DNA of 64,000 nt from Firmicutes bacterium FC7 (GTDB taxonomy: Bacteria; Bacillota; Clostridia; Tissierellales; Tissierellaceae): contig JAKELU010000009.1 in NCBI GenBank assembly GCA_022760735.1, positions 15,996 through 79,995 of the forward strand, read 5' to 3'. Each line of letters starts with the position of its first letter. The first letter of the stretch is position 1. The notes below the pieces were generated by a model. That model worked only from the letters and a program-made list of their open reading frames with translations. It searched no databases and had not been told where the DNA came from. A program made the translations under genes and the position numbers. Below are positions 1 through 64,000 of the stretch, in pieces.

Positions 1-991
1 CCCAGCGCTGGAATAGGGTAGATAAGGTATATTATATTATACCAATAGAATTAAGGGAACTACAACTGTAACATTGATTCAATACAAGAGTTGTTAAATT
101 ATATTATACCAATAGAATTAAGGGAACTACAACAAATTTTTCTAAAATATGCACCTTTAGGGGATTATATTATACCAATAGAATTAAGGGAACTACAACT
201 ACAATCTAGTTCAGGTAAAATATATTCTTATTATATTATACCAATAGAATTAAGGGAACTACAACTAAACTCAATTTAACTATAATGAACGACATATTAT
301 ATTATACCAATAGAATTAAGGGAACTACAACTGCATGGGATAAGCATATGAAATCATTTTAATTATATTATACCAATAGAATTAAGGGAACTACAACTTC
401 TAAGCACCAAAATATTTTCTTAGCGAGATTATATTATACCAATAGAATTAAGGGAACTACAACAAATTGATAATATTGTTTATTATGTTGATGATTATAT
501 TATACCAATAGAATTAAGGGAACTACAACCCAGCCGTCAATATTAGTATCAATTACGTTATTATATTATACCAATAGAATTAAGGGAACTACAACTGAAC
601 TACGCAGCTGACGCAAAGAAAGTCAATTATATTATACCAATAGAATTAAGGGAACTACAACCCTGTACTAATCCTTCCGTATTGAGCTTTCATTATATTA
701 TACCAATAGAATTAAGGGAACTACAACTTCGTTGTGTCTATCCTTCCATGCAAATACATTATATTATACCAATAGAATTAAGGGAACTACAACCGAATTA
801 CCTCAAGTAAAAAATATAAAAAATTATATTATACCAATAGAATTAAGGGAACTACAACTATATTGATATTTAATTCTTTTGAAAGTCTATTATATTATAC
901 CAATAGAATTAAGGGAACTACAACTGTTGGGGTTTTATAATTTATTTATGTATTAATTATATTATACCAATAGAATTAAGGGAACTAAAAT
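1..991 (-). CRISPR. CRISPR array, 15 repeats, truncated at left edge (type II-C-like repeat)
   Basis: Fifteen 36-nt repeats start at 31, 98, 164, 230, 296, 362, 428, 494, 560, 626, 692, 758, 823, 889 and 956. Spacers are 29-31 nt (mostly 30) and all differ. Bases 1-30 have spacer length, so the array very likely continues off the left edge. The repeat ends GGGAACTACAAC; read on the minus strand it begins GTTGTAGTTCCC and ends TATAATATAAT, resembling Neisseria-type II-C repeats. The last repeat (956-991) differs at two bases near its right end. Minus-strand reading puts a promoter-like TTGTAG, 18 nt, TATAAT in each repeat, so I infer crRNA transcription right to left. No cas gene or tracrRNA is in the window; the subtype is inferred from repeat sequence and the 36/30 geometry only. 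Confidence 0.97.
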
Positions 992-1041
992 GTCTAATAT
1001 AATTATTTTTTATAGTATAATAGTTACTTAGAGGTGATAAT

Positions 1042-1641
1042 ATGGCGAATATATTGAGCATAGATTTTGATTATTTTATAGATATTAGTGCTGAAGATAG
1101 GGAAAGGCTATTTCCAGACGGAAGTGATGAAATTCCACATGATGAGTTGAAGCTAATGTGGGATGAAAGCTATGAGAAATATCCTGAGATTAAAGAAATA
1201 GGAGTGATTCAGGAATATTATTATCTTCGAGAGTTACTAAAATCGTTGAACATTAAACAGGAACATATCTTAATAGCTGATACCCATAAGGATATCAAAA
1301 AGATAATAGATTTAGTTCCTGAGGGTGAACAAATAAACATTGTTAATATTGATTTTCACCATGATTATTATCACTATTTTACTGGTGGAGATACATACAA
1401 CTGTGGAAATTGGCTGAGGAGATTAGTTGAAGATAGGCCAAATACAAAAGTAAAATGGATAAGAAGAGATGATTCACAGATAAGTAGTTTGGAAGGAGAA
1501 TTTCCTTTTGAGCACATAACAAATATTAAATCATTAGAATCAGATAAATTTGATTATATTTTCATTTGCAAGAGTCCTGAATGGACTCCACCACATATGG
1601 ATCAAAAATTCATCGAACTAGTAATGACTATTAAGAATTGA
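1042..1641 (+). CDS. arginase-superfamily-like protein (UPF0489/peptide-arginase-like), function unknown
   Basis: A 199-residue protein with ribosome site GAGGTGAT (1031-1038) just before the ATG. Acidic/His motifs recall binuclear-metal ureohydrolases: DFDYF (8-12), DTHKD (80-84), NIDFHHD (102-108), CGNW (121-124) and SPEWTPPH near the C-terminus. The DFHHD run is the arginase-type DxHxD signature, and the overall pattern recalls the UPF0489 family, some members of which convert peptidyl arginine to ornithine. No peptide precursor or radical enzyme is adjacent: upstream is the CRISPR array, downstream the zinc transporter, possibly co-transcribed (about 30 nt gap). Family assignment rests on motifs only; substrate unknown. 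Confidence 0.5.
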   Translation: MANILSIDFDYFIDISAEDRERLFPDGSDEIPHDELKLMWDESYEKYPEIKEIGVIQEYYYLRELLKSLNIKQEHILIADTHKDIKKIIDLVPEGEQINIVNIDFHHDYYHYFTGGDTYNCGNWLRRLVEDRPNTKVKWIRRDDSQISSLEGEFPFEHITNIKSLESDKFDYIFICKSPEWTPPHMDQKFIELVMTIKN

Positions 1642-1671
1642 GCATATAGTTAACTACTAGGGGAGATGTAT

Positions 1672-2445
1672 ATGGATTATGGGATAAGGAATATAATATT
1701 TGCTTTTAGTATTACTTTGTTGGCTGGTTTATCTACTGGATTTGGAAGTTTATTTGCTTTACAGACAAAGAGTTTAAATAATAAGTTTATTTCAGGGACT
1801 TTAGGATTTTCAGCCGGGGTAATGTTATATGTATCCATGATTGAAATATTTGCTGAGGCAAAATTAATGCTTGAAGAACTACATGGTAATTTAGGATATT
1901 GGATAACTGTATTATCTTTTTTTATGGGTGTTGAGATAATAGCCTTAATTGATAAGTTTATTCCTAGTCCAGATATGTCTAGTGATAGAAATGATAATTT
2001 ATATAGATTAGGAATTTTATCTGCATTGGCAATAGGCATACACAATTTTCCAGAAGGTATTTCCACATTTATGGGAGCGCTTAAAGACCTAAATCTAGGA
2101 ATTAGCATAGGTATAGCCATAGCAATTCATAATATTCCAGAAGGGATTGCTGTTTCTGTGCCAATATATTATGCAACAAGGAGTAAGAAAAAAGCATTTA
2201 AATATTCATTTATCTCAGGATTATCAGAACCCTTAGGGGCAATAGTAGGATACTTTCTATTAATACGTTTTCTAAGTGATACTATGTTTGGAATTATCTT
2301 TGCAATAGTATCTGGAATAATGGTTTATATTTCAGTAGATGAACTACTACCAACAGCTGAGCAATATGGGGAACACCATATCGTTATATATGGCTTTGTA
2401 TTAGGCATGGCTACAATGGCTTTAGGTCTTCTTTTACTATCATAA
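1672..2445 (+). CDS. zupT: ZIP-family divalent metal transporter (ZupT-like), copy 1
   Basis: Inner-membrane ZIP permease of about 257 residues and eight hydrophobic segments, importing Zn2+ and probably other divalent metals. The two metal-site helices are clear: HNFPEG (124-129) and HNIPEG (153-158), the latter followed by IAVSVP. I chose ATG 1672 over ATG 1666 because GGGGAG (1660-1665) would abut the earlier codon and sits about 6 nt from the later one. A close paralogue lies at 7820-8647 on the other strand. Compared with that copy, the loop between the third and fourth helices is short and poor in His/Asp. The 3' end forms one arm of the terminator at 2419-2465. Confidence 0.9.
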   Translation: MDYGIRNIIFAFSITLLAGLSTGFGSLFALQTKSLNNKFISGTLGFSAGVMLYVSMIEIFAEAKLMLEELHGNLGYWITVLSFFMGVEIIALIDKFIPSPDMSSDRNDNLYRLGILSALAIGIHNFPEGISTFMGALKDLNLGISIGIAIAIHNIPEGIAVSVPIYYATRSKKKAFKYSFISGLSEPLGAIVGYFLLIRFLSDTMFGIIFAIVSGIMVYISVDELLPTAEQYGEHHIVIYGFVLGMATMALGLLLLS

Positions 2446-2465
2446 AAAAGACCTAAAGCTTTTTT
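2419..2465. terminator. bidirectional terminator between zupT and lysE-type gene
   Basis: A 12-bp perfect stem, GCTTTAGGTCTT (2419-2430) with AAGACCTAAAGC (2448-2459), is followed by six T on the plus strand; the A-run in the loop could serve the minus strand. The left arm lies inside the zupT coding sequence. Confidence 0.8.
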
Positions 2466-3051
2466 ACATAAATAATGAAATTGCACAGTATACAAGCAAT
2501 AAAGCCATTATGGTATTTATTACTTTTTCATAGTTTGATAGGAATCTTTGGAATACAGATCCAAATAACGACCAGCATAAGGTTGATATGAATCCCATAA
2601 AAGCTAAAGTAAAGGTAAATAAACCAAGTACAGCAGGTGAACTATAATAAGGAACAACAAAGGTAGAAAATGTAGTTATTCCGTATAATATTGTTTTAGG
2701 ATTTACAAACTGAAGCAAAAATCCAGATAAAAATGTGGCTGTATTTTTATCATTCTTTTTCTCAGTTTGAGTATTATTACTATGATAAGTCTTCCAGGCT
2801 AAGTACAAGATATACCCAGCTCCAATATAGGTCATAATTGGTTTTATTGAAGGTAATAGGCTAAAAAGAGTATAACTAAATAAATTGCATAGGCCTAAGA
2901 TTATAAAAAATCCTATAAATACTCCATAGTTGAAAGTAATACTTTTTCTAAAGCCATATCTGCTAGCATTTGACATAGACATTATGTTATTTGGACCAGG
3001 AGTAAAGGTAGTAAGAAATACATAAGAGATGAATGAGGCTATGTTAGGCAT
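2464..3051 (-). CDS. LysE/RhtB-family amino-acid exporter
   Basis: A 195-residue membrane protein with five or six hydrophobic segments. The N-terminal TPGPNN signature (residues 17-22) of the LysE/RhtB/ArgO family is intact, followed by SNASRYGFRKS. Such proteins export amino acids such as lysine, arginine, homoserine or threonine from the cytoplasm; the substrate cannot be told from sequence. The ATG has AGGAGG a few bases upstream. It is convergent with zupT and divergent from the TetM-like gene, with about 100 bases between the two starts. Confidence 0.88.
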   Translation of the reverse strand: MPNIASFISYVFLTTFTPGPNNIMSMSNASRYGFRKSITFNYGVFIGFFIILGLCNLFSYTLFSLLPSIKPIMTYIGAGYILYLAWKTYHSNNTQTEKKNDKNTATFLSGFLLQFVNPKTILYGITTFSTFVVPYYSSPAVLGLFTFTLAFMGFISTLCWSLFGSVFQRFLSNYEKVINTIMALLLVYCAISLFM

Positions 3052-3155
3052 GTAGAATTACCTCCTTAAGATTTGATATAATACACCTAGAATATTATTA
3101 ATTATAATACTCCTTGTTCCTAAAAATGTCAAAGAGTATTTAGAGGAGATAAAGT

Positions 3156-5126
3156 ATGAAAAAAACCATTGGAATTCTTGCACATGTAGATGCTGGTAAA
3201 ACTACTTTTTCTGAGCAAATATTATACAATACAGGAAGTATAAGAAATCTAGGTAGAGTTGATCATCAAACCTCTGCGTTAGATATAAATGAAATAGAAA
3301 AAAGAAGAGGAATAACAATTTTTTCAGAACAGGGTACATTTACCTATAATAATGACCTCTATTATCTTATAGATACACCTGGACATATGGACTTTTCAGC
3401 TGAAATGGAAAGGGCATTATCTGTATTGGATTATGCTATATTGCTAATAAGTGGGGGAGAAAGTGTACAAGCCCATACTACAACCTTATTTAAATTACTA
3501 AGGACATATAAAATACCGACTATTATATTTATAAACAAAGCTGATATGAATATCTTTAATCTAGATAATATAATGTACGATATTAAGAATAAGCTAACAG
3601 ATGATATTATCCATATAAAATCAATAGATGGTATAAATAATTTAGATGAGTCATTAACAGAGTTTATAGCTGAACGTGATGAAGAATTTATGGAGAGCTA
3701 TTTGGAAGAGAATTATACTGCGGAAAAATTAAGGAATACTATAATAAAATTGTTTAAAAAACAATCTATATTTCCAGTATTAACAGGCTCGGCATTAAAG
3801 GGTGAAGGGATATCTAATTTCCTAGATGTTTTTTCTATAATAACACCAACAGATTATGAAGAAATACAAGATAAGACTTTTAGGGGAAAGGTGTTTAAAA
3901 TTAGACACGATGAAAAAGGTAATAGAATAACATTTATTAAAGCATTGGAAGGTAGGCTAAGGGTTAGAGAGGATTTTATTTTTGGGAATGAAGATGATTC
4001 ATTTTCAGAGAAGGTAACTGAAATTCGCATATATAATGGAGCAAAATATGAGAATAAAAATGAAGTAGTAGCCGGAGATATATTTGCAGTCATGGGATTA
4101 AAGTCAGCTAAGTGTGGGACTATTTTAGAAACTGATAAGATTATAGATCAAATTGAGGACAAACATTATCTAAATCCAGCTCTTCAAGCTAAGGTAAATA
4201 TAATGGATGATACGGATATTACTAAGTGTTTAGAGAAACTTCGTATTTTAGAAGCAGAAGACCCTATGCTATCAGTAACTTATGATAATGAATCAAATTC
4301 TATTTTAGTAAGCATTATGGGAAAAATTCAGTTGGAAGTTTTAGAACAGGTAATAGCTTCTAGATTCAATATAGCAGTGACTTTTGAAAAGCCACAGGTA
4401 CAATATAGGGAAACAATAAAGGATGCTGTAATTGGATTTGGTCATTTTGAACCATTGAGGCATTATGCTGAAGTTCAACTAAAACTTGAACCAAGACCAA
4501 TCGGAGCAGGTATATCATTCTCCAGCCAATGTCATGTAGATACACTAGCTTTAAACTTTCAGAAGTTAATAAGAAGCCATGTATTTGAGAAGATTCACAA
4601 AGGGGTATTAACAGGTTCACCTATAACTGATATAAACATTGTTTTATTAAATGGACGAGCACATCAAAAGCATACAGAAGGTGGAGATTTTAGAGAAGCT
4701 ACTTACAGAGCTATAAGGCAGGGATTAGAAAAGGCTGAAGCCATATTGTTGGAGCCATTCTATAAGTTTGAGATAAATATAGAGGAAGTGTATTTAGGTA
4801 GAGTTATTTCAGATATTCAAAAGCTAAGAGGATCTTTTGAGCCACCTATACAAAATGGAAGTAGTGTTTGTATAAGGGGGAGGGGGCCAGTTGAATCATT
4901 CATGGACTATTCTATGGAGCTGATTTCCTTTACTAAGGGAACAGGTAGCATTAGCTTTATTTATGATGGTTATGATATTTGTGAAAATGCAGAAGATGTA
5001 ATTCAAAGAATAGGATATGACAAAGATAGGGATGTAAATAACACTTCATCTTCAGTATTCTGTTCAAAGGGAGTATCCTTTACAGTGCCGTGGTATGAAG
5101 CAGAACAGTATATGCATACAATATAA
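3156..5126 (+). CDS. TetM/TetO-like translational GTPase (ribosomal-protection family paralogue)
   Basis: A 656-residue EF-G-like GTPase. G-domain motifs are complete: AHVDAGKTT (9-17), RGIT (51-54), DTPGH (73-77), NKAD (127-130). EF-G domains II to V follow, with the family's usual length. Ribosomal-protection proteins dislodge tetracycline from the 30S A site. The domain IV tip here (around FTKGTGSISF) does not show the SPVSTP-type loop I associate with true Tet(M)/Tet(O), so it may be a housekeeping or stress ribosome-rescue paralogue. RBS is GAGGAG. A possible leader hairpin, AATACTC...GAGTATT, lies just upstream at about 3102-3141; no leader peptide was identified. No mobile-element genes flank it. 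Confidence 0.8.
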   Translation: MKKTIGILAHVDAGKTTFSEQILYNTGSIRNLGRVDHQTSALDINEIEKRRGITIFSEQGTFTYNNDLYYLIDTPGHMDFSAEMERALSVLDYAILLISGGESVQAHTTTLFKLLRTYKIPTIIFINKADMNIFNLDNIMYDIKNKLTDDIIHIKSIDGINNLDESLTEFIAERDEEFMESYLEENYTAEKLRNTIIKLFKKQSIFPVLTGSALKGEGISNFLDVFSIITPTDYEEIQDKTFRGKVFKIRHDEKGNRITFIKALEGRLRVREDFIFGNEDDSFSEKVTEIRIYNGAKYENKNEVVAGDIFAVMGLKSAKCGTILETDKIIDQIEDKHYLNPALQAKVNIMDDTDITKCLEKLRILEAEDPMLSVTYDNESNSILVSIMGKIQLEVLEQVIASRFNIAVTFEKPQVQYRETIKDAVIGFGHFEPLRHYAEVQLKLEPRPIGAGISFSSQCHVDTLALNFQKLIRSHVFEKIHKGVLTGSPITDINIVLLNGRAHQKHTEGGDFREATYRAIRQGLEKAEAILLEPFYKFEINIEEVYLGRVISDIQKLRGSFEPPIQNGSSVCIRGRGPVESFMDYSMELISFTKGTGSISFIYDGYDICENAEDVIQRIGYDKDRDVNNTSSSVFCSKGVSFTVPWYEAEQYMHTI

Positions 5127-5160
5127 ATAAATCAGTGGGGATACTCACTGATTTATTTAT
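5123..5160 (+). terminator. terminator-like hairpin after the TetM-like gene
   Basis: A 15-bp stem (5123-5137 with 5146-5160) containing AAATCAGTG/CACTGATTT overlaps the stop codon. The downstream side is T-rich (ATTTATTTATATT) rather than a pure T-run, so efficiency is uncertain. Confidence 0.6.
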
Positions 5161-5243
5161 ATTATGGTAATTTCTAACATTATGTATTAGAATAATAACA
5201 AGGAATTAATTGTACGTAAATAATCATTTAAGGGGCTGGGGAT

Positions 5244-5768
5244 ATGAATAAAATAATAGTACTTTATCAGTCTAAGTATGGAGCAACAAAGAAGTATGCA
5301 GATTGGTTAAAAGAAGAACTAGCTTGTGATTTATTGGAAACTAAAAAAGCGTCAATTGAAATTGTAGATAAATATGATGTAATTATTTTAGGTGGAGGAT
5401 TATATGCTTCTGGAATTGCAGGGTTATCTTTTCTAAAGAAGTATTACAATAAGCTTAAGGATAGAAAAATCATTGTATTTGCTGTAGGGGCGTCTCCATA
5501 TGATGAAAAGGCATTTAATGCTGTTAAAGAACATAATTTAAAGGGAGAACTAGCTAATATTCCGTTAGTATATTTAAGAGGTGCATGGAATGAAGAAAAA
5601 ATGACTTTTATTGACCGTACCCTATGCAATATGTTAAAGAAGTCTGTTGCTAAGAAAGACCAAAGTAAACTTGAACCATGGGAGAAAGCCTTGTTGGAAG
5701 CTGCTGGTAAAAGCTGCGATTGGACTGATAAAAAATACCTAGAACCGATAATTAATTTGATTAGCTAA
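5244..5768 (+). CDS. flavodoxin-domain protein (HemG-type flavodoxin family)
   Basis: A 174-residue cytosolic protein. The start IIVLYQSKYGATKKYADWL is a flavodoxin FMN-phosphate loop (S/T-x-T/S-G-x-T-like, here SKYGATKK). Later the segment VIILGGGLYASGI is typical of the Flavodoxin_5 group that includes protoporphyrinogen oxidase HemG, although haem genes are not nearby. It is probably an FMN electron carrier or small oxidoreductase. First gene of an apparent operon: the nitroreductase starts 10 nt downstream. RBS is AAGGGGCTGGGG, rather long and G-rich. Confidence 0.8.
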   Translation: MNKIIVLYQSKYGATKKYADWLKEELACDLLETKKASIEIVDKYDVIILGGGLYASGIAGLSFLKKYYNKLKDRKIIVFAVGASPYDEKAFNAVKEHNLKGELANIPLVYLRGAWNEEKMTFIDRTLCNMLKKSVAKKDQSKLEPWEKALLEAAGKSCDWTDKKYLEPIINLIS

Positions 5769-5778
5769 GGAGGAAATT

Positions 5779-6558
5779 ATGAATCAGGTAATAGATGTTA
5801 TAAATAATAGGGTATCATTAAGAAAATATAAAGATAAGGAAATATCCCAAGAACATTTAGATATAATTTTAGATTCTGCAATAAAGGCACCAACTGCAGG
5901 GAATCAATGTCTCTATTCCATAATAATGATAAAGGATAAAAAGACCAAGGAAATATTAAGTAAATCATGTGATAATCAACCTTTTATTGCGAAAGCTCCT
6001 TTAATTTTAATATTTGCAGCAGATCAACAAAAATGGTTTGATTATTATAGATTAAGAGGAGTAAAGGAGTTTGCTGAAAGAGAGAATTTATTATTTGAAG
6101 CACCACAAGAATCAGATTTAATACTTGCATGTGAGGATGCATTAATTGCTGCACAAAATGCAGTTATTGCTGCAGAATCTCTAGGTATTGGCTCCTGTTA
6201 CATAGGCGATATACTAGAAAATTATGAGTTTCATAAGGAATTGCTAAATCTTGAAGATTGGGTTTTTCCAGTGACTATGTTATGCTTTGGTTATTATGAG
6301 GAAGATGCTAAAAGAATACATAGAAAGAGATTTGATAAGAAGTTTATTGTATTTGAAGAAAAGTATAGAAAATTAAGTGACGATGAGCTTAGTGAAATGT
6401 TTAGTGAAAATGAAAAATCTTTTGTTGAAAATAACAAATATAATGCTGACAATTTTGCTCAAATGTTTTATGCTAGGAAAACTGGAGCAGAGTTTAGTAA
6501 GGAAATGGCTAGGTCTGTTAGAGTAGCCTTGAAAAAATGGGATGGAAGAAAATTATAA
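5779..6558 (+). CDS. nitroreductase-family FMN oxidoreductase
   Basis: A 259-residue protein with the nitroreductase fold: an N-terminal RVSLRKYKDKEIS FMN-phosphate-binding motif, then APTAGNQ (about residues 37-43) and a C-terminal GIGSCYIGDI stretch lining the FMN site. It would reduce nitro, quinone or related acceptors with NAD(P)H. The C-terminal region is longer than in minimal nitroreductases, with a basic tail. It follows the flavodoxin gene by 10 nt behind AAGGAGGA, so both flavoproteins are probably made together. Confidence 0.85.
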   Translation: MNQVIDVINNRVSLRKYKDKEISQEHLDIILDSAIKAPTAGNQCLYSIIMIKDKKTKEILSKSCDNQPFIAKAPLILIFAADQQKWFDYYRLRGVKEFAERENLLFEAPQESDLILACEDALIAAQNAVIAAESLGIGSCYIGDILENYEFHKELLNLEDWVFPVTMLCFGYYEEDAKRIHRKRFDKKFIVFEEKYRKLSDDELSEMFSENEKSFVENNKYNADNFAQMFYARKTGAEFSKEMARSVRVALKKWDGRKL

Positions 6559-6578
6559 AATAATAGGAGGTACCATAG

Positions 6579-7124
6579 ATGAAATTATTTTTTATATCAG
6601 ATATACATGGATCAGTTTATTATTTGAATAAAGCATTAGAGAGATTTAAAGAAGAAAATGCTGATTTTATTGTAATATTAGGGGATATTTTATATCATGG
6701 AGCCCGAAACCCATTATCCTTAGAATATGATGCTAAAAAGGTAACTGAAATAATTAATGATTATGCAGATAAAATAATAGCTGTTAGAGGTAACTGTGAT
6801 AGCGAAGTTGATCAAATGGTGTTAGATTTTCCAATCATGTCTACTTATTCCACAATATTATATGAAAATAGGCGTCTATTCTTAACTCATGGTCATAAGT
6901 ATAATGAAGATAATATGCCAAAGTTAAATGATGGAGATGTATTTATATATGGACATTTTCATATACCAAGAGCTGAAAAAAAGGATAATATATATTTTAT
7001 AAATCCAGGCTCTATTACGTTACCTAAAGAAAGCAATCCACATACTTATGGTATCCTAGAAGGAGATATATTTAGAATAAAGGATATTGAAGGGAATGTA
7101 TTTAAAGAGATCAAATTTGATTAG
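6579..7124 (+). CDS. yfcE: YfcE-type metallophosphodiesterase
   Basis: A 181-residue calcineurin-like phosphoesterase. All metal motifs are present: SDIHGS (7-12), GDILYHG (about 35-41), GNCDSE (about 70-75), THGH (102-105) and GHFHIPR (about 125-131). YfcE enzymes hydrolyse phosphodiesters in vitro with Mn2+; the physiological substrate is unknown. Third gene of the run, 20 nt after the nitroreductase, with AGGAGG upstream. Confidence 0.88.
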   Translation: MKLFFISDIHGSVYYLNKALERFKEENADFIVILGDILYHGARNPLSLEYDAKKVTEIINDYADKIIAVRGNCDSEVDQMVLDFPIMSTYSTILYENRRLFLTHGHKYNEDNMPKLNDGDVFIYGHFHIPRAEKKDNIYFINPGSITLPKESNPHTYGILEGDIFRIKDIEGNVFKEIKFD

Positions 7125-7150
7125 ACACAAATCTTAAAGGGGGTTATAAT

Positions 7151-7774
7151 TTGTACGAAAATGAGTTCAGAGATATTTTAGATAGTAATGAAAGAGTTAT
7201 ATGGTCTGATAAACCACATATATTAGTGCATTTAGCCTCAGGATTACCGCTATTAATTATAGGTATTATCTGGGGACTTATGGATAGCTTTTTTATTGGT
7301 GGTTTTATGTTTGATGGTGGATTTGGATTTAGAGGAATCTTTAACTTCTTTACAATATTTATGCTACTTCATATGTTTCCTTTTTGGCTAGGCATTGGAA
7401 ATATGATAAGGTTAATTTTAGTTTATAGAAACACATATTTTTGCTATACAAACAAGAGAGTGATTATAAAAACAGGTTTTATGGGAGTTGACTACAAGAT
7501 AGAAGACTTTTATAATATCGAAAATCTAGAAGTAAATGTAGGTCCTCTTGAAAACATGTTAGGAGTAGGTACTATAAGAATAGATGAGGGATATATTCGT
7601 ACAGGTAATAATTCTAGAAAGAGAGTAGGAAATAGGCTATATGGTATACAAAGACCTTATGAGGTATTCAAGGCTCTTAAGGAAATAGTAACAGATATTA
7701 AAGCAGACATTAATTATCCAAATGACTATAGACCAGAAACTAATAAAGGCTATAATACAAGATATGATAAGTAG
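7151..7774 (+). CDS. membrane-anchored bacterial PH-domain protein (DUF304/YdbT-like)
   Basis: A 207-residue protein starting at TTG (7151) after AAAGGGGG. An N-terminal cytosolic stretch is followed by two close hydrophobic segments (about 25-48 and 60-90), then a bPH2-type domain beginning at YFCYTNKRVIIKTGFMG, typical of DUF304 membrane proteins. Function of these proteins is not known in detail; envelope or stress roles are suggested for relatives. The run FIGGFMFDGGFGFRG in the membrane region is unusually Gly/Phe rich. Last gene of the 5244-7774 run. Confidence 0.75.
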   Translation: MYENEFRDILDSNERVIWSDKPHILVHLASGLPLLIIGIIWGLMDSFFIGGFMFDGGFGFRGIFNFFTIFMLLHMFPFWLGIGNMIRLILVYRNTYFCYTNKRVIIKTGFMGVDYKIEDFYNIENLEVNVGPLENMLGVGTIRIDEGYIRTGNNSRKRVGNRLYGIQRPYEVFKALKEIVTDIKADINYPNDYRPETNKGYNTRYDK

Positions 7775-7818
7775 AAAACCTCATATGCATAGGTAAATTC
7801 CGATGCATATGAGGTTTT
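7775..7818. terminator. strong bidirectional terminator
   Basis: A 16-bp perfect stem: AAAACCTCATATGCAT (7775-7790) with its complement at 7803-7818, with A/T runs on both flanks. It separates the PH-domain gene from the convergent zupT copy 2. Confidence 0.88.
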
Positions 7819-7819
7819 A

Positions 7820-8647
7820 TTATGCAAAGATAAGTAAACTTAATGCCATAACAGCCATTCCAGCTATAAGTCCATAAATTGCTATATGATGTTCGCCATA
7901 TTTTTCTGCAGTAGGTAATAATTCGTCTAAAGAAATATAAACCATAATTCCTGCAACGATTGCAAATATTATTCCAAACATTGCTTGATTCATGAAACGG
8001 AACAATAGAAAATATCCTATTATAGCTCCTAAAGGTTCTGAGAGACCTGATAAGAATGAGTACTTCAATGCCTTTTTCTTATCACCTGTTGCATAATAAA
8101 TAGGAACGGATACTGCTATTCCCTCAGGTATATTATGAATTGCTATTGCTATCCCTATACTTATACCTAAAGTAGGATCCTCTAATGCACCGATAAATGT
8201 AGCCAAACCTTCAGGAAAGTTATGAATAGTTACAGCTAATGCTGAGAATAATCCCATTCTCATAAGAGCTGAGGCTTCCTTTTGATCTTTTACAATATTA
8301 CTTGCATCTAATTCACTTGCATCATGTATTTCGTGGGGATTTCCATCCTCTGGAATGAATTTATCAATCAATGCTATTATTGCAATTCCTGCAAAGAAAG
8401 CTATAGTAGTAATCCAATATCCTTTTGTACTTCCATATAGAGTTTCTAAAGATGTTCTTGCTTCTGCAAAAATTTCTATTAGGGATACATAAATCATTAC
8501 TCCTGCTGAAAATCCCAAAGCTGCAGATAGGAACTTTTCATTAGTTTGTTTAGCATAAAATGCAAGCATACTCCCAACGCCAGTGGAGATTCCTGCAAAT
8601 AAAGTTATACCAAATGCAAATAAAATAGTATTAATACTTATGTCCAA
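7820..8647 (-). CDS. zupT: ZIP-family divalent metal transporter (ZupT-like), copy 2
   Basis: A 275-residue paralogue of the protein at 1672-2445, with the same HNFPEG and HNIPEG helices. It differs mainly in a longer cytoplasmic loop (about residues 100-125) rich in His, Asp and Glu (EDGNPHEIHDASELD), a likely metal-sensing or metal-buffering loop. Initiation is at TTG (complement of 8645-8647), with AAGGAG about 7 nt upstream; no ATG is closer. It is monocistronic between the terminator at 7775-7818 and the aldehyde dehydrogenase gene. Confidence 0.9.
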   Translation of the reverse strand: MDISINTILFAFGITLFAGISTGVGSMLAFYAKQTNEKFLSAALGFSAGVMIYVSLIEIFAEARTSLETLYGSTKGYWITTIAFFAGIAIIALIDKFIPEDGNPHEIHDASELDASNIVKDQKEASALMRMGLFSALAVTIHNFPEGLATFIGALEDPTLGISIGIAIAIHNIPEGIAVSVPIYYATGDKKKALKYSFLSGLSEPLGAIIGYFLLFRFMNQAMFGIIFAIVAGIMVYISLDELLPTAEKYGEHHIAIYGLIAGMAVMALSLLIFA

Positions 8648-8721
8648 GATTTCACTCCTTCCATTATGATGTTGAATATAAGTATAAATACCCGGCTTCC
8701 AAGTATTGTAAACTATACAGT

Positions 8722-10095
8722 CTATTTTAAAATCTTCTTAACCAAAGTTAAAGTCTTTTCTTTATAAGGCGGATAAACTAGATTGCTATCAAATTTACCG
8801 ATAGATTTAAATATGCTCTTTTCATGAGTAAAGGTATCGAAGGAATATTTAGAATGATACCTTCCCATTCCGCTAAAACCAATACCACCAAATGGTAGGT
8901 TGGAATTTACGATATGATATATTGCATTATTTATGCATCCACCACCAAATTGTATGTTATTAATAATATAATCTTCTACTGAATTGCATTCAGTAAATAA
9001 ATATAGAGCTAGGGGATAGGGATTAAGCTTAATTATATCTATTACTTCCGAAAGCTTATTATATGTAAGTATTGGTAATATTGGCCCAAAGATTTCCTCT
9101 TTCATTATTGGATGATTGACATCTATTTCATCGATTAATGTTGGGGCAATATATTTTTTCTCACGGTTGAAAAAACCACCTTCAAGAATATTGCTATTTT
9201 CCATTAGTGATATAAGCCTATCAAATCTCTTGTGGTTTATAATTCTCCCAATATTATTACTTTCTTCTGAATTATCATCATAATAATTCTTAATGTAATA
9301 TTTTAACTTTTCTACTAATTGATCTTTCTTTGATTCATGGACCAACAAGTAGTCTGGTGCTATGCAAGTTTGACCTGCATTATAGAACTTCGCCCATGTA
9401 ATTCTTTTTGCAGCCATATCCAAGTTGACATCTTCATGGACAATTACAGGAGATTTTCCACCTAATTCTAAGGTTACTGGTGTTAAGTGTTTTGATGCTA
9501 ATTCTAAAACTTTTTTTCCAGCCTCAACACTTCCAGTAAAAAATATGTGATCAAATCTGTAATTCTCAATTAAAGATGAAACTATACTAGAACCTGGTCC
9601 AGTAACAATGCTTACATAATTTTCATTGTATGATTCTTCTATTATTTTAGTTAATATTTTTTCCGTATTTATAGCTTGATGAGAAGGTTTAAGTATTGCA
9701 CAGTTGCCAGCAGCTATTGCACCTATAAGTGGTGCTATGCTCAATTGAAATGGATAATTCCAAGGACTAATTATTAGCACAACACCCTTTGGCTCAGGAT
9801 AAATATAACTATTAGCTGGTTGTAGATATACTGGTGTGTGCAATTTTTTAGGTTTCATCCATTTTTTTAAATTTTTAATTGCATGATTAATTTCGTTATA
9901 AATAAAACCTATTTCAGCAGTATAAGCTTCAAAAGGTGGTTTTCCTAAATCTAGATTAAGAGCATTTATAATTTCATCCTCATACTTTTCTATGGAATTT
10001 TTTAGTTTTTGTAACTGATTTATTCTAAAGTCATATCCTCGAGTGTTTCCCTTATCAAAAAAGCTTCTTTTACTATCATAAGGGTTAGTTAACAT
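8722..10095 (-). CDS. NAD(P)-dependent aldehyde dehydrogenase (class 3/YwdH-like)
   Basis: A 457-residue enzyme oxidising aldehydes to acids. Visible motifs: ISPWNYP (109-115), FTGS (186-189), ELGGKSP with general base Glu210, and NAGQTCIAPDY with nucleophile Cys244. Length and the C-terminal hydrophobic/basic tail match the class 3 fatty-aldehyde group. It stands alone between zupT and the MATE gene, and its start follows AAAGGATGAG. The substrate cannot be inferred. Confidence 0.9.
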   Translation of the reverse strand: MLTNPYDSKRSFFDKGNTRGYDFRINQLQKLKNSIEKYEDEIINALNLDLGKPPFEAYTAEIGFIYNEINHAIKNLKKWMKPKKLHTPVYLQPANSYIYPEPKGVVLIISPWNYPFQLSIAPLIGAIAAGNCAILKPSHQAINTEKILTKIIEESYNENYVSIVTGPGSSIVSSLIENYRFDHIFFTGSVEAGKKVLELASKHLTPVTLELGGKSPVIVHEDVNLDMAAKRITWAKFYNAGQTCIAPDYLLVHESKKDQLVEKLKYYIKNYYDDNSEESNNIGRIINHKRFDRLISLMENSNILEGGFFNREKKYIAPTLIDEIDVNHPIMKEEIFGPILPILTYNKLSEVIDIIKLNPYPLALYLFTECNSVEDYIINNIQFGGGCINNAIYHIVNSNLPFGGIGFSGMGRYHSKYSFDTFTHEKSIFKSIGKFDSNLVYPPYKEKTLTLVKKILK

Positions 10096-10148
10096 AAGCT
10101 CATCCTTTCTAATTTTTAAGTATATGATATCATATCCCCAAAAATAAA

Positions 10149-10190
10149 AAATACCTATCTATTGCCTAAGCAGTAGATAGGTATTTTTTT
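10149..10190 (-). terminator. terminator of the MATE gene
   Basis: The stem AATACCTATCTATTG / CAGTAGATAGGTATT with loop CCTAAG lies just after the stop of the minus-strand MATE gene. T-runs on both flanks allow termination in either direction. Confidence 0.85.
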
Positions 10191-11538
10191 ATATATTTTT
10201 CTTCTTAATATAATAAACATAATATCCTATAAAAAGAATAGAAGTAACAATCCATGTTAAAGGGTAGCTCATCATCACAGTTTTTATACTTGGCCATATA
10301 GGAACAGCAATTAATACCCAAAGTACTCTCAATACACAAACTCCTATACCGGTAATAATCATTGGTAATAGAGTATTTCCTAATCCACGTAAAGATCCTG
10401 ATAATATTTCAATAGGAACAAAGCTACTATAAAAAGGTGCAATAAAATACAACATATTAAGTCCAATTTCAGTAACTGTATTATTAGTAGTAAAAAGTTT
10501 AAATAGATTTGGGCCGCTTAAATATAGGAAAATAGTTAGAAATATAGACGTTCCTATAGACATAGTAAGGCTTGTTTTAACTCCTTTTCTAACCCTATCA
10601 TTTTTACCTGCTCCATAATTTTGCGCTACAAATGTGGTTGCTGATATACCAAATGCACCAAGAATCATCCAGAAGATGCCATCAATTTTAGCATAAGCAG
10701 TCCAAGCCGCAATGGTATCTGTTCCAAAGCTATTGATACTAGATTGAACAACTATATTTGAGGAAGAATACATCAATGATTGCAAGCCAGCAGGTAATCC
10801 AATACTGATTATCTTTTGCAACAACCCTTTGTTAAACTTTATTTTCTTTAAGTCTAATTTATATGATTCCTGTGTTTTAATTAGGGTTATACATACTAAA
10901 ACTGCACTTATTATTTGTGATATTACAGTAGCTATTGCAACTCCAATAACTTTCCAATTAAATATAACAACAAATACTATGTCAAAGACTATATTCACTA
11001 TGCAGCTTATAATAAGGAAATATAGTGGACGTTTTGAATCTCCAATTGCTCTTAAAATTCCTGAACCCATGTTGTATATAAGGTTTGCTATCATTCCTGC
11101 AAAATAAATTCTAATATATTGTACAGAATAGACCATGACTTCATCAGGAGTTCCCATCCATTTTAGTGCAGCTGGTGCACCGATTAATCCAATTATCATT
11201 ATTATTAAACCACCAACAATTGCAAGAGCAATTGAAGTATGGACTGATTCGCTTACTTTTTGGTCATTTTTAGCACCGAAGAATTGAGAGATTGTAACAG
11301 TTGAACCTGAGGATATACCTACAAAAAAACCTACAAATAGATTAATTATTGTCCCTGTAGATCCACCCACAGCCGATAAGGCTTCCTTACCTACAAATCT
11401 TCCTACTACTATGGCGTCTACAGTATTATAAAGCTGTTGGAAAAACGTTCCGAACAGTAAAGGAAAGAAAAAAATAAGCAGTTGCTTCCAAACAACTCCT
11501 TCTGTAAAACCATTCAAATTCTTTTGAGCTTGCTCCAT
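10189..11538 (-). CDS. MATE-family multidrug/Na+ antiporter
   Basis: A 449-residue protein with about twelve hydrophobic segments. The N-terminal FFPLLFGTFFQQLYNTVDAI and the segment around AVGGSTG are typical of the DinF/NorM-like MATE superfamily. It would export cationic drugs or metabolites using Na+ or H+. It is transcribed away from the ECF sigma gene. The upstream 200 bases hold the long hairpin at 11627-11677, but the promoter was not identified. Confidence 0.88.
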   Translation of the reverse strand: MEQAQKNLNGFTEGVVWKQLLIFFFPLLFGTFFQQLYNTVDAIVVGRFVGKEALSAVGGSTGTIINLFVGFFVGISSGSTVTISQFFGAKNDQKVSESVHTSIALAIVGGLIIMIIGLIGAPAALKWMGTPDEVMVYSVQYIRIYFAGMIANLIYNMGSGILRAIGDSKRPLYFLIISCIVNIVFDIVFVVIFNWKVIGVAIATVISQIISAVLVCITLIKTQESYKLDLKKIKFNKGLLQKIISIGLPAGLQSLMYSSSNIVVQSSINSFGTDTIAAWTAYAKIDGIFWMILGAFGISATTFVAQNYGAGKNDRVRKGVKTSLTMSIGTSIFLTIFLYLSGPNLFKLFTTNNTVTEIGLNMLYFIAPFYSSFVPIEILSGSLRGLGNTLLPMIITGIGVCVLRVLWVLIAVPIWPSIKTVMMSYPLTWIVTSILFIGYYVYYIKKKNI

Positions 11539-11626
11539 GATATACCCCTATCTATATAGAAATTAATATTGTATTAGAATATATTAATATATCCCGATTC
11601 GAAATTCAATCATAAGATTATAAGAA

Positions 11627-11677
11627 AAATTAAAAATAAAATCATTGGAAGTTTTCCATTGATTTTATTTTTAATTT
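11627..11677. repeat. 24-bp AT-rich inverted repeat between divergent genes
   Basis: The arms 11627-11650 and 11654-11677 pair with one mismatch around a 3-nt loop (GTT). The arms are mostly A and T, with a GGAA/TTCC tip. A terminator-shaped hairpin between divergently transcribed genes has no obvious gene to end; it could insulate the two promoters or be a small mobile palindrome. Confidence 0.75.
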
Positions 11678-11680
11678 AGG

Positions 11681-11709
11681 TGTAACAATATGATATGTTA
11701 CTTCGTTAA
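11681..11709 (+). promoter_or_regulatory. candidate ECF-sigma autoregulatory promoter
   Basis: TGTAAC (11681-11686), 17 nt, CGTTAA (11704-11709) fits the AAC / CGT pattern of ECF promoters and lies about 37 nt before the sigma gene start. It overlaps the inverted repeat GTAACA...TGTTAC. Candidate only. Confidence 0.4.
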
Positions 11710-11745
11710 TATAAGTGAAGAAGCTCCCAAGAAAGAAGGTGAATC

Positions 11746-12255
11746 ATGAATAATTATGATACTAGGCAGATAGAAGAAATATGTAAAAATACATGGGAGC
11801 CACTTTATCGATTTATATATTATAAGGTGCAGAATCGAGAAGAAGCTGAGGATATTACTCAAGAAACCTATGTCAAATCATTATCCTATTCAAAATTAAA
11901 GGATATTGCTCCAGATAGGTATATTGCATTCTTTAAGACGGTAGCACTAAATATAATTCGAGATAGGTGGCGTAAGAGTAAAAAAGGTTTGAATAATGTT
12001 GATATAGAAGCGATTAATCCCATAGAGATTGCTGTTGATGATACTACAGAAATAGCTAATCAACAATTATTTATAAGAAATACTCTTAAAAAGCTAAGTG
12101 ATGATCAGAGAGAGGTAATTGAACTTAGGATCCTAAAGGGCTACTCAGTATCTGAAACAGCTAAAATCATGGGAAAATCCGATGGAAATATAAGAGTACT
12201 CCAATATAGAGCTTTGAAAAAGCTAGCAGATATAATGGATAAATACAAAGAGTAA
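11746..12255 (+). CDS. ECF RNA polymerase sigma factor
   Basis: A 169-residue sigma-70 group IV factor. The region 2 segment includes EEAEDITQETYVKSL (about 32-46) and region 4 the helix-turn-helix LRILKGYSVSETAKIMGKS (about 128-146), joined by an acidic linker. It directs RNA polymerase to stress promoters when released from its anti-sigma partner, the next gene, 12 nt downstream. RBS is AGAAAGGTG. An ECF-like promoter at 11681 suggests self-activation. Confidence 0.92.
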   Translation: MNNYDTRQIEEICKNTWEPLYRFIYYKVQNREEAEDITQETYVKSLSYSKLKDIAPDRYIAFFKTVALNIIRDRWRKSKKGLNNVDIEAINPIEIAVDDTTEIANQQLFIRNTLKKLSDDQREVIELRILKGYSVSETAKIMGKSDGNIRVLQYRALKKLADIMDKYKE

Positions 12256-12267
12256 AGGAGGATTATC

Positions 12268-13521
12268 ATGAATAATAATGAAAAAAGATTGTCTGATTTT
12301 ATAGATAGTTTAAATAATGAAAAGATACCAGATACTAAGTCGGATTCTGAGGAATTAGATAGACTATTTGATGTTGTAAGACAAGTACGTACATTAAAGG
12401 AGGTAGAAATGCCAGATAAAGATTTTCCAAATAGGATTGTAAATAAATTAAGTGCAAATAAAAAAACAATTAAAAAGAGAAAGAGAATGATATGGATTGG
12501 TGGCTTAGCAAGTATAGCAGCAGTGCTTATTATGGCAGTGATGATGAAATTTGTATCACCGTTAAATAGTCCAAATATGGTTTATGCTATGGAACAAGCT
12601 TATAAAGAGATAAAAGTTTATCATGGAATTTTAGAAGTAATATCAAAAAATGAAGCTGGAGAGGAGCAATTACAATCTAAGCTTGATGTATGGGTTGATA
12701 AAGATGGCAATTATTATGTTGAAACACTAGGTGGGTCATACAAAGGGTTAATAACAGTGAAAAACGAGGATAAAATGTGGCAGATTTTTGATGAGGAAAA
12801 TCGAGTAAGTATATTTCCTGCTTTTCCTGAAACCTATAAGTTTATATTTGAATTAGGAAAGGAAATTGAGGATGTAAGAAATGCAGAATCAACAATAATT
12901 ATTGGAGATGATATCATAGCTAGTAGATCTTCATATATAATGGAAGTAACTCCTAAAGGTGGTTTATCATATAAACTTTGGATTGATAAGGAGACTAATT
13001 TACCGTTACAAAAGGAAGGTCCTATGCATAATTCAATAGGATATGTAACAAGATATACTGAAATTGAATTTATAGATACAATTCCAGAAGAATTAATAGA
13101 GTATAATTCCCCTGAAGGTTATAAAGAGATAAATGCAGATATAGATGATTTTTTAGGAACAATTGAAGATGTTATTATAGAAAGTGGTAATACTGATATG
13201 GCTAATAAGCCAGATGTAGAAGTAGAGGTTGATTTAGAAATTGAAAGGGCAAATCAAATTAATGCAGATTCTGGAAGTTCTCCTTGGATGTTAGATCCTG
13301 TATATGTTGCACAAATCTTTACAAGTCTTCGGATTTCACCTGAGGGTATTGTTGGGGATTATCCAATTGATTATGAGGATTTGGTAATTGTTCATAATGA
13401 TGGAATAAACGCCATGATAGAAGTTAATAGTGATAAGACCAATATTTCCAGAGTTTATTTAGAGAGACTAATAAGACAAGATGAAACTGGAATATGGACT
13501 GTTATAGGATATGATATGTAA
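12268..13521 (+). CDS. membrane anti-sigma factor with extracytoplasmic LolA/RseB-like domain
   Basis: A 417-residue protein. Residues 1-73 are cytoplasmic, charged and end in a basic stretch (KKTIKKRKR), the expected sigma-binding part. One transmembrane helix spans about 74-93. The rest is extracellular: MEQAYKEIKVYHGILEV begins a lipoprotein-carrier/RseB-like beta domain (about 107-290), and the last 120 residues form a further domain I do not recognise. No zinc-binding HxxxCxxC motif is seen in the N-terminus. Operon position directly after the ECF gene supports the anti-sigma role; the signal is unknown. Confidence 0.8.
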   Translation: MNNNEKRLSDFIDSLNNEKIPDTKSDSEELDRLFDVVRQVRTLKEVEMPDKDFPNRIVNKLSANKKTIKKRKRMIWIGGLASIAAVLIMAVMMKFVSPLNSPNMVYAMEQAYKEIKVYHGILEVISKNEAGEEQLQSKLDVWVDKDGNYYVETLGGSYKGLITVKNEDKMWQIFDEENRVSIFPAFPETYKFIFELGKEIEDVRNAESTIIIGDDIIASRSSYIMEVTPKGGLSYKLWIDKETNLPLQKEGPMHNSIGYVTRYTEIEFIDTIPEELIEYNSPEGYKEINADIDDFLGTIEDVIIESGNTDMANKPDVEVEVDLEIERANQINADSGSSPWMLDPVYVAQIFTSLRISPEGIVGDYPIDYEDLVIVHNDGINAMIEVNSDKTNISRVYLERLIRQDETGIWTVIGYDM

Positions 13522-13531
13522 AAATAAAAAA

Positions 13532-13570
13532 ACTATAAGACAAGGTCGGGGGGAAGCCTTGTCTTATAGT
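13532..13570 (-). terminator. terminator of the small minus-strand gene
   Basis: A 14-bp perfect stem, ACTATAAGACAAGG (13532-13545) with 13557-13570. On the minus strand it is followed by a long T-run, so it ends the 78-residue gene; the plus-strand side lacks a T-run. Confidence 0.8.
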
Positions 13571-13571
13571 G

Positions 13572-13808
13572 CTAATTGTGTCTACTACTCAAATCATTTA
13601 GCAAATCTGAGGTGAGTTTATTAATGTCCTCAATTCTTTTGTTTAGCTTATCAAATTTTTTTGCCAATTCGTAATCCTTAGGTTGAGCCAAATCATTAGA
13701 ATTTAGGAGCATATTTATACTAGTAGTATATTCCATATTTAAAAAATTGTTCTCTTCAATTCTTTTAGTTTGATTGATAATTTCTTCTATAGCTTTTTTG
13801 TTTTCCAT
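13572..13808 (-). CDS. small hypothetical protein, probable coiled coil
   Basis: A 78-residue, charged protein with no hydrophobic segment. The C-terminal half (FDKLNKRIEDINKLTSDLL) has coiled-coil spacing. The start has AAAGGGTG about 6 nt upstream, and a good terminator follows. I do not recognise the family. It lies between the anti-sigma gene and the dinB operon, with its own signals. Confidence 0.6.
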   Translation of the reverse strand: MENKKAIEEIINQTKRIEENNFLNMEYTTSINMLLNSNDLAQPKDYELAKKFDKLNKRIEDINKLTSDLLNDLSSRHN

Positions 13809-13924
13809 ACTAACACCCTTTCTCTATATAGTATTAGTATGGATGATTTTATGATTTATATTACAATCTTAAATTATATTTAGTTTATTAGAACACAAAA
13901 CAGATAAATAAATTATTTAAAATT

Positions 13925-14188
13925 TTAGATTTTAAAAAGTATCCATTTACATGTTGATAACTCATATTTAAGTTGATATTGTTTCTTAAACCCATCTATA
14001 TTGCTTTGGCAATCAAATACCCACATTGTGTTACCAGCTAATTTTTCAAGCTCTCTAGTTATAACTTTTTCTACATTTATCACTTTATTACTACCATCAT
14101 CTAGGGAGATTCTAAATCTAATCGGATGAATACCTTGATTAGTGTCGAACCAACAAATCATTTCAATAGGTTTTGCTACTATTTTCAT
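13925..14188 (-). CDS. small conserved-looking protein in the dinB operon
   Basis: An 87-residue protein of unknown function, rich in beta-type alternation (VAKPIEMICWFDTNQGIHPIRF). It begins 18 nt after the dinB stop and is probably co-transcribed from the LexA-type promoter at 15608-15636. I recall similar small genes beside Y-family polymerase genes in Firmicutes, but that is memory, not a search. The RBS (AGAGGTGG) is about 10 nt from the ATG. Confidence 0.65.
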   Translation of the reverse strand: MKIVAKPIEMICWFDTNQGIHPIRFRISLDDGSNKVINVEKVITRELEKLAGNTMWVFDCQSNIDGFKKQYQLKYELSTCKWILFKI

Positions 14189-14206
14189 TTTAAAATTACA
14201 CCACCT

Positions 14207-15445
14207 CTAAAGTCTACTAGACATCATAGGATATTCCTCTTCCATCATAACTCCTCCTATAATCGGACTTATGCCAGAATGTAGAAAGCAGGAGCGTATG
14301 ACGGAATTATAACCATATTTAAATCTTAATTTATCTATGGTTCTGTCTAAGATTTCATCTCTTTTATCATATTTTTGCAATAATGATAATTGAAAAAAGT
14401 CGTTGCTACTTAGCTCTGAAAGACTTATTGAAATGTTTCTTAAGGGTTCGCCATTCCACATTTCATCAAAAAGCATCTTAGCTGTTTTATAAATAGTATT
14501 TGTTGAAGAAGTAGGTATATCAAGTTTCTTCTGATGTGAATAATGGAAAAAATGGTCGTTTTTTAGACCTACTGATACAACACTGCCACAACTATTAAGG
14601 TCTCTGATTCTCATTCCAACCATTTCAGAAATTGCTAGAAGTACTTTATGAGCTTCAGCAGCTGTTTCTACATCAAATGCTGTAGTAGTGGAGTTGCCAA
14701 CGGATTTAACAGGAACTGAACCCTTTTTTACCTCTGAGTTTTCAATGCCATTTGCATAATTCCAAATCAGAAGACCAGGTTTTTTTAGCCATGAATAGAT
14801 ATAGTCTCTATCCAGCTTTGCTAATTGACCTATGGTATATATTCCACGTCCGTTTAACTTAGATTTGGTTCTTGATCCTACCATAAATAGTTCTTCAACA
14901 GGTAATGGCCACATCTTTTCTTCTATTTCATAGGAAAAGAGAGTATGTACCTTATCAGGTTTTTTAAAATCAGAAGCCATTTTGGCTAATAGTTTATTTG
15001 GGCCAATACCTATATTTACCGTAAAGCCTAATTCGTTCTTTATCCTGTCCTTAATTTCATAAGCAGCATCTAGAAAATGGTTCTCCATATTAGAATAGTC
15101 CATAAAGGCTTCATCTATAGAGTATCTTTGTATGTGAGGTGAGTATTGATTTAAAATGCTAATCATAGCATTACTTGCATTAACGTATCTTTCATAATTT
15201 GGTGGGACCATTACTAAATTAGGACATTTTTGTAAAGCAGAATGAACACTTTCACCTGTTAAAATATTATATTTTTTAGCTGGTATGGATTTAGCAAGTA
15301 CAATTCCATGTCTTTTTTCCTGATCCCCTCCAACTATGGAGGGGATTTCTCTAAGGTCTATTTGTGAACCGTGTTGTAATCTATACACTGCCTCCCAGGA
15401 CAAATATGCTGAGTTCACATCTATGTGAAATATAATTCGTGACAT
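14207..15445 (-). CDS. dinB: Y-family translesion DNA polymerase IV
   Basis: A 412-residue polymerase that copies past damaged DNA. Catalytic carboxylates appear in FHIDVNSAYLSWE (about 6-18) and YSIDEAFMDYS (about 107-117), followed by the thumb GIGPNKLLAKMASDFKKPD and a little-finger domain ending near residue 390. The C-terminal 25 residues (EEEYPMMSSRL end) lack the QL(S/D)LF-type beta-clamp motif I would look for, though VIRSCFLHSGI may play another role. A ~155-nt leader with a palindrome separates the promoter from the ATG. SOS control is strongly suggested by two LexA boxes. Confidence 0.93.
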   Translation of the reverse strand: MSRIIFHIDVNSAYLSWEAVYRLQHGSQIDLREIPSIVGGDQEKRHGIVLAKSIPAKKYNILTGESVHSALQKCPNLVMVPPNYERYVNASNAMISILNQYSPHIQRYSIDEAFMDYSNMENHFLDAAYEIKDRIKNELGFTVNIGIGPNKLLAKMASDFKKPDKVHTLFSYEIEEKMWPLPVEELFMVGSRTKSKLNGRGIYTIGQLAKLDRDYIYSWLKKPGLLIWNYANGIENSEVKKGSVPVKSVGNSTTTAFDVETAAEAHKVLLAISEMVGMRIRDLNSCGSVVSVGLKNDHFFHYSHQKKLDIPTSSTNTIYKTAKMLFDEMWNGEPLRNISISLSELSSNDFFQLSLLQKYDKRDEILDRTIDKLRFKYGYNSVIRSCFLHSGISPIIGGVMMEEEYPMMSSRL

Positions 15446-15462
15446 TAAAAATACACACCCTT

Positions 15463-15578
15463 CAATTCACAGTGAACAATGTAGTTAAACAATAATTAAA
15501 TAAATTTAAAGTGTTTATTTAATTACGAGTCATAAAGCTTTATTTTTAATTTAATTATGCATTGTAAACCGTGAATTG
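15463..15578. repeat. nested palindromic element in the dinB leader
   Basis: Outer arms 15463-15481 and 15560-15578 are 19 nt each with three mismatches (CAATTCAC...CAATG type). An inner perfect 12-bp pair, TAATTAAATAAA (15493-15504) and 15514-15525, sits within. The element lies between the LexA promoter and the dinB start, so it is transcribed as a long structured leader. Confidence 0.7.
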
Positions 15579-15588
15579 CAAAATATTA

Positions 15589-15636
15589 GAACATAAGTTC
15601 TAATGAAATTATACAAGAACAAGTGTTCATAGTCAA
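15589..15636 (-). promoter_or_regulatory. SOS promoter of dinB with two LexA boxes
   Basis: On the minus strand: TTGACT (15631-15636), 17 nt, TATAAT (15608-15613). Two boxes match GAAC-N4-GTTC exactly: 15617-15628 (inside the promoter spacer) and 15589-15600 (around the start site), 28 nt apart. This is the Gram-positive LexA (Cheo-type) operator layout expected for repression. Confidence 0.88.
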
Positions 15637-15660
15637 TAGGTAAAAAGTAGGCAAAAAATA

Positions 15661-15682
15661 AAATAGCCTAAACAGGCTATTT
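15661..15682 (-). terminator. terminator after the first DUF3787-type gene
   Basis: The stem AAATAGCCT / AGGCTATTT with loop AAAC is followed on the minus strand by TATTTTTTG. It separates the DUF3787-type gene from the dinB promoter region. Confidence 0.8.
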
Positions 15683-15689
15683 TATTAAG

Positions 15690-15872
15690 CTATTTTACAT
15701 TTTCGTTATCAACCCAACTCTTAGCTTCTTCTACGGAATCCTCTGTTGGTATAGCTACTTTTGAATCTGGTAGTTTAGTTTCTGTTTTATAATAAATATC
15801 AGTTGCAGTGTCTTCTATTTTAGGTTCACGATTTTGTTTGAAGGTACCTTCGATTTTATCCTTATTGGTCAT
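15690..15872 (-). CDS. small DUF3787-type protein, copy 1
   Basis: A 60-residue hydrophilic protein. The C-terminal half, with IYYKTETKLPDSKVAIP then EEAKSWVDNENVK, matches what I know as DUF3787 (small clostridial proteins, some linked to the spore surface). AAGGAGGGAATATA precedes the ATG. It is a clear paralogue of the next gene: both share a T/K-x-L-x-DS-x-V-x-IPT core and the WVDNEN tail. Downstream of vanW and copy 2, possibly read from the same promoter. Confidence 0.7.
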   Translation of the reverse strand: MTNKDKIEGTFKQNREPKIEDTATDIYYKTETKLPDSKVAIPTEDSVEEAKSWVDNENVK

Positions 15873-15945
15873 TATATTCCCTCCTTAAGAATATATTTGA
15901 TATACAACATATACCCTAAGAGGGAATTATTGACACATTAATTTA

Positions 15946-16170
15946 TTATTTTCTGTTTTCGTTATCAACCCAATCTTTAGCTTCTACTACAGCATCTAGA
16001 GTAGGAATTGATACATTGGAATCCTTCAATCTATGACTGGTTTTATAGAAGGCATCTGTTTCTCTATCTTGAATTTTAACTTCATGAAATTGCCTGTGAG
16101 TTAAGGTACCTATTGAGATATTTTTATTTTTTGGTATTTCATTTTTATAATTATCAGTTTGATGTTTCAT
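15946..16170 (-). CDS. small DUF3787-type protein, copy 2
   Basis: A 74-residue hydrophilic protein with a longer N-terminus than copy 1 and the same C-terminal pattern (AFYKTSHRLKDSNVSIPT, then EAKDWVDNENRK). It starts 13 nt after the vanW stop behind AGGAGG, so the two are likely an operon. Spore-associated expression is a family-based guess; no sporulation promoter was identified. Confidence 0.7.
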   Translation of the reverse strand: MKHQTDNYKNEIPKNKNISIGTLTHRQFHEVKIQDRETDAFYKTSHRLKDSNVSIPTLDAVVEAKDWVDNENRK

Positions 16171-16183
16171 TTTGAATTCCTCC

Positions 16184-17065
16184 TTAATTCATTTCTATAA
16201 CTTCTGGAAATGGTAAATAATAACTAGGGAACATCTTCTTTATTTCTATTGTTCCATCAGGGTATTCAATTTTTACGTAGGATTTTACATTTGCTCCATC
16301 AAGTCCTTTTACCTTAGTTACCATTTCTCCAGGATTAAGAGAATCATTTCTTATATATTTAAGTGGGGGTTTAACTAAGTTAGTAACTTCATGAGTCCAT
16401 GTAACTTTTGGTGGACGTTCAGTACCATAGAATCCCATATACAATCTATTTCCTATCATCTTAGACCAAATAAGGATATTACCTTTTGTTGTATTTTTAA
16501 ATTTAAAATCTTTTATACCATATGCTACAGTCGCATCTTGCCCGTATGGAACATAATTAACAGGCATAGCATGATAATGTCTTTCAACGATTTCTAAATT
16601 GGCTAAAACTGATAGATTATAGAGGGATGTCGCGACTTTACAAACGCCACCACCTTCAGTCATTATTATTTTATCTCCAACAAAGGAGGCGCCTTCTTTA
16701 TATCCTCTTCTTTTGGTATAAGGTCCAATTCTTTCATTTTGAGAGAATATCTTAGATGGTCTTACAATATGACCACTAACGCTACTAGCAGCTAATGAAA
16801 CATTATGTTCTTCACCTGGAAGAGGGTCTTTAAGGACTGCACAGAAGCCTGCCATCAATATAGGAGTGTCATATTTTTCTATAGCCTTTAAAAAGTCCTT
16901 ATCATTTTTCCATGGCATATTATAGACAGGTCCAGAGATTTCAGGTATATCATAATTGACCTTATGGTTTAATAATATATCTAGATTATCTGCATAAACA
17001 GGAACTACAGTCGACATGAATATACTAAAAATACAAATTAATAGGAAAGATTTTGACTTAAACAT
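16184..17065 (-). CDS. secreted VanW-family protein
   Basis: I start this gene at the ATG ending at 17065, which has GGAGGAG just upstream and gives a clean signal peptide (MFKSKSFLLICIFSIFM...VYADN, about 25 residues); a longer frame upstream lacks a ribosome site. The mature 268 residues contain a VanW domain: ASSVSGHIVRPSKIFSQNERIGPYT, then MTEGGGVCKVATSLYNLSVLANLEI and ERHYHAMPVNYVPYGQDATVAYG. VanW-type proteins are common in clostridial envelopes; their biochemical role is unsettled. It shares an operon with DUF3787 genes. Confidence 0.88.
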   Translation of the reverse strand: MFKSKSFLLICIFSIFMSTVVPVYADNLDILLNHKVNYDIPEISGPVYNMPWKNDKDFLKAIEKYDTPILMAGFCAVLKDPLPGEEHNVSLAASSVSGHIVRPSKIFSQNERIGPYTKRRGYKEGASFVGDKIIMTEGGGVCKVATSLYNLSVLANLEIVERHYHAMPVNYVPYGQDATVAYGIKDFKFKNTTKGNILIWSKMIGNRLYMGFYGTERPPKVTWTHEVTNLVKPPLKYIRNDSLNPGEMVTKVKGLDGANVKSYVKIEYPDGTIEIKKMFPSYYLPFPEVIEMN

Positions 17066-17149
17066 AATATCTCCTCCAATTTCTACTCTATATAGTTTAA
17101 ATCGGAGGAGATATTTATATACTTTTTTAAAATGCCACATATTGAGATA

Positions 17150-18199
17150 TTATGAATAGAATAACAGAACATTTCTTTTATCAATATTAACATCTACAAA
17201 TGTTTTGTTTTTTATTTTATTAAATTGCTCTTTTGTTAAATCCATATAAATAGGAGTACCATTATTTTGTGATAAAACTGCTATTTTATTAAATAAATCA
17301 TCTATGAACCCTATAATATTTAATTTAAATGGATTAACCAAATCTATATATTTTATTTCATCTTCAAAATCAATATGGTGTGATCTTACACCGATGTATT
17401 TAATATCATCTTTTACAAAATCAGAGCAAATGACTTCCATTTTCCAATCAATTGCAAAAACCTTATGATCATTAATTTTTCTAGCTCTAGAAATATTTTT
17501 GCAACCTGTTAAAACTGCAGCATTTACTGTTTCAGGCTTTTTAAATAAACTTTTTTTATCACTTATTACTTCAATTTTACCTTTATTAAATATAGCGATA
17601 TTGTCGCAGACCCTATATACTTCATCCCTATTATGTGATACGAATATTATGGTTCCTTTATAATCCTTTAATGTAGAAGTTAATTCTTGTTCTAACTGCC
17701 ATCTTAAATATGTATCTAATGCGGAAAAAGGTTCATCTAATAATATTAACTCTGGTTCACTTACAAGCAATCTTGCCAATGCAACTCTTTGCTGCTGACC
17801 ACCAGATAATTGATTCGGATATTTTTTTTCTAAGCCTTCTAAAGAAAAAGTTTTGATTTTCTCTTTAACAATTTCCGTTTTATTTATTTTTGTTTTAGGA
17901 ATTCCAATTGCAATATTTTGTTCTAATGTCATGTTAGGAAAGAGGGCATAATTCTGAAATAATAACCCCACTTTTCTTTCCTGAGGTCGTAAATTAATAT
18001 TTTTACTGCTATCAAATAAAGTTCTTCCATTGAGAATTATTAAACCTTCGTCAGGCGTTTCAACACCAGCGATGCATTTTAGTGTCATACTTTTACCGCA
18101 GCCTGAAGCTCCAAGTAGTGCTAGAGTTTCTTGATTTGCATCAAATTCTATATCTAAATTAAAATCCTTAAACTTCTTTTTTATCTTAACGTAAAGAAT
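17150..18199 (-). CDS. modC: molybdate ABC transporter ATPase, probable ATT start
   Basis: A 349-residue ATPase if started at ATT (complement of 18197-18199). The first ATG in frame (ending 18088) lies after Walker A Lys36-Ser37 (GASGCGKS, 30-37), so it cannot start a working ATPase. No ATG, GTG or TTG exists between an in-frame TAG upstream and that point. ATT sits 8 nt after AAAGGAGG, ideal spacing, and gives ModC's usual length. Other motifs: Q-loop FQNYALFP, signature LSGGQQQR, Walker B LILLDEP, and a C-terminal domain of about 100 residues. The stop of modB is 1-4 nt upstream. It energises molybdate uptake with ModB. Confidence 0.88.
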   Translation of the reverse strand: MLYVKIKKKFKDFNLDIEFDANQETLALLGASGCGKSMTLKCIAGVETPDEGLIILNGRTLFDSSKNINLRPQERKVGLLFQNYALFPNMTLEQNIAIGIPKTKINKTEIVKEKIKTFSLEGLEKKYPNQLSGGQQQRVALARLLVSEPELILLDEPFSALDTYLRWQLEQELTSTLKDYKGTIIFVSHNRDEVYRVCDNIAIFNKGKIEVISDKKSLFKKPETVNAAVLTGCKNISRARKINDHKVFAIDWKMEVICSDFVKDDIKYIGVRSHHIDFEDEIKYIDLVNPFKLNIIGFIDDLFNKIAVLSQNNGTPIYMDLTKEQFNKIKNKTFVDVNIDKRNVLLFYS

Positions 18200-18200
18200 T

Positions 18201-18875
18201 TTAAAAACCTCCTTTACCTAACTTTTTGATTTTTCCGCTTTCAAATAAATTTAATAATATCATAGTTACAAAGGAGATAATAACTATAATAAATACCCAT
18301 TTATAGGCTAAAGCTCTATTACCGGCTTGTACAGCGCTATAAACTGCTACAGCCATTGTCTGAGTCTTGCCGGGGATATTTCCAGCGATCATTATAGTAG
18401 CCCCAAATTCTCCTAAAGCTCTTGCAAAGGCAAGTATAGTGCCAGAAATAATGCTGGAGAAAGAGTTTGGGATCATTATCTTCCAAAATATTTCATGCTC
18501 AGTAAGTCCTAGAGTTCTAGCTACATAAATAAGATTTATATCAAGTTGTTCAAAAGCACCTCTTGCAGTTCTATACATTAATGGAAATGAAACTATAATT
18601 GCTGCAATGACAGTTGCTGCACTTGAGAATACAATTGTAATATCAAAGATTGAAAGAAATCTTCCTATAACACTGTTTTTTCCAAGAAGTACTAACAGCA
18701 GAAATCCTACAACTGTCGGTGGAAGTACAAGAGGGAGGGTTAATATCCCGTCAACAATTACCTTATATCTTTTTAGTTTTAAAGTAAAATATGCACTATA
18801 GATTCCTAGTATAAAAGTTATAATTGTAGCCAGAAATGCTGCTTTAATTGATATAAACAATGGTGAAAAGTCCAT
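18201..18875 (-). CDS. modB: molybdate ABC transporter permease
   Basis: A 224-residue inner-membrane permease with five hydrophobic helices. LPLVLPPTVVGFLLL and the EAA-type cytoplasmic loop ARTLGLTEHEIFWKIMIP, then ARALGEFGATIMIAGNIPGKTQTM, are classic ModB sequence. Its last codons contain the ribosome site used by modC. Middle gene of modA-modB-modC. Molybdate from this system would serve the molybdenum hydroxylase encoded at 51739-55272. Confidence 0.95.
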   Translation of the reverse strand: MDFSPLFISIKAAFLATIITFILGIYSAYFTLKLKRYKVIVDGILTLPLVLPPTVVGFLLLVLLGKNSVIGRFLSIFDITIVFSSAATVIAAIIVSFPLMYRTARGAFEQLDINLIYVARTLGLTEHEIFWKIMIPNSFSSIISGTILAFARALGEFGATIMIAGNIPGKTQTMAVAVYSAVQAGNRALAYKWVFIIVIISFVTMILLNLFESGKIKKLGKGGF

Positions 18876-18904
18876 AGCATTAGCTCCTTACTTTAAATAT
18901 TAAT

Positions 18905-19690
18905 TTACTTCATTGAAAAACCATATTTATTAAATATATTTATTGCTTCATCTGTTGATAAGTAATTTAAAAATTCTTGTGATCTTTCTACATTATGGCT
19001 AGATTTTATAATAGCCACTGGATATGTAACTTCCTTGTGACTTCCTTCTGGTGCTTCTGAGACTATTTTTACCTTGTCCGTACTGAAAGCGTCAGTAGCA
19101 TATACTACCCCACAATCTACTTCACCTGTTTCAATCCAAGTTAGAACAGTTCTAACATCACTTCCATATACAGCTTTTTCCTTAACCCTATCCAATATAC
19201 CAAGAGATGTAAATATCTCTTCACTATATTGGCCAACAGGTACTCCATTAGGTTCACCTAATGCTATTTTTCTAACTTCATCCTTAGTCAAATCTTCAAA
19301 GGATGTTATAGATAAATTGCTATCCTTGGGAGTAATTAAAACAATTTTATTAACTAGAAGAATTTTTTTAGAATCATTTATGATTAATCCCTTTTCTTCT
19401 AAGGCAGTCATTTGTTTTTGTGCGGCAGAAATAAATATGTCAGCAGGAGCTCCTTCCTCAATTTGTGCCTGTAATGCTCCTGAGCTTCCAAAAGTAAAAG
19501 TAAGTTTTATAGTCGAATCTACAGCTTTATAGTTTTCTGCAATTTCTTGTAGTACATCTGTCATGCTTGCAGCAGCTGATATTAATAATTCTGTTTCTTT
19601 AGTTATATTTTTTTGACTTTGACACCCAGTAAATGTTACAAGTAATATCAATATTGTAATAGCTAATGTAATAATTTTCTTAGTGTTCAA
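18905..19690 (-). CDS. modA: molybdate-binding lipoprotein
   Basis: A 261-residue periplasmic-type binding protein anchored as a lipoprotein: hydrophobic leader ending in the lipobox FTGC (Cys about 22). The oxyanion-binding segments SAAASMTDVLQEIA and FTFGSSGALQAQIEEGAPADIFISA are typical ModA. Initiation is TTG (complement of 19688-19690), 8 nt after AGGAGGAG. First gene of the mod operon, behind the promoter at 19724-19751. Confidence 0.95.
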   Translation of the reverse strand: MNTKKIITLAITILILLVTFTGCQSQKNITKETELLISAAASMTDVLQEIAENYKAVDSTIKLTFTFGSSGALQAQIEEGAPADIFISAAQKQMTALEEKGLIINDSKKILLVNKIVLITPKDSNLSITSFEDLTKDEVRKIALGEPNGVPVGQYSEEIFTSLGILDRVKEKAVYGSDVRTVLTWIETGEVDCGVVYATDAFSTDKVKIVSEAPEGSHKEVTYPVAIIKSSHNVERSQEFLNYLSTDEAINIFNKYGFSMK

Positions 19691-19723
19691 AGAAATGCTC
19701 CTCCTGTCACTGTAATAATGTTA

Positions 19724-19751
19724 ATTATATCACAATTTGCTCGTTTATCAA
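19724..19751 (-). promoter_or_regulatory. candidate modABC promoter
   Basis: Minus strand TTGATA (19746-19751), 16 nt, TATAAT (19724-19729), about 30 nt before the modA start. No ModE-like operator was recognised. Confidence 0.6.
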
Positions 19752-19915
19752 TTTAACACTCCAGATAAATTAATGACTATATGTAGCTAATATTTATATT
19801 TAATAAGTCATATAGTATGTTATAATGAGGTGGTGGTAAGTTTTGCAGTAATTTAAGATTAGCATACGTTAGTTTTAAAGTAAGACTTTTCTAATACATA
19901 TTTTGGAGGTATTAT

Positions 19916-20740
19916 ATGATATTTATTGAATTATTAAAGGCAGTGATTTTAGGAATAGTAGAAGGAATTACGGAATGGTTGCCAATAAGTAGTACTGGCC
20001 ATATGATTTTAGTTGAGGAGTTTATTAAAATAAATGCTTCTGCTGAATTTATGGAAATGTTTCGTGTAGTGATACAGTTGGGAGCTATATTAGCAGTTGT
20101 ATTATTGTATTTTAACAAGCTTAATCCCTTTTCTCCTAGTAAATCCATTAAGGAAAAAAGAGATACAATAAAAATTTGGTTTAAGGTAATTGTAGGAGTT
20201 ATACCAGCAGGAGTTCTTGGAGTTTTATTTGATGATTGGTTTGATGAACACTTCTATAACTATTTTGTAGTTGCTATTACATTGATTGTATATGGAATAC
20301 TATTTATTATTATTGAAAATAAGAATAAGAACAAAAGGCCTAGGATTAATAATTTTGAAAATCTTTCATTCACTACTGCATTTGGAATAGGTTTATTTCA
20401 GGTATTATCTTTGATACCTGGTACATCAAGATCAGGTTCTACAATTCTTGGAGCTATAATATTAGGAACATCTAGAGGAGTAGCAGCTGAATATTCATTC
20501 TTTATGTCCATTCCAATCATGTTTGGAGCAAGTCTCTTAAAGTTAGTGAAATTTGGACTAGATTTTACTGGAATTGAAGTAGCTATTCTTGCAACTGGTA
20601 TGATTGTGGCATTCTTAGTATCAATAATTGCTATTAGATTCTTAATGAGATATATAAGAAACAATGATTTTAAGGCATTCGGATGGTATAGAATTATTTT
20701 AGGGGCTTTAGTTCTAGGATATTTTATGATAATGGGCTAA
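19916..20740 (+). CDS. uppP: undecaprenyl-diphosphatase
   Basis: A 274-residue integral membrane enzyme that dephosphorylates undecaprenyl diphosphate to recycle the lipid carrier for peptidoglycan synthesis; it also gives bacitracin tolerance. Both active-site segments are intact: [14 protein letters not shown] (15-28, with Glu and His) and PGTSRSGST (about 169-177, with the essential Arg). ATG follows TTTTGGAGGT. A TATAAT at 19821-19826 may be its -10 box, but no good -35 was seen. Divergent from modABC. Confidence 0.95.
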
Positions 20741-20930
20741 GTCAAATTATTTTAAGCATAGTAAATAATTTCTTTTTAAAACGTTAATTTATCTGGGGGA
20801 GCATAAGGCTCCCTTTTTATTTAATTGAATGTTGTATAGAGTAGGAGAACATAACCTTGATAAAATTTAGGAATAGTAGTATTATTCAAAGTAGCTCTGT
20901 TAATGAATTATAATTAAGGAGGGTTTTAGT

Positions 20931-21239
20931 TTGAAAAAGATATTGAGTTTGCTTTTAATTGTATTTTTAAGTTTATCATTAATAGCTTGTGGTAAAAAAG
21001 CGAAAGCAGAATTTAAAGGAACGATTATAGAAATAAATGATACTTCTGCTATTGTTCAAGTAGATGAAGGAGAAGAAATTACAAGTTCAGGTGAGTTAGT
21101 ATCAGTTTCTCTTTCAGTAAATAAAGATGTTGAATTTAAAGTCGGAGATAGAGTAAGAGTCGGATATGATGGAGAAGTGCAGGAAAAACATCCATTAGGA
21201 ATTAAAACCATATATGTAGAGTTACTTGAAAATCAATAA
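20931..21239 (+). CDS. small lipoprotein with DUF3221-like domain
   Basis: A 102-residue protein from a TTG start behind AAGGAGGGTTTTAG. The signal peptide ends in a lipobox (SLIAC, Cys20). The mature part, FKGTIIEINDTSAIVQV... and KVGDRVRVGYDGEVQEKHP, is an OB-like beta domain as in DUF3221/YobA proteins. Function unknown. A terminator follows at once, so it is monocistronic. Confidence 0.75.
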   Translation: MKKILSLLLIVFLSLSLIACGKKAKAEFKGTIIEINDTSAIVQVDEGEEITSSGELVSVSLSVNKDVEFKVGDRVRVGYDGEVQEKHPLGIKTIYVELLENQ

Positions 21240-21248
21240 CATTACAAG

Positions 21249-21278
21249 AAGCAACCAGTTAGTATTTGGTTGCTTTTT
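21249..21278 (+). terminator. terminator of the DUF3221-like gene
   Basis: The stem AAGCAACCA (21249-21257) / TGGTTGCTT (21267-21275) is followed by TTT. Similar GCAACCA stems follow the def gene at 23444. Confidence 0.85.
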
Positions 21279-21625
21279 AAATTAATTTGGCTCAAATAAA
21301 AAATATAGAAAAAAATGGTATTAGGATTTTGGATGTGATAAAATTATAGTAATATTATGGAAAATACTTTTATACACATGAGTAATATTATGTTTTTCTA
21401 TGCGGTACATTTATTAGCTATTAGCACTTGAAGCCTTGTCTTTAAATCTAGTAGCTGGCTTGTAGTTAATATATTTTACTATTTATGCATTTTTATAGGG
21501 TAAACATATGGAAACGTATTATTTGAGTAGTGAATAAGACATAAATATGGTAGTTCTAATATTTGATTTTGGACATGTTAATGAGGTTTTTACCCTAGAG
21601 TAGTAATGTGATAAGGGAGATATTT
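21279..21625 (+). other. 347-base intergenic stretch without a recognised gene
   Basis: AT-rich DNA with stop codons in all frames. It includes ATGGAAACGTATTATT (21509-21524), a weak cre-like match with two core mismatches. I see no RNA fold or promoter that I would defend. Confidence 0.5.
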
Positions 21626-22054
21626 ATGAGAAGATTAATCTTATTGTTTAGTATGATGTTAGTGGCATGTGTTTTAGTGGCTTGTAATAAACCTGCCATA
21701 AGTAAAGAATTAACTATAGAAATTGGAGAGTCAACAAAGTTTACAGAAGAAGAAATATTAGAGGCTATAGATTTAGTGAGAAAAGATTTTAATTTTCCAG
21801 CAGCCACCTTAACAAAAATATGGTATGATGAGGAAATTTCCAACTCTCTTATTACTGTATATTTAAAGAATGGTAGAGGGGCGGTTAATGGGGTTAAATC
21901 AGAAAATGTTCTTATTCTATTATCTGAATTTTATGTTGATAGATCAGGTGAAAATCCTGTTTTAAATTCAGATTCAATATATACAGATTTCCAGTGGATA
22001 TTAATAAGAGATATCAATTCAAGTAATTGGATAATTGATGACTGGGGTTATTAG
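21626..22054 (+). CDS. small lipoprotein of unknown function
   Basis: I start at ATG 21626 (142 residues), preceded by AGGGAG, rather than at the upstream GTG 21608. The signal peptide ends in lipobox VLVAC. The mature domain has IGESTKFTEEEILEAIDLVRKDF and ends YTDFQWILIRDINSSNWIIDDWGY. This pattern, W-x-hydrophobic-DDWGY at the end, recalls DUF4829-like clostridial lipoproteins, though I am not certain. The GyrI-like gene starts 27 nt downstream. Confidence 0.7.
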   Translation: MRRLILLFSMMLVACVLVACNKPAISKELTIEIGESTKFTEEEILEAIDLVRKDFNFPAATLTKIWYDEEISNSLITVYLKNGRGAVNGVKSENVLILLSEFYVDRSGENPVLNSDSIYTDFQWILIRDINSSNWIIDDWGY

Positions 22055-22081
22055 AAAATTTTTAAATTAAGGAGGTAAAAA

Positions 22082-22603
22082 ATGTACGAAATAGTAAGAA
22101 CCTATAAGCAAACAATTCCTGCAATGCGTTTTATTGGAATTAAATATGGTGATGAAGATAGAATTGATGGAGGATTTGGATCCAAGTGGGCAGAATGGTT
22201 TGAAACTGAACGGTTTAATAAACTTGAATCATTACTAACAGATGATTTTAGAAGTATATATGAGGATTACAATTCATATATCGGCTTAATGCGTTATAAA
22301 GAAGGAGAGAAGTTTGAATATTGGATAGGAATGTTTCTTCCTGAAGGAACGATAGCACCAGAGGGATATGAGTACGTTGATTTTTCAGCATCAAGTTTAG
22401 GTGTTTGTTGGTTATATGGTTCAGAGACAGAACTTTATTGTAAAGAAGATGAATGTGCTAAAAAGCTCTCAGAAGAAGGATATGAAATAGTAAATGATAA
22501 GGTAGGCGCTTTGTGGTTCTTTGAACGATATGTATGTGATCGTTTTACCAATCCTGATGAAAGAGGAAATGTCATTCTTGATATATGTTTTTTTGTAAAA
22601 TAG
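22082..22603 (+). CDS. GyrI-like/AraC effector-binding domain protein
   Basis: A 173-residue soluble protein. The start (YEIVRTYKQTIPAMRFIGIKYGD) and the later segment EYVDFSASSLGVCWLYG follow the GyrI-like small-molecule-binding fold seen in SOUL/BmrR/Rob effector domains. No DNA-binding part is attached, so it may bind a ligand on its own or work with another regulator. AAGGAGG precedes the ATG closely. It might be in one unit with the lipoprotein upstream. Confidence 0.75.
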   Translation: MYEIVRTYKQTIPAMRFIGIKYGDEDRIDGGFGSKWAEWFETERFNKLESLLTDDFRSIYEDYNSYIGLMRYKEGEKFEYWIGMFLPEGTIAPEGYEYVDFSASSLGVCWLYGSETELYCKEDECAKKLSEEGYEIVNDKVGALWFFERYVCDRFTNPDERGNVILDICFFVK

Positions 22604-22671
22604 TTTTGTTTTCATGAACTTTTTTCTATGGACTAATCTATAAAATATAAGGTAAAGGTCGTGTTTATTAT

Positions 22672-22732
22672 GTAATGTTGACTTGACGCAGAAAGAACAT
22701 TGTAATATATTTGAATGTAAAGTTAACATTAC
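22672..22732 (+). promoter_or_regulatory. promoter with flanking inverted arms, XRE-def operon
   Basis: TTGACG (22683-22688), 17 nt, TATATT (22706-22711). It is bracketed by GTAATGTTGAC (22672-22682) and GTTAACATTAC (22722-22732), which are inverted copies matching at 10 of 11 positions. The position suits an autorepressor site for the XRE gene starting at 22746. Confidence 0.6.
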
Positions 22733-22745
22733 AGGAGTGAGAATT

Positions 22746-22982
22746 GTGAAAAATAGAATAAGGGAGTTACGTGCACTTTATAAATTAACCCAAGAGCAAT
22801 TAGCGGACCTTATTGGTGTTTCAAGGCAAACTATTTACTCTATTGAAACTGAGAAATATGAACCGTCTATTTGGTTGGCTTATGATATTTCAAAAGTATT
22901 TAATTGTTCCATAGAAGATGTTTTCATATTTGAAGAAAGTAAGAAAAGATCAAGGTCACAGCAAAGTAGAGGTGCAGTTTAA
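22746..22982 (+). CDS. small XRE-type HTH regulator
   Basis: A 78-residue protein from GTG 22746 with AGGAGTG upstream; the open frame runs further up to 22683 but without a ribosome site and through the promoter. Nearly all of it is one helix-turn-helix: RELRALYKLTQEQLADLIGVSRQTIYSIETEKYEPS, with an Arg/Ser-rich tail. This is the compact clostridial type often controlling its own operon. Its stop codon abuts the def start. Confidence 0.85.
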   Translation: MKNRIRELRALYKLTQEQLADLIGVSRQTIYSIETEKYEPSIWLAYDISKVFNCSIEDVFIFEESKKRSRSQQSRGAV

Positions 22983-23435
22983 ATGGCATTAAGACAAATT
23001 AGATTGTTTGATGATGAAATATTGAGAAAAAAGTGCAAGGTCGTTGAGGAAGTAAATGATAAGATAAAATTAATACTTAATGATATGGCAGAAACTATGT
23101 ATAATACAGAAAATGGAGGAGGATTAGCTGCACCACAGGTAGGGTTATTGCTGCGATTAGTAGTTGTAGACATGGGAGAAGGGCTCATAAAACTAGTTAA
23201 CCCAAGGATAATTGACAAAGAAGGAACCCAAGAAGTGATAGAGGGGTGTTTAAGCATACCAAATACATGGGGTAAGTTAATAAGACCTGGAAAAGTAACT
23301 GTAAAAGCATTGGATGAAAATGGTGAAGAATTTATCTTGACAGCTACAGGTGAATTAGCAAAGTGTCTATGTCATGAAATAGATCATTTAGATGGGATAC
23401 TTTTTACTGATTTAGTTACTGAATATATAAAATAA
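22983..23435 (+). CDS. def: peptide deformylase
   Basis: A 150-residue iron/zinc enzyme removing the formyl group from nascent proteins. All three motifs are present: GGGLAAPQVG (45-54), EGCLSIP (87-93, metal Cys89) and HEIDH (131-135). It is not beside fmt or priA, as housekeeping def usually is, but directly follows an XRE regulator with no gap, so it may be a second, regulated deformylase. RBS AGAGGTG lies within the end of the XRE gene. Confidence 0.95.
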   Translation: MALRQIRLFDDEILRKKCKVVEEVNDKIKLILNDMAETMYNTENGGGLAAPQVGLLLRLVVVDMGEGLIKLVNPRIIDKEGTQEVIEGCLSIPNTWGKLIRPGKVTVKALDENGEEFILTATGELAKCLCHEIDHLDGILFTDLVTEYIK

Positions 23436-23443
23436 TTTAGATA

Positions 23444-23480
23444 AGGCAACCAGGGGAGTACTTTGGTTGCTTAATTTTTA
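23444..23480 (+). terminator. terminator after def
   Basis: The stem AGGCAACCA / TGGTTGCTT (23444-23452 with 23464-23472, one G-T pair) is followed by AATTTTTA. Confidence 0.75.
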
Positions 23481-23658
23481 AAATTTAATCAAATTATATA
23501 ATTAATTTGCATAATTCGAATGCTATAATAGGGCATGTAAATTTAAGATTAAGAAAATGCAGGGAAAATATAGATAACCATAAATTATCAGATGCTTATT
23601 ATAAAGATGAGACACAAAAAAGTGGATGAGTAGGACTTGTAGTTGGAAAGGTGATTAT

Positions 23659-24528
23659 ATGCATGAGGTAGAAGCTAAAGGTATTTTGTCTGCCAAAAAT
23701 GGTATGAATATATATAGGGGATGTACCCATGGGTGCATCTATTGCGATTCTAGAAGTAAATGTTATCAGATGAATCATAGATTTGAGGATGTAGAAGTTA
23801 AGATAAATGCACCAGAGCTATTGGAAAGAGCTCTCAGAAGTAAGCGAAAGAAATGCATGATTGGTACAGGAGCAATGAGTGACCCTTATATTCATCTAGA
23901 AGAAAGGATTGGACTTACAAGAAAGTGCTTGGAAATAATTAATAAATATGGCTTTGGTATAGCACTATTGACTAAGTCTGCAAGAATATTGCGTGATTTA
24001 GATTTATTGAAAGAAATAAATGATAAAGCAAAATGTGTAGTTCAGATGACACTAACTACATATGATGAAGATTTGTGCAAGATTTTAGAACCTAATGTTA
24101 GTACAACAAGGGAGCGTTTTGAAGTATTAAAGACAATGAAAGAAAATGGAATTCCAACTGTTGTCTGGCTTGGACCTATTTTGCCATTTATTAATGATAC
24201 AGAGGAAAACTTGCGTGGAATCCTAGACTATTGTATAGAAGCTAAAGTCTATGGGATAATTTGCTTCGGAATGGGATTAACATTAAGAGAAGGAAACCGA
24301 GAGTATTATTATCAAAAGTTAGATGAACATTTTCCAGGAGTAAAAGAGAAATATATTAAGAAGTATGGTAATTCATACGGAATTGGATGTGATAACAGTC
24401 ATCAGCTTATGAAGATTTTTAGAGAAACCTGTGAAAAGCATAATATCGTCTATGATAGTAAAAAGGTATTTTCCTATCTTAATGAATTCCCAGAGCAAAA
24501 TAAGTTTGAGCAAATTAGTTTTTTTTGA
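23659..24528 (+). CDS. SPL-family radical SAM protein
   Basis: A 289-residue protein; I start at ATG 23659 after GGAAAGGTGAT and not at ATG 23626. The [4Fe-4S]-SAM motif CTHGCIYC (Cys22, 26, 29) is preceded by NIYRGC, as in the spore-photoproduct-lyase-like/Rv2578c group. These cut SAM to a 5'-deoxyadenosyl radical; the substrate of this group is mostly unknown. A stray extra frame upstream encodes nothing recognisable. Followed within 14 nt by a decayed methyltransferase. Confidence 0.82.
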   Translation: MHEVEAKGILSAKNGMNIYRGCTHGCIYCDSRSKCYQMNHRFEDVEVKINAPELLERALRSKRKKCMIGTGAMSDPYIHLEERIGLTRKCLEIINKYGFGIALLTKSARILRDLDLLKEINDKAKCVVQMTLTTYDEDLCKILEPNVSTTRERFEVLKTMKENGIPTVVWLGPILPFINDTEENLRGILDYCIEAKVYGIICFGMGLTLREGNREYYYQKLDEHFPGVKEKYIKKYGNSYGIGCDNSHQLMKIFRETCEKHNIVYDSKKVFSYLNEFPEQNKFEQISFF

Positions 24529-24541
24529 TTGAAGGTGGTCA

Positions 24542-25009
24542 GTGGATGGAGGATTTAACACTGTAAAGTCAGATTTTAATGAGATTTCAGAACTTAATGA
24601 ACCAAAATGGAATCATAATAACTGTTACTTTTAGCATTTAGTAGATTTAATTCCAAATAATGTAGAAACTTGCCTTGATATTGGTTGTGGTAAAGGTAAA
24701 TTGTCATTAATGGTCTCTAAGAAAATTAAGAAGGTTATCGCTGTTGATCTTGCAGATAAAATGATTGAAAGGGCTAAAAATTATATATTTTTGGGTAGTG
24801 CATTTGTTCCCAACATATTTATGAATTTTATAAAGAATGGTAAATTACATAAAGATGATGCTCAATCCAAAGAAGTATGGGAGAGGCATGGTAAACGGGA
24901 TGTCTATATGACCATGGATGAAATTAGAACGCTAGCAGATAAGCATATTCCAAATGCTAAAATAAAAAGAAAATTATTTTGGCGTTATCTTTTGGTATGG
25001 GAAAAGTGA
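24542..25009 (+). pseudogene. decayed SAM-dependent methyltransferase
   Basis: From GTG 24542 the frame reads 30 plausible residues (ending NHNNCYF), hits TAG at 24632-24634, then continues in the same frame with HLVDLIPNNVETCLDIGCGKGKL (SAM motif I) and VIAVDLADKMIERAKN. It then jumps directly to a C-terminal part (FMNFIKNGKLHKDDAQSKEVWERHG). The middle of a class I methyltransferase, including motifs II and III, about 80 residues, seems deleted. A stop plus an internal deletion make it non-functional. The family end is still readable, so the decay looks recent. Confidence 0.75.
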
Positions 25010-25030
25010 GGATTTTAAAAGGAGATTATG

Positions 25031-25759
25031 ATGAGAGAAGTTAAACTGAATAAGGAGTCAATTTCATTTGACGCTTATGAAACAATGGCTGAATATTATT
25101 TTAAAGATATAGATAGGAAACCTTTTAATGCATATTATGAAAGACCAGCAACTACTTCTTTAATTCAAGATGTAAATGGAAAGAAAGTATTGGATGCAGG
25201 ATGTGCAGCAGGATGGTATACTAACTGGCTATTGGAAAGAGGAGCAAATGTTATAGCTATCGACTTTAGTCCTAAGATGATTGAAATGACTAGAAAAAGA
25301 GTAGGTAATAGGGCAGAGATTCTAAGGGCCGATTTAAATGAACCATTAAGCTTTATTGATGATGAATCTATAGATTTAGTTGTTTCATCTTTGACACTAC
25401 ATTATCTAAAGAGCTGGGATAATTGTATGAGTGAGTTCAACAGAATATTGAAGAAAGATGGACAACTCGTATTTTCAGTGCATCATCCCTTTATGGATTT
25501 TACAATATTTAAAAAGGAAAATTATTTTTTAACCGAGTTATTAGATGATGAATGGAATACGCCAATGGGGAAGGTAAAGGTTCAATTCTATAGAAGGCCT
25601 CTATCTGATATTGTTTCATATGTAATAGATGCAGGATTTCTTATAGAAAAACTACTTGAGCCTATGCCAATTGATCAATTTAGAATAGAGCAGCCTGAAA
25701 TATACGATAGATTAACAAAGACACCTCAGTTCTTATTTATAAGGGCAAAAAAATTGTAG
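25031..25759 (+). CDS. class I SAM-dependent methyltransferase
   Basis: A 242-residue cytosolic enzyme; of two adjacent ATGs I prefer 25031, six bases from GGAG. Motif I is VLDAGCAAGWYTNWL (about residues 49-63), then VIAIDFSPKMIEMTRKR and the SSLTLHYL motif. The family is broad; a small-molecule or tRNA-like substrate cannot be named. It sits 21 nt after the decayed methyltransferase but is not a close copy of it. Confidence 0.85.
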   Translation: MREVKLNKESISFDAYETMAEYYFKDIDRKPFNAYYERPATTSLIQDVNGKKVLDAGCAAGWYTNWLLERGANVIAIDFSPKMIEMTRKRVGNRAEILRADLNEPLSFIDDESIDLVVSSLTLHYLKSWDNCMSEFNRILKKDGQLVFSVHHPFMDFTIFKKENYFLTELLDDEWNTPMGKVKVQFYRRPLSDIVSYVIDAGFLIEKLLEPMPIDQFRIEQPEIYDRLTKTPQFLFIRAKKL

Positions 25760-25833
25760 CTTAATTATATTTAGGAGAAATAGAAAAAATTACTATTATT
25801 TGATGGATTTGGGTTAAAGTGAGGAGAGATTAG

Positions 25834-26700
25834 ATGAAGATATCATACGAATGTATATCCTGCCTTGCTAGACAAGCGGTGGAAATAGCTGAAGAATATA
25901 CAAGCAATAAAGAAATGCAAGAGGTAATAATAAAGAGAGCTTTAAAGGAATTAGCAAAAATAGACTTTAATGAAACATCACCTGAAGTAGCTTATAGAAT
26001 GCATCAGCATGCTAAGAGCATTACAGGCAATAATGATCCGTATTCTAACTTGAAAGAGCAGTATAATAATATTGCTTTAGAGATTTATAATAGAATTATT
26101 CAAGAAAAATGGTTAGAGAAAGCAGATGACCCATTTGATGTGGCTTGTAGACTGGCTATTGCCGGAAATATTATAGATTTCTCAGTAGGGTTAACCCTAG
26201 AGTATTCAGATGTCGTTAAGTCGGTTGAGGATAGTATTAAACATGATATTTTTGGAACTGGATCAACTGCTTTAAAAGAAGCAGTTGAAAGGGCAAATAA
26301 TATTATGTATATTGCTGATAACTCCGGTGAAATCATATTTGATAAATTCCTTCTAATGCATCTTCCATTGGACAAGGTTACTTTTGTTGTTAAGGGGGGG
26401 CCAATAGTCAATGATGCAACTATGGAGGATGCTATAAGTACTGGAATTGTAGATTTAGTAAGAGTTATTGACAATGGACATGATGCGCAAGGAACCATAT
26501 TAAAAGATTGCTCAAGTACATTTTTGAGAGAGTTTGATAAAGCAGATCTCATAATTAGTAAAGGGCAAGCAAATTTTGAAACTTTAAGTGATATTAAAGA
26601 TAAGACAATATTTTACTTGTTGAGAGCAAAATGCAATTCAGTTGCCAAATCTATAGGGTGCAGCCGAATGGATTATATACTTACTGATAGAATTAATTAA
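25834..26700 (+). CDS. DUF89/ARMT1-like metal-dependent phosphatase
   Basis: A 288-residue protein of the DUF89 family, metal-dependent damage-control phosphatases acting on phosphorylated metabolites. Diagnostic segments: N-terminal CISC (Cys7, Cys10), the IADNSGEIIFDK loop (about 160-171, metal Asp162/Asn163), VVKGGPIVNDAT, and ISKGQANFE near the end. The CxxC-containing archaeal/clostridial subgroup has no settled substrate. A weak GCAAC...GTTGC hairpin follows. Confidence 0.85.
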   Translation: MKISYECISCLARQAVEIAEEYTSNKEMQEVIIKRALKELAKIDFNETSPEVAYRMHQHAKSITGNNDPYSNLKEQYNNIALEIYNRIIQEKWLEKADDPFDVACRLAIAGNIIDFSVGLTLEYSDVVKSVEDSIKHDIFGTGSTALKEAVERANNIMYIADNSGEIIFDKFLLMHLPLDKVTFVVKGGPIVNDATMEDAISTGIVDLVRVIDNGHDAQGTILKDCSSTFLREFDKADLIISKGQANFETLSDIKDKTIFYLLRAKCNSVAKSIGCSRMDYILTDRIN

Positions 26701-26827
26701 ATGCAACTAGATGCTATTTTGGGTTGCTTTTCTTTAAAAGTTGTTCCTTATGGTTTTACAGTGGATAATTTTAATGTATCTCATATAGTGATAGTATTGG
26801 GGCTATTGAAGAAGTATAGGAGATAAA

Positions 26828-27526
26828 ATGGAAAAAATAATTATATTTGATATAGAAATAGAGTTAACAAAGAAGAACATTAAAAATATTTATATTTCGG
26901 TTCATCCACCTAATGGAGCTGTAAAAATTTCAGCTCCTAAAAAAATGGATATGGATTATATAGAATTATTTGTTAAATCAAGGCTTTCTTGGATTAGAAA
27001 ACAACAAGAAAAGTTTGTAAATGAAAAAAGACAGCCAGAATACGAGTATGTATCAGGAGAGAGGCATTATTTTTTTGGGGATTCTTATATATTAAATATT
27101 GTATATACTAACAAAAGAACACAAGGTATTGAGATAAGAAATAATGGGTACATGGATTTATACGTGCGAGATAATACTCCAAAAAATATTCGAGAAAGAG
27201 TTTTGACAGAATGGTATCGCAACAAATTAAAAGAAACAATTTCTTCGTTAATAGCAAAATGGGAACCAATTATGGGGGTAAAGGTAAATGAGTTTGGTGT
27301 AAAGAGGATGAAAACTCGTTGGGGAACCTGTAACCCTACAGCTAGAAGGATATGGATTAACTTAGAATTGGTAAAGAGAAAACCAATTTTTTTAGAATAT
27401 GTAGTTGTTCATGAGATGGTTCATCTATTAGAACGCTCTCATAGCAAAAGATTTATTTCTTATATGGATAAATTCATGCCAAATTGGAGGTCAGTAAAAG
27501 CTGAATTAAATGGGCTAAAAAATTAG
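26828..27526 (+). CDS. YgjP/M48-like zinc metallopeptidase-fold protein
   Basis: A 232-residue protein with the DUF45 layout: N-terminal beta part (NIYISVHPPNGAVKISAPK) and C-terminal zinc motif HEMVHLLERSHSKRF (HExxH at 195-199). YgjP-like proteins have been linked to nucleotide pyrophosphatase or SprT-like roles; unsettled. It stands alone, with AGGAGATAAA upstream of ATG. Confidence 0.85.
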   Translation: MEKIIIFDIEIELTKKNIKNIYISVHPPNGAVKISAPKKMDMDYIELFVKSRLSWIRKQQEKFVNEKRQPEYEYVSGERHYFFGDSYILNIVYTNKRTQGIEIRNNGYMDLYVRDNTPKNIRERVLTEWYRNKLKETISSLIAKWEPIMGVKVNEFGVKRMKTRWGTCNPTARRIWINLELVKRKPIFLEYVVVHEMVHLLERSHSKRFISYMDKFMPNWRSVKAELNGLKN

Positions 27527-27662
27527 AGAATTTAATTATGATGAGATGTTAAGAAATAAAAAATATTATTGATAATAATATCCAACTGTAGGATAATGAA
27601 AATACAGATATATTTCTAGTGTCTAACAATATTCATTGTCTAACAGAAAGTGGTGTATGTAA

Positions 27663-29027
27663 ATGAGACGTGAAATGACTGATGATGAAAAGTTTAGGAG
27701 AATGACTGAAGAACCAGTTGAAAGATTAGTTTTATCTTTAGCAGTACCAACAATAATTAGTATGTTAACGAGTTCAATATATAATATGGCAGATACTTTT
27801 TTTGTCAGCCAGATAAGTACTAGTGCATCAGGTGCGGTAGGAGTCGCATTTCCTTTAATGATGATAATACAGGCAATAGGGTTTACACTAGGAATGGGTT
27901 CTGGTAATTACATAGCAAGACTCCTAGGGCAGAAAAATAGAGAATATTCTTCTAAAGTTCTTGCAACAGGATTTTTTACATCCTTAATTTTAGGAAGCCT
28001 ACTAGCAGTTATAGGATTAATATTCTTAAATCCATTGGTATATTTATTAGGTGCTACTGACACTATTGCACCTCATGCTAAAGCATATATTCAGTATATA
28101 CTTATGGGTATGCCCTTTATGACAGCATCTTTTGTAATGAATGGTACATTACGATTTCAGGGTAGTGCTTTCTATGCTATGTTAGGAATTACAACTGGAG
28201 GAATTTTAAATATATTTTTAGACCCGATTTTTATTTTTACATTTAATATGGGAATCGCTGGTGCTGCTTTAGCTACAACAATCAGTCAATTTATAAGCTT
28301 CTGTATTCTGTTTGTTAATTCAAATAGAGCAGGAAATATAAAAATAAAACTTAAGGATTTTACACCAACATGGATTATGTATAGGGAAATTTTACGTGGA
28401 GGACTTCCTTCTTTCTATCGTCAAGCCCTTGGTAGTATAGCTCTTATTTGCTTGAACTTTAGTGCTGGCATGTATGGAGATGCTGCTATAGCTGCTATGT
28501 CAATTGTAGGTAGGGTTATTCATTTTGCTATATCAGTAATGCTAGGTTTAGGTCAGGGATTCCAACCAGTGTGTGGTTTTAACTATGGAGCAAAATTATT
28601 TGATAGAGTACAAAGAGCATTTTGGTTTACAGCAAAGCTATCTGTTACTGCTTTAGCTATATTAGGGCTAATTGGGTTTATTACTTCACCTTTAGTTATA
28701 ACAGCATTTAGAAAAGAGGACTTAGAAGTAATAAGAATCGGATCACTTGCTCTAAGACTACAATCTTTAACATTACCTCTTTCTGCTTGGATTATTATGA
28801 CCAATATGCTAGTTCAAACAATAGATAAAAGTAAAGAAGCATCATTAATATCAATATCGCGTCAAGGATTATTTTTTATACCTACAATTTTGATTCTTCC
28901 GAGAATAATTGGACTTTTAGGAGTACAGCTAAGTCAGCCCATATCTGATCTATTTTCGTTTTTGCTTGCAGTAATAATTAGTAAAAAAGTATTAGTAGAA
29001 TTAAAAACACTACAAAAAGAGCAATAA
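27663..29027 (+). CDS. MATE-family efflux protein (MepA-like)
   Basis: A 454-residue, twelve-helix transporter. The start (EEPVERLVLSLAVPTIISML) and YNMADTFFVSQIS are typical of the MepA-like branch, different from the MATE protein at 10189-11538. It exports cationic compounds with Na+ or H+. The ribosome site is weak (AAGTGG); a second ATG follows five codons in. Convergent with recQ. Confidence 0.88.
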   Translation: MRREMTDDEKFRRMTEEPVERLVLSLAVPTIISMLTSSIYNMADTFFVSQISTSASGAVGVAFPLMMIIQAIGFTLGMGSGNYIARLLGQKNREYSSKVLATGFFTSLILGSLLAVIGLIFLNPLVYLLGATDTIAPHAKAYIQYILMGMPFMTASFVMNGTLRFQGSAFYAMLGITTGGILNIFLDPIFIFTFNMGIAGAALATTISQFISFCILFVNSNRAGNIKIKLKDFTPTWIMYREILRGGLPSFYRQALGSIALICLNFSAGMYGDAAIAAMSIVGRVIHFAISVMLGLGQGFQPVCGFNYGAKLFDRVQRAFWFTAKLSVTALAILGLIGFITSPLVITAFRKEDLEVIRIGSLALRLQSLTLPLSAWIIMTNMLVQTIDKSKEASLISISRQGLFFIPTILILPRIIGLLGVQLSQPISDLFSFLLAVIISKKVLVELKTLQKEQ

Positions 29028-29046
29028 AAAAGTGATATATATAAGA

Positions 29047-29080
29047 AAGGTAAAGTATCAAATCAAATGTACTTTACCTT
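29047..29080. terminator. bidirectional terminator between MATE gene and recQ
   Basis: The stem AAGGTAAAGTA (29047-29057) / TACTTTACCTT (29070-29080); the right arm contains the recQ stop codon. Confidence 0.75.
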
Positions 29081-31248
29081 AATTTATTTTTAGCAATAAC
29101 TATTTTAATATCTTCATAACAAATTTCTTCTGGAAGCATTTCTTTAATAGATTTTAGTTTTTCTATTCCAGCTTTATTAATAGCTGATAGTATTTTATCT
29201 TCTTTTTCAGGATTATCTATAAATCTAGACCAATCTATAGTTTGCCCATTTTTCATACATTTTGATAGATGCTCTATTATAGTATTTACTGTGAAATTTC
29301 TCTGTTCTGCAATTTCTTTTAAAGTTAGATTTTGTTGATACAACTCATAGGTTCGTTTATATCTATCATTTGTTGCATTGTTTATATCATCATTGTTTTT
29401 CAATGCTACTTCTACGATTTTCTCAATTGGATTAATTTGACTTTTATCACAATACTCAGTGATCACATCTAAGAAGAAATCACCGTAGGTTTCAAATTTC
29501 TTCAGGCCTACACCTTTTATAGTAAGCATTGCTGCTTTACTTTGTGGAAAATAAGTAGCCATTTCTTTAAGGGTTGAATCATGAAATATCATAAATGGAG
29601 CCATGCCTTTTTCCTGGGAAATAGAATATCTTAATTCTTTTAATTTTAGAAACAGCTCTTCATCGAATAATTCAGAAGAACTTGCATGATTATCTTTTTC
29701 TTTAGAAGGAGATTTTAGTTCTAATAAATGTCTCTTATGATAAACTTTTTCATTTCCCTTTAAAACATCAACTGATTTCTTTGAAAGCCTTAGTACAGGA
29801 AATTTATCTGTTGTTACTAAAATATATCCTTTTGATATTAAGGTCATTATAATTTCTCTTACTGTACTTTCTGAGTATTCTTTCATAATACCATATGTTG
29901 ATACTTTATCTAAACCAAATTCTAGTACTTTTTTATTTTTAGAACCCCGAAGTACTTGAATAATTGCAGAGACTCCGAATCTTTCTTGGACTCTATAAAT
30001 ACAGGAAAGAATTTTTTGGGCTTCTAGAGTTATATCTACCATTTCGGAGTTATCTAAACAATTTCCACAGTTATTACAATTAGAAGCTTCTGATGTTTCT
30101 CCGAAGTATTCTAATATCTTAGCTCTTAAGCAATCATTAGTATTGCAATAATCTACTAAATATTGAAGATTTTCATAAAGGATATTTTCTCTTTGCTCCG
30201 AGAATGTACAATTTTGTATCAATAACTTTTGTTTTACGATATCTGATGACGAATACAATAGAGTACAATAACTTGGCTCCCCATCACGTCCAGCTCTACC
30301 CGCTTCTTGATAATATGCTTCCATGTTTTGAGGCATATTGTAGTGAATTACAAATCTAACATCAGGCTTGTCTATTCCCATACCAAAGGCATTTGTTGCT
30401 ACAATAATTTGGACTTTATTGAATATAAAGTCATCTTGGTTTTGTTGACGAATAGAAGGGTTCATGCCCCCGTGATAGGCAACTGCATTAAATCCTTGTT
30501 GATTTAATTTTTCTGTAACGGATTCAGCAGTAATTCTTGTTGCGCAATAAATAATACCAGATTCCTCCATAAAATTATTCTTTATATAATCAATAACATA
30601 AGACATTTTATTGCTTACCTTTACTACTTGATAGAATAGATTAGGTCTATCAAATCCAATAATTGATTCTACTGGATTTCTAAGTTCTAATAACTCTTTG
30701 ATTTCTTCAATAATTAAATTAGTTGCTGTAGCAGTATAGGCTACAATTATAGGTCTGTTAGGCATAGAATTAATAAATCTAGGTATTTCAGTATAGGATG
30801 GTCTAAAATCATGACCCCACTGACTTATACAATGAGCTTCATCTATTGCAATCATTGAAATCTTTATATCTCTAACTAGATTATTAAAAGAATAAGTGTT
30901 TAATCTTTCAGGTGCTACATATATGATTTTATATTTACCTTTTCTTATTTCTTGAAATCTATAATTTAGTTCATTATCATTCAATGTACTATTTATATAG
31001 GTGCTAGAAATACCTAACTCATTTAATGAATCTACTTGGTCCTTCATTAAAGATATTAGTGGAGAAACAACAAGGGTAAGGCCATCTAATAAAACAGCTG
31101 GTAATTGATAACAAAGTGATTTTCCTCCACCTGTAGGCATTATACCTAAGACATCATTGCCCTTTAAAGCTCCTAAGATTAACTTTTTCTGACCATCTTT
31201 GAACTCATTATACCCGAAGTAGGTTTTCAAAGCATTATAAATATCCAA
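29074..31248 (-). CDS. recQ: ATP-dependent DNA helicase RecQ
   Basis: A 724-residue 3'-5' helicase for recombination and fork repair. Motifs: Walker A TGGGKS (39-44), DEAH (136-139) in the RecQ aromatic loop [16 protein letters not shown], a helicase C domain with [10 protein letters not shown], the zinc Cys cluster (CNTNDC...CNNCGNC), a winged helix, and an HRDC domain (about 520-600). A helix-turn-helix tail ([21 protein letters not shown]) near the C-terminus is the extra HTH_40-type region found in Firmicute RecQ. Start is TTG after AAGGAAGTGAT. No LexA box was seen in front. Confidence 0.95.
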
Positions 31249-31328
31249 GTAATCACTTCCTTTTCTACATACATAACATTATACATGAATATGTTAGTAG
31301 TTTCATTGTTTATTTAGACATAAAAAAT

Positions 31329-31347
31329 GGAAGTCTAAGTGACTTCC
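31329..31347 (-). terminator. terminator of the 93-residue gene
   Basis: The stem GGAAGTC / GACTTCC (31329-31335 with 31341-31347) is followed on the minus strand by ATTTTTTA. Confidence 0.75.
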
Positions 31348-31352
31348 TAAAA

Positions 31353-31634
31353 TCAGGACATGATATAAGCATCTACTACAGTAGCTACATAATCATCTAA
31401 GCCAGATTTGGCTAGGACTACCAGTGATTGATTTGGATTATTTGAAAAGCTTGCAACAAAAGCTTGAGCTCCAACTCTATCGAGTTTTTCATCTCTATTA
31501 ATATTTACTTCATTTTTTTTAGCCACGTTATAATCTTCCAATATTTGAGCAACTCGATTCTCAACTTCACCAGTTGGACATTCTAGAGACTTTATCCTAT
31601 CAATAGCACTATTAAAATTATTAATTGAAGTCAT
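31353..31634 (-). CDS. small hypothetical protein
   Basis: A 93-residue soluble protein of unknown family. Two alpha-type parts: an N-terminal half (SAIDRIKSLECPTGEVENRVAQILEDYNVAKK) and a C-terminal half (RVGAQAFVASFSNNPNQSLVVLAKSGLDDY). AGGAGGTTAAGAA precedes ATG, and a terminator follows: clearly a real, monocistronic gene. The about 285 bases between this gene and 31920 hold nothing I can name. Confidence 0.6.
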   Translation of the reverse strand: MTSINNFNSAIDRIKSLECPTGEVENRVAQILEDYNVAKKNEVNINRDEKLDRVGAQAFVASFSNNPNQSLVVLAKSGLDDYVATVVDAYIMS

Positions 31635-31919
31635 TTCTTAACCTCCTTGATTGATAATTCAATCGTAGTATTTCCAAATAGGGCAATTGGTATTTAATTT
31701 TTAACTATTTAGTCAACCTTATTGTGTTTTTTAAACCAAATTTGAAGACAATGAAAGGTGACAAATTTTAAATATGGAGATACAATAGAAGTAATAGACA
31801 TAGATTTAGAATTACATATTTTCTCAATAAGTTGTAAAAAAGAATTTATAAAATAATCCTATTAAATATTCAATAATCTTAGATTTTGATATTTAAATAT
31901 TTAAAACGAGGTATTTAAT

Positions 31920-32420
31920 ATGGAAATAAAAAATAAATTAAAAGGTAATATTTTTATATGTATATATTTTTTACTTACATTTGGATATATTTTTATCAAT
32001 GAATACATATTTAAAAACATTCTAAAATCTTTTGAATTTATAGGATTTAATTTAATTCTTGTTTCTGTATTATATTCTGTTATTTTCAATAACCGTTATA
32101 AAAAACAATATATTATTTTGAATCTTATTATATTAATTATGGTTATTATAATTTGTATTTTTAATATGCCTAAATTCACTTATTTTGAAGCTCAAAAAAT
32201 AATAGGTCATGAAAAAGAAGATAAAGGAAATATTATCGAATCTAATACCATTGAGTACAAAGGTCGAGTAGGACTTAAACATTTAAATATTCGACCAGGT
32301 AGAAATATTTTAGTCGATGGTGATTATTTAGTTTACTTATATAATAAAATAAATGGTAAAATCGAATGGTATCGATTTAATGCTATAGAAGGAACCTATA
32401 AACTGTATGCCACTAAATAA
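31920..32420 (+). CDS. hypothetical membrane protein
   Basis: A 166-residue protein with three N-terminal hydrophobic helices (about 10-28, 38-57, 63-83) and a polar C-terminal domain of 80 residues that ends YRFNAIEGTYKLYATK. No family recognised. The region is very AT-rich (many Ile, Asn, Lys codons), richer than its neighbours. ACGAGG lies 9 nt upstream of ATG. Confidence 0.55.
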   Translation: MEIKNKLKGNIFICIYFLLTFGYIFINEYIFKNILKSFEFIGFNLILVSVLYSVIFNNRYKKQYIILNLIILIMVIIICIFNMPKFTYFEAQKIIGHEKEDKGNIIESNTIEYKGRVGLKHLNIRPGRNILVDGDYLVYLYNKINGKIEWYRFNAIEGTYKLYATK

Positions 32421-32424
32421 AGAA

Positions 32425-32444
32425 AGGCTACCATGTGGTAGCCT
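32425..32444. terminator. hairpin between convergent genes
   Basis: The stem AGGCTACC / GGTAGCCT with loop ATGT. It lacks a clear T-run on either strand, so terminator strength is doubtful. Confidence 0.5.
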
Positions 32445-32454
32445 ACTATATTTC

Positions 32455-33402
32455 TTAATCCTCTAATGTATTTAAATAATCATTTGCTGCTAAAGCTGCC
32501 CTAGCGCCTTCAGCTGCTGATATGATAATTTGTTTATATGGTGAATTGGTTACGTCTCCTGCTGCAAAAATTCCTTTTATATTTGTTTCACTATAGTTAT
32601 TTACAATAATTTCACCTCTATCGTTTAACTCTATCAAGTCCTTGACGATATCACTATTTGGTAAGTATCCAATTTCCACAAATATTCCTGCTGCATCAAT
32701 AGTATAAGAATTGCCACTTTCCTTATCTAGCACTTTAACACCAGTCATCATATTATCGCCTATGATTTCTTCAATTTGTGTATTTAATTTAATTTCAACA
32801 TTATTTAGTTTCTCAAGTTGATCTAGTAAAATTTTATCAGCTCTAAACTGGCTACGATGTACTATGGTAACTTTATTGGCTATTTTCGCTAAGTCTATAG
32901 CGGCTTCTACAGCGGAATTTCCACCACCAGCAACTATTAAATCCTCTTCAGCAAATAAAGGGCCGTCACATATTGCACAATAAGAAACTCCTCTAGCTGT
33001 GTATTCTTTTTCACCAGGTACACCTAATTTTCTAGGCTTGCTACCTGTTGAAATGATTATTGATTTAGCTTTGTAAGACTTTCCGTCGTCTGTTACAATT
33101 TCTTTTATTGGAGATTTATCAGATGTATTTATTCCTTCAACTGAAATAAATTCTGCTATAGGTATATTTAATCCATTTACGTGTTCTTTAAACTTTTCAA
33201 TTAACTCAAAACCTTCAACACTAGGAAATCCTAAGTAGTTTTCTACAGTAGAAGTATCCATTACCTGACCGCCTATGTCTTTAGCTATTATACCTACATT
33301 TAAACCTTTTCTTTTTGCATATAGTGCGGCATTTAATCCAGCTGGTCCACCTCCGATTATTAATAAGTCATAAACAGTTTCATTTTTAAGTTGTATATCC
33401 AT
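32455..33402 (-). CDS. trxB: thioredoxin-reductase-like NAD(P)H flavoprotein
   Basis: A 315-residue FAD enzyme. The ATG ending at 33402 is preceded by GGGAGGTAGGA; I reject the upstream ATG at 33420. FAD motif [11 protein letters not shown] (about 15-25), redox-active CAIC in [10 protein letters not shown] (about 137-146; the usual form is CATC), NAD(P)H motif [12 protein letters not shown], and [13 protein letters not shown] near the C-terminus. It would reduce thioredoxin or a related disulfide carrier. No thioredoxin or ahp gene is adjacent. Confidence 0.88.
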
Positions 33403-33501
33403 TCCTACCTCCCAATTCATTAATACCTTTTATATCTTTAATTATCACATATATTAATATTACCCACAAGTAAGATAAAACTTTAATTTTTTAAAAATTA
33501 A

Positions 33502-33557
33502 TTGACTATAAGAAATTCGTGTGTTATATTGTATATATAGTATATATACAATATAAC
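33502..33557 (+). promoter_or_regulatory. promoter and perfect palindromic operator of the first GntR-ABC operon
   Basis: TTGACT (33502-33507), 17 nt, TATATT (33525-33530) with an extended TG. A perfect inverted repeat of 17-nt arms around one base runs 33523-33557 and covers the -10 box and start region, as expected for the operator of the regulator gene starting at 33573. Confidence 0.85.
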
Positions 33558-33572
33558 TTTGAAGGTGAAATC

Positions 33573-33947
33573 ATGGATATAATTTTAAGTAATTCAAGTA
33601 AGAAACCTTTATATGAACAGATTGCATCCCAAATAAAAAATCAAATTATTAGTGGTGTATTGAAGGAAGGAGATGCACTTCCATCTATGAGGTTATTAGC
33701 TAAAGAGTTAAGAATAAGTGTCATAACTACAAAAAGGGCCTATGAGGAGTTGGAAAAAGAAGGTTTTATTGAAACTGCAACCGGAAGAGGAAGTTTTGTT
33801 GCCAAGAGAAATATTGAATTGATTAAAGAAGAGCAATTAAAAATAATAGAGCAACATTTAGAAAAAAGTATTGAAGTAGCAAAAAGCAGCGGGATTTCTT
33901 TAGAAGAATTAAGTGATTTGTTAGTTACTTTGTACAGGGAGGATTAA
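33573..33947 (+). CDS. GntR-family regulator, YtrA type
   Basis: A 124-residue repressor; start ATG 33573 after GAAGGTG (the frame reaches up into the operator, which cannot be coding). An N-terminal winged helix (PLYEQIASQIKNQIISGVLKEGDALPSMRLLAKELRI, read as helices) and a short C-terminal dimer helix rather than an effector domain define the YtrA group. Its stop is 2 nt before the ATPase gene. Confidence 0.9.
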   Translation: MDIILSNSSKKPLYEQIASQIKNQIISGVLKEGDALPSMRLLAKELRISVITTKRAYEELEKEGFIETATGRGSFVAKRNIELIKEEQLKIIEQHLEKSIEVAKSSGISLEELSDLLVTLYRED

Positions 33948-33949
33948 TT

Positions 33950-34804
33950 ATGGTTAATTTAAAAGTAGATAATATAACTAAAGAATACAAGGATTTTAAA
34001 TTAAATAATATTAGTTTTAGTCTTCCAAAGGGTTGTATTATGGGGCTTATAGGTGAAAACGGTGCAGGTAAAACAACTTTAGTAAAGCTAATACTTAATC
34101 TTGTAAAAAGAGATAGTGGTTCAATTGAAGTATTTGGTTTAGACAATATAAAGATGGAGCAGGAAATTAAACAGGAGATAGGAGTAGTATTAGATGAAAG
34201 TTATTTTCATGATAACTTAAGACCTAAAGATATTACAACAATAATGAAAAATATATATAAGACATGGGATAGTAAAAAGTTCAATGATTATTTGAGAAAA
34301 TTCAAATTACCTAAGGATAAAATAGTAAAGGAATACTCAAAGGGGATGAAGATGAAGCTATCCATAGCAGCAGCGTTAGCGCATGATCCAAAACTTTTAA
34401 TACTTGATGAACCAACTGGAGGATTAGACCCTATTGTTCGTAATGAAATTTTGGATATATTTTTAGATTTTATACAAGATGAAGAAAAGTCAATTCTATT
34501 CTCAACACATGTAACAAGCGATCTAGATAAGATAGCAGACTATATTACTTTTATACATGAGGGCAAGCTAATTTTTACAGAACCTAAGGATGATATTATA
34601 AATAATTATGCAATTCTTAAATGTAATGCTGAGGATTTTAAGCGTTTGGATAAGGACTATATAATAAGTTATAGAAAAAATAGATTTAATTATGAAGTTT
34701 TAATTAACAACAAACAGAGCATAAGTAATGATACTGATATAGTTATAGATTCTGTAAATTTAGAAGATGTTATGCTGTTTTATATTAGGAGGGATTATCA
34801 ATGA
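33950..34804 (+). CDS. ABC exporter ATPase (YtrB-like)
   Basis: A 284-residue ATPase: Walker A GENGAGKTT (about 34-42), signature YSKGMKMKL, Walker B LLILDEPTGGLDP and an H-loop STHV. The last 80 residues form an extra C-terminal part. It forms an export or drug/peptide-resistance ABC pair with the next gene, overlapping by 4 nt (ATGA). Controlled with the GntR gene from the 33502 promoter. Confidence 0.9.
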   Translation: MVNLKVDNITKEYKDFKLNNISFSLPKGCIMGLIGENGAGKTTLVKLILNLVKRDSGSIEVFGLDNIKMEQEIKQEIGVVLDESYFHDNLRPKDITTIMKNIYKTWDSKKFNDYLRKFKLPKDKIVKEYSKGMKMKLSIAAALAHDPKLLILDEPTGGLDPIVRNEILDIFLDFIQDEEKSILFSTHVTSDLDKIADYITFIHEGKLIFTEPKDDIINNYAILKCNAEDFKRLDKDYIISYRKNRFNYEVLINNKQSISNDTDIVIDSVNLEDVMLFYIRRDYQ

Positions 34805-35412
34805 AGGGCTTATTTATAAAAGATCTCTTGAATTTGAAAAAAAGCCTAACTACAATAGTGGTACTAATTATATTTTATTTATTTATTGGCTTTACAAGTG
34901 GAGAGCCTAGTATGCTCATAGTAATGATTTCAATATTATGTACTATGATGACAGTAACTACAATTTCATATGACGATCTTGCAAAATGGGATAAATATGC
35001 TCTTGCCATGCCAGTTAGCAGGAGAGATCTGGTTTTAAGTAAGTATATACTTTCTTTTGTATTGACATCTATTGGAGTAGGAGCTTCAACTTTAATAGTT
35101 AATATTGTGATGAATGTTAGAAATTCGGAGTTACTTTTAACTTCATATAGTATTTTTACAATTTCATTATTGTTCAGTAGTATTATATTACCGTTAGTAT
35201 TTAAATTTGGTGTAGAGAAAAGCAGATTGATGATGATGGCCGTCATTGGGGCACCAATGGCACTAGCATATATATTATCTCAACTAGGAATAAAAATGCC
35301 AGATACAGATATGATTATGGATATTATTAAGTTTTCTCCTTTGATTACATTAGTAGTTATATTTATCTCGTTTAAAATTTCTTACAATATATATAAAAGA
35401 AAAGATATTTAA
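34801..35412 (+). CDS. ABC-2 type permease
   Basis: A 203-residue membrane protein with about six hydrophobic helices. The opening GLFIKDLLNLKK and the ALAMPVSRRDLVLSKY motif are typical of ABC-2 permeases (PF13346-like) that partner YtrB-type ATPases. Substrate unknown; peptide antibiotics are common for such systems. A terminator follows. Confidence 0.85.
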   Translation: MKGLFIKDLLNLKKSLTTIVVLIIFYLFIGFTSGEPSMLIVMISILCTMMTVTTISYDDLAKWDKYALAMPVSRRDLVLSKYILSFVLTSIGVGASTLIVNIVMNVRNSELLLTSYSIFTISLLFSSIILPLVFKFGVEKSRLMMMAVIGAPMALAYILSQLGIKMPDTDMIMDIIKFSPLITLVVIFISFKISYNIYKRKDI

Positions 35413-35425
35413 TTGGTATGCTCTT

Positions 35426-35459
35426 AAAAAATCACTGAGTTTATTCTCAGTGATTTTTT
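35426..35459 (+). terminator. terminator of the first GntR-ABC operon
   Basis: A 14-bp perfect stem AAAAAATCACTGAG / CTCAGTGATTTTTT with loop TTTATT. Confidence 0.9.
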
Positions 35460-35564
35460 GTATTTATTAAAATACATAAAAATAATATTGATAAACGATA
35501 AATACTGTGTTAATATTGCATATATTAATACCAGAATATATAGATGGATGCTAGGAGGGAAAAT

Positions 35565-36635
35565 ATGTATGATATTATTATAGTAGGTGCAGGTCCTGCT
35601 GGAGCAACACTTGCAAGATTAATTGGAAAAGATTATAAAGTGTTAGTTTTAGAAAAAAGAGATTTCAAGGAAAGACACGAGTATAATCGTGAAAAGTGTT
35701 GCGGAGGCTTAATAGCACCAGATGCTCAATTAATGTTGGCTAGATTTGGTTTAGGGATGCCCAAATCAATTCTTGTAAATCCACAATTATTTGCAGTAAG
35801 AGTAATTGACTTTGATAATTTTAATGAGAGTTACTATCAAAGAAATTACATTAATATCGATAGGGAAGCTTTTGACAGATGGTTGGTCAGTTTAATACCT
35901 CTAGAGGTTAATATTTTATATAATTGCCTTTATAAGTCTTATGAGGAATCTGAAGATGGAGTAACAGTTAAATTTATACAGAACGGTAGGGAATATAGAG
36001 AAAAGACAAGGATATTAGTTGGCGCTGATGGAGCACTTTCTAGAGTTAGGAGACAGTGCTTTGGGAAGTTACCTCTTCCAAATTTGTATATATCTATCCA
36101 AGAATGGTTTAAGACTAATGGTAATCTAAATTATTATGGCGCGATTTTTGATAGAGAAATAACTGATTTTTATTCTTGGATAATTCCCAAAGAAGGACAT
36201 TTAATTATAGGCTCTGCATTAAGAATAGACAATAATGTACATAAAAAATTTGAATTACTTAAGAAAAAAATAAAAGATAAAGGATTTGCTTTTGAAGAAA
36301 AAGTAAGAACAGAAGGAGCCCATATCTTAAGACCTACTAGCATCTATCCAGTATATACTGGTAACAATCGTGTTGCATTAATTGGGGAAGCAGGTGGATT
36401 TATAAGCCCTAGCTCAGCAGAAGGACTAAGTTATGCCATGAGAAGTGGATTGGAGCTTTCTAAGGCAATAAAAGAAGACTTTAATAGATATGATATATTA
36501 TACAAAACCAATACTAAATCATTATTATGGAATATTCGGATTAAGAATATGAAGCTTCCAGCAATGTATAATAAACATTTAAGAAAATTTATTATGAAAA
36601 CTAGAGTATTGAGTTTTAAGGTAGAAGATTTCTAA
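35565..36635 (+). CDS. geranylgeranyl-reductase-family FAD oxidoreductase
   Basis: A 356-residue flavoprotein from ATG 35565 (AGGAGGG upstream). FAD motif IIVGAGPAGATLARL (about 5-19), then KCCGGLIAP, a VGADGALSRVRRQ motif and a LIGEAGGFISPSSAEGLSYAM segment place it in the UbiH/geranylgeranyl-reductase-like superfamily (FixC/CbrA-like). It may reduce prenyl lipids or oxidise a small substrate; no partner genes are adjacent. The two Cys in KCCGG are a family feature. Confidence 0.8.
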   Translation: MYDIIIVGAGPAGATLARLIGKDYKVLVLEKRDFKERHEYNREKCCGGLIAPDAQLMLARFGLGMPKSILVNPQLFAVRVIDFDNFNESYYQRNYINIDREAFDRWLVSLIPLEVNILYNCLYKSYEESEDGVTVKFIQNGREYREKTRILVGADGALSRVRRQCFGKLPLPNLYISIQEWFKTNGNLNYYGAIFDREITDFYSWIIPKEGHLIIGSALRIDNNVHKKFELLKKKIKDKGFAFEEKVRTEGAHILRPTSIYPVYTGNNRVALIGEAGGFISPSSAEGLSYAMRSGLELSKAIKEDFNRYDILYKTNTKSLLWNIRIKNMKLPAMYNKHLRKFIMKTRVLSFKVEDF

Positions 36636-36701
36636 GGAAATTGTAATCATAATTAATAACTGAGTACAAGGGAAATTTAGAGAGATTTACAGCTTTTGAT
36701 A

Positions 36702-36786
36702 TTTTCTTAAACTTAATGTTTAACTTTAAGTTTAAGAAACTGTATTTATAGCCACTTTTGGCTTAATGTTAAACTTGAACTTTAAG
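36702..36786. repeat. inverted/direct repeat cluster
   Basis: CTTAAACTTAA and TTAAGTTTAAG form a hairpin near 36709-36738, and related pieces (CTTAATGTTAAACTTGAACTTTAAG type) recur to about 36786. It lies in the 289-base gap before the second GntR operon and contains no gene I can see. Confidence 0.5.
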
Positions 36787-36860
36787 ATTATATAAATTCT
36801 AGATTCAAAAAATCTAGGGATTAGCCCTATATTTTTTATGCTTTAGTTATAAAAAATATA

Positions 36861-36905
36861 TTGACAGTATTATAATCTTAGTGTACTATATCATTAATAC
36901 ACCAA
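36861..36905 (+). promoter_or_regulatory. promoter and palindromic operator of the second GntR-ABC operon
   Basis: TTGACA (36861-36866), 17 nt, TACTAT (36884-36889). An imperfect 28-bp palindrome (36878-36905; ends TTAGTGTA and TACACCAA) covers the -10 and start region, just before the GntR gene at 36925. Confidence 0.75.
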
Positions 36906-36924
36906 TACAGTCGGAGGTGAAGTA

Positions 36925-37287
36925 ATGAAATTTGAAAACAATCTTCCCATATATGTTCAAATTGTAGATTATTTAAAAAGCCAAATTATATCGGGAGTTT
37001 TAAAGGAGGGTGATAAATTGCCATCAGTTAGAGAAATAGCTACTGAATTAAAGGTAAATCCAAATACAGTTCAACGAAGCTATCAAGAGTTAGAAAGAGA
37101 AAATTTAGTATTTACGCAAAGAGGTATGGGAACATTTGTAACGGAGGATAAAAAAGTGATAAAAGATCTAAAGAAAAATTTAGCAAATAATATTTTGAAT
37201 AATTTTATAGAGGATATGAAAGCAATAGGCTTTAGTTCTAATGATATTATTGAGCTAATAAATGAAAGGGTAAAGGAGGAGAAATAA
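36925..37287 (+). CDS. GntR-family regulator, YtrA type (second system)
   Basis: A 120-residue regulator paralogous to the one at 33573: shared winged helix with QIISGVLKEGDKLPSVREIA and NPNTVQRSYQELERENLV. The short helical tail is typical of YtrA proteins. RBS is GGAGGTGA. Its stop overlaps the next start by one base, giving tight translational coupling. Confidence 0.92.
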   Translation: MKFENNLPIYVQIVDYLKSQIISGVLKEGDKLPSVREIATELKVNPNTVQRSYQELERENLVFTQRGMGTFVTEDKKVIKDLKKNLANNILNNFIEDMKAIGFSSNDIIELINERVKEEK

Positions 37288-37991
37288 TGTATGATGTTGA
37301 CAATATAGTTGAGATAAAGAATTTAACTAAAAGTTACGGTAGAAAGCTTGCATTAGATAATTTAAATTTAAATATAAAGAAGGGCAAAGTAGTAGGTATA
37401 CTAGGCCCAAATGGTAGTGGAAAAACTACATTGATTAAGATTTTGGTAGGCATCTTAAGACAAACAAAAGGTGAAGTTTTAATTAATGGATACAAACCAG
37501 GTGTTCAAACTAAATCAATAGTATCCTATCTTCCTGATAGAAACTTTCTATATGAGTGGATGAAAGTAGAAGATGCTATAGAAATGTATAAGGACTTTTA
37601 TGCAGATTTTGATGAGAAAAAGTGTGATGATTTATTACAGTTTATGAGACTAGAAAGAGATATGAAAGTTAACAGTTTATCTAAAGGTATGAAGGAAAAA
37701 CTAAATTTAACATTAGTGCTATCTAGAAAGGCAAAGCTTTATATACTTGATGAACCAATAGCAGGAGTAGATCCAGTAGCTAGGGACCAAATTTTAGATG
37801 CAATTATCAACAATTATGAAGAGAATAGCTCTATGATTATAACTACTCATCTAGTAAGATATATGGAAAAAATTTTTGATGAAGTTGCTTTCATAAGCGA
37901 TGGTAAGATAATTTTAGAGGGAAATGCAGAAAAATTAAGAGAAGATAAGTTCATGCAAATCGATGACTTGTATAAGGAAATCTTCGGTTAG
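37287..37991 (+). CDS. ABC exporter ATPase
   Basis: A 234-residue ATPase: Walker A GPNGSGKTT (about 39-47), signature LSKGMKEKL, Walker B LYILDEPIAGVDP, H-loop TTHL. It pairs with the large permease that follows. The system is analogous but not identical to the 33950/34801 pair: its permease is half again as long. Confidence 0.92.
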   Translation: MYDVDNIVEIKNLTKSYGRKLALDNLNLNIKKGKVVGILGPNGSGKTTLIKILVGILRQTKGEVLINGYKPGVQTKSIVSYLPDRNFLYEWMKVEDAIEMYKDFYADFDEKKCDDLLQFMRLERDMKVNSLSKGMKEKLNLTLVLSRKAKLYILDEPIAGVDPVARDQILDAIINNYEENSSMIITTHLVRYMEKIFDEVAFISDGKIILEGNAEKLREDKFMQIDDLYKEIFG

Positions 37992-38001
37992 GAGTGATAT
38001 G

Positions 38002-38871
38002 ATGCTTAAATATATGAAATATGAGATAAAAGGAACATATAGGTTCATGTTGGCTATAATTTTAACGGTCATTGGAGCTTCAACAGGATTACAAGTATAT
38101 GGAAATAAAATTTTTGTTGCTGATAGTTATGTAGGGCCAAATCCTACAGGTATATTATTTCTAGCAATAATGGGGTTTTTAATATTTGGTGCTTTCATAT
38201 CAGCTTTATTTTATATAATAGGATCTTTTAGAAAGGAACTATATGAGGATAGGGGATATTTAACATTTTCTTTACCTTTAACTGGTAAGCAAATATTAGG
38301 CTCAAAAACTCTAATTGCATTGATGTGGGCAGCATTATTAATAATTATATCTCTGGTATATAATTTTATATTAGCCATAGCATTACATGGAGGAGTTGTA
38401 TTTAGTGAACTATTTGAAGCGATAAGATACCTTTTTAGATTTAAGGTAGATAATGTAATAATCACTATAATTTTAGCTTCTATTTTTTCAGGTATTACTA
38501 CTCTACTATTAATATACTTCTCAATTGCTTTAAGTAGAGTAACCATTAAAAATAAAAAGATAGGCGGAATGTGGTTCATAATATTTTTAGTACTTAACTC
38601 CATAATTAGCTTCTTAACGTTAATGGCTGTTGAAGCTTTTCCTTTTTACCTTGACTTGAGCAATTTTAATATTATAAGAGCAAGTGAACTAACAAACTAT
38701 ATGGGATATAATATGGGACTTATTATGAGTACAGGTAGTAGCACAGGTATGATAATAACTTCAGATAAAAACATTGTACTAAATATAGGTTCAGCTTTAT
38801 TTTCAATAATAACGGCTATTGGAATATTCTTCGGAACAAGCTATTTAATAGAAAGAAAAATTGATTTATAA
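38002..38871 (+). CDS. ABC-2 type permease of the second GntR-ABC operon
   Basis: A 289-residue, about six-helix membrane protein; the frame extends to 37963, but AGGAG (37990-37994) points to ATG 38002 (or the adjacent ATG 37999). YEDRGYLTFSLPLTGKQILGSKTL is the typical cytoplasmic loop of YtrC/YtrD-like permeases. It likely exports a peptide or lipid. Terminator directly after the stop. Confidence 0.85.
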   Translation: MLKYMKYEIKGTYRFMLAIILTVIGASTGLQVYGNKIFVADSYVGPNPTGILFLAIMGFLIFGAFISALFYIIGSFRKELYEDRGYLTFSLPLTGKQILGSKTLIALMWAALLIIISLVYNFILAIALHGGVVFSELFEAIRYLFRFKVDNVIITIILASIFSGITTLLLIYFSIALSRVTIKNKKIGGMWFIIFLVLNSIISFLTLMAVEAFPFYLDLSNFNIIRASELTNYMGYNMGLIMSTGSSTGMIITSDKNIVLNIGSALFSIITAIGIFFGTSYLIERKIDL

Positions 38872-38906
38872 AACAAAGCATCCATTATTTTTGGATGCTT
38901 TGTTTT
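38872..38906 (+). terminator. terminator of the second GntR-ABC operon
   Basis: The stem AAACAAAGCATCCA / TGGATGCTTTGTTT followed by T residues, starting at the stop codon. Confidence 0.9.
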
Positions 38907-38987
38907 ACATTTAGCCAAGGTTTATATTATAATTAATAAAAACATAAATATATTTAATAAAGGACCGTTATAAAAGAGGTGAGCCAA

Positions 38988-39416
38988 ATGCTAAATAAAG
39001 CAATAATAATTGCAGCACAAGCCCACGAGGGTCAATTAGATAAATGTGGAGAACCATATATATTACATCCATTAAGAGTAATGTTAAAAATGCATACTGA
39101 GGTTGAAAGAATATGTGCAGTACTACATGATGTTGTTGAGGATACTAATATTACCCTTGAGGATTTAAGGGGAGAAGGATTCTCAGAAGAAATAATTGGA
39201 ATATTAGATTGCCTAACAAAAAGGGAAAAGGAAGAGTATGATAATTATATTACTAGAATTTTATCCAATGAAATTGCATGTAAGATAAAGCTATCTGATC
39301 TTGAAGACAACATGGATCCGAATAGAATACATTGCTTTACAGAGAAAGTATTTTCAAGACTAGAAAAGTATAAGAAAGCTAAAGAAAGGATATTAGAAAA
39401 TATCAAAAACTTATAA
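38988..39416 (+). CDS. small HD-domain protein (RelA/SpoT-hydrolase-like)
   Basis: A 142-residue stand-alone HD protein; start ATG 38988, five bases after AGAGGTGA. His-Asp motif pattern: YILHPLRV (about 24-31), then AVLHDVVEDTNIT, then KLSDLEDN. This is the hydrolase fold of (p)ppGpp hydrolases (small SAH/Mesh1-like) without a synthetase domain. Substrate could be (p)ppGpp or another nucleotide. Followed 9 nt later by the kinase-like gene. Confidence 0.85.
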   Translation: MLNKAIIIAAQAHEGQLDKCGEPYILHPLRVMLKMHTEVERICAVLHDVVEDTNITLEDLRGEGFSEEIIGILDCLTKREKEEYDNYITRILSNEIACKIKLSDLEDNMDPNRIHCFTEKVFSRLEKYKKAKERILENIKNL

Positions 39417-39425
39417 GGAGTGTTG

Positions 39426-40313
39426 ATGCATATTAGAAAATTTAATAATTACAAAGTTATTAAACCTATTTTAAAAGGCTGGTCTGATGACGAAAAGTTT
39501 TATATGGAAGATGATAATGGCGCTAAATTTCTACTTAGATTATCTGATATAAGTTTATATGATAAAAGACTAGAAGAATTTGAAAGCTTAAAACAGTTGT
39601 CAGAGCTAGGTCTTAGTATTTCTAATCCTATAGAATTTGGGACCTTGAATGATAATAAAAAAGTTTACTCTATTCTAACATGGATTGATGGAGTTGACGC
39701 CCTTGATGTAGTTCCTAAGCTTAGTGAGAGTAGACAATATGAATTAGGCTATAATGCGGGATTGATTTTACAGAAAATACAAAGTCTAAAACCAACTAAG
39801 CCCATACAGCCATGGAATAAAACTATAGGTATAAAAATAAAAAAAACTATAGAGTTTTATAATAATTGTGGATTTAAAATTAAAAATGATAGTATTATTA
39901 TAGATTATATCTTAAGTCATGAAAGGTTTTTAAAAGATAGACCTATTACCTTTCAACATGGTGACTATCACTTGGGAAATATGATTATATCAAATGAAAG
40001 TAATTTAAGTATCATTGATTTCAATAGGTTTTCCTTTGGTGATCCTTGGGAGGAGTTTGATAGACTTATTTTTACATGGAAAGAAAGTGTATTTTTTGCA
40101 AGGGGACAGATAGATGGTTATTTTAACAATGATGTACCAGAAGAGTTCTTTAAGATATTGTCTATTTATAATGCTAGAAATCTTATAGCAAGCATACCAT
40201 GGTCTTTAAGTTATAGTGACCAGGATTTAGAAATAGCTATTGTAAATGCAAAATTAGTTTATGATTCTTATGATGGTTTTAATAGTTACATACCTAAATG
40301 GTATAAGGGATAA
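39426..40313 (+). CDS. aminoglycoside-phosphotransferase-like kinase
   Basis: A 295-residue kinase-like protein from ATG 39426 with AAGGAG 5 nt before. Catalytic loop FQHGDYHLGNMI (about 178-189) and metal Asp in SIIDFNRFSFGDPWEEF follow the APH/ChoK pattern. Members phosphorylate aminoglycosides, macrolides, homoserine or other small hydroxyl compounds; no resistance claim can be made from sequence alone. Probably one unit with the HD gene. Confidence 0.82.
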   Translation: MHIRKFNNYKVIKPILKGWSDDEKFYMEDDNGAKFLLRLSDISLYDKRLEEFESLKQLSELGLSISNPIEFGTLNDNKKVYSILTWIDGVDALDVVPKLSESRQYELGYNAGLILQKIQSLKPTKPIQPWNKTIGIKIKKTIEFYNNCGFKIKNDSIIIDYILSHERFLKDRPITFQHGDYHLGNMIISNESNLSIIDFNRFSFGDPWEEFDRLIFTWKESVFFARGQIDGYFNNDVPEEFFKILSIYNARNLIASIPWSLSYSDQDLEIAIVNAKLVYDSYDGFNSYIPKWYKG

Positions 40314-40364
40314 TTATTCTTTATACCTTTTGAATTTATTATTAAAAAATAAAAAATATTTTAA

Positions 40365-40380
40365 TTGTAAACGTTAACCT
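40365..40380 (+). promoter_or_regulatory. cre-like site with extended -10 promoter downstream
   Basis: TTGTAAACGTTAACCT matches the CcpA cre pattern WTGNAARCGNWWWCAW at all but one position. About 33 nt further on, TGGTATAAT (40413-40421) is an extended -10 before the HD gene starting at 40454. It might control the HD gene and the activator gene behind it. Confidence 0.5.
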
Positions 40381-40453
40381 CCTAAAGGACTTATATTATA
40401 AAAAAATTATTATGGTATAATGTTATTATTATCTTAGGATGGGAGATGATATT

Positions 40454-41044
40454 TTGTTTAGAGAGAAGCTTCTTAAGGATATAGAATTCATTATTGAATT
40501 AGACAAAATGAAATCTATATACAGAAAGACCAATGTTATTGGGGAGGATAGACAAGAAGATGATGCTCAACACTCTTGGCATATATCAGTAATGGCAATC
40601 ATACTTGCCGAATACACAAATGAAAAAATTGATTTATTAAAGGTTTTAAAAATGTTACTAACTCACGATTTAGTTGAAATATATGCTGGTGATACCTTCT
40701 GCTATGATAAAGATATTGAAAGCAAAAGAAAAAGAGAGCTTGCAGCTGCTGAGAAATTATATAACTTAGTAGATCGTAAAAAGGCAGATGAATTAAGAGC
40801 ACTTTGGGATGAATTTGAAGCTATGGAAACTCCTGAATCCTTGTTTGCTAATTCAATGGATAGACTACAGCCATTATTAGCAAACTATAAGAATGGCGGA
40901 GGTACATGGAAGAAATATGATGTATCTAAATCAGATGTATATCAGAGAATTGCGCCAGTTAAACAGTCATCAGATGAACTTTGGTGCTATGTTAATTATA
41001 TGATTGAAGATGCTTTCCAAAAAGGACTGATTACTAGAAGATAG
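40454..41044 (+). CDS. HD-domain nucleotidase-like protein (YfbR/HDDC2-like)
   Basis: A 196-residue HD phosphohydrolase. I place the start at TTG 40454, which has GGGAGATGA at the right distance, and not at the ATG 40439 that lacks a ribosome site. Motifs: DAQHSWHI (about 36-43), MLLTHDLVEIYAGD (about 68-81), NSMDRLQP. Relatives hydrolyse dNMPs/NMPs. It precedes the sigma-54 activator gene by 34 nt and may be co-transcribed. Confidence 0.82.
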   Translation: MFREKLLKDIEFIIELDKMKSIYRKTNVIGEDRQEDDAQHSWHISVMAIILAEYTNEKIDLLKVLKMLLTHDLVEIYAGDTFCYDKDIESKRKRELAAAEKLYNLVDRKKADELRALWDEFEAMETPESLFANSMDRLQPLLANYKNGGGTWKKYDVSKSDVYQRIAPVKQSSDELWCYVNYMIEDAFQKGLITRR

Positions 41045-41078
41045 AGCATTAGAACCATACTTCCTGAGAGGTGATGAA

Positions 41079-42779
41079 ATGGATACTAAGCTAATTGGAG
41101 AGATTATTTCTAATTTCAAACCTTATTCTATACTAATTAATAGAGAAGGGGTTATTTTATGGTTAAGTGATAAGATAAAAACAATAATAAACATCACCGA
41201 TGGATCTAATGTAGAATCTATTTTAAAGCTTAACCTAAATGAAATACTTTCAGATGAAGATATAAAAGTAACTATTGGTAATCAAAGCTATAATATGTCT
41301 AAGTTAAAAATAAGCAATCAGGAAGCAATTATTTTAATTTTTAATATAATTGGAGATTACAATGATGACAGTACAAAGTCTATTTGTTTAGAACAAATTA
41401 TAGAGAATCTATATGATGGTGTATTGTTAAGTGATAAAGATGGAAAAGTTGTCATTTACAATAAAGCCATGGAAGAAATAGAAAAACGAGAAGCTAAAGA
41501 TATGATTGGAAAATATATCTGGGATGCTTATGGATATAGTGATATAAACAAGTCGGAACATATGCAAGTATTTACTAGCGGAGTTCCTATTATAAATAGA
41601 TATAAAGCCCATGCATTTAACAATGGGAAACCAGTATATAAATCTTATAGTACCTATCCTATTAAAGTAAATGGAGATACAATAGGTGTCTATTCTATTA
41701 GTAAAGATGAAACAAAACTACAAAGTCTTTTAGCAGAAACTGTAGAATTGAAAAGACAATATACTAAAATTGATGATGCCGACAATAAGCTTTATAAGAA
41801 TGGGACAAGGTTTAATTTTTCTGATATAATAGGTTCCAGTAATAATATAAAAAAGCTTATTAAAGAGGCTCAAGCCATTTCCTGGTTAGATAATAGTATA
41901 TTATTAGTAGGTGATACAGGTACAGGAAAAGAAGTATTTGCTCAGAGTATTCATAATTATGGAAAAAGAAAATCAGAACCATTTATAGGCATAAATTGTT
42001 CTGCAATACCTGAAAATCTACTAGAAAGTATTCTTTTTGGATCAGTAAAAGGAGCATATACTGGTGCTGTTGATTCATCTGGTCTTTTTGAAGAAGCTGG
42101 AGAAGGTACCTTATTTCTAGATGAGTTAAATTCTATGCCTATAAATATGCAGACAAAATTACTTAGAGTACTTCAGGAACGAACTGTTCGAAGAGTTGGA
42201 GGTAAAAAAAGTTATCCAATTAAATGTAGGGTTATAAGTGCAATGAATGAAGATCCTTATATTCTAATTGAAGAAGGTAAACTCAGACAGGATCTATTCT
42301 ATAGAATAGCTGGGTATAATCTTTATATACCACCATTAAAAGATAGAGGTAATGACCTGTTTGAACTATCTGAATATTATATCTCAAAATTCAATTTAGT
42401 TATGAATAAGAATGTTGTTAGCATAACTGATGAATTAAGAAATATAATGGATAACTACGATTGGCCAGGTAATATTAGAGAGCTTGAGCATTTTATTGAG
42501 AATATAATGGTAAGAACAAGTGATTTTGATAGGTATCTTAGGGCTGAAAATATACCAGAATATATCTTGGAAGTAATGGACTCAAACCATGTAGTAAATG
42601 TTTCAAATAAAAAATCAAATAAGCCATTACAAGAAATTCTTGATAATATGGAGTATGAGCTAATACTTAAAGCCTTAGAGAATAATAAGTGGAATGTTAC
42701 AAAATCAGCAGATGAATTAGGCGTAACAAGGCAAAGTCTTATATATAGAATGAGAAAGCATAATATTAGCAGAGATTAA
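41079..42779 (+). CDS. sigma-54-dependent activator, likely regulator of the hut operon
   Basis: A 566-residue enhancer-binding protein. An N-terminal sensing region (1-100), a PAS domain (about 101-212), AAA+ domain with Walker A GDTGTGKE (278-285), the sigma-54 loop GAYTGA (325-330; the common form is GAFTGA), Walker B GTLFLDE, Arg-finger region LRQDLFYR, and a Fis-type HTH at the end (WNVTKSADELGVTRQSLIYRM). It closely follows the RocR/ArgR-type layout. Palindromes from the stop codon on (42781-42869) and a sigma-54 promoter at 42935 place it as activator of ftcD-hutI-hutU. The PAS ligand is unknown; histidine, urocanate or a betaine are candidates. Confidence 0.93.
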   Translation: MDTKLIGEIISNFKPYSILINREGVILWLSDKIKTIINITDGSNVESILKLNLNEILSDEDIKVTIGNQSYNMSKLKISNQEAIILIFNIIGDYNDDSTKSICLEQIIENLYDGVLLSDKDGKVVIYNKAMEEIEKREAKDMIGKYIWDAYGYSDINKSEHMQVFTSGVPIINRYKAHAFNNGKPVYKSYSTYPIKVNGDTIGVYSISKDETKLQSLLAETVELKRQYTKIDDADNKLYKNGTRFNFSDIIGSSNNIKKLIKEAQAISWLDNSILLVGDTGTGKEVFAQSIHNYGKRKSEPFIGINCSAIPENLLESILFGSVKGAYTGAVDSSGLFEEAGEGTLFLDELNSMPINMQTKLLRVLQERTVRRVGGKKSYPIKCRVISAMNEDPYILIEEGKLRQDLFYRIAGYNLYIPPLKDRGNDLFELSEYYISKFNLVMNKNVVSITDELRNIMDNYDWPGNIRELEHFIENIMVRTSDFDRYLRAENIPEYILEVMDSNHVVNVSNKKSNKPLQEILDNMEYELILKALENNKWNVTKSADELGVTRQSLIYRMRKHNISRD

Positions 42780-42780
42780 G

Positions 42781-42869
42781 TGTTTGAATTTGCAACATAA
42801 TGTTTGAAATTCAATTAGGTGTAATTAAGAGCTTTTACAAAAAAGTGTTTGAAATTCAAACACTTTTTT
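42781..42869 (+). promoter_or_regulatory. upstream activator sites (UAS) for the sigma-54 activator
   Basis: Three copies of a TGTTTGAA-type palindrome: 42781-42797 (imperfect, directly after the activator gene stop), 42801-42817, and 42845-42863 (perfect 19-bp, GTGTTTGAA mirrored about A42854). The first two are 20 nt apart centre to centre and the third 45 nt on. They lie 100-180 nt before the predicted start, as for enhancer-binding sites. Confidence 0.72.
42839..42869 (+). terminator. terminator of the activator gene, overlapping the third UAS
   Basis: The palindrome is extended by six A and six T to a 31-base perfect inverted repeat ending in a T-run, so the DNA is both a candidate protein site and an intrinsic terminator. 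Confidence 0.75.
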
Positions 42870-42889
42870 GTTTTGTCTAAATATAAGGT

Positions 42890-42905
42890 TTGAAAACGAT
42901 GTCAA
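42890..42905 (+). promoter_or_regulatory. cre-like site at the hut promoter
   Basis: TTGAAAACGATGTCAA fits WTGNAARCGNWWWCAW with one mismatch (G for W). It lies between the UAS copies and the sigma-54 promoter, so CcpA bound here could block looping. Confidence 0.6.
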
Positions 42906-42934
42906 AAAATGCGATTTTATATAAAAATAAAATT

Positions 42935-42951
42935 TTGGCATAGAAATTGCT
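42935..42951 (+). promoter_or_regulatory. sigma-54 promoter of the hut operon
   Basis: TTGGCATAGAAATTGCT has GG (42937-42938) and GC (42949-42950) exactly 10 nt apart, the -24/-12 hallmark. Predicted start is near 42962, with ftcD at 42998. Confidence 0.88.
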
Positions 42952-42997
42952 ATATATTATTAATAGTGAAATTTAAATTTATAATGGAGGAATTAAA

Positions 42998-43894
42998 GTG
43001 GCTAAGATTATTCAATGTGTACCTAATTTCAGCGAAGGCAGAGATCAGGGAAAGTTAGATGAAATATTAAATGAAATCAGAAGCGTAGAAGGCGTTAAAT
43101 TATTAGATTATTCTATGGACAAGGACCATAATAGAAGTGTTGTAACTTTTATAGGTAGCCCTGAAGGAGTTGTTGAAGCTGCTTTTAAAGCAACTCAAAA
43201 AGCAGCTGAAGTTATAGATATGACTAATCATCAAGGTGAGCATCCTAGAATGGGAGCAACAGATGTAATACCTCTAATTCCAATATCAGATGTAACAATG
43301 GATGAATGTGTAGAGTTATCAAAAAAACTAGGAGCAAGAATCGGTAATGAATTGGGCATATCTGTATATTTGTATGAGAAATCAGCTAGTGCTCCACATA
43401 GAGAAAATCTTGCAGATGTAAGAAAAGGCCAATATGAAGGAATGAAGGAAAAACTAAAAATGGAAGGTTGGACTCCAGATTTTGGCCCTACTGAGTTAAA
43501 TGAAAAAGCAGGCGTAACAGCTGTTGGTGCAAGAATGCCATTAGTAGCTTATAATATTAATTTAGGTACGAATAACCTTGATATTGCTAAGAAAATTGCT
43601 AAAGCCATTAGAGCTAAAACTGGCGGATTTACCTACTGTAAAGCTTTAGGAATAGAGATAAAAGAAAGAGATATAGTACAAGTGTCAATAAATATGGTTG
43701 ATTATACAAAAACTCCATTATTTAGGGTTTTTGATACTGTAGAAAGAGAAGCAAGAAGATATGGGGTTAATGTCATAGGTAGTGAAATCATTGGATTAGT
43801 TCCAATGGAAGCTTTAGTAGATGTAGCAGATTATTATTTAAGATTAGAAGGATTTGATAAAAGCCAAATATTAGAAAAAAGAATGGCTGAATAG
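42998..43894 (+). CDS. ftcD: glutamate formimidoyltransferase
   Basis: A 298-residue enzyme, GTG start after TGGAGGAA. It moves the formimino group of N-formimino-L-glutamate to tetrahydrofolate, the last hut step. The start CVPNFSEGRD is the family signature, with HQGEHPRMGATDVIPL (about 78-93, catalytic His) and KAGVTAVGARMPLVAYNINL following. The transferase only: the cyclodeaminase half found in long FtcD proteins is missing, and no fchA is in the window. First gene of the sigma-54 operon. Confidence 0.96.
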   Translation: MAKIIQCVPNFSEGRDQGKLDEILNEIRSVEGVKLLDYSMDKDHNRSVVTFIGSPEGVVEAAFKATQKAAEVIDMTNHQGEHPRMGATDVIPLIPISDVTMDECVELSKKLGARIGNELGISVYLYEKSASAPHRENLADVRKGQYEGMKEKLKMEGWTPDFGPTELNEKAGVTAVGARMPLVAYNINLGTNNLDIAKKIAKAIRAKTGGFTYCKALGIEIKERDIVQVSINMVDYTKTPLFRVFDTVEREARRYGVNVIGSEIIGLVPMEALVDVADYYLRLEGFDKSQILEKRMAE

Positions 43895-43909
43895 GCAAGG
43901 GGTGATTAA

Positions 43910-45172
43910 ATGAAAGCCACGCTAGTTATTGAGAAGATATCAAATTTGATTACAATTAAAGGCGAGAACAAAGCTAGAGCGGGAAACCAACAGAAGGAAA
44001 TAGGTTTAATTAACAATGGTATTATAGCTGTTGCAGACGATAGGATAATATATGTTGGAGAAGGTAGCCTACCAGAATCCATTGAAGTAGATGAAAATAC
44101 CATTGTAATTAATGGTGAGGGCAAGACTGTAACTCCTGGACTTATAGACTCACACACCCACCTAGTTCATGGGGGAAGTAGAGAGCATGAGCTTTCTATG
44201 AAGTTGGAAGGAAAAGGTTATCTTGAGATTTTAGCTGCAGGTGGTGGTATTCACTCAACTGCAAAAGCAACTGCAGAAGCAACCTTTGAGGAATTGTATA
44301 ATAAGGCTGAAAAAAGTTTAAATACAATGCTTAGCTTTGGTGTAACAACTGTTGAGGCAAAGTCTGGTTATGGTATCGGAAGCTTTGAAACTGAGCTAAA
44401 GCAAATAGAGGTTGCAAATAAATTAAATGAAAATCATCCTGTAGATTTAGTGTCAACATTTATGGGGGCGCATGCAGTTCCAGATGAATATAAGGATAAC
44501 CCTGATCTGTTTGTTGATAAGTTAATTAATGAGATGATTCCTGAAATTGCAGATAAAAAACTAGCAAAATTCTGTGACGTATTCTGCGAAGAAGGTGTAT
44601 TCTCAGTAGAACAATCAAGAAGAATATTAAATGCTGCTAAAAAGCATGGGCTTATACCAAAAATTCATGCTGATGAAATAGTATCCCTTGGAGGAGCAGA
44701 ATTAGCAGCAGAATTAGGTTGTATTTCTGCAGAGCACTTAATAGGTGCAAGTGATCAGGGAATAAAGGATATGGCAAAGAATGGAGTAGTAGCAGTATTG
44801 CTACCTGGAACTAGTTTTAACCTTCAAAAAGGAACAGCTGCAAGAGCAAGAATGATGATTGAAGAAAATGTGCCCGTAGCAATTTCAACAGATTATAATC
44901 CTGGCAGTTGTCCAAGTGAAAATATTCAGTTGATGATGACATTGGCATCTTTAACACTAAAAATGCTTCCAGAGGAAGTGATAGTTGGAGTTACTATAAA
45001 TGCAGCAGCTGCTTTAGGTTTAGAAGAAGAAATTGGCTCTTTAGAAGTAGGTAAGAAAGCTGATATTGCTATTTTTGATGCGCCAAATTTAGACTATATG
45101 ATTTATCATTTCGGTATAAATCATACAGATTCAGTAATAAAAAATGGGAAAGTAGTATTCAAGAAAAATTAA
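43910..45172 (+). CDS. hutI: imidazolonepropionase
   Basis: A 420-residue amidohydrolase opening 4-imidazolone-5-propionate to N-formimino-glutamate. Metal motif SHTHLVHGGSREHE (81-94, His82 and His84), LKIHADE-type motif here IPKIHADEI, HLIGAS and STDYNPGSCPSENI (metal Asp). Starts 15 nt after ftcD stop behind AAGGGGTG. Complete length. Confidence 0.97.
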   Translation: MKATLVIEKISNLITIKGENKARAGNQQKEIGLINNGIIAVADDRIIYVGEGSLPESIEVDENTIVINGEGKTVTPGLIDSHTHLVHGGSREHELSMKLEGKGYLEILAAGGGIHSTAKATAEATFEELYNKAEKSLNTMLSFGVTTVEAKSGYGIGSFETELKQIEVANKLNENHPVDLVSTFMGAHAVPDEYKDNPDLFVDKLINEMIPEIADKKLAKFCDVFCEEGVFSVEQSRRILNAAKKHGLIPKIHADEIVSLGGAELAAELGCISAEHLIGASDQGIKDMAKNGVVAVLLPGTSFNLQKGTAARARMMIEENVPVAISTDYNPGSCPSENIQLMMTLASLTLKMLPEEVIVGVTINAAAALGLEEEIGSLEVGKKADIAIFDAPNLDYMIYHFGINHTDSVIKNGKVVFKKN

Positions 45173-45187
45173 CAAGGAGGAATTTAT

Positions 45188-47215
45188 ATGTGGAATAATA
45201 AAACAATTGGCGAGGCAATGCAAATTAAACTAGATAACTATCTGCCTCCATATCCAGAGTTTGAAAAAGGAATTAGAAGAGCACCAAAAAGAGAGTTTAC
45301 TCTATCAAAGAGAGAAACAGAATTGGCATTAAAGAATGCGCTAAGATATATACCAGAAGAATTGCATGAACAACTTGCACCTGAGTTTTTAGAAGAATTG
45401 CTAACTAGGGGAAGAATATATGGATATAGATTTAGACCACAAGGAAGAATCTATGGAAAACCAATTGATGAATATAAGGGAAAATGCATTGAAGGTAAAG
45501 CCTTCCAAGTAATGATAGATAATAACTTAGACTTTGATGTTGCACTTTATCCATATGAGTTAGTAACTTATGGTGAAACAGGTCAAGTATTCCAAAACTG
45601 GATGCAATATAGATTAACAATGAAGTATCTAGAGGAATTAACTGATGAGCAAACTCTTGTTATAGAATCAGGTCATCCATTAGGATTATTTAGATCTAGT
45701 AAGCAAAGTCCTAGAGTAATTATTACAAACGCTTTAATGGTAGGTATGTTCGATAATCAAGAACATTGGATAAAAGCTCAGGCTATGGGTGTTGCAAACT
45801 ATGGTCAGATGACAGCTGGTGGGTGGATGTATATAGGGCCTCAAGGTATTGTCCATGGAACATTTAATACAATTCTAAATGCAGGTAGAATGAAGCTTGG
45901 TATACCTGAAGACAAAGACCTTAAAGGACATATGTTTGTAAGTTCTGGTCTAGGTGGAATGAGTGGTGCACAAGGTAAGGCAGCTAAGATTGCAGGCGGT
46001 GTAGGTGTAATTGCTGAAGTAGATATTTCTAGAATTCATACAAGACTTGAACAGGGCTGGATAGATGAAGTATATGATGATTTAGAAAAATTGTTCGAAG
46101 CTGCTCAAAAGTATGTTGTTGAAGGAAAGGCAACAGCTTTAGCATATCATGGTAATATTATTGATTTATTAGAGTATGCAGTAGAAAAGAATATTCATAT
46201 AGAACTATTATCCGACCAAACATCATGCCATGCTGTATACGATGGCGGATACTGTCCTCAAGGTTTAACATTTGAAGAAAGAACAAAGATGCTATATGAA
46301 GATAAAGAAAGTTTCATGAAAGAAGTTGACAAATCATTAAAACGTCATTTTGAATTGATAAAAACACTTGTTGACAGAGGAACATATTTCTTTGACTATG
46401 GAAATAGCTTTATGAAAGCAGTGTTTGATGCTGGAGTAAAAGAAATTTCTAAGAATGGAATAGATGAGTCTGAAGGATTTATTTTCCCATCTTATGTAGA
46501 AGATATTATGGGACCAATGCTATTTGACTATGGTTATGGACCATTTAGATGGGTTTGCTTAAGTGGAAAACATGAAGACTTAATAAAAACTGACAGAGCT
46601 GCTATGGAATGTATAGATCCAAATAGAAGAGGACAAGACAGAGATAACTACAACTGGATAAGAGATGCTGAAAAAAATCAATTAGTAGTAGGTACTCAAG
46701 CAAGAATTCTATATCAAGATGCTTTAGGTAGAACTAAGATAGCACTTAAGTTTAACGAAATGGTTAGAAATGGTGAAGTAGGACCTATCATGTTAGGTAG
46801 AGATCATCATGACGTATCAGGTACAGACTCTCCATTTAGAGAAACTTCAAATATCAAAGATGGTAGTAATATAATGGCTGATATGGCTACTCAATGCTTT
46901 GCTGGTAATGCAGCAAGAGGAATGAGTTTAATAGCTTTACACAATGGTGGAGGAGTAGGCATAGGTAAGTCTATAAATGGTGGATTTGGTATGGTTCTTG
47001 ATGGCTCTGAAAGAGTAGACAATATATTAAAAACTGCGATGCCATGGGACGTTATGGGAGGAGTTGCTAGACGTGCATGGGCAAGAAATGATAATTCTAT
47101 AGAAACAGTAATAGAATATAATGAAATGTTCAAAGATACTGACCATATAACACTACCATATGTTGCGGATGATGAGCTTGTAAAGAGCTTAGTAGAAAAG
47201 CATTATAATAAATAA
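45188..47215 (+). CDS. hutU: urocanate hydratase
   Basis: A 675-residue NAD+-containing hydratase turning urocanate into imidazolonepropionate. QGRIYGYRFRPQGRIYGKPIDEY, ESGHPLGLF, MTAGGWMYIGPQGIVHGT, then GLGGMSGAQGKAAKIAGGVG (NAD site) are clear. The 675-residue form is longer than the 550-residue proteobacterial HutU and matches the clostridial/mammalian-type long class. As the only hydratase of this fold in the window, it might also act on thiourocanate. RBS AAGGAGGAA. Confidence 0.96.
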   Translation: MWNNKTIGEAMQIKLDNYLPPYPEFEKGIRRAPKREFTLSKRETELALKNALRYIPEELHEQLAPEFLEELLTRGRIYGYRFRPQGRIYGKPIDEYKGKCIEGKAFQVMIDNNLDFDVALYPYELVTYGETGQVFQNWMQYRLTMKYLEELTDEQTLVIESGHPLGLFRSSKQSPRVIITNALMVGMFDNQEHWIKAQAMGVANYGQMTAGGWMYIGPQGIVHGTFNTILNAGRMKLGIPEDKDLKGHMFVSSGLGGMSGAQGKAAKIAGGVGVIAEVDISRIHTRLEQGWIDEVYDDLEKLFEAAQKYVVEGKATALAYHGNIIDLLEYAVEKNIHIELLSDQTSCHAVYDGGYCPQGLTFEERTKMLYEDKESFMKEVDKSLKRHFELIKTLVDRGTYFFDYGNSFMKAVFDAGVKEISKNGIDESEGFIFPSYVEDIMGPMLFDYGYGPFRWVCLSGKHEDLIKTDRAAMECIDPNRRGQDRDNYNWIRDAEKNQLVVGTQARILYQDALGRTKIALKFNEMVRNGEVGPIMLGRDHHDVSGTDSPFRETSNIKDGSNIMADMATQCFAGNAARGMSLIALHNGGGVGIGKSINGGFGMVLDGSERVDNILKTAMPWDVMGGVARRAWARNDNSIETVIEYNEMFKDTDHITLPYVADDELVKSLVEKHYNK

Positions 47216-47228
47216 ATAAAATAATGTA

Positions 47229-47259
47229 ATTGGATTGCAAGCAAAGCTTGCAATCCAAT
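47229..47259 (+). other. perfect intercistronic hairpin without T-run
   Basis: A 14-bp stem ATTGGATTGCAAGC (47229-47242) with its complement at 47246-47259 around AAA, followed by A residues. It may be an mRNA-stability or processing element between hutU and yjiH rather than a terminator. Confidence 0.7.
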
Positions 47260-47346
47260 AAAAAACTAAGTTTAAGTAACTTTGTTGCATAAACACACTT
47301 TAGCGTGGTAATTTGATATCGCACAATAAGCAAAGGAGATGTAATC

Positions 47347-48645
47347 ATGGAAAAGAAATTTGAAGCTACTAAAGTTTTTAAATTTATACTGTATTCATTT
47401 ATTGGATTCTTTATGTTTTTTATTCCAATTACATTAAATGGTAAGAATACGATTCCACTTGACCACATAGTTAATTACATTAAAGCAATACCAAACTTTG
47501 GACCTATATATGCAGGATTGATAGTTACAATTGGAGGTATTCTTCCATTTATTAATAAGACATGGAACAAGAATAAATCAACAACTGTATTTTCTTTACT
47601 AAAATTACTAGGTATTGTATTTATTTTTATGGCTATTTTCAATGTTGGTCCAGCATTTTTAATGAGAGATGACGTTATACCTTTTATTTATAAGAGTATA
47701 GTAATATCTGTTACAACGATAGTGCCAATAGGTTCTATATTTCTTGCTTTTCTTGTTAATTATGGTCTAATGGAGTTCATTGGGGTATTTATGCAACCTA
47801 TAATGAAGCCTATATGGAAAACTCCTGGTAGATCAGCTATAGATGCTGTAGCTTCTTTTGTTGGAAGTTACTCATTGGCCTTATTAATAACAAATAGAGT
47901 TTACAAGGAAGGCAAATATTCTGGTAAGGAAGCTGCTATTATAGCAACTGGTTTTTCAACAGTATCAGCAACATTTATGGTAATTGTAGCAGATACTTTA
48001 GGAATAATGGAATATTGGTTATTATACTTCTGTCTAACATTAGTTATAACCTTTATTGTAACAGCCATAACTGCAAGGATATATCCACTAAGCAAGAAAC
48101 CTGAATCATATTATGAAAATCAACTAGGAGATCCAGAAAAAGTAGTTAAAGGGAATAGGTTTAAAATGGCATATGAGGAAGGTATGATAGCGTTTGATAA
48201 TGCTCCTACAGTATTTGAAAGTGTTAAAGATAATTTAATAGATGGTATAAAATTAGCCTTATCAATAGGACCATTACTAATGTCCATAGGAGTTTTAGGT
48301 ATAGTATTAGCTGAGTATACTCCGATTTTCGATTTAATTGGATACATCTTCTATCCATTTACACTTATAACTAGAATTCCTGAACCACTGCTTGCAGCAA
48401 AAGCTAATGCTTTAAGTATTGCTGAAATGTTTTTACCTGCATTATTGGTTACTGAAGCTCCAATTATAACAAAATTCTTAATAGCGATTGTAAGCGTTTC
48501 AGAAATATTATTCTTCTCTGCTTCAATACCATGTATGATGGCAACAGAAATTCCGTTAACATTGAAGGATTATATTATAATTTGGATTGAAAGAGTTGTT
48601 ATATCAATATTGATAGCAGCACCAATATTACATTTAATATTCTAA
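47347..48645 (+). CDS. YjiH-family transporter (nucleoside-recognition/gate domains)
   Basis: A 432-residue membrane protein with about ten hydrophobic segments. It has GATE-like features typical of the YjiH/NupC-like nucleoside-recognition superfamily: AVASFVGSYSLALLITNRVYKEGKYSGKEAA and IATGFSTVSATFMVIVADTLG. YjiH-type proteins occur in clostridial hut clusters, so uptake of histidine or an imidazole compound is a fair inference. It ends the first hut operon, followed by a hairpin at 48665. Confidence 0.75.
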   Translation: MEKKFEATKVFKFILYSFIGFFMFFIPITLNGKNTIPLDHIVNYIKAIPNFGPIYAGLIVTIGGILPFINKTWNKNKSTTVFSLLKLLGIVFIFMAIFNVGPAFLMRDDVIPFIYKSIVISVTTIVPIGSIFLAFLVNYGLMEFIGVFMQPIMKPIWKTPGRSAIDAVASFVGSYSLALLITNRVYKEGKYSGKEAAIIATGFSTVSATFMVIVADTLGIMEYWLLYFCLTLVITFIVTAITARIYPLSKKPESYYENQLGDPEKVVKGNRFKMAYEEGMIAFDNAPTVFESVKDNLIDGIKLALSIGPLLMSIGVLGIVLAEYTPIFDLIGYIFYPFTLITRIPEPLLAAKANALSIAEMFLPALLVTEAPIITKFLIAIVSVSEILFFSASIPCMMATEIPLTLKDYIIIWIERVVISILIAAPILHLIF

Positions 48646-48664
48646 AGTATTAATAGATGAAATT

Positions 48665-48699
48665 AGCGCTCTTTCTATGTTATTATAGAAAAGAGCGCT
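48665..48699 (+). terminator. terminator of the ftcD-hutI-hutU-yjiH operon
   Basis: The stem AGCGCTCTTTCTAT (48665-48678) with 48685-48699 (one bulge), followed by GATTTTA. Confidence 0.75.
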
Positions 48700-48723
48700 G
48701 ATTTTATCATGGGGGAATCTATT

Positions 48724-51588
48724 ATGGTGGATGTATATATTAAATTTTTAGGTATACCTTCAATAACAATAAATAATAAGCTTGTTGAATTACCCTTTGC
48801 TAAGGCAGAAAGTGTAATATATGCTTTATTATATGATAAAGTTATTACACGAGAAGCTTTATGCACACTTTTATGGAATGATATGGATGAACAATCTTCT
48901 AAAAAGAATCTGAGGAATGCAATTTATATTATTAGAAAAAACACTTTTGACGATTTCATTATATCTCCTAAAAGGTCTCTACTTAAGATAAACAATAAAT
49001 ATAATGTAGTATCTGACATTGATATTTTAAATAGCTTCAATCCCTGTAATATTTTAAACGATGATATGGTAGAACAAATCTTGAACATTTATGATGGTTT
49101 CTTCTTAGAAGACTTGAAGTATAAATCTACTCCAGAATTTGAAGAATGGGTAGAGTTTAGAAGCGGGGAAATTAATGGTACATACATAAATAAATTAAAA
49201 ATAATGTGCAAAGAACTAATTGATAAAGAAAATGTAAGATTAGCAGAAAAATGTGCATTAAAATTAACTGAACTAGAAGAATATGATGAAACGGGCTATA
49301 TATTTTTAATGAAATCATACCTTATCCAAAAAAAATATGAAGAAGCAATAAATGTTTATAATAATTTAGTCAAAAAACTATACAATGACCTATCTGTAAA
49401 ACCTTCAAGAGAAACTGAGAGTATATACGAGGAAATTATAAAAAACATTAAGTTTAAAAAGGACAGTACTTCTCAAACATTTTGTAGTAGAGAAAACGAG
49501 AAAAAAGTAATTTATGATAATATATATAATTTTGTTGGAAATAAAAATTTTAAGTCTTTATTAATATGTGGGGAAGATGGAATTGGGAAAACACTTCTTC
49601 TTGATGAAATAAATAAGGAATTAGAATTAAATATACTTAAGCTTAATATCAATTGTTATGAATATGACAAGGATTTTATATTTAAATTTTGGGACAAGGT
49701 TTTCATTAAAATATCAAAATACTTAAGCAAACATAATATAAATATCCCTTATGGTCTAGTTGAAAGTATCAATAAATCATTTCCAACGCTAAATATTGAA
49801 TCAAATGAAGACATTGAAGGTTATTATATTCAAGCAAACTATAATATAACTGAAAAGGCAATATTTGACCTGTTTTCATTACTAACTAACAAGATAAAGA
49901 TAATTTTTATAATCGACAATATACATTTTGTTGATAAACCAAGCCTTCATTTGCTCTATAAGACTATCTTAGCAAACAGATACAAGATAATGTTAATTGC
50001 TACAAGTAGGTCTGAAAAAGAAGTTATAAATGATAAGTTCTATTTTTCTTTAAAATGTAATAATGCTGTTGAAAAAGTACACTTAAAAAGATTTAATAGG
50101 GATGAAACTAAGAAGTTTGTGGAATTAATAATGCCTGGGGTAACTTATGATTTAGATAAGATTTTTGTAGAAAGTGAAGGTAATCCTTTATTTATTGTAG
50201 AAATGGTAAATGCAATTAAAAGTGGAAATAAAGATTGCTATATGACTAATAAAATCGAAAACTTAATTGAAGCTAGACTAATGCATTTATCAGATCAGGC
50301 TATTAAGATTCTAAGTATTTGTTCATTATTTCATGGTGCCTTTAATGTCGAGATTCTATCAAATATTACAAATATGAATAGCATTGAATTAATTGATTTA
50401 ATTGACGAACTTTTATCTAAAGAGATTTTAAAAGAAGATTTAAATGATGAAAAAGTAGTTTTAAGATTTACCCATAGAAAAATTAGAGAATATATTTATG
50501 ATAAGATAAGTAATTCGAAACGTTTAATATTGCATGAAAAACTGGGTGAATATTATGAGAGCAAGTTAAATGATAATTTGAAAAATAATAGGACCTTATA
50601 TCCAGAAATAATTTATCATTATTCATGCTCAAATAATAAAATAAAACTCTTTAAATACAAAATTAGAAGATTAGAATACATATTAAATGCAAGACACGAA
50701 ATTTTCCCAGTTGCAGAAGTAAATGAAGCAGCTAATTTGTTTAAATCCTATATAGATGATAAAGCTTTAGAAGAAGAATTTCGTGCAATTAATAATCTTT
50801 ACAATGAAATAGCTTGTGGTAAAAAGGATTTAATAGAAGAAGTCATAATTTATCTATATTTATACGGAAGGTTCAACAAAGGTAGATGTAATAATTTAGA
50901 CGGATTAACAAGTCTAAATAAAATGATAAGGATATCTGAAGAGAATAAATACTATGAGTATGCTTTAAATGGTTATTTGCAGTTAATACATTATTACGTA
51001 AATAAAATGGACTTGCCTTCAATGATTAAAGCAATAAATAAGGCAGAAAATATAGCAAAAATTATAAATGATGAATGCAAATTAGCAATTATAATAAGAT
51101 TTAAAGGATACTATAATATTCTTTCTAGAAAATATGATGAAGGAGAAAATTATTTAAAAGATGCTATTAAGATATTTAGCACAGCAGGAAATAAGGAAAA
51201 ATACATACTAAATATTGTGGCGGCCCTATTTTATTTAGGAGAAAGCAAGAGATTCCAAGGATTGTATGAGGAAGCAATGGAATTTTATAATAATGCTATT
51301 GCTTTATGTGATGAAAATGAAGACTTTCCAGCCGCTGCCTTAATATTCTCAAAAATAGGATATGTCAAATACCAGCAGAATTTAGTAGAAGAAGCACAAT
51401 TCTATTTTCTTAAGTCGATTAAAGCATATGAAAAGAGTATATTTGCTTGGGGTAGAGCAGAGGTGTACTATTATCTTTATAAGATATATAAGGAAAAGAA
51501 TAATATGTCTAAGGCTATCATGTACTATGAACAAGCTAAAAGGTTTGTTGGAAAATATTCTAGTGAGGATATGAAGGTACTAGTCTAA
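48724..51588 (+). CDS. BTAD/AfsR-like regulator with ATPase and TPR domains
   Basis: A 954-residue protein; I start at ATG 48724, seven bases after GGGGGAA, not ATG 48709. Residues 1-95 are an OmpR-like winged helix (KAESVIYALLYDKVITREALCTLLW), about 100-250 the bacterial transcriptional activation domain (BTAD) with a TPR feel (YDETGYIFLMKSYLIQKKYEEAINVYNNLV), then a P-loop region with GEDGIGKTLLLDEI (about 292-305) and IIDNIHFVDKPS (Walker B/sensor), and a C-terminal TPR superhelix (LGESKRFQGLYEEAMEFYNNAI). This SARP/AfsR plan is best known in actinobacteria; here it sits between the two hut-related operons. I infer a second regulator for the Mo-hydroxylase/lyase operon. Confidence 0.85.
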   Translation: MVDVYIKFLGIPSITINNKLVELPFAKAESVIYALLYDKVITREALCTLLWNDMDEQSSKKNLRNAIYIIRKNTFDDFIISPKRSLLKINNKYNVVSDIDILNSFNPCNILNDDMVEQILNIYDGFFLEDLKYKSTPEFEEWVEFRSGEINGTYINKLKIMCKELIDKENVRLAEKCALKLTELEEYDETGYIFLMKSYLIQKKYEEAINVYNNLVKKLYNDLSVKPSRETESIYEEIIKNIKFKKDSTSQTFCSRENEKKVIYDNIYNFVGNKNFKSLLICGEDGIGKTLLLDEINKELELNILKLNINCYEYDKDFIFKFWDKVFIKISKYLSKHNINIPYGLVESINKSFPTLNIESNEDIEGYYIQANYNITEKAIFDLFSLLTNKIKIIFIIDNIHFVDKPSLHLLYKTILANRYKIMLIATSRSEKEVINDKFYFSLKCNNAVEKVHLKRFNRDETKKFVELIMPGVTYDLDKIFVESEGNPLFIVEMVNAIKSGNKDCYMTNKIENLIEARLMHLSDQAIKILSICSLFHGAFNVEILSNITNMNSIELIDLIDELLSKEILKEDLNDEKVVLRFTHRKIREYIYDKISNSKRLILHEKLGEYYESKLNDNLKNNRTLYPEIIYHYSCSNNKIKLFKYKIRRLEYILNARHEIFPVAEVNEAANLFKSYIDDKALEEEFRAINNLYNEIACGKKDLIEEVIIYLYLYGRFNKGRCNNLDGLTSLNKMIRISEENKYYEYALNGYLQLIHYYVNKMDLPSMIKAINKAENIAKIINDECKLAIIIRFKGYYNILSRKYDEGENYLKDAIKIFSTAGNKEKYILNIVAALFYLGESKRFQGLYEEAMEFYNNAIALCDENEDFPAAALIFSKIGYVKYQQNLVEEAQFYFLKSIKAYEKSIFAWGRAEVYYYLYKIYKEKNNMSKAIMYYEQAKRFVGKYSSEDMKVLV

Positions 51589-51622
51589 CATGGTTTATTT
51601 AGAACATAAAAAATAAAGTGTC

Positions 51623-51663
51623 AAAAGTCAAATAATTAAATTTTAATTATTTGACTTTTTTTT
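51623..51663 (+). terminator. terminator of the BTAD regulator gene
   Basis: An 18-bp perfect inverted repeat (51623-51640 with 51642-51659; ends AAAAGTCAAAT / ATTTGACTTTT) followed by a T-run to 51663. Confidence 0.9.
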
Positions 51664-51709
51664 GACGCTATATATTATATTATAAATTTGTTAAATGATA
51701 TAAAATTAG

Positions 51710-51725
51710 TTGAATACGTTTACCC
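51710..51725 (-). promoter_or_regulatory. cre-like site before the Mo-hydroxylase operon
   Basis: On the minus strand GGGTAAACGTATTCAA; it shares TAAACGTATTCAA with the perfect cre at 60291 but has GG where WT is expected (two mismatches). It lies 14 nt before the small subunit start. Confidence 0.45.
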
Positions 51726-51738
51726 AGGGAGGTATTTA

Positions 51739-52212
51739 ATGTTTATTAATGTTATAGTTAATGGAGAAAAAATTAATATAGATATAAACCCTACTAAGAG
51801 GTTAGTAGATTTTCTAAGAGACGATCTAAATTTGACAGGAGTCAAGGAAGGATGCTCGGAAGGAGAATGTGGTGCTTGCACTGTTATCTTAGATAGAAAG
51901 GCTGTAGCATCTTGCTCAGTTCTAGTAGGACAAGTCAATGGTAAGGAGATAATAACTATAGAAGGATTAGAAAAGGACGGAGAATTAGATGCTTTACAAA
52001 GGGCTTTTATTGAAATAGGTGCTATTCAATGTGGCTTTTGTACACCAGGGATGATTCTTTCCTGTAAGGCACTGTTAATGAATAATCCATTTCCTACTGA
52101 GGATGAAATAAAAAGAGCAATAGAAGGAAATCTTTGCAGGTGTACAGGTTATACAAAAATAGTAGAAGCTGTACAAAGTGCGATTGAATGGGGGCATGGA
52201 AATGATGAATAG
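51739..52212 (+). CDS. Mo-hydroxylase small subunit, two [2Fe-2S] clusters (XdhC/CoxS type)
   Basis: A 157-residue protein from ATG 51739 with GGGAGG before it. It has all eight Cys: plant-type cluster C39, C44, C47, C59 (GCSEGECGACTV) and second cluster C98, C101, C133, C135 (CGFCTPGM and CRCTGY). It passes electrons from the molybdenum centre to FAD. First of three consecutive xanthine-dehydrogenase-family subunit genes. Confidence 0.95.
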   Translation: MFINVIVNGEKINIDINPTKRLVDFLRDDLNLTGVKEGCSEGECGACTVILDRKAVASCSVLVGQVNGKEIITIEGLEKDGELDALQRAFIEIGAIQCGFCTPGMILSCKALLMNNPFPTEDEIKRAIEGNLCRCTGYTKIVEAVQSAIEWGHGNDE

Positions 52213-53047
52213 TTTTATAGAACCAAAGAATATTGAACACTTATGTGATGCCCTAAATGAAAAAGATGAGAATACATATATCTTAGCAGGGGGTACGGAT
52301 TTAATTATTAAGTTTGCAAAGGAAAATATATCAAATTTTAAAATTATTGATATTAGCTCTTTTAGCAATTTCAGAAGTATAGAGGATTTAGGAGATGCAA
52401 TTAAAATTGGTTCATGCGTTACAATGACAGAGATTGAAAACAATAAATTAATTAAAAAAGAAATACCTGCACTAGCTACTGCTGCATATAATGTAGGTTC
52501 AACTCAAATTAGAAATAGGGCAACTATTGGGGGGAATCTTGCTAATGCAGCACAATGTGGTGATACAATACCAGTTCTTTTTGCTTACGATGCAGATATT
52601 GAGATATTAAATTCTTTAAATCAAGTAAGATATGAAAAAGCAAGAGATTTAGTAACAGGTATTGGGAAAACAACTTTGAAGAAAGATGAAGTAATAACTT
52701 CAATACTTATTAAAAAATCAAAATATTCATCTGGTTTTTCAAAAGTTGGCTCTAGAAAATCAGTAACCATATCAAAAATTAATTGTTGCGGAAAAATCCT
52801 TTTAGATGAAGACAATGTAATACGAGATATAGAAATATATATGGGAGCTGTGGGCGTAAAGCCTATCAAAGCTGAATTAATAGAAAAAGAGATACTTGGT
52901 AAAAGTCTTGAAATCTCTAGCTATAATCTAGAAGAATCAATAAAAGAGCAAATCGAAAGAGCTATTCCAAATAGAAGCTCCAAGCATTACAAAAAGATTG
53001 CAGCAATAGGACTAATTAAAGATATGCTTGCTGACATTAGGAGGTAG
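52202..53047 (+). CDS. Mo-hydroxylase medium subunit, FAD-binding (XdhB/CoxM type)
   Basis: About 281 residues; the start lies at ATG 52202 or 52205, overlapping the small-subunit end, with GGGGG upstream. FAD motifs: AGGTDLIIK (about 28-36) and the double TIGGNLANAAQCGDT. The [4Fe-4S]-carrying insert of 4-hydroxybenzoyl-CoA reductase is absent. It transfers electrons from the iron-sulfur clusters to NAD+ or a carrier through FAD. The large subunit follows 2 nt after the stop. Confidence 0.93.
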   Translation: MMNSFIEPKNIEHLCDALNEKDENTYILAGGTDLIIKFAKENISNFKIIDISSFSNFRSIEDLGDAIKIGSCVTMTEIENNKLIKKEIPALATAAYNVGSTQIRNRATIGGNLANAAQCGDTIPVLFAYDADIEILNSLNQVRYEKARDLVTGIGKTTLKKDEVITSILIKKSKYSSGFSKVGSRKSVTISKINCCGKILLDEDNVIRDIEIYMGAVGVKPIKAELIEKEILGKSLEISSYNLEESIKEQIERAIPNRSSKHYKKIAAIGLIKDMLADIRR

Positions 53048-53049
53048 TT

Positions 53050-55272
53050 ATGAAAGAATTGAGATATGTAGGACAAAGAATAATTCGTGAAGATTCTTAT
53101 GATAAGGCTAGAGGAAAAACCATTTATGTAGGTGACATGAAAAGGGCGAATATGCTATATGCTAAATTAGTCTTAGGCCAGAAAGCACATGCAGAAATAG
53201 AGATTGATAAAACGGAAGCAATGCTAGTTGATGGAATAGAAGCTATCTTTACACATGAGGATGTACCAAAAGTGCAATATAATGCATTTGAATGGCATTC
53301 CTCAATTAAGGCTCCAAGGGATGAATATTTATTAAATAATAAGGCTAGGTATGTAGGAGATAGAATAGCACTTGTAGTTGGTAAGAGCAAGAAAGCTGTA
53401 GAAGAGGCAATAGCAAAGCTTAGCATTGCATATAAGGAAGAAAAACCAGTAATAGGTTTAGATGAAGCGACTTCTTTAGCTTTCTCTAAGGAAATTAGTA
53501 CAGGGGATTATGAAAAAGCATTTGAAAATGCAGATTATATAATAAAAGATATAGGTACAACACCTAAAATACATCATGCAGCTATAGAGCCTCATGCGTG
53601 TTTAGCTGAGTTTGATGATAGAGGCAATTTACTTATATGGGCACCATGTCAAGTTGCATCACAAATTCAAATTCATGTTTCCAATATCTTAAATATTCCT
53701 TTAAATAGAGTAAGAGTTGTTAAGACTGTTATGGGAGGTTCGTTTGGAGGGAAAAGCATACCAATTTTAGAACCTATAGCGGCATTTGCAACCTATAGAC
53801 TAAATAGACCAGTTCTGCTTTATATGAATAGAACGGACACTATTTTAGGGACAGTAACAAGAAATGCAACTAAAATAACTGTTGAAACAGCAGTTAATAA
53901 GGAAGGTAAAATTTTAGGAAGAAAAATCGAAGCTCATGTTGATGGAGGTGCATATAATACAAATGCCGCTGCAGTAACAATGGCCTTAGGCAAAAAATTA
54001 TTTAGATTATATGACATTAAGGATCAGTGTTACATTGGGAAAGCATATTATACAAATACAATTCCAGGGGGAGCATGTAGAGGATATGGGTCACCACAAG
54101 CTCATGCTATAACTGAAGTTAATATTGATAATGTAGCGAAAACACTAAATATGGATCCATGTGAATTTAGATTGAAGAATTTAATTGAAGATGGAGCGAA
54201 GGACCCAACAGGAAGCACTGATATTGGGAATGCAAAAATAAAGGAATGCATCATAAAGGGCATGGAGGCATTTAACTGGAAAGAGAAAAGAAAGAATATT
54301 AGGAATAAAAATACAAACAGATATTCTTATGGTATTGGAATGGCATGTGGAACCCATGGAAATGGATATACTGGAGCCTATCCAGATTATACAAGTGTAG
54401 ATTTAAGACTGTTTTCAGATGGTAGTGTTTTAGTCAATATGAGTATCCATGATTTAGGGTGTGGTACACTGACAATTATGCAGCAGATTGCTGCTGAAGC
54501 ACTTGATATAGAGATAGAAAAAGTAAAAGTAACAGAAGCAGACACATTAAATACGCCAGCGGACTCGGCAGGGACACAGGCTAGTAGAGTTACTTATGTA
54601 TGTGGAGCAGCTGTTAAAGAAGCAGGAGAGAAGTTAAGACAAAAGTTAATAGATACTTTCTGCAAACTGAAAGGTATTAATCAAGATGATGTAATTACAT
54701 CACAAGGTTATATTTTCAATAAACAATCAAACCAAAAATATAGTTATTCAGAAATAGTTGTTGAGGCTGAAAAGACATTCCAAGAGGATATGAGCGTATT
54801 TATTAAATACAAATCCCCTGCAAATCCGGCATCCTTTGCAGCTTGTTTTGCAGAAGTAAAGGTTGACAAATATACTGGTTTAGTGGAAGTTATAGATTTT
54901 CTAGCTGTTCATGATATTGGTAAATCAATCAATCCAATGTTGGTAGAAGGACAAATTCAAGGTGGTGTTCAATTTAGCATTGGTATGGCATTGACTGAGG
55001 ATATTGATATTGATAGCAAAGGAAATGTAAAATCAACAAATTTTTCAAAATATCATATTTTAAATTCAACATCCATGCCGAAAGTAAGGACTATGACAAT
55101 AGAAGCAAATGAGCCTTATGGTCCATATGGAGCTAAAAGTGTTGGTGAAATGGCTACAGTAGCACCTGCACCAGCTATAATAAATGCAATTAATTTTGCC
55201 TTGGATACAAATATAACTACGTATCCTGCTACACCAGAGTTAATTATAAATGAACTTAATAAAAAGAGTTAA
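53050..55272 (+). CDS. Mo-hydroxylase large subunit, molybdopterin-binding (XdhA/CoxL type)
   Basis: A 740-residue catalytic subunit. Molybdopterin motifs GGSFGGK (229-235), PGGACRGYGSPQ (339-350, with Arg344) and PYGAKSVGE with the active-site Glu700. These residues fit a hydroxylase adding oxygen from water to a hetero-aromatic carbon or aldehyde. Its place between hut genes and ammonia-lyase homologues, and no purine-catabolic genes nearby, argue for an imidazole-type substrate rather than xanthine, but the sequence cannot settle this. modABC at 17150-19690 can supply molybdate. Confidence 0.93.
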   Translation: MKELRYVGQRIIREDSYDKARGKTIYVGDMKRANMLYAKLVLGQKAHAEIEIDKTEAMLVDGIEAIFTHEDVPKVQYNAFEWHSSIKAPRDEYLLNNKARYVGDRIALVVGKSKKAVEEAIAKLSIAYKEEKPVIGLDEATSLAFSKEISTGDYEKAFENADYIIKDIGTTPKIHHAAIEPHACLAEFDDRGNLLIWAPCQVASQIQIHVSNILNIPLNRVRVVKTVMGGSFGGKSIPILEPIAAFATYRLNRPVLLYMNRTDTILGTVTRNATKITVETAVNKEGKILGRKIEAHVDGGAYNTNAAAVTMALGKKLFRLYDIKDQCYIGKAYYTNTIPGGACRGYGSPQAHAITEVNIDNVAKTLNMDPCEFRLKNLIEDGAKDPTGSTDIGNAKIKECIIKGMEAFNWKEKRKNIRNKNTNRYSYGIGMACGTHGNGYTGAYPDYTSVDLRLFSDGSVLVNMSIHDLGCGTLTIMQQIAAEALDIEIEKVKVTEADTLNTPADSAGTQASRVTYVCGAAVKEAGEKLRQKLIDTFCKLKGINQDDVITSQGYIFNKQSNQKYSYSEIVVEAEKTFQEDMSVFIKYKSPANPASFAACFAEVKVDKYTGLVEVIDFLAVHDIGKSINPMLVEGQIQGGVQFSIGMALTEDIDIDSKGNVKSTNFSKYHILNSTSMPKVRTMTIEANEPYGPYGAKSVGEMATVAPAPAIINAINFALDTNITTYPATPELIINELNKKS

Positions 55273-55290
55273 TAAAAAGGAGAGAAATTT

Positions 55291-56802
55291 ATGGAAACAT
55301 TAATTTTGAATGGCAAGAGCCTCACATTAGAGGATATCTATGGGGTCGTTTATAAAAATAGACCCGTGGAAGTGGAAAAAGAAGCCGTTGAAAGGGTTGC
55401 GCATGCTCGTCAAATACTATTTGATTTAGCAGCAAAAGGAGAGCCCGTATATGGCCTAAACAGAGGAGTTGGATGGAATAAGGACAAAGAATTTGATCAA
55501 GACTTTTTTGAGCAGTATAACAAAAACTTACTTAATAGTCATAGTTTGGGTGTTGAACCTTATCACACAGATGAAGAAGTAAGAGCAATACTACTTTTTA
55601 GACTTAATCATGCCTTAGCGGGTTCAACAGGCATCTCAGTCGAAATAATGAATCTATATAAGGAATTCCTAAATAGAGGTATTTATCCTAGAATACCTAG
55701 ACGTGGCTCAATAGGAGAAGCTGATATAACAACTTTATCTCTTATTGGACAATGCTTTATAGGTGAATGGGAAGTAACTTACAAAGGTAAAGTAATGTCA
55801 TCATTAGAAGCATTAAAGTTAGAAGGTTTAGAACCGGCTATTTTGGGACCAAAGGATGGATTAAGTATAGTATCTTCAAATGCACAGGGAGAGGCCTTGA
55901 CTTACATATTAATAAAGGAAATAGAAGACTTGGTTTCTATTACAAATTTAATATATTGTTTAAGTCTTGAGGGATTAAATGGTGTTGTTCAATCATTGGA
56001 CGAAAAAGTTAACAAATTAAGAGGTCTAAAAGGTCAAATAAAAAGTGCTAAACAATGTCGTGAATTTTTAGAAGGAAGTTATCTAAATAAACCTCATAAG
56101 GATAGAGCATTACAGGATCCATTAAGCTTTAGAGGTGCACATACTATAACTGGAACTGTATTAGATGCTTTAGAATTTGTTAAGTCCATATTCTTAATAC
56201 AAATTAATTCAACAGACGATAATCCATGTATTGTCTATGATGAAGATAGAACTTCTGTAAGTTCTAATTTTGAAACAACAACATTAGCAGTTGGGGTAGA
56301 AATGTTAGCTAATGCTCTAAATCACATATCAAAGACTTCCTGTTATAGGTTGATTAAATTAGCAGATCCAGCATTTACAAAGCTATCTAGATTCTTGACA
56401 CCATGTGATGTAAAGACTATAGCATATTGTGCTATACAAAAAACATTCTCTTATCTTGATGCAGAAAATAGAATGCTTGCTAACCCTTCATCTATGGATT
56501 TCTTCCCACTAGCGGGAGATATTGAGGATCATGCTAGCAACTTGCCTCTAGCTGCAGACAAGGTACTTAAGATAATAGACAATATTAGATATATTTTAGG
56601 AATTGAACTAATCCATGCTACTCAAGCGATTGATTTGAGGGGAGATATTGAATTGGGGAGAATTACTAAGATTGCTTATGAGGAGTTTAGAAAAGTTATT
56701 CCATTCTACGATAGAGATAGAAACATAACTATTGATATTCAGAAGGCTTATGAGTTTATAAAATCAAATGTTTTAATTAATATTTTCAATGAGATGCAAT
56801 AA
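55291..56802 (+). CDS. HAL-like lyase homologue 1, MIO triad replaced by Glu-Ala-Asp
   Basis: A 503-residue protein of the histidine/phenylalanine ammonia-lyase fold. Where HutH has GSLG-ASG-DLAPLAH, it reads GSIG-EAD-ITTLSLIG (Glu143-Ala144-Asp145), checked at 55714-55725; Ala-Ser-Gly is needed to make the MIO cofactor, so this protein cannot form it. Other active-site regions: YGLNRGVGW (Tyr kept), SHS (His kept), QDPLSFRG (Tyr of QDxY is Leu; Arg kept), VSSNAQ in place of INGTQ, and GDIEDHAS. An intact reading frame and operon position make decay unlikely. MIO-less relatives include ergothionase. Confidence 0.9.
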   Translation: METLILNGKSLTLEDIYGVVYKNRPVEVEKEAVERVAHARQILFDLAAKGEPVYGLNRGVGWNKDKEFDQDFFEQYNKNLLNSHSLGVEPYHTDEEVRAILLFRLNHALAGSTGISVEIMNLYKEFLNRGIYPRIPRRGSIGEADITTLSLIGQCFIGEWEVTYKGKVMSSLEALKLEGLEPAILGPKDGLSIVSSNAQGEALTYILIKEIEDLVSITNLIYCLSLEGLNGVVQSLDEKVNKLRGLKGQIKSAKQCREFLEGSYLNKPHKDRALQDPLSFRGAHTITGTVLDALEFVKSIFLIQINSTDDNPCIVYDEDRTSVSSNFETTTLAVGVEMLANALNHISKTSCYRLIKLADPAFTKLSRFLTPCDVKTIAYCAIQKTFSYLDAENRMLANPSSMDFFPLAGDIEDHASNLPLAADKVLKIIDNIRYILGIELIHATQAIDLRGDIELGRITKIAYEEFRKVIPFYDRDRNITIDIQKAYEFIKSNVLINIFNEMQ

Positions 56803-56830
56803 AAACTTTATCATTAATTTTATATAGTCA

Positions 56831-56855
56831 TAAAATACAAGTTACTTGTATTTTA
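56831..56855 (+). other. hairpin between lyase homologue 1 and the BCCT gene
   Basis: The stem TAAAATACAAG / CTTGTATTTTA with loop TTA; short, with few T after it. Possibly a weak attenuator. Confidence 0.5.
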
Positions 56856-56880
56856 AATATAAAAATAAGGAGTGAAAAGT

Positions 56881-58437
56881 ATGGAATCAAAAATCAAAGA
56901 AAAGAAACACTTACGTATGGGTGTATTCTTACCAGCAGTAATATTTATAGGAGCAGCAGCTTTATTAGGAATTATCAGTAACAAAGCGCTAGCTGATACA
57001 GCCTGGGCATTCTTTCATTGGTCCCTAGAATCATTTGGATGGCTATATCAAATCGCTAGTATTGTTGGACTTGTAGTTGTATTTATTATTATGTTTTCTA
57101 AATTAGGTAATATTCGAATTGGTGGTAAGGATGCAAAACCTAAGTACAGTATGGGTACATGGTTTGCAATGACATTAACAGGTGGAGTAGCAACTGGTAT
57201 AGTAACATGGGGAGTAAATGAGCCACTTATTTATTTTGGTAATGTTTGGGGAGAACTAAATGGTTTAGGAATCGAAGCGTTTTCAAATGAAGCATTAAGA
57301 TTTGCATTAGGGAGAAGCTTTTATAACTGGACCTTTATCCCATATGCAATGTATGCTTTAACTGGATTAGCAACAGCATATGTTTATTATAATAAGAAAG
57401 ATAGATTAGCAGTAACATCTACATTAAAGCCATTGTTTGGTGAAAGAATTGCTAATGGCATATGGGCAGATATAGTTGATACATTATCAATGCTAGCCAT
57501 AGCATTAGGACTAACATCTGGTTTAACTATGTGTATTACTCTAGTTACTAGTGGATTACACTATTCATACGGAATAGAGAAGACATTCCCACTATTTTTA
57601 GTAGTTGGTATTATGATTATCTTTTTCTATACTTTTTCTTCATACATAGGATTAGATAAAGGAATGAAAAAAATAGCAAGTCTGAATGCATATTTTTATT
57701 ATGGATTACTTATATTGTTGATAATAGTAGGACAAAAATTATTTATGGTTAGAACAGCTACAGCTGGTATGGCAGAATGGCTCGATAACTTCTGGCTATG
57801 GGGATTAGATCCAATAGATATAGGAGGGGCTCCATTAACTCAATCATGGACATTATTTGACTGGGCTTGTTGGATAGCATATGCACCAGTTACAGGAATA
57901 TTCTTAGCAATGATTTCACATGGTAGAACTATTAGAGAATTCTTATTAGTAAACTTAATTCTTCCATCTGTATTTGGTATAGTTTGGTTTACAGTATGGG
58001 GGGGTTCAGCTTTAGGTATGCAAGTAGCTGGAACTGCTGATTTAGTAGGAACTATAGTAAATAATGATGCTATTTCTGCATTATGGCAGTTTATTGAAAG
58101 CCTACCATTTGGTCTTGGAACTATTGTTGTACCTTTGAACCTATTTATTATAGTGGTTTCTTTCGTAACATGTGCAGATGCAACTTCAACTGATATAGCA
58201 TCAATGTGTCTAAAAGACGTTCCAATTGGAACTGAACCTCCAGCTACTTTGAAAGTTCTATGGGGTGGACTAATAGGAATTATTGCTATAATAATGGCTG
58301 CTTTTGGTGGACAAGAACAAGGTGTTGAAGGAGTTAAGGCATTAGCAACTGCAGGAGGTTTTGTTGTACTATTTATTTACGTATTGCAGATAATATCTGT
58401 AATTAAGATGTTCTTTGTAGATAAGATTGAAGAATAA
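56881..58437 (+). CDS. BCCT-family betaine/carnitine/choline-type transporter
   Basis: A 518-residue, twelve-helix carrier; start ATG 56881 after AAGGAGTG. TGIVTWGVNEPLIYFGN and the Trp-rich segment WTLFDWACWIAYAPVTGIFLA with SHGRTIREF are standard for BCCT proteins, which take up substrates with a quaternary ammonium group. It lies between the two MIO-less lyase homologues, which fits a histidine betaine (ergothioneine, hercynine) as substrate; sequence alone does not tell. Confidence 0.92.
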   Translation: MESKIKEKKHLRMGVFLPAVIFIGAAALLGIISNKALADTAWAFFHWSLESFGWLYQIASIVGLVVVFIIMFSKLGNIRIGGKDAKPKYSMGTWFAMTLTGGVATGIVTWGVNEPLIYFGNVWGELNGLGIEAFSNEALRFALGRSFYNWTFIPYAMYALTGLATAYVYYNKKDRLAVTSTLKPLFGERIANGIWADIVDTLSMLAIALGLTSGLTMCITLVTSGLHYSYGIEKTFPLFLVVGIMIIFFYTFSSYIGLDKGMKKIASLNAYFYYGLLILLIIVGQKLFMVRTATAGMAEWLDNFWLWGLDPIDIGGAPLTQSWTLFDWACWIAYAPVTGIFLAMISHGRTIREFLLVNLILPSVFGIVWFTVWGGSALGMQVAGTADLVGTIVNNDAISALWQFIESLPFGLGTIVVPLNLFIIVVSFVTCADATSTDIASMCLKDVPIGTEPPATLKVLWGGLIGIIAIIMAAFGGQEQGVEGVKALATAGGFVVLFIYVLQIISVIKMFFVDKIEE

Positions 58438-58461
58438 TGTATACTACACAATAGAGATGGG

Positions 58462-58489
58462 AACCTAGAAAAGCACTTTTTTCTAGGTT
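58462..58489 (+). terminator. terminator-like hairpin after the BCCT gene
   Basis: The stem AACCTAGAAAA / TTTTCTAGGTT, with TTTT following. Read-through would still reach the next gene 22 nt on. Confidence 0.6.
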
Positions 58490-58510
58490 TTCCTAAGTTA
58501 GGAGGTAATT

Positions 58511-60052
58511 ATGTTAACATCAAAAGGAGAAAATTATACTATCATAGGTGATAAATTAACTATAGAATCCTTTATGGAAATAGTACGAGGAAAAAGTAAG
58601 ATTAAATTTAATGATAAATATAAATCAAGAGTGTTAGAAGCTAGACAGATGGTAGAAAAATGGGTCAATGAAGGAAGAATTATGTATGGGGTTACAACTG
58701 GATTTGGTGCTAATAGCACAAGGACAATATCAAGTGAAGAAGCCAACAAACTTCAGAGAAATATAATTATATCTCACTCAACTTCTGTGGGAAAACCAAT
58801 GACTGAAGAAGAAGTACGTGCTACCATGTTAATGATTCTTCAAAATGCTGGTTCCGGCTATAGTGGTATAAGATTAAATACATTGGAAAGATACAGAGAT
58901 TTCTTGAATTTAAATTTAGTACCTTATGCTCCTAAGGAAGGTTCTGTTGGCTATCTTTCTCCTGAAGCTCATATAGCTTTAGCAATTATGGGCGAAGGAA
59001 AAATGATCTTAGATGGAAAAGTAACAGATTCTAATCAAGTGCTAAAAAAATATAATATTGAAAATTATGAACTGTCCTATAAAGAAGGCCTAATTTTAGT
59101 TTCTGGAACTACTAGTGTTACAGGAATGGCTGCAATAGCTCTATATGATATAATAAAAGCTGTTAAAACTGCAGATATAATTGGTGCTATGACTTTAGAA
59201 GTTTCAAGGGGTACATTAAGAGCTTATGATGAAAGATTAATGAGCGTAAGAGGTCACAAAGAACAAAAGGAATCAGCAAATAATATAAGAAAAATTCTTG
59301 ATGATTCTGAAATAGCTAAAGCAAATTATAACTACAGATTGCAAGATGCCTTATCAGTTAGATGTATTCCACAATTACATGGTGCGGTTAAGAAAACTCT
59401 TTATGATGCCTTAGAGACATTAGAAATTGAAATGAATAGCTGTACAGATAACCCAATTATTTGGGGTGAAAATGGCGATGGCGAGGCTATTTCAGGAGGA
59501 AATCCTGATTCTTCTTTTATAGGTTTAGAAATGGATTCAGTAGCAATGGCAGCTACAATGGTAGCTAAGATGTCAGAAAGAAGAAACAATCGTTTGATAG
59601 ATGGAAATTTATCAGAAAATCCTTGGTTTCTCGTAAATAATCCAGGATTGAATTCAGGGTTAATGATACCACAATATACTCAAGCTGGACTCTTAAATGA
59701 TATGAAAATGTTATCTACTTCAGCTGTAATTGACAACATCCCTACTTGTGGTAATCAAGAGGACTATGTAGCTATGGGATATAATTCATCAAAAAAAGCA
59801 ATAGCAGTTGCAGAAAAACTAGAGTATATTTTAGCAATTGAGCTACTATCAGCATATCAATCCTACCAGTATATTGATAAGAATCTAAAGAGAAGCACAG
59901 TAACAGATGCAATTTACAATGAAATTTCTAAAACTGTACCAATTATGGGCGAAGATATATATTTATATCCTCATATTGAAAGATTAAGAGAATTAATACA
60001 CAATGGAACTATTTTAAAAATTGCAGAAGATTTTGCTGGGAAAATATATTAA
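58511..60052 (+). CDS. HAL-like lyase homologue 2, MIO triad lost and loop shortened
   Basis: A 513-residue member of the same fold. After GSVG it reads YLS-PEAHIALAIMGEG (Tyr148-Leu149-Ser150), three residues shorter than HutH's ASGDLAPLAH stretch, so no MIO can form; checked at 58940-58975. Much else is HutH-like: YGVTTGFGANS, ISHS, SGTTSVTG for INGTQ, QDALSVRCIPQLHG (Tyr of QDxY is Leu; Arg kept), CTDNPIIW, SGGNPD, and GNQEDYVAMG. This pattern of strong conservation without MIO is the best candidate in the window for an ergothionase-type trimethylamine lyase. Confidence 0.92.
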   Translation: MLTSKGENYTIIGDKLTIESFMEIVRGKSKIKFNDKYKSRVLEARQMVEKWVNEGRIMYGVTTGFGANSTRTISSEEANKLQRNIIISHSTSVGKPMTEEEVRATMLMILQNAGSGYSGIRLNTLERYRDFLNLNLVPYAPKEGSVGYLSPEAHIALAIMGEGKMILDGKVTDSNQVLKKYNIENYELSYKEGLILVSGTTSVTGMAAIALYDIIKAVKTADIIGAMTLEVSRGTLRAYDERLMSVRGHKEQKESANNIRKILDDSEIAKANYNYRLQDALSVRCIPQLHGAVKKTLYDALETLEIEMNSCTDNPIIWGENGDGEAISGGNPDSSFIGLEMDSVAMAATMVAKMSERRNNRLIDGNLSENPWFLVNNPGLNSGLMIPQYTQAGLLNDMKMLSTSAVIDNIPTCGNQEDYVAMGYNSSKKAIAVAEKLEYILAIELLSAYQSYQYIDKNLKRSTVTDAIYNEISKTVPIMGEDIYLYPHIERLRELIHNGTILKIAEDFAGKIY

Positions 60053-60073
60053 ATCCTACAATATAATTAGACA

Positions 60074-60110
60074 ATGGCAAACTATCTTTAAGTAAGTTTG
60101 TCATTTTTTT
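60074..60110 (+). terminator. terminator of the Mo-hydroxylase/lyase operon
   Basis: The stem ATGGCAAACT (60074-60083) / AGTTTGTCAT (60095-60104, one G-T pair) followed by seven T. Confidence 0.85.
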
Positions 60111-60426
60111 TAATTACAGTAATTATAAAGGTTCATAAATTAAATTTTAAAAATAATTAATGTTCAAGTTATAGAAATATTGAAAATATGCTATTTATTA
60201 TCTTGATAAAGCAGTATCAAATTATCACGGAGTAGTGCGTTAAATGTATATTTGTGATAAAATGAATGCAAATACATTTTTATCACAAAGATGTAAACGT
60301 ATTCAAACTGGGACATAATTAATTTTACTTTATAAGTTAAAGACAATCTTTAAGGAGGTGATTAATAAACTATACCATCTAGAGTATTAAGCATGCTTTT
60401 ACCAAAATAGTAAAGGAGGAATAAAA
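60111..60426 (+). promoter_or_regulatory. regulatory region before the permease-hutH unit
   Basis: No gene seen. It holds TTGATA...TATCAA (60203-60220), an inverted repeat TTTGTGATAAAATG (60251-60264) / 60275-60289, a perfect cre at 60291-60306, and a strong orphan ribosome-like AAGGAGGTGAT (60352-60362) with no proper start codon, then the real AAAGGAGGA before ATG 60427. Confidence 0.7.
60291..60306 (+). promoter_or_regulatory. perfect CcpA cre site
   Basis: ATGTAAACGTATTCAA matches WTGNAARCGNWWWCAW at all sixteen positions; 121 nt before the permease start. Confidence 0.75.
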
Positions 60427-61764
60427 ATGTTAACAAATCCAGTTTTGATTGCAGTAGTAGTAATGTCAGCACTTTGTTTGTTAAAGGTAAACGTTCTTAT
60501 TTCTATTCTTATTTCAGCATTAGTTGGCGGTGCTATGGCAGGAATGAGTTTAGGAGAGACAATGTCAACACTAATTGGAGGTATGGGTGGTTCAGCTGAA
60601 ACTGCGCTATCATATATTCTATTAGGTGCCTTAGCAGTTGCAATTGGGCACACTGGAGTAGCAGACATTTTAGTTCGAAAAATAGGTAAGGCTATTGAAA
60701 ATAAGAAGACAGTGTTTGTTCTATTAATAGCAGGTATTTCATGTTTTTCCCAGAACTTAATACCAGTTCATATCGCATTCATTCCAATTTTAATTCCACC
60801 ACTTCTAGCATTAATGAACAAACTTAAAATTGACAGAAGAGCAGTAGCATGTGCACTTACATTTGGATTAAAAGCTCCTTATGTAATGCTTCCTGTAGGA
60901 TTTGGATTAATATTCCATGGTATAGTAGCATCAGCTTTAACTGATAATGGTGTAGCTATGAACCAAATGGATGTTTGGAAAGCAACATTGTTACCAGGAA
61001 TAGGTATGATAATAGGTTTATTTGTTGCAGTATTTGTGTTATTTAGAAAACCAAGAGAATATAAGGATATAGATATTGCTCATAAAGAAAATGAAGTTTC
61101 AGGTGGCGGAAGTAACTCTGAATCAGCAGCTGTTTCATCTACAACTATGACTAAGGAACATTGGGGAGCTTTAGTTGGCGCTATTGCTGCCTTTGTAGTT
61201 CAGTTATGGCAAGGCTCATTACCACTTGGAGCACTTGTAGGTCTTATTATAATGATGGCATTTGGAAGCTTTAAATTAAAACAACTTGACGACATGATGA
61301 GTGGCGGTATTGGATTAATGGGATTCATAGCATTTGTTATGTTAGTAGCTTCAGGATTTGGTGCTGTACTTAGAGCTACAGGAGGAGTTGAGGCCCTAGT
61401 TGAAGCGTCAGTTAATTTAATGCGTGGAAGTAAATTAATTGCAGCTTTTGTAATGCTTCTAATAGGATTATTGGTAACAATGGGAATTGGTACATCATTT
61501 GGTACAGTTCCAATAATTGCAACAATTTTCGTTCCACTTGGAGTAGAAATAGGATTTAGTCCATTAGCAATTGCAAGCTTAGTTGCAGTAGCAGGTGCAT
61601 TGGGAGATGCAGGTTCACCAGCATCAGACTCAACACTTGGACCTACATCAGGACTTAATGCTGATGGTCAACATGACCATATTTGGGACACTTGTGTACC
61701 TACTTTTATAGCGTATAATATACCACTAATTATATTTGGTACAATAGCAGCAATAATATTATAA
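60427..61764 (+). CDS. YuiF-like Na+/H+ antiporter-family permease, probable histidine uptake
   Basis: A 445-residue, about twelve-helix protein. The N-terminal part (NPVLIAVVVMSALCLLKVNVLISILISA) matches the Na_H_antiport_2 leader, and the C-terminal GDAGSPASDSTLGPTSGLNADGQHDHIWDTC motif is typical of the YuiF amino-acid permease group. Relatives are found beside hut genes and carry histidine. It is followed by hutH after 110 nt containing a long hairpin. Confidence 0.85.
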   Translation: MLTNPVLIAVVVMSALCLLKVNVLISILISALVGGAMAGMSLGETMSTLIGGMGGSAETALSYILLGALAVAIGHTGVADILVRKIGKAIENKKTVFVLLIAGISCFSQNLIPVHIAFIPILIPPLLALMNKLKIDRRAVACALTFGLKAPYVMLPVGFGLIFHGIVASALTDNGVAMNQMDVWKATLLPGIGMIIGLFVAVFVLFRKPREYKDIDIAHKENEVSGGGSNSESAAVSSTTMTKEHWGALVGAIAAFVVQLWQGSLPLGALVGLIIMMAFGSFKLKQLDDMMSGGIGLMGFIAFVMLVASGFGAVLRATGGVEALVEASVNLMRGSKLIAAFVMLLIGLLVTMGIGTSFGTVPIIATIFVPLGVEIGFSPLAIASLVAVAGALGDAGSPASDSTLGPTSGLNADGQHDHIWDTCVPTFIAYNIPLIIFGTIAAIIL

Positions 61765-61782
61765 TATCTAATTTTGTTAATA

Positions 61783-61826
61783 TTTATTTTGTGGACATCT
61801 AATTTTATAGATGTCCACAAAATAAA
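61783..61826 (+). other. 18-bp hairpin between the permease gene and hutH
   Basis: Perfect arms 61783-61800 and 61809-61826 (centre GTGGACATCT / AGATGTCCAC) around an 8-nt loop; no T-run after it. May be an mRNA-stability or attenuation element, like that at 47229. Confidence 0.75.
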
Positions 61827-61874
61827 CGAAGTAAAAGAAATGCTTTTGACAAAACATATATTGGAGGAGTAAAA

Positions 61875-63404
61875 ATGGATCATATTTTTATTGACGGAAA
61901 TAGTTTAACTTTAGAAAAGTTTATAGATGTAACAAGAAATTTCAAGAAGGTAGAATTAACTACTGAAGCAATTGAGAAAGTAAATAAGGCGAGAGCCCTT
62001 GTAGATAGATATGTTGACGAAAATAAAGTTGTTTATGGTTTAACTACAGGCTTTGGTAAATTTAGTGATGTAGTTATAAGTGGAGAGCAAACTAAAACCT
62101 TACAAAGAAATTTAATAATTAGCCATTCTTGTGGCGTTGGAAATCCACTAGATGAAGAAATCGTAAGGGGTATCATGCTTTTAAGAGCAAATGCATTGGC
62201 AAAGGGATATTCTGGAGTTAGATTATCTACTCTAAATACTTTAATAGAAATGTTAAACAAAGGTGTTCATCCAATAGTACCAGAGAAAGGATCATTAGGT
62301 GCTAGTGGCGACCTTGCGCCTCTTGCTCATATGGTTCTAGTAATGATCGGTGAAGGTGAAGCAATTTATAAAGGAGAAAGAATGCCTGGCAAAGAAGCTA
62401 TGGCGAAAGCTGGGATAGAACCTGTGGAATTAACTTCAAAAGAAGGATTAGCATTAATTAATGGTACTCAAGTAATGACTTCGGTTGGTGCGCATACTGT
62501 ATATGACGCAATTAATTTAAGCAAAACAGCAGATATTGCCGCATCATTGACTTCAGAAGCATTAAATGGAATAACTGATGCTTACGATGAAAAAGTTCAT
62601 CTAGTAAGAGGACAAGAAGGGCAAATAAATACTGCAAAGAACCTTTTAAATATTCTTGAAGGTAGCCAAAATACTACAAGGCAAGGTGAGTTAAGAGTAC
62701 AGGATGCATATGCTCTAAGATGTGTACCTCAAATTCATGGAGCCTCTAAGGACTGCTTCAAATACGTTAAAGAAAAGGTTGAAATTGAATTAAACGCTGC
62801 GACTGACAACCCTTTAATTTTTGTAGATGAAGAACAAGTAATATCAGGTGGAAACTTCCATGGACAGCCTATGGCACTGCCATTTGATTTCTTAGGAATA
62901 GGACTATCTGAACTTGCTAATATTTCAGAGAGAAGATTAGAGAGATTAGTTAACCCGGCATTAAGCAATGGATTACCAGCATTTTTAACAGAAAATGGTG
63001 GAGTTAATTCAGGTTATATGATAGTACAGTATGCTGCAGCAGCATTAGTATCAGAAAATAAAGTTTTAGCTCATCCAGCAAGTGTTGACTCTATACCTTC
63101 ATCAGCAAATCAAGAGGACCATGTTTCCATGGGAACAATTGCTGCTAGAAAGGCAAGAGAAATATTAGCTAATGCTAGAAAGGTTATAGCTATGGAAATC
63201 ATGGCAGCATGCCAAGCTATTGATATAAGAGGAAACAAGGGCTTAGGAGCTGGCTCCGAAGAAGCTTATAAGATAGTTAGAGAAAAGGTTTCAAAAGTTG
63301 ATGATGACAGAATTATGTATTTAGACATAAATACTTGTGAAGATATAGTTAAATCAAATATAATAGTTGAAAAGGTAGAAGAAAAAGTAGGTACTTTATT
63401 ATAA
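61875..63404 (+). CDS. hutH: histidine ammonia-lyase
   Basis: A 509-residue enzyme making urocanate and ammonia from L-histidine. The MIO triad is intact: GSLG-ASG-DLAPLAH (Ala143-Ser144-Gly145, at 62301-62309). Also YGLTTGFGKF, SHSCGVG, INGTQ, QDAYALRCVPQIHG, GGNFHGQP and NQEDHVSMG, all canonical. RBS TTGGAGGAG. It is the only lyase of the three that should carry MIO; with hutU, hutI and ftcD it completes the route to glutamate. Confidence 0.97.
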   Translation: MDHIFIDGNSLTLEKFIDVTRNFKKVELTTEAIEKVNKARALVDRYVDENKVVYGLTTGFGKFSDVVISGEQTKTLQRNLIISHSCGVGNPLDEEIVRGIMLLRANALAKGYSGVRLSTLNTLIEMLNKGVHPIVPEKGSLGASGDLAPLAHMVLVMIGEGEAIYKGERMPGKEAMAKAGIEPVELTSKEGLALINGTQVMTSVGAHTVYDAINLSKTADIAASLTSEALNGITDAYDEKVHLVRGQEGQINTAKNLLNILEGSQNTTRQGELRVQDAYALRCVPQIHGASKDCFKYVKEKVEIELNAATDNPLIFVDEEQVISGGNFHGQPMALPFDFLGIGLSELANISERRLERLVNPALSNGLPAFLTENGGVNSGYMIVQYAAAALVSENKVLAHPASVDSIPSSANQEDHVSMGTIAARKAREILANARKVIAMEIMAACQAIDIRGNKGLGAGSEEAYKIVREKVSKVDDDRIMYLDINTCEDIVKSNIIVEKVEEKVGTLL

Positions 63405-63443
63405 AGATGAAACTGCAATTAGTCATCTATGCTAAAAAAATTG

Positions 63444-63465
63444 GGGATATCCTTATGGATATCCC
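63444..63465. terminator. bidirectional terminator between hutH and osmC-type gene
   Basis: The stem GGGATATCC / GGATATCCC with loop TTAT; on the minus strand a run of seven T follows, on the plus strand TATTCTTCTATT. Confidence 0.8.
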
Positions 63466-63884
63466 TATTCTTCTATTATGATCTCATATGTAATAGGTGC
63501 AGCCTTTGCTAACATTGCAGAGACACCACAATATTTTTCTTGTGATAGCTCAACAGCACGTTTAATCTTATCTTTTGGTAGATTTTTACCTTTAAATTTG
63601 TAAATCATTTTAATATATTTATATACTTTTGGGTCATTTTCTGTAGTGTCGGCTTCTACCTCAATACTAACATCTTCAAATTCAACTTGCATTTTTTTAG
63701 TAATAAGCATTACATCAATACCTGTACATCCGATTAGGCCAGCCAATAACAAAGTTTTTGGCCTATACCCTAAATCTTGTCCACCGATTTCAGGTGCTCC
63801 ATCTGTAATTAATTTGTGTCCATTTAGATTCATTTCAAATGCCATATTTCCAATTAGTTTTCCATTTAATTTAGTTATGCTCAT
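63465..63884 (-). CDS. OsmC-family protein
   Basis: A 139-residue protein of the OsmC/Ohr fold. It has two Cys: LIGCTGIDVMLITKK (about Cys54) and SQEKYCGVSAML (about Cys120), the classic redox pair of this family, which reduces organic peroxides or handles reactive sulfur. GGGGGATTGAAAAATG supplies the ribosome site. It is convergent with hutH; a link to sulfur released from thio-imidazoles is possible but only a neighbour-based guess. Confidence 0.9.
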   Translation of the reverse strand: MSITKLNGKLIGNMAFEMNLNGHKLITDGAPEIGGQDLGYRPKTLLLAGLIGCTGIDVMLITKKMQVEFEDVSIEVEADTTENDPKVYKYIKMIYKFKGKNLPKDKIKRAVELSQEKYCGVSAMLAKAAPITYEIIIEE

Positions 63885-64000
63885 TTTTCAATCCCCCTTT
63901 TATTATAAAAGTAGATATACCCATAATAACATAATTCAAATAATTTTTGAAATTTTTACACAAGTTATAATATACTACGATTATATAATGTATAATGACA

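Follow-up and report, generated by a model that had tools for sequence, protein, structure and literature searches.

Histidine ammonia-lyase (HAL) uses MIO to activate ammonia, a poor leaving group; trimethylamine leaves readily from a quaternary centre. The solved ergothionase of Treponema denticola reportedly has four essential residues and works by acid/base catalysis. In the available excerpt of PMC13405746, ergothionase is described as making trimethylamine and thiourocanic acid and as lacking MIO, and a thiourocanate desulfhydrase that releases hydrogen sulfide is credited to Feng et al. 2025. The excerpt of PMC12771579, citing Feng 2025, describes a gut xanthine-oxidase homologue that, during the breakdown of ergothioneine, cleaves an aromatic C-S bond by reduction. 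As far as these excerpts of citing papers portray the gut bacterial pathway of Feng et al. 2025, the window (the whole 64,000-nucleotide stretch of DNA analyzed here) has the same arrangement, with a gene for a predicted ergothionase (55291–56802) beside those for a xanthine-oxidase-family enzyme (51688–55272). The features of the locus, with the basis for each assignment in brackets, are:

42998–43894, + strand, glutamate formimidoyltransferase (model score over cut-off)
43910–45172, + strand, imidazolonepropionase HutI (model score over cut-off)
45188–47215, + strand, urocanate hydratase HutU (hutU model 442.8 bits, cut-off 375; thiourocanate hydratase model 304 bits, cut-off 930)
48709–51588, + strand, BTAD/TPR regulator upstream of the molybdoenzyme genes (family profile match; neighborhood)
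51688–52212, + strand, xanthine-oxidase-family [2Fe-2S] subunit, candidate thiourocanate desulfhydrase (Pfam/NCBIfam; neighborhood)
52178–53047, + strand, xanthine-oxidase-family FAD subunit (Pfam/NCBIfam; neighborhood)
53050–55272, + strand, xanthine-oxidase-family molybdopterin subunit, best solved relative 4-hydroxybenzoyl-CoA reductase (Pfam/NCBIfam; PDB search; co-occurrence)
55291–56802, + strand, predicted ergothionase (ergothioneine trimethylamine-lyase), HAL fold family without MIO, 503 residues (open reading frame; PDB 6s7j, 746.7 bits; 21-row clade with T. denticola ergothionase, 100/99)
55450–55452, + strand, Tyr54 (HAL Tyr53), kept in 71 of 71 alignment rows (alignment)
55717–55725, + strand, Glu143-Ala144-Asp145 codons, shortened former MIO segment with the MIO Ser deleted and Asp145 ancestral (alignment)
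56440–56442, + strand, Lys384, in 32 of 33 ergothionase-type proteins and 0 of 18 HALs (alignment)
56524–56526, + strand, Glu412 (HAL Glu414), invariant in 33 ergothionase-type proteins and 18 HALs (alignment)
56872–58437, + strand, BCCT-family (betaine/carnitine/choline) transporter, candidate ergothioneine importer, with a likelier start at the in-frame ATG at 56881 (PF02028, 372.6 bits; co-occurrence)
58511–60052, + strand, HAL paralogue with the MIO loop deleted (GSVG-Y-LSPEAH), candidate second trimethylamine-lyase (PDB search; alignment)
60427–61764, + strand, Na+/H+ antiporter-family transporter between the MIO-less paralogue and HutH (family profile match)
61875–63404, + strand, ordinary histidine ammonia-lyase HutH with Ala-Ser-Gly (profile match; alignment)

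The frame of 55291–56802, which the earlier note had called intact, is open for 503 residues from an ATG at 55291, preceded by an AGGAG-type ribosome site, to a stop at 56802. A search of PDB chain sequences with its product returned T. denticola ergothionase (6s7j, also 6s7q) as the top match, at 746.7 bits over residues 3–498, with a HAL as runner-up at 239 bits; the title of entry 6s7j is 'Native crystal structure of ergothioneine degrading enzyme Ergothionase from Treponema denticola'. The window protein and this enzyme match over their full length, with 332 of 496 aligned residues identical (67%), compared to identities of 28% with Pseudomonas putida HAL and 32% with HutH of the same window, and the score on the HutH model (345.9 bits) falls below its cut-off of 539.15. 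A maximum-likelihood tree was computed for 71 HAL-fold proteins with the MIO columns removed. In it, all 33 ergothionase-type rows group together (100/100), and a group of 21 rows at 100/99 unites the window protein with T. denticola ergothionase. From its sequence, we consider it very probable that the 55291–56802 protein is an ergothionase that splits trimethylamine from the dietary antioxidant ergothioneine, encoded in a cluster with a candidate molybdoenzyme desulfhydrase and the Hut route that appears suited to feeding on ergothioneine. The enzyme had been taken as unexplained, but a solved and named ergothionase that is 67% identical carries the same kind of segment (SSIG-EGD-ITTL); the unusual 'histidine lyase' is well explained by a known enzyme type rather than a new one. 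It adds one more member to an established family, within a pathway of an established kind, and the result is useful as annotation.

The stretch GSIG-EAD-ITTLSLIG is present at residues 139–153 (GSIG at 139–142, then Glu143, Ala144, and Asp145), VSSNAQ stands where HAL has INGTQ, and Tyr54 (in YGLN), His84 (in SHS), and Arg281 (in QDPLSFR), which align with Tyr53, His83, and Arg283 of P. putida HAL, are kept, all as previously read. The description of Glu-Ala-Asp as standing in place of Ala-Ser-Gly holds in one respect, as the 71-protein alignment places neither an Ala-Ser-Gly nor a Ser-Ser-Gly triad in this protein, and fails in another, as the exchange is not one-for-one: the register downstream is ungapped, HAL G-A-S-G-D-L aligns with G-E-(gap)-A-D-I, and the segment is one residue shorter than that of HAL, with the MIO serine absent. 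Glu143 thereby occupies the position of HAL Ala142, and Asp145 corresponds to HAL Asp145, the ordinary Asp after Ala-Ser-Gly, which is invariant in the HALs and in all 33 ergothionase-type proteins. Three states of the segment occur in the alignment. The first comprises 18 HALs (15 ASGD, 3 SSGD) and two aminomutases (one ASGD, one TSGD); the second, the ergothionase type, comprises 33 proteins (16 E-GD, 12 E-AD, 2 Q-AD, 1 Q-GD, 1 M-AD, 1 A-AD), every one of which lacks the MIO serine and keeps the Asp; and the third, MIO-less type comprises 18 proteins in which a Tyr is followed by a gap of three missing residues. GSIG-EAD also occurs in a second genome of the genus, in a protein 93% identical to the window protein, and 33 of the 71 aligned proteins share the shorter segment ending in Asp; chance or sequencing error is therefore excluded as the source of Glu-Ala-Asp.

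Residues around the former MIO site changed as well. HAL Asn195 is Ser in 32 of the 33 ergothionase-type proteins (Ala in one) and HAL Tyr280 is Leu in all 33, with the window protein carrying Ser and Leu; the Phe at 280 in the P. putida row is not natural, because that row is entry 1gkj, by its title a Y280F mutant. Twenty alignment columns are conserved in ergothionases but not in HAL, with the window protein among the 33 rows. Asn63, Lys64, Asn417, and His442 occur in 33 of 33 ergothionase-type proteins and Asn197, His345, Arg367, and Lys384 in 32 of 33. All eight are absent from the 18 HALs; Asn63 also occurs in 14 of the 18 third-type proteins. A residue-by-residue check found all eight markers in the window protein and in T. 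denticola ergothionase alike. These two proteins thus share the Lys/Asn/His/Arg marker set and the Ser/Leu pair at HAL positions 195/280; they differ in that T. denticola has Gly (GEGD) where the window protein has Ala144 (GEAD), and the host of the window protein encodes the urocanate pathway in the same window. Compared to HutH from P. putida or from the window, the predicted ergothionase shares PF00221 and equivalents of Tyr53, His83, Asp145, Gln277, Arg283, and Glu414, whereas it is only 28–32% identical, lacks the MIO serine, and has Asn195 replaced by Ser and Tyr280 by Leu.

The neighborhood was compared across loci. One genome from each of 84,980 species was scanned with a sequence pattern, a method sensitive to close relatives alone, and this gave 19 ergothionase loci at 62–75% identity; adding nine more produced a set of 28, which was compared to 18 control loci around ordinary HALs, with neighbors matched by tblastn at E 1e-10 up to 10 kb on each side. 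A molybdoenzyme large-subunit match lay near 27 of the 28 ergothionase loci and none of the 18 HAL loci, and a BCCT gene near 26 of 28 versus 0 of 18, although these counts are not independent because the loci are related to one another. L035 has no molybdoenzyme match within the examined stretch; L018, on a short contig, has no BCCT gene; and L034, a 39% identical ergothionase type, has two short pieces of the large subunit and no BCCT gene. The large subunit is only 28–33% identical to that of the window in seven loci (L013, L014, L015, L019, L020, L022, and L037), and thus the partner molybdoenzyme is not one tight family. In the window, the best solved match of this subunit (242.9 bits) is 4-hydroxybenzoyl-CoA reductase, a reductive member of the xanthine-oxidase family. 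Some of the other ergothionase loci also contain a relative of the BTAD/TPR regulator. Of the 199 genomes surveyed from the order of the window, a set that is not a gut sample, 13 have a full-length ergothionase relative at identities of at least 49%, a count that omits one 39% relative and one fragment.

Several smaller observations concern these loci. The L034 protein (9596–11071) is an ergothionase type with Met-Ala-Asp, is altered at HAL Gln277 and Arg283, and is encoded next to the large-subunit pieces; it perhaps has another substrate or is decaying. A DcuC/YfcC-type carrier gene lies within three ergothionase clusters (L010 8503–9921, L021 8594–9979, and L016 13101–14510) and possibly moves a pathway compound. 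Terminator-like stem-loops at 47229–47259 (14 pairs) and 63442–63467 (11 pairs) bracket the stretch of the window from a Gate-domain transporter gene to hutH, an arrangement resembling that of a single transcription unit. A promoter scan gave 85 sites, compared to 89 expected by shuffling, and carried no usable signal.

Three other readings of the 55291–56802 protein were weighed against an ergothionase. The earlier note had proposed that Glu143 and Asp145 form an acidic pair serving as a base or metal ligand. In one alignment, Glu143 is invariant across the 18 closer ergothionases, which speaks for a new acidic site that does the chemistry, but Asp145 is the ordinary HAL Asp, and Glu143 gives way to Gln in three (L037, L040, and L065), Met in one (L034), and Ala in one (L064) of the 33 ergothionase-type proteins, leaving Glu in 28, in exchanges known from sequence alone. 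On this alignment the acidic site was rejected, and we regard it as highly improbable. Loss of the MIO serine might also mark a decayed, inactive HAL copy; with an open frame, family residues conserved in 33 proteins, and a conserved neighborhood, we give this pseudogene reading almost no weight and consider it ruled out by conservation. The suggestion of a MIO-free elimination fares better, as the triad is missing, so that MIO cannot form, and the protein belongs to the ergothionase family; this membership likewise predicts that the reaction is not the deamination of histidine, and the suggested separation of its role from that of lyase homologue 2 is supported. With these results the puzzle closes: a MIO-less HAL-fold lyase that keeps the other active-site residues is accounted for by a better leaving group, not by a new acidic catalyst.

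A nearer alternative is that the enzyme is a MIO-free trimethylamine-lyase of the ergothionase family whose main substrate is a compound close to ergothioneine, for example hercynine or ergothioneine sulfonate. One reference cited in the excerpt of PMC13405746 has a title that names a bacterial ergothioneine sulfonate pathway. Proteobacterial relatives, including a Sinorhizobium meliloti protein 41% identical to that of the window, have other neighbors: in Polaromonas a gene of the YeiH family, which we take to be a sulfate/sulfite exporter family, lies directly upstream, and in Paracoccus there is a hut cluster, with a gene annotated as a putative sulfate exporter ~7.6 kb upstream. However, the window protein shares a clade with T. 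denticola ergothionase, and the adjoining molybdoenzyme belongs to a family reported to cleave a C-S bond (PMC12771579, in excerpt), and we consider a related main substrate unlikely here. The proteobacterial ergothionase-type genes themselves (L064 8980–10599, L065 8938–10578, and L069 7917–9605) differ in their neighbors, which are a YeiH-family gene, LysR regulators with ABC transporter genes, and a hut cluster, and at the position of Glu143 two of the three encode Ala or Gln. Plasmid-borne relatives in Sinorhizobium carry the annotation histidine ammonia-lyase; because of such labels, production of trimethylamine and sulfide from ergothioneine is easily missed in annotation.

For the ergothionase reading, we propose that ergothioneine, the trimethylammonium betaine of 2-thiohistidine, would be imported by the adjacent BCCT carrier, that the 55291–56802 enzyme would eliminate trimethylamine to leave thiourocanate, that the upstream xanthine-oxidase-family enzyme would remove sulfur reductively to give urocanate and sulfide, and that HutU, HutI, and the formimidoyltransferase of the window would carry urocanate to glutamate; the likely overall flow is thus from ergothioneine through thiourocanate and urocanate to glutamate. 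An ergothionase does not require the electrophilic MIO because trimethylamine is already a good leaving group, and therefore the loss of MIO together with the changes of Asn195 to Ser and Tyr280 to Leu fits a trimethylamine-lyase, in which the acid/base groups are probably Lys384, typical of ergothionases, and the conserved pair Tyr54 and Glu412. Our own analysis shows the family membership, the missing MIO serine, the residue conservation, and the neighborhood; ergothionase chemistry and C-S cleavage by the gut xanthine-oxidase homologue are taken from the literature. By family and neighborhood, the 51688–55272 molybdoenzyme is a candidate for the reported thiourocanate desulfhydrase, likened to the enzyme of Feng 2025 by its description in the citing papers. 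The genome has two PF02738 molybdopterin-binding matches, one of them the 53050–55272 gene, and one match to the molybdopterin-synthesis domain Mob_synth_C (PF06463). Two other routes for thiourocanate were rejected. The sole urocanase-family match in the genome scores as HutU and, at 304 bits, far below the thiourocanate hydratase cut-off of 930, which speaks against a hydratase route and fits desulfuration. According to the excerpt of PMC9516567, the metallopterin ergothioneine synthase of Caldithrix has acetylene hydratase and DMSO reductase as its relatives. It does not belong with the xanthine-oxidase family of the window enzyme, and sulfur removal by a Caldithrix-like enzyme was set aside.

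The remaining novelty lies not in the predicted ergothionase but in the adjacent paralogue at 58511–60052, the second of three HAL-fold genes in the window. Its product matches HALs best in the PDB search (305.6 bits to 7tqr versus 163.3 to ergothionase) and lacks three residues of the MIO loop, a deletion different from that of ergothionase. As in ergothionase, the 18 third-type proteins mostly have Ser at HAL position 195 (14 of 18) and Leu at 280 (15 of 18), and three members retain HAL Asn195 and Tyr280. The third type is found in 10 of the 199 genomes of the order (matches of at least 44% identity, with the motif checked; weaker matches, at 41% or below, were checked in part, and those checked were HALs). 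Seven of these ten are among the 13 genomes with ergothionase (Fisher p 9e-8 over 199 genomes, with kinship ignored), and a third-type gene lies within the examined stretch of 5 of the 28 ergothionase loci. Among ten third-type loci without ergothionase, six have a BCCT gene nearby (L027, L028, L030, L031, L033, and L039) and four do not (L029, L032, L066, and L089); in L066 a sodium:solute symporter gene lies upstream. On the Klebsiella pneumoniae plasmid pKp3b (L089 9863–11395), a GSVG-Y-L relative directly follows a gene for an OpuAC glycine-betaine-type binding protein and sits in a hut cluster with no other lyase listed, in an incomplete gene table and the one plasmid region examined.

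Tentatively, and with somewhat more doubt than confidence, we suggest that the 58511–60052 protein belongs to a second MIO-less HAL-fold line whose members would act on a histidine betaine, hercynine for instance, releasing trimethylamine and yielding urocanate directly. This reading is supported by the Ser195/Leu280 pattern, the BCCT genes in six of ten loci, the OpuAC/hut setting on pKp3b, and the overlap of seven in ten genomes, and is weakened by the four loci without BCCT and the three members that keep Asn195 and Tyr280. If it is true, ergothionase, molybdoenzyme, and paralogue together would give the bacterium access to thiolated as well as unthiolated histidine betaines. In open-licence PMC papers, we found no description of a third-type MIO-less enzyme or a hercynine-degrading lyase. 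A structure model of the paralogue (pLDDT 64, from five sequences) places HALs at the top (TM 0.75–0.77), with aminomutases and ammonia-lyases alongside and ergothionase at rank 15 (0.73), and so does not discriminate. In the full tree the ergothionase and third-type rows join with support of 95/84 (bootstrap/SH-aLRT), and in a quick tree without L005, L009, L034, and L070 they join with an SH-aLRT of 77.8; the two alternatives have p-AU values of 0.23 and 0.20, and the AU tests favor neither one loss of MIO nor two. MIO-less HAL-type genes also occur as tandem pairs in L031 (9157–12294) and L032 (2174–5339), where one gene of each pair keeps HAL Asn195, Tyr280, and Phe329 and the other does not, and in L032 a molybdoenzyme set lies beside the pair.
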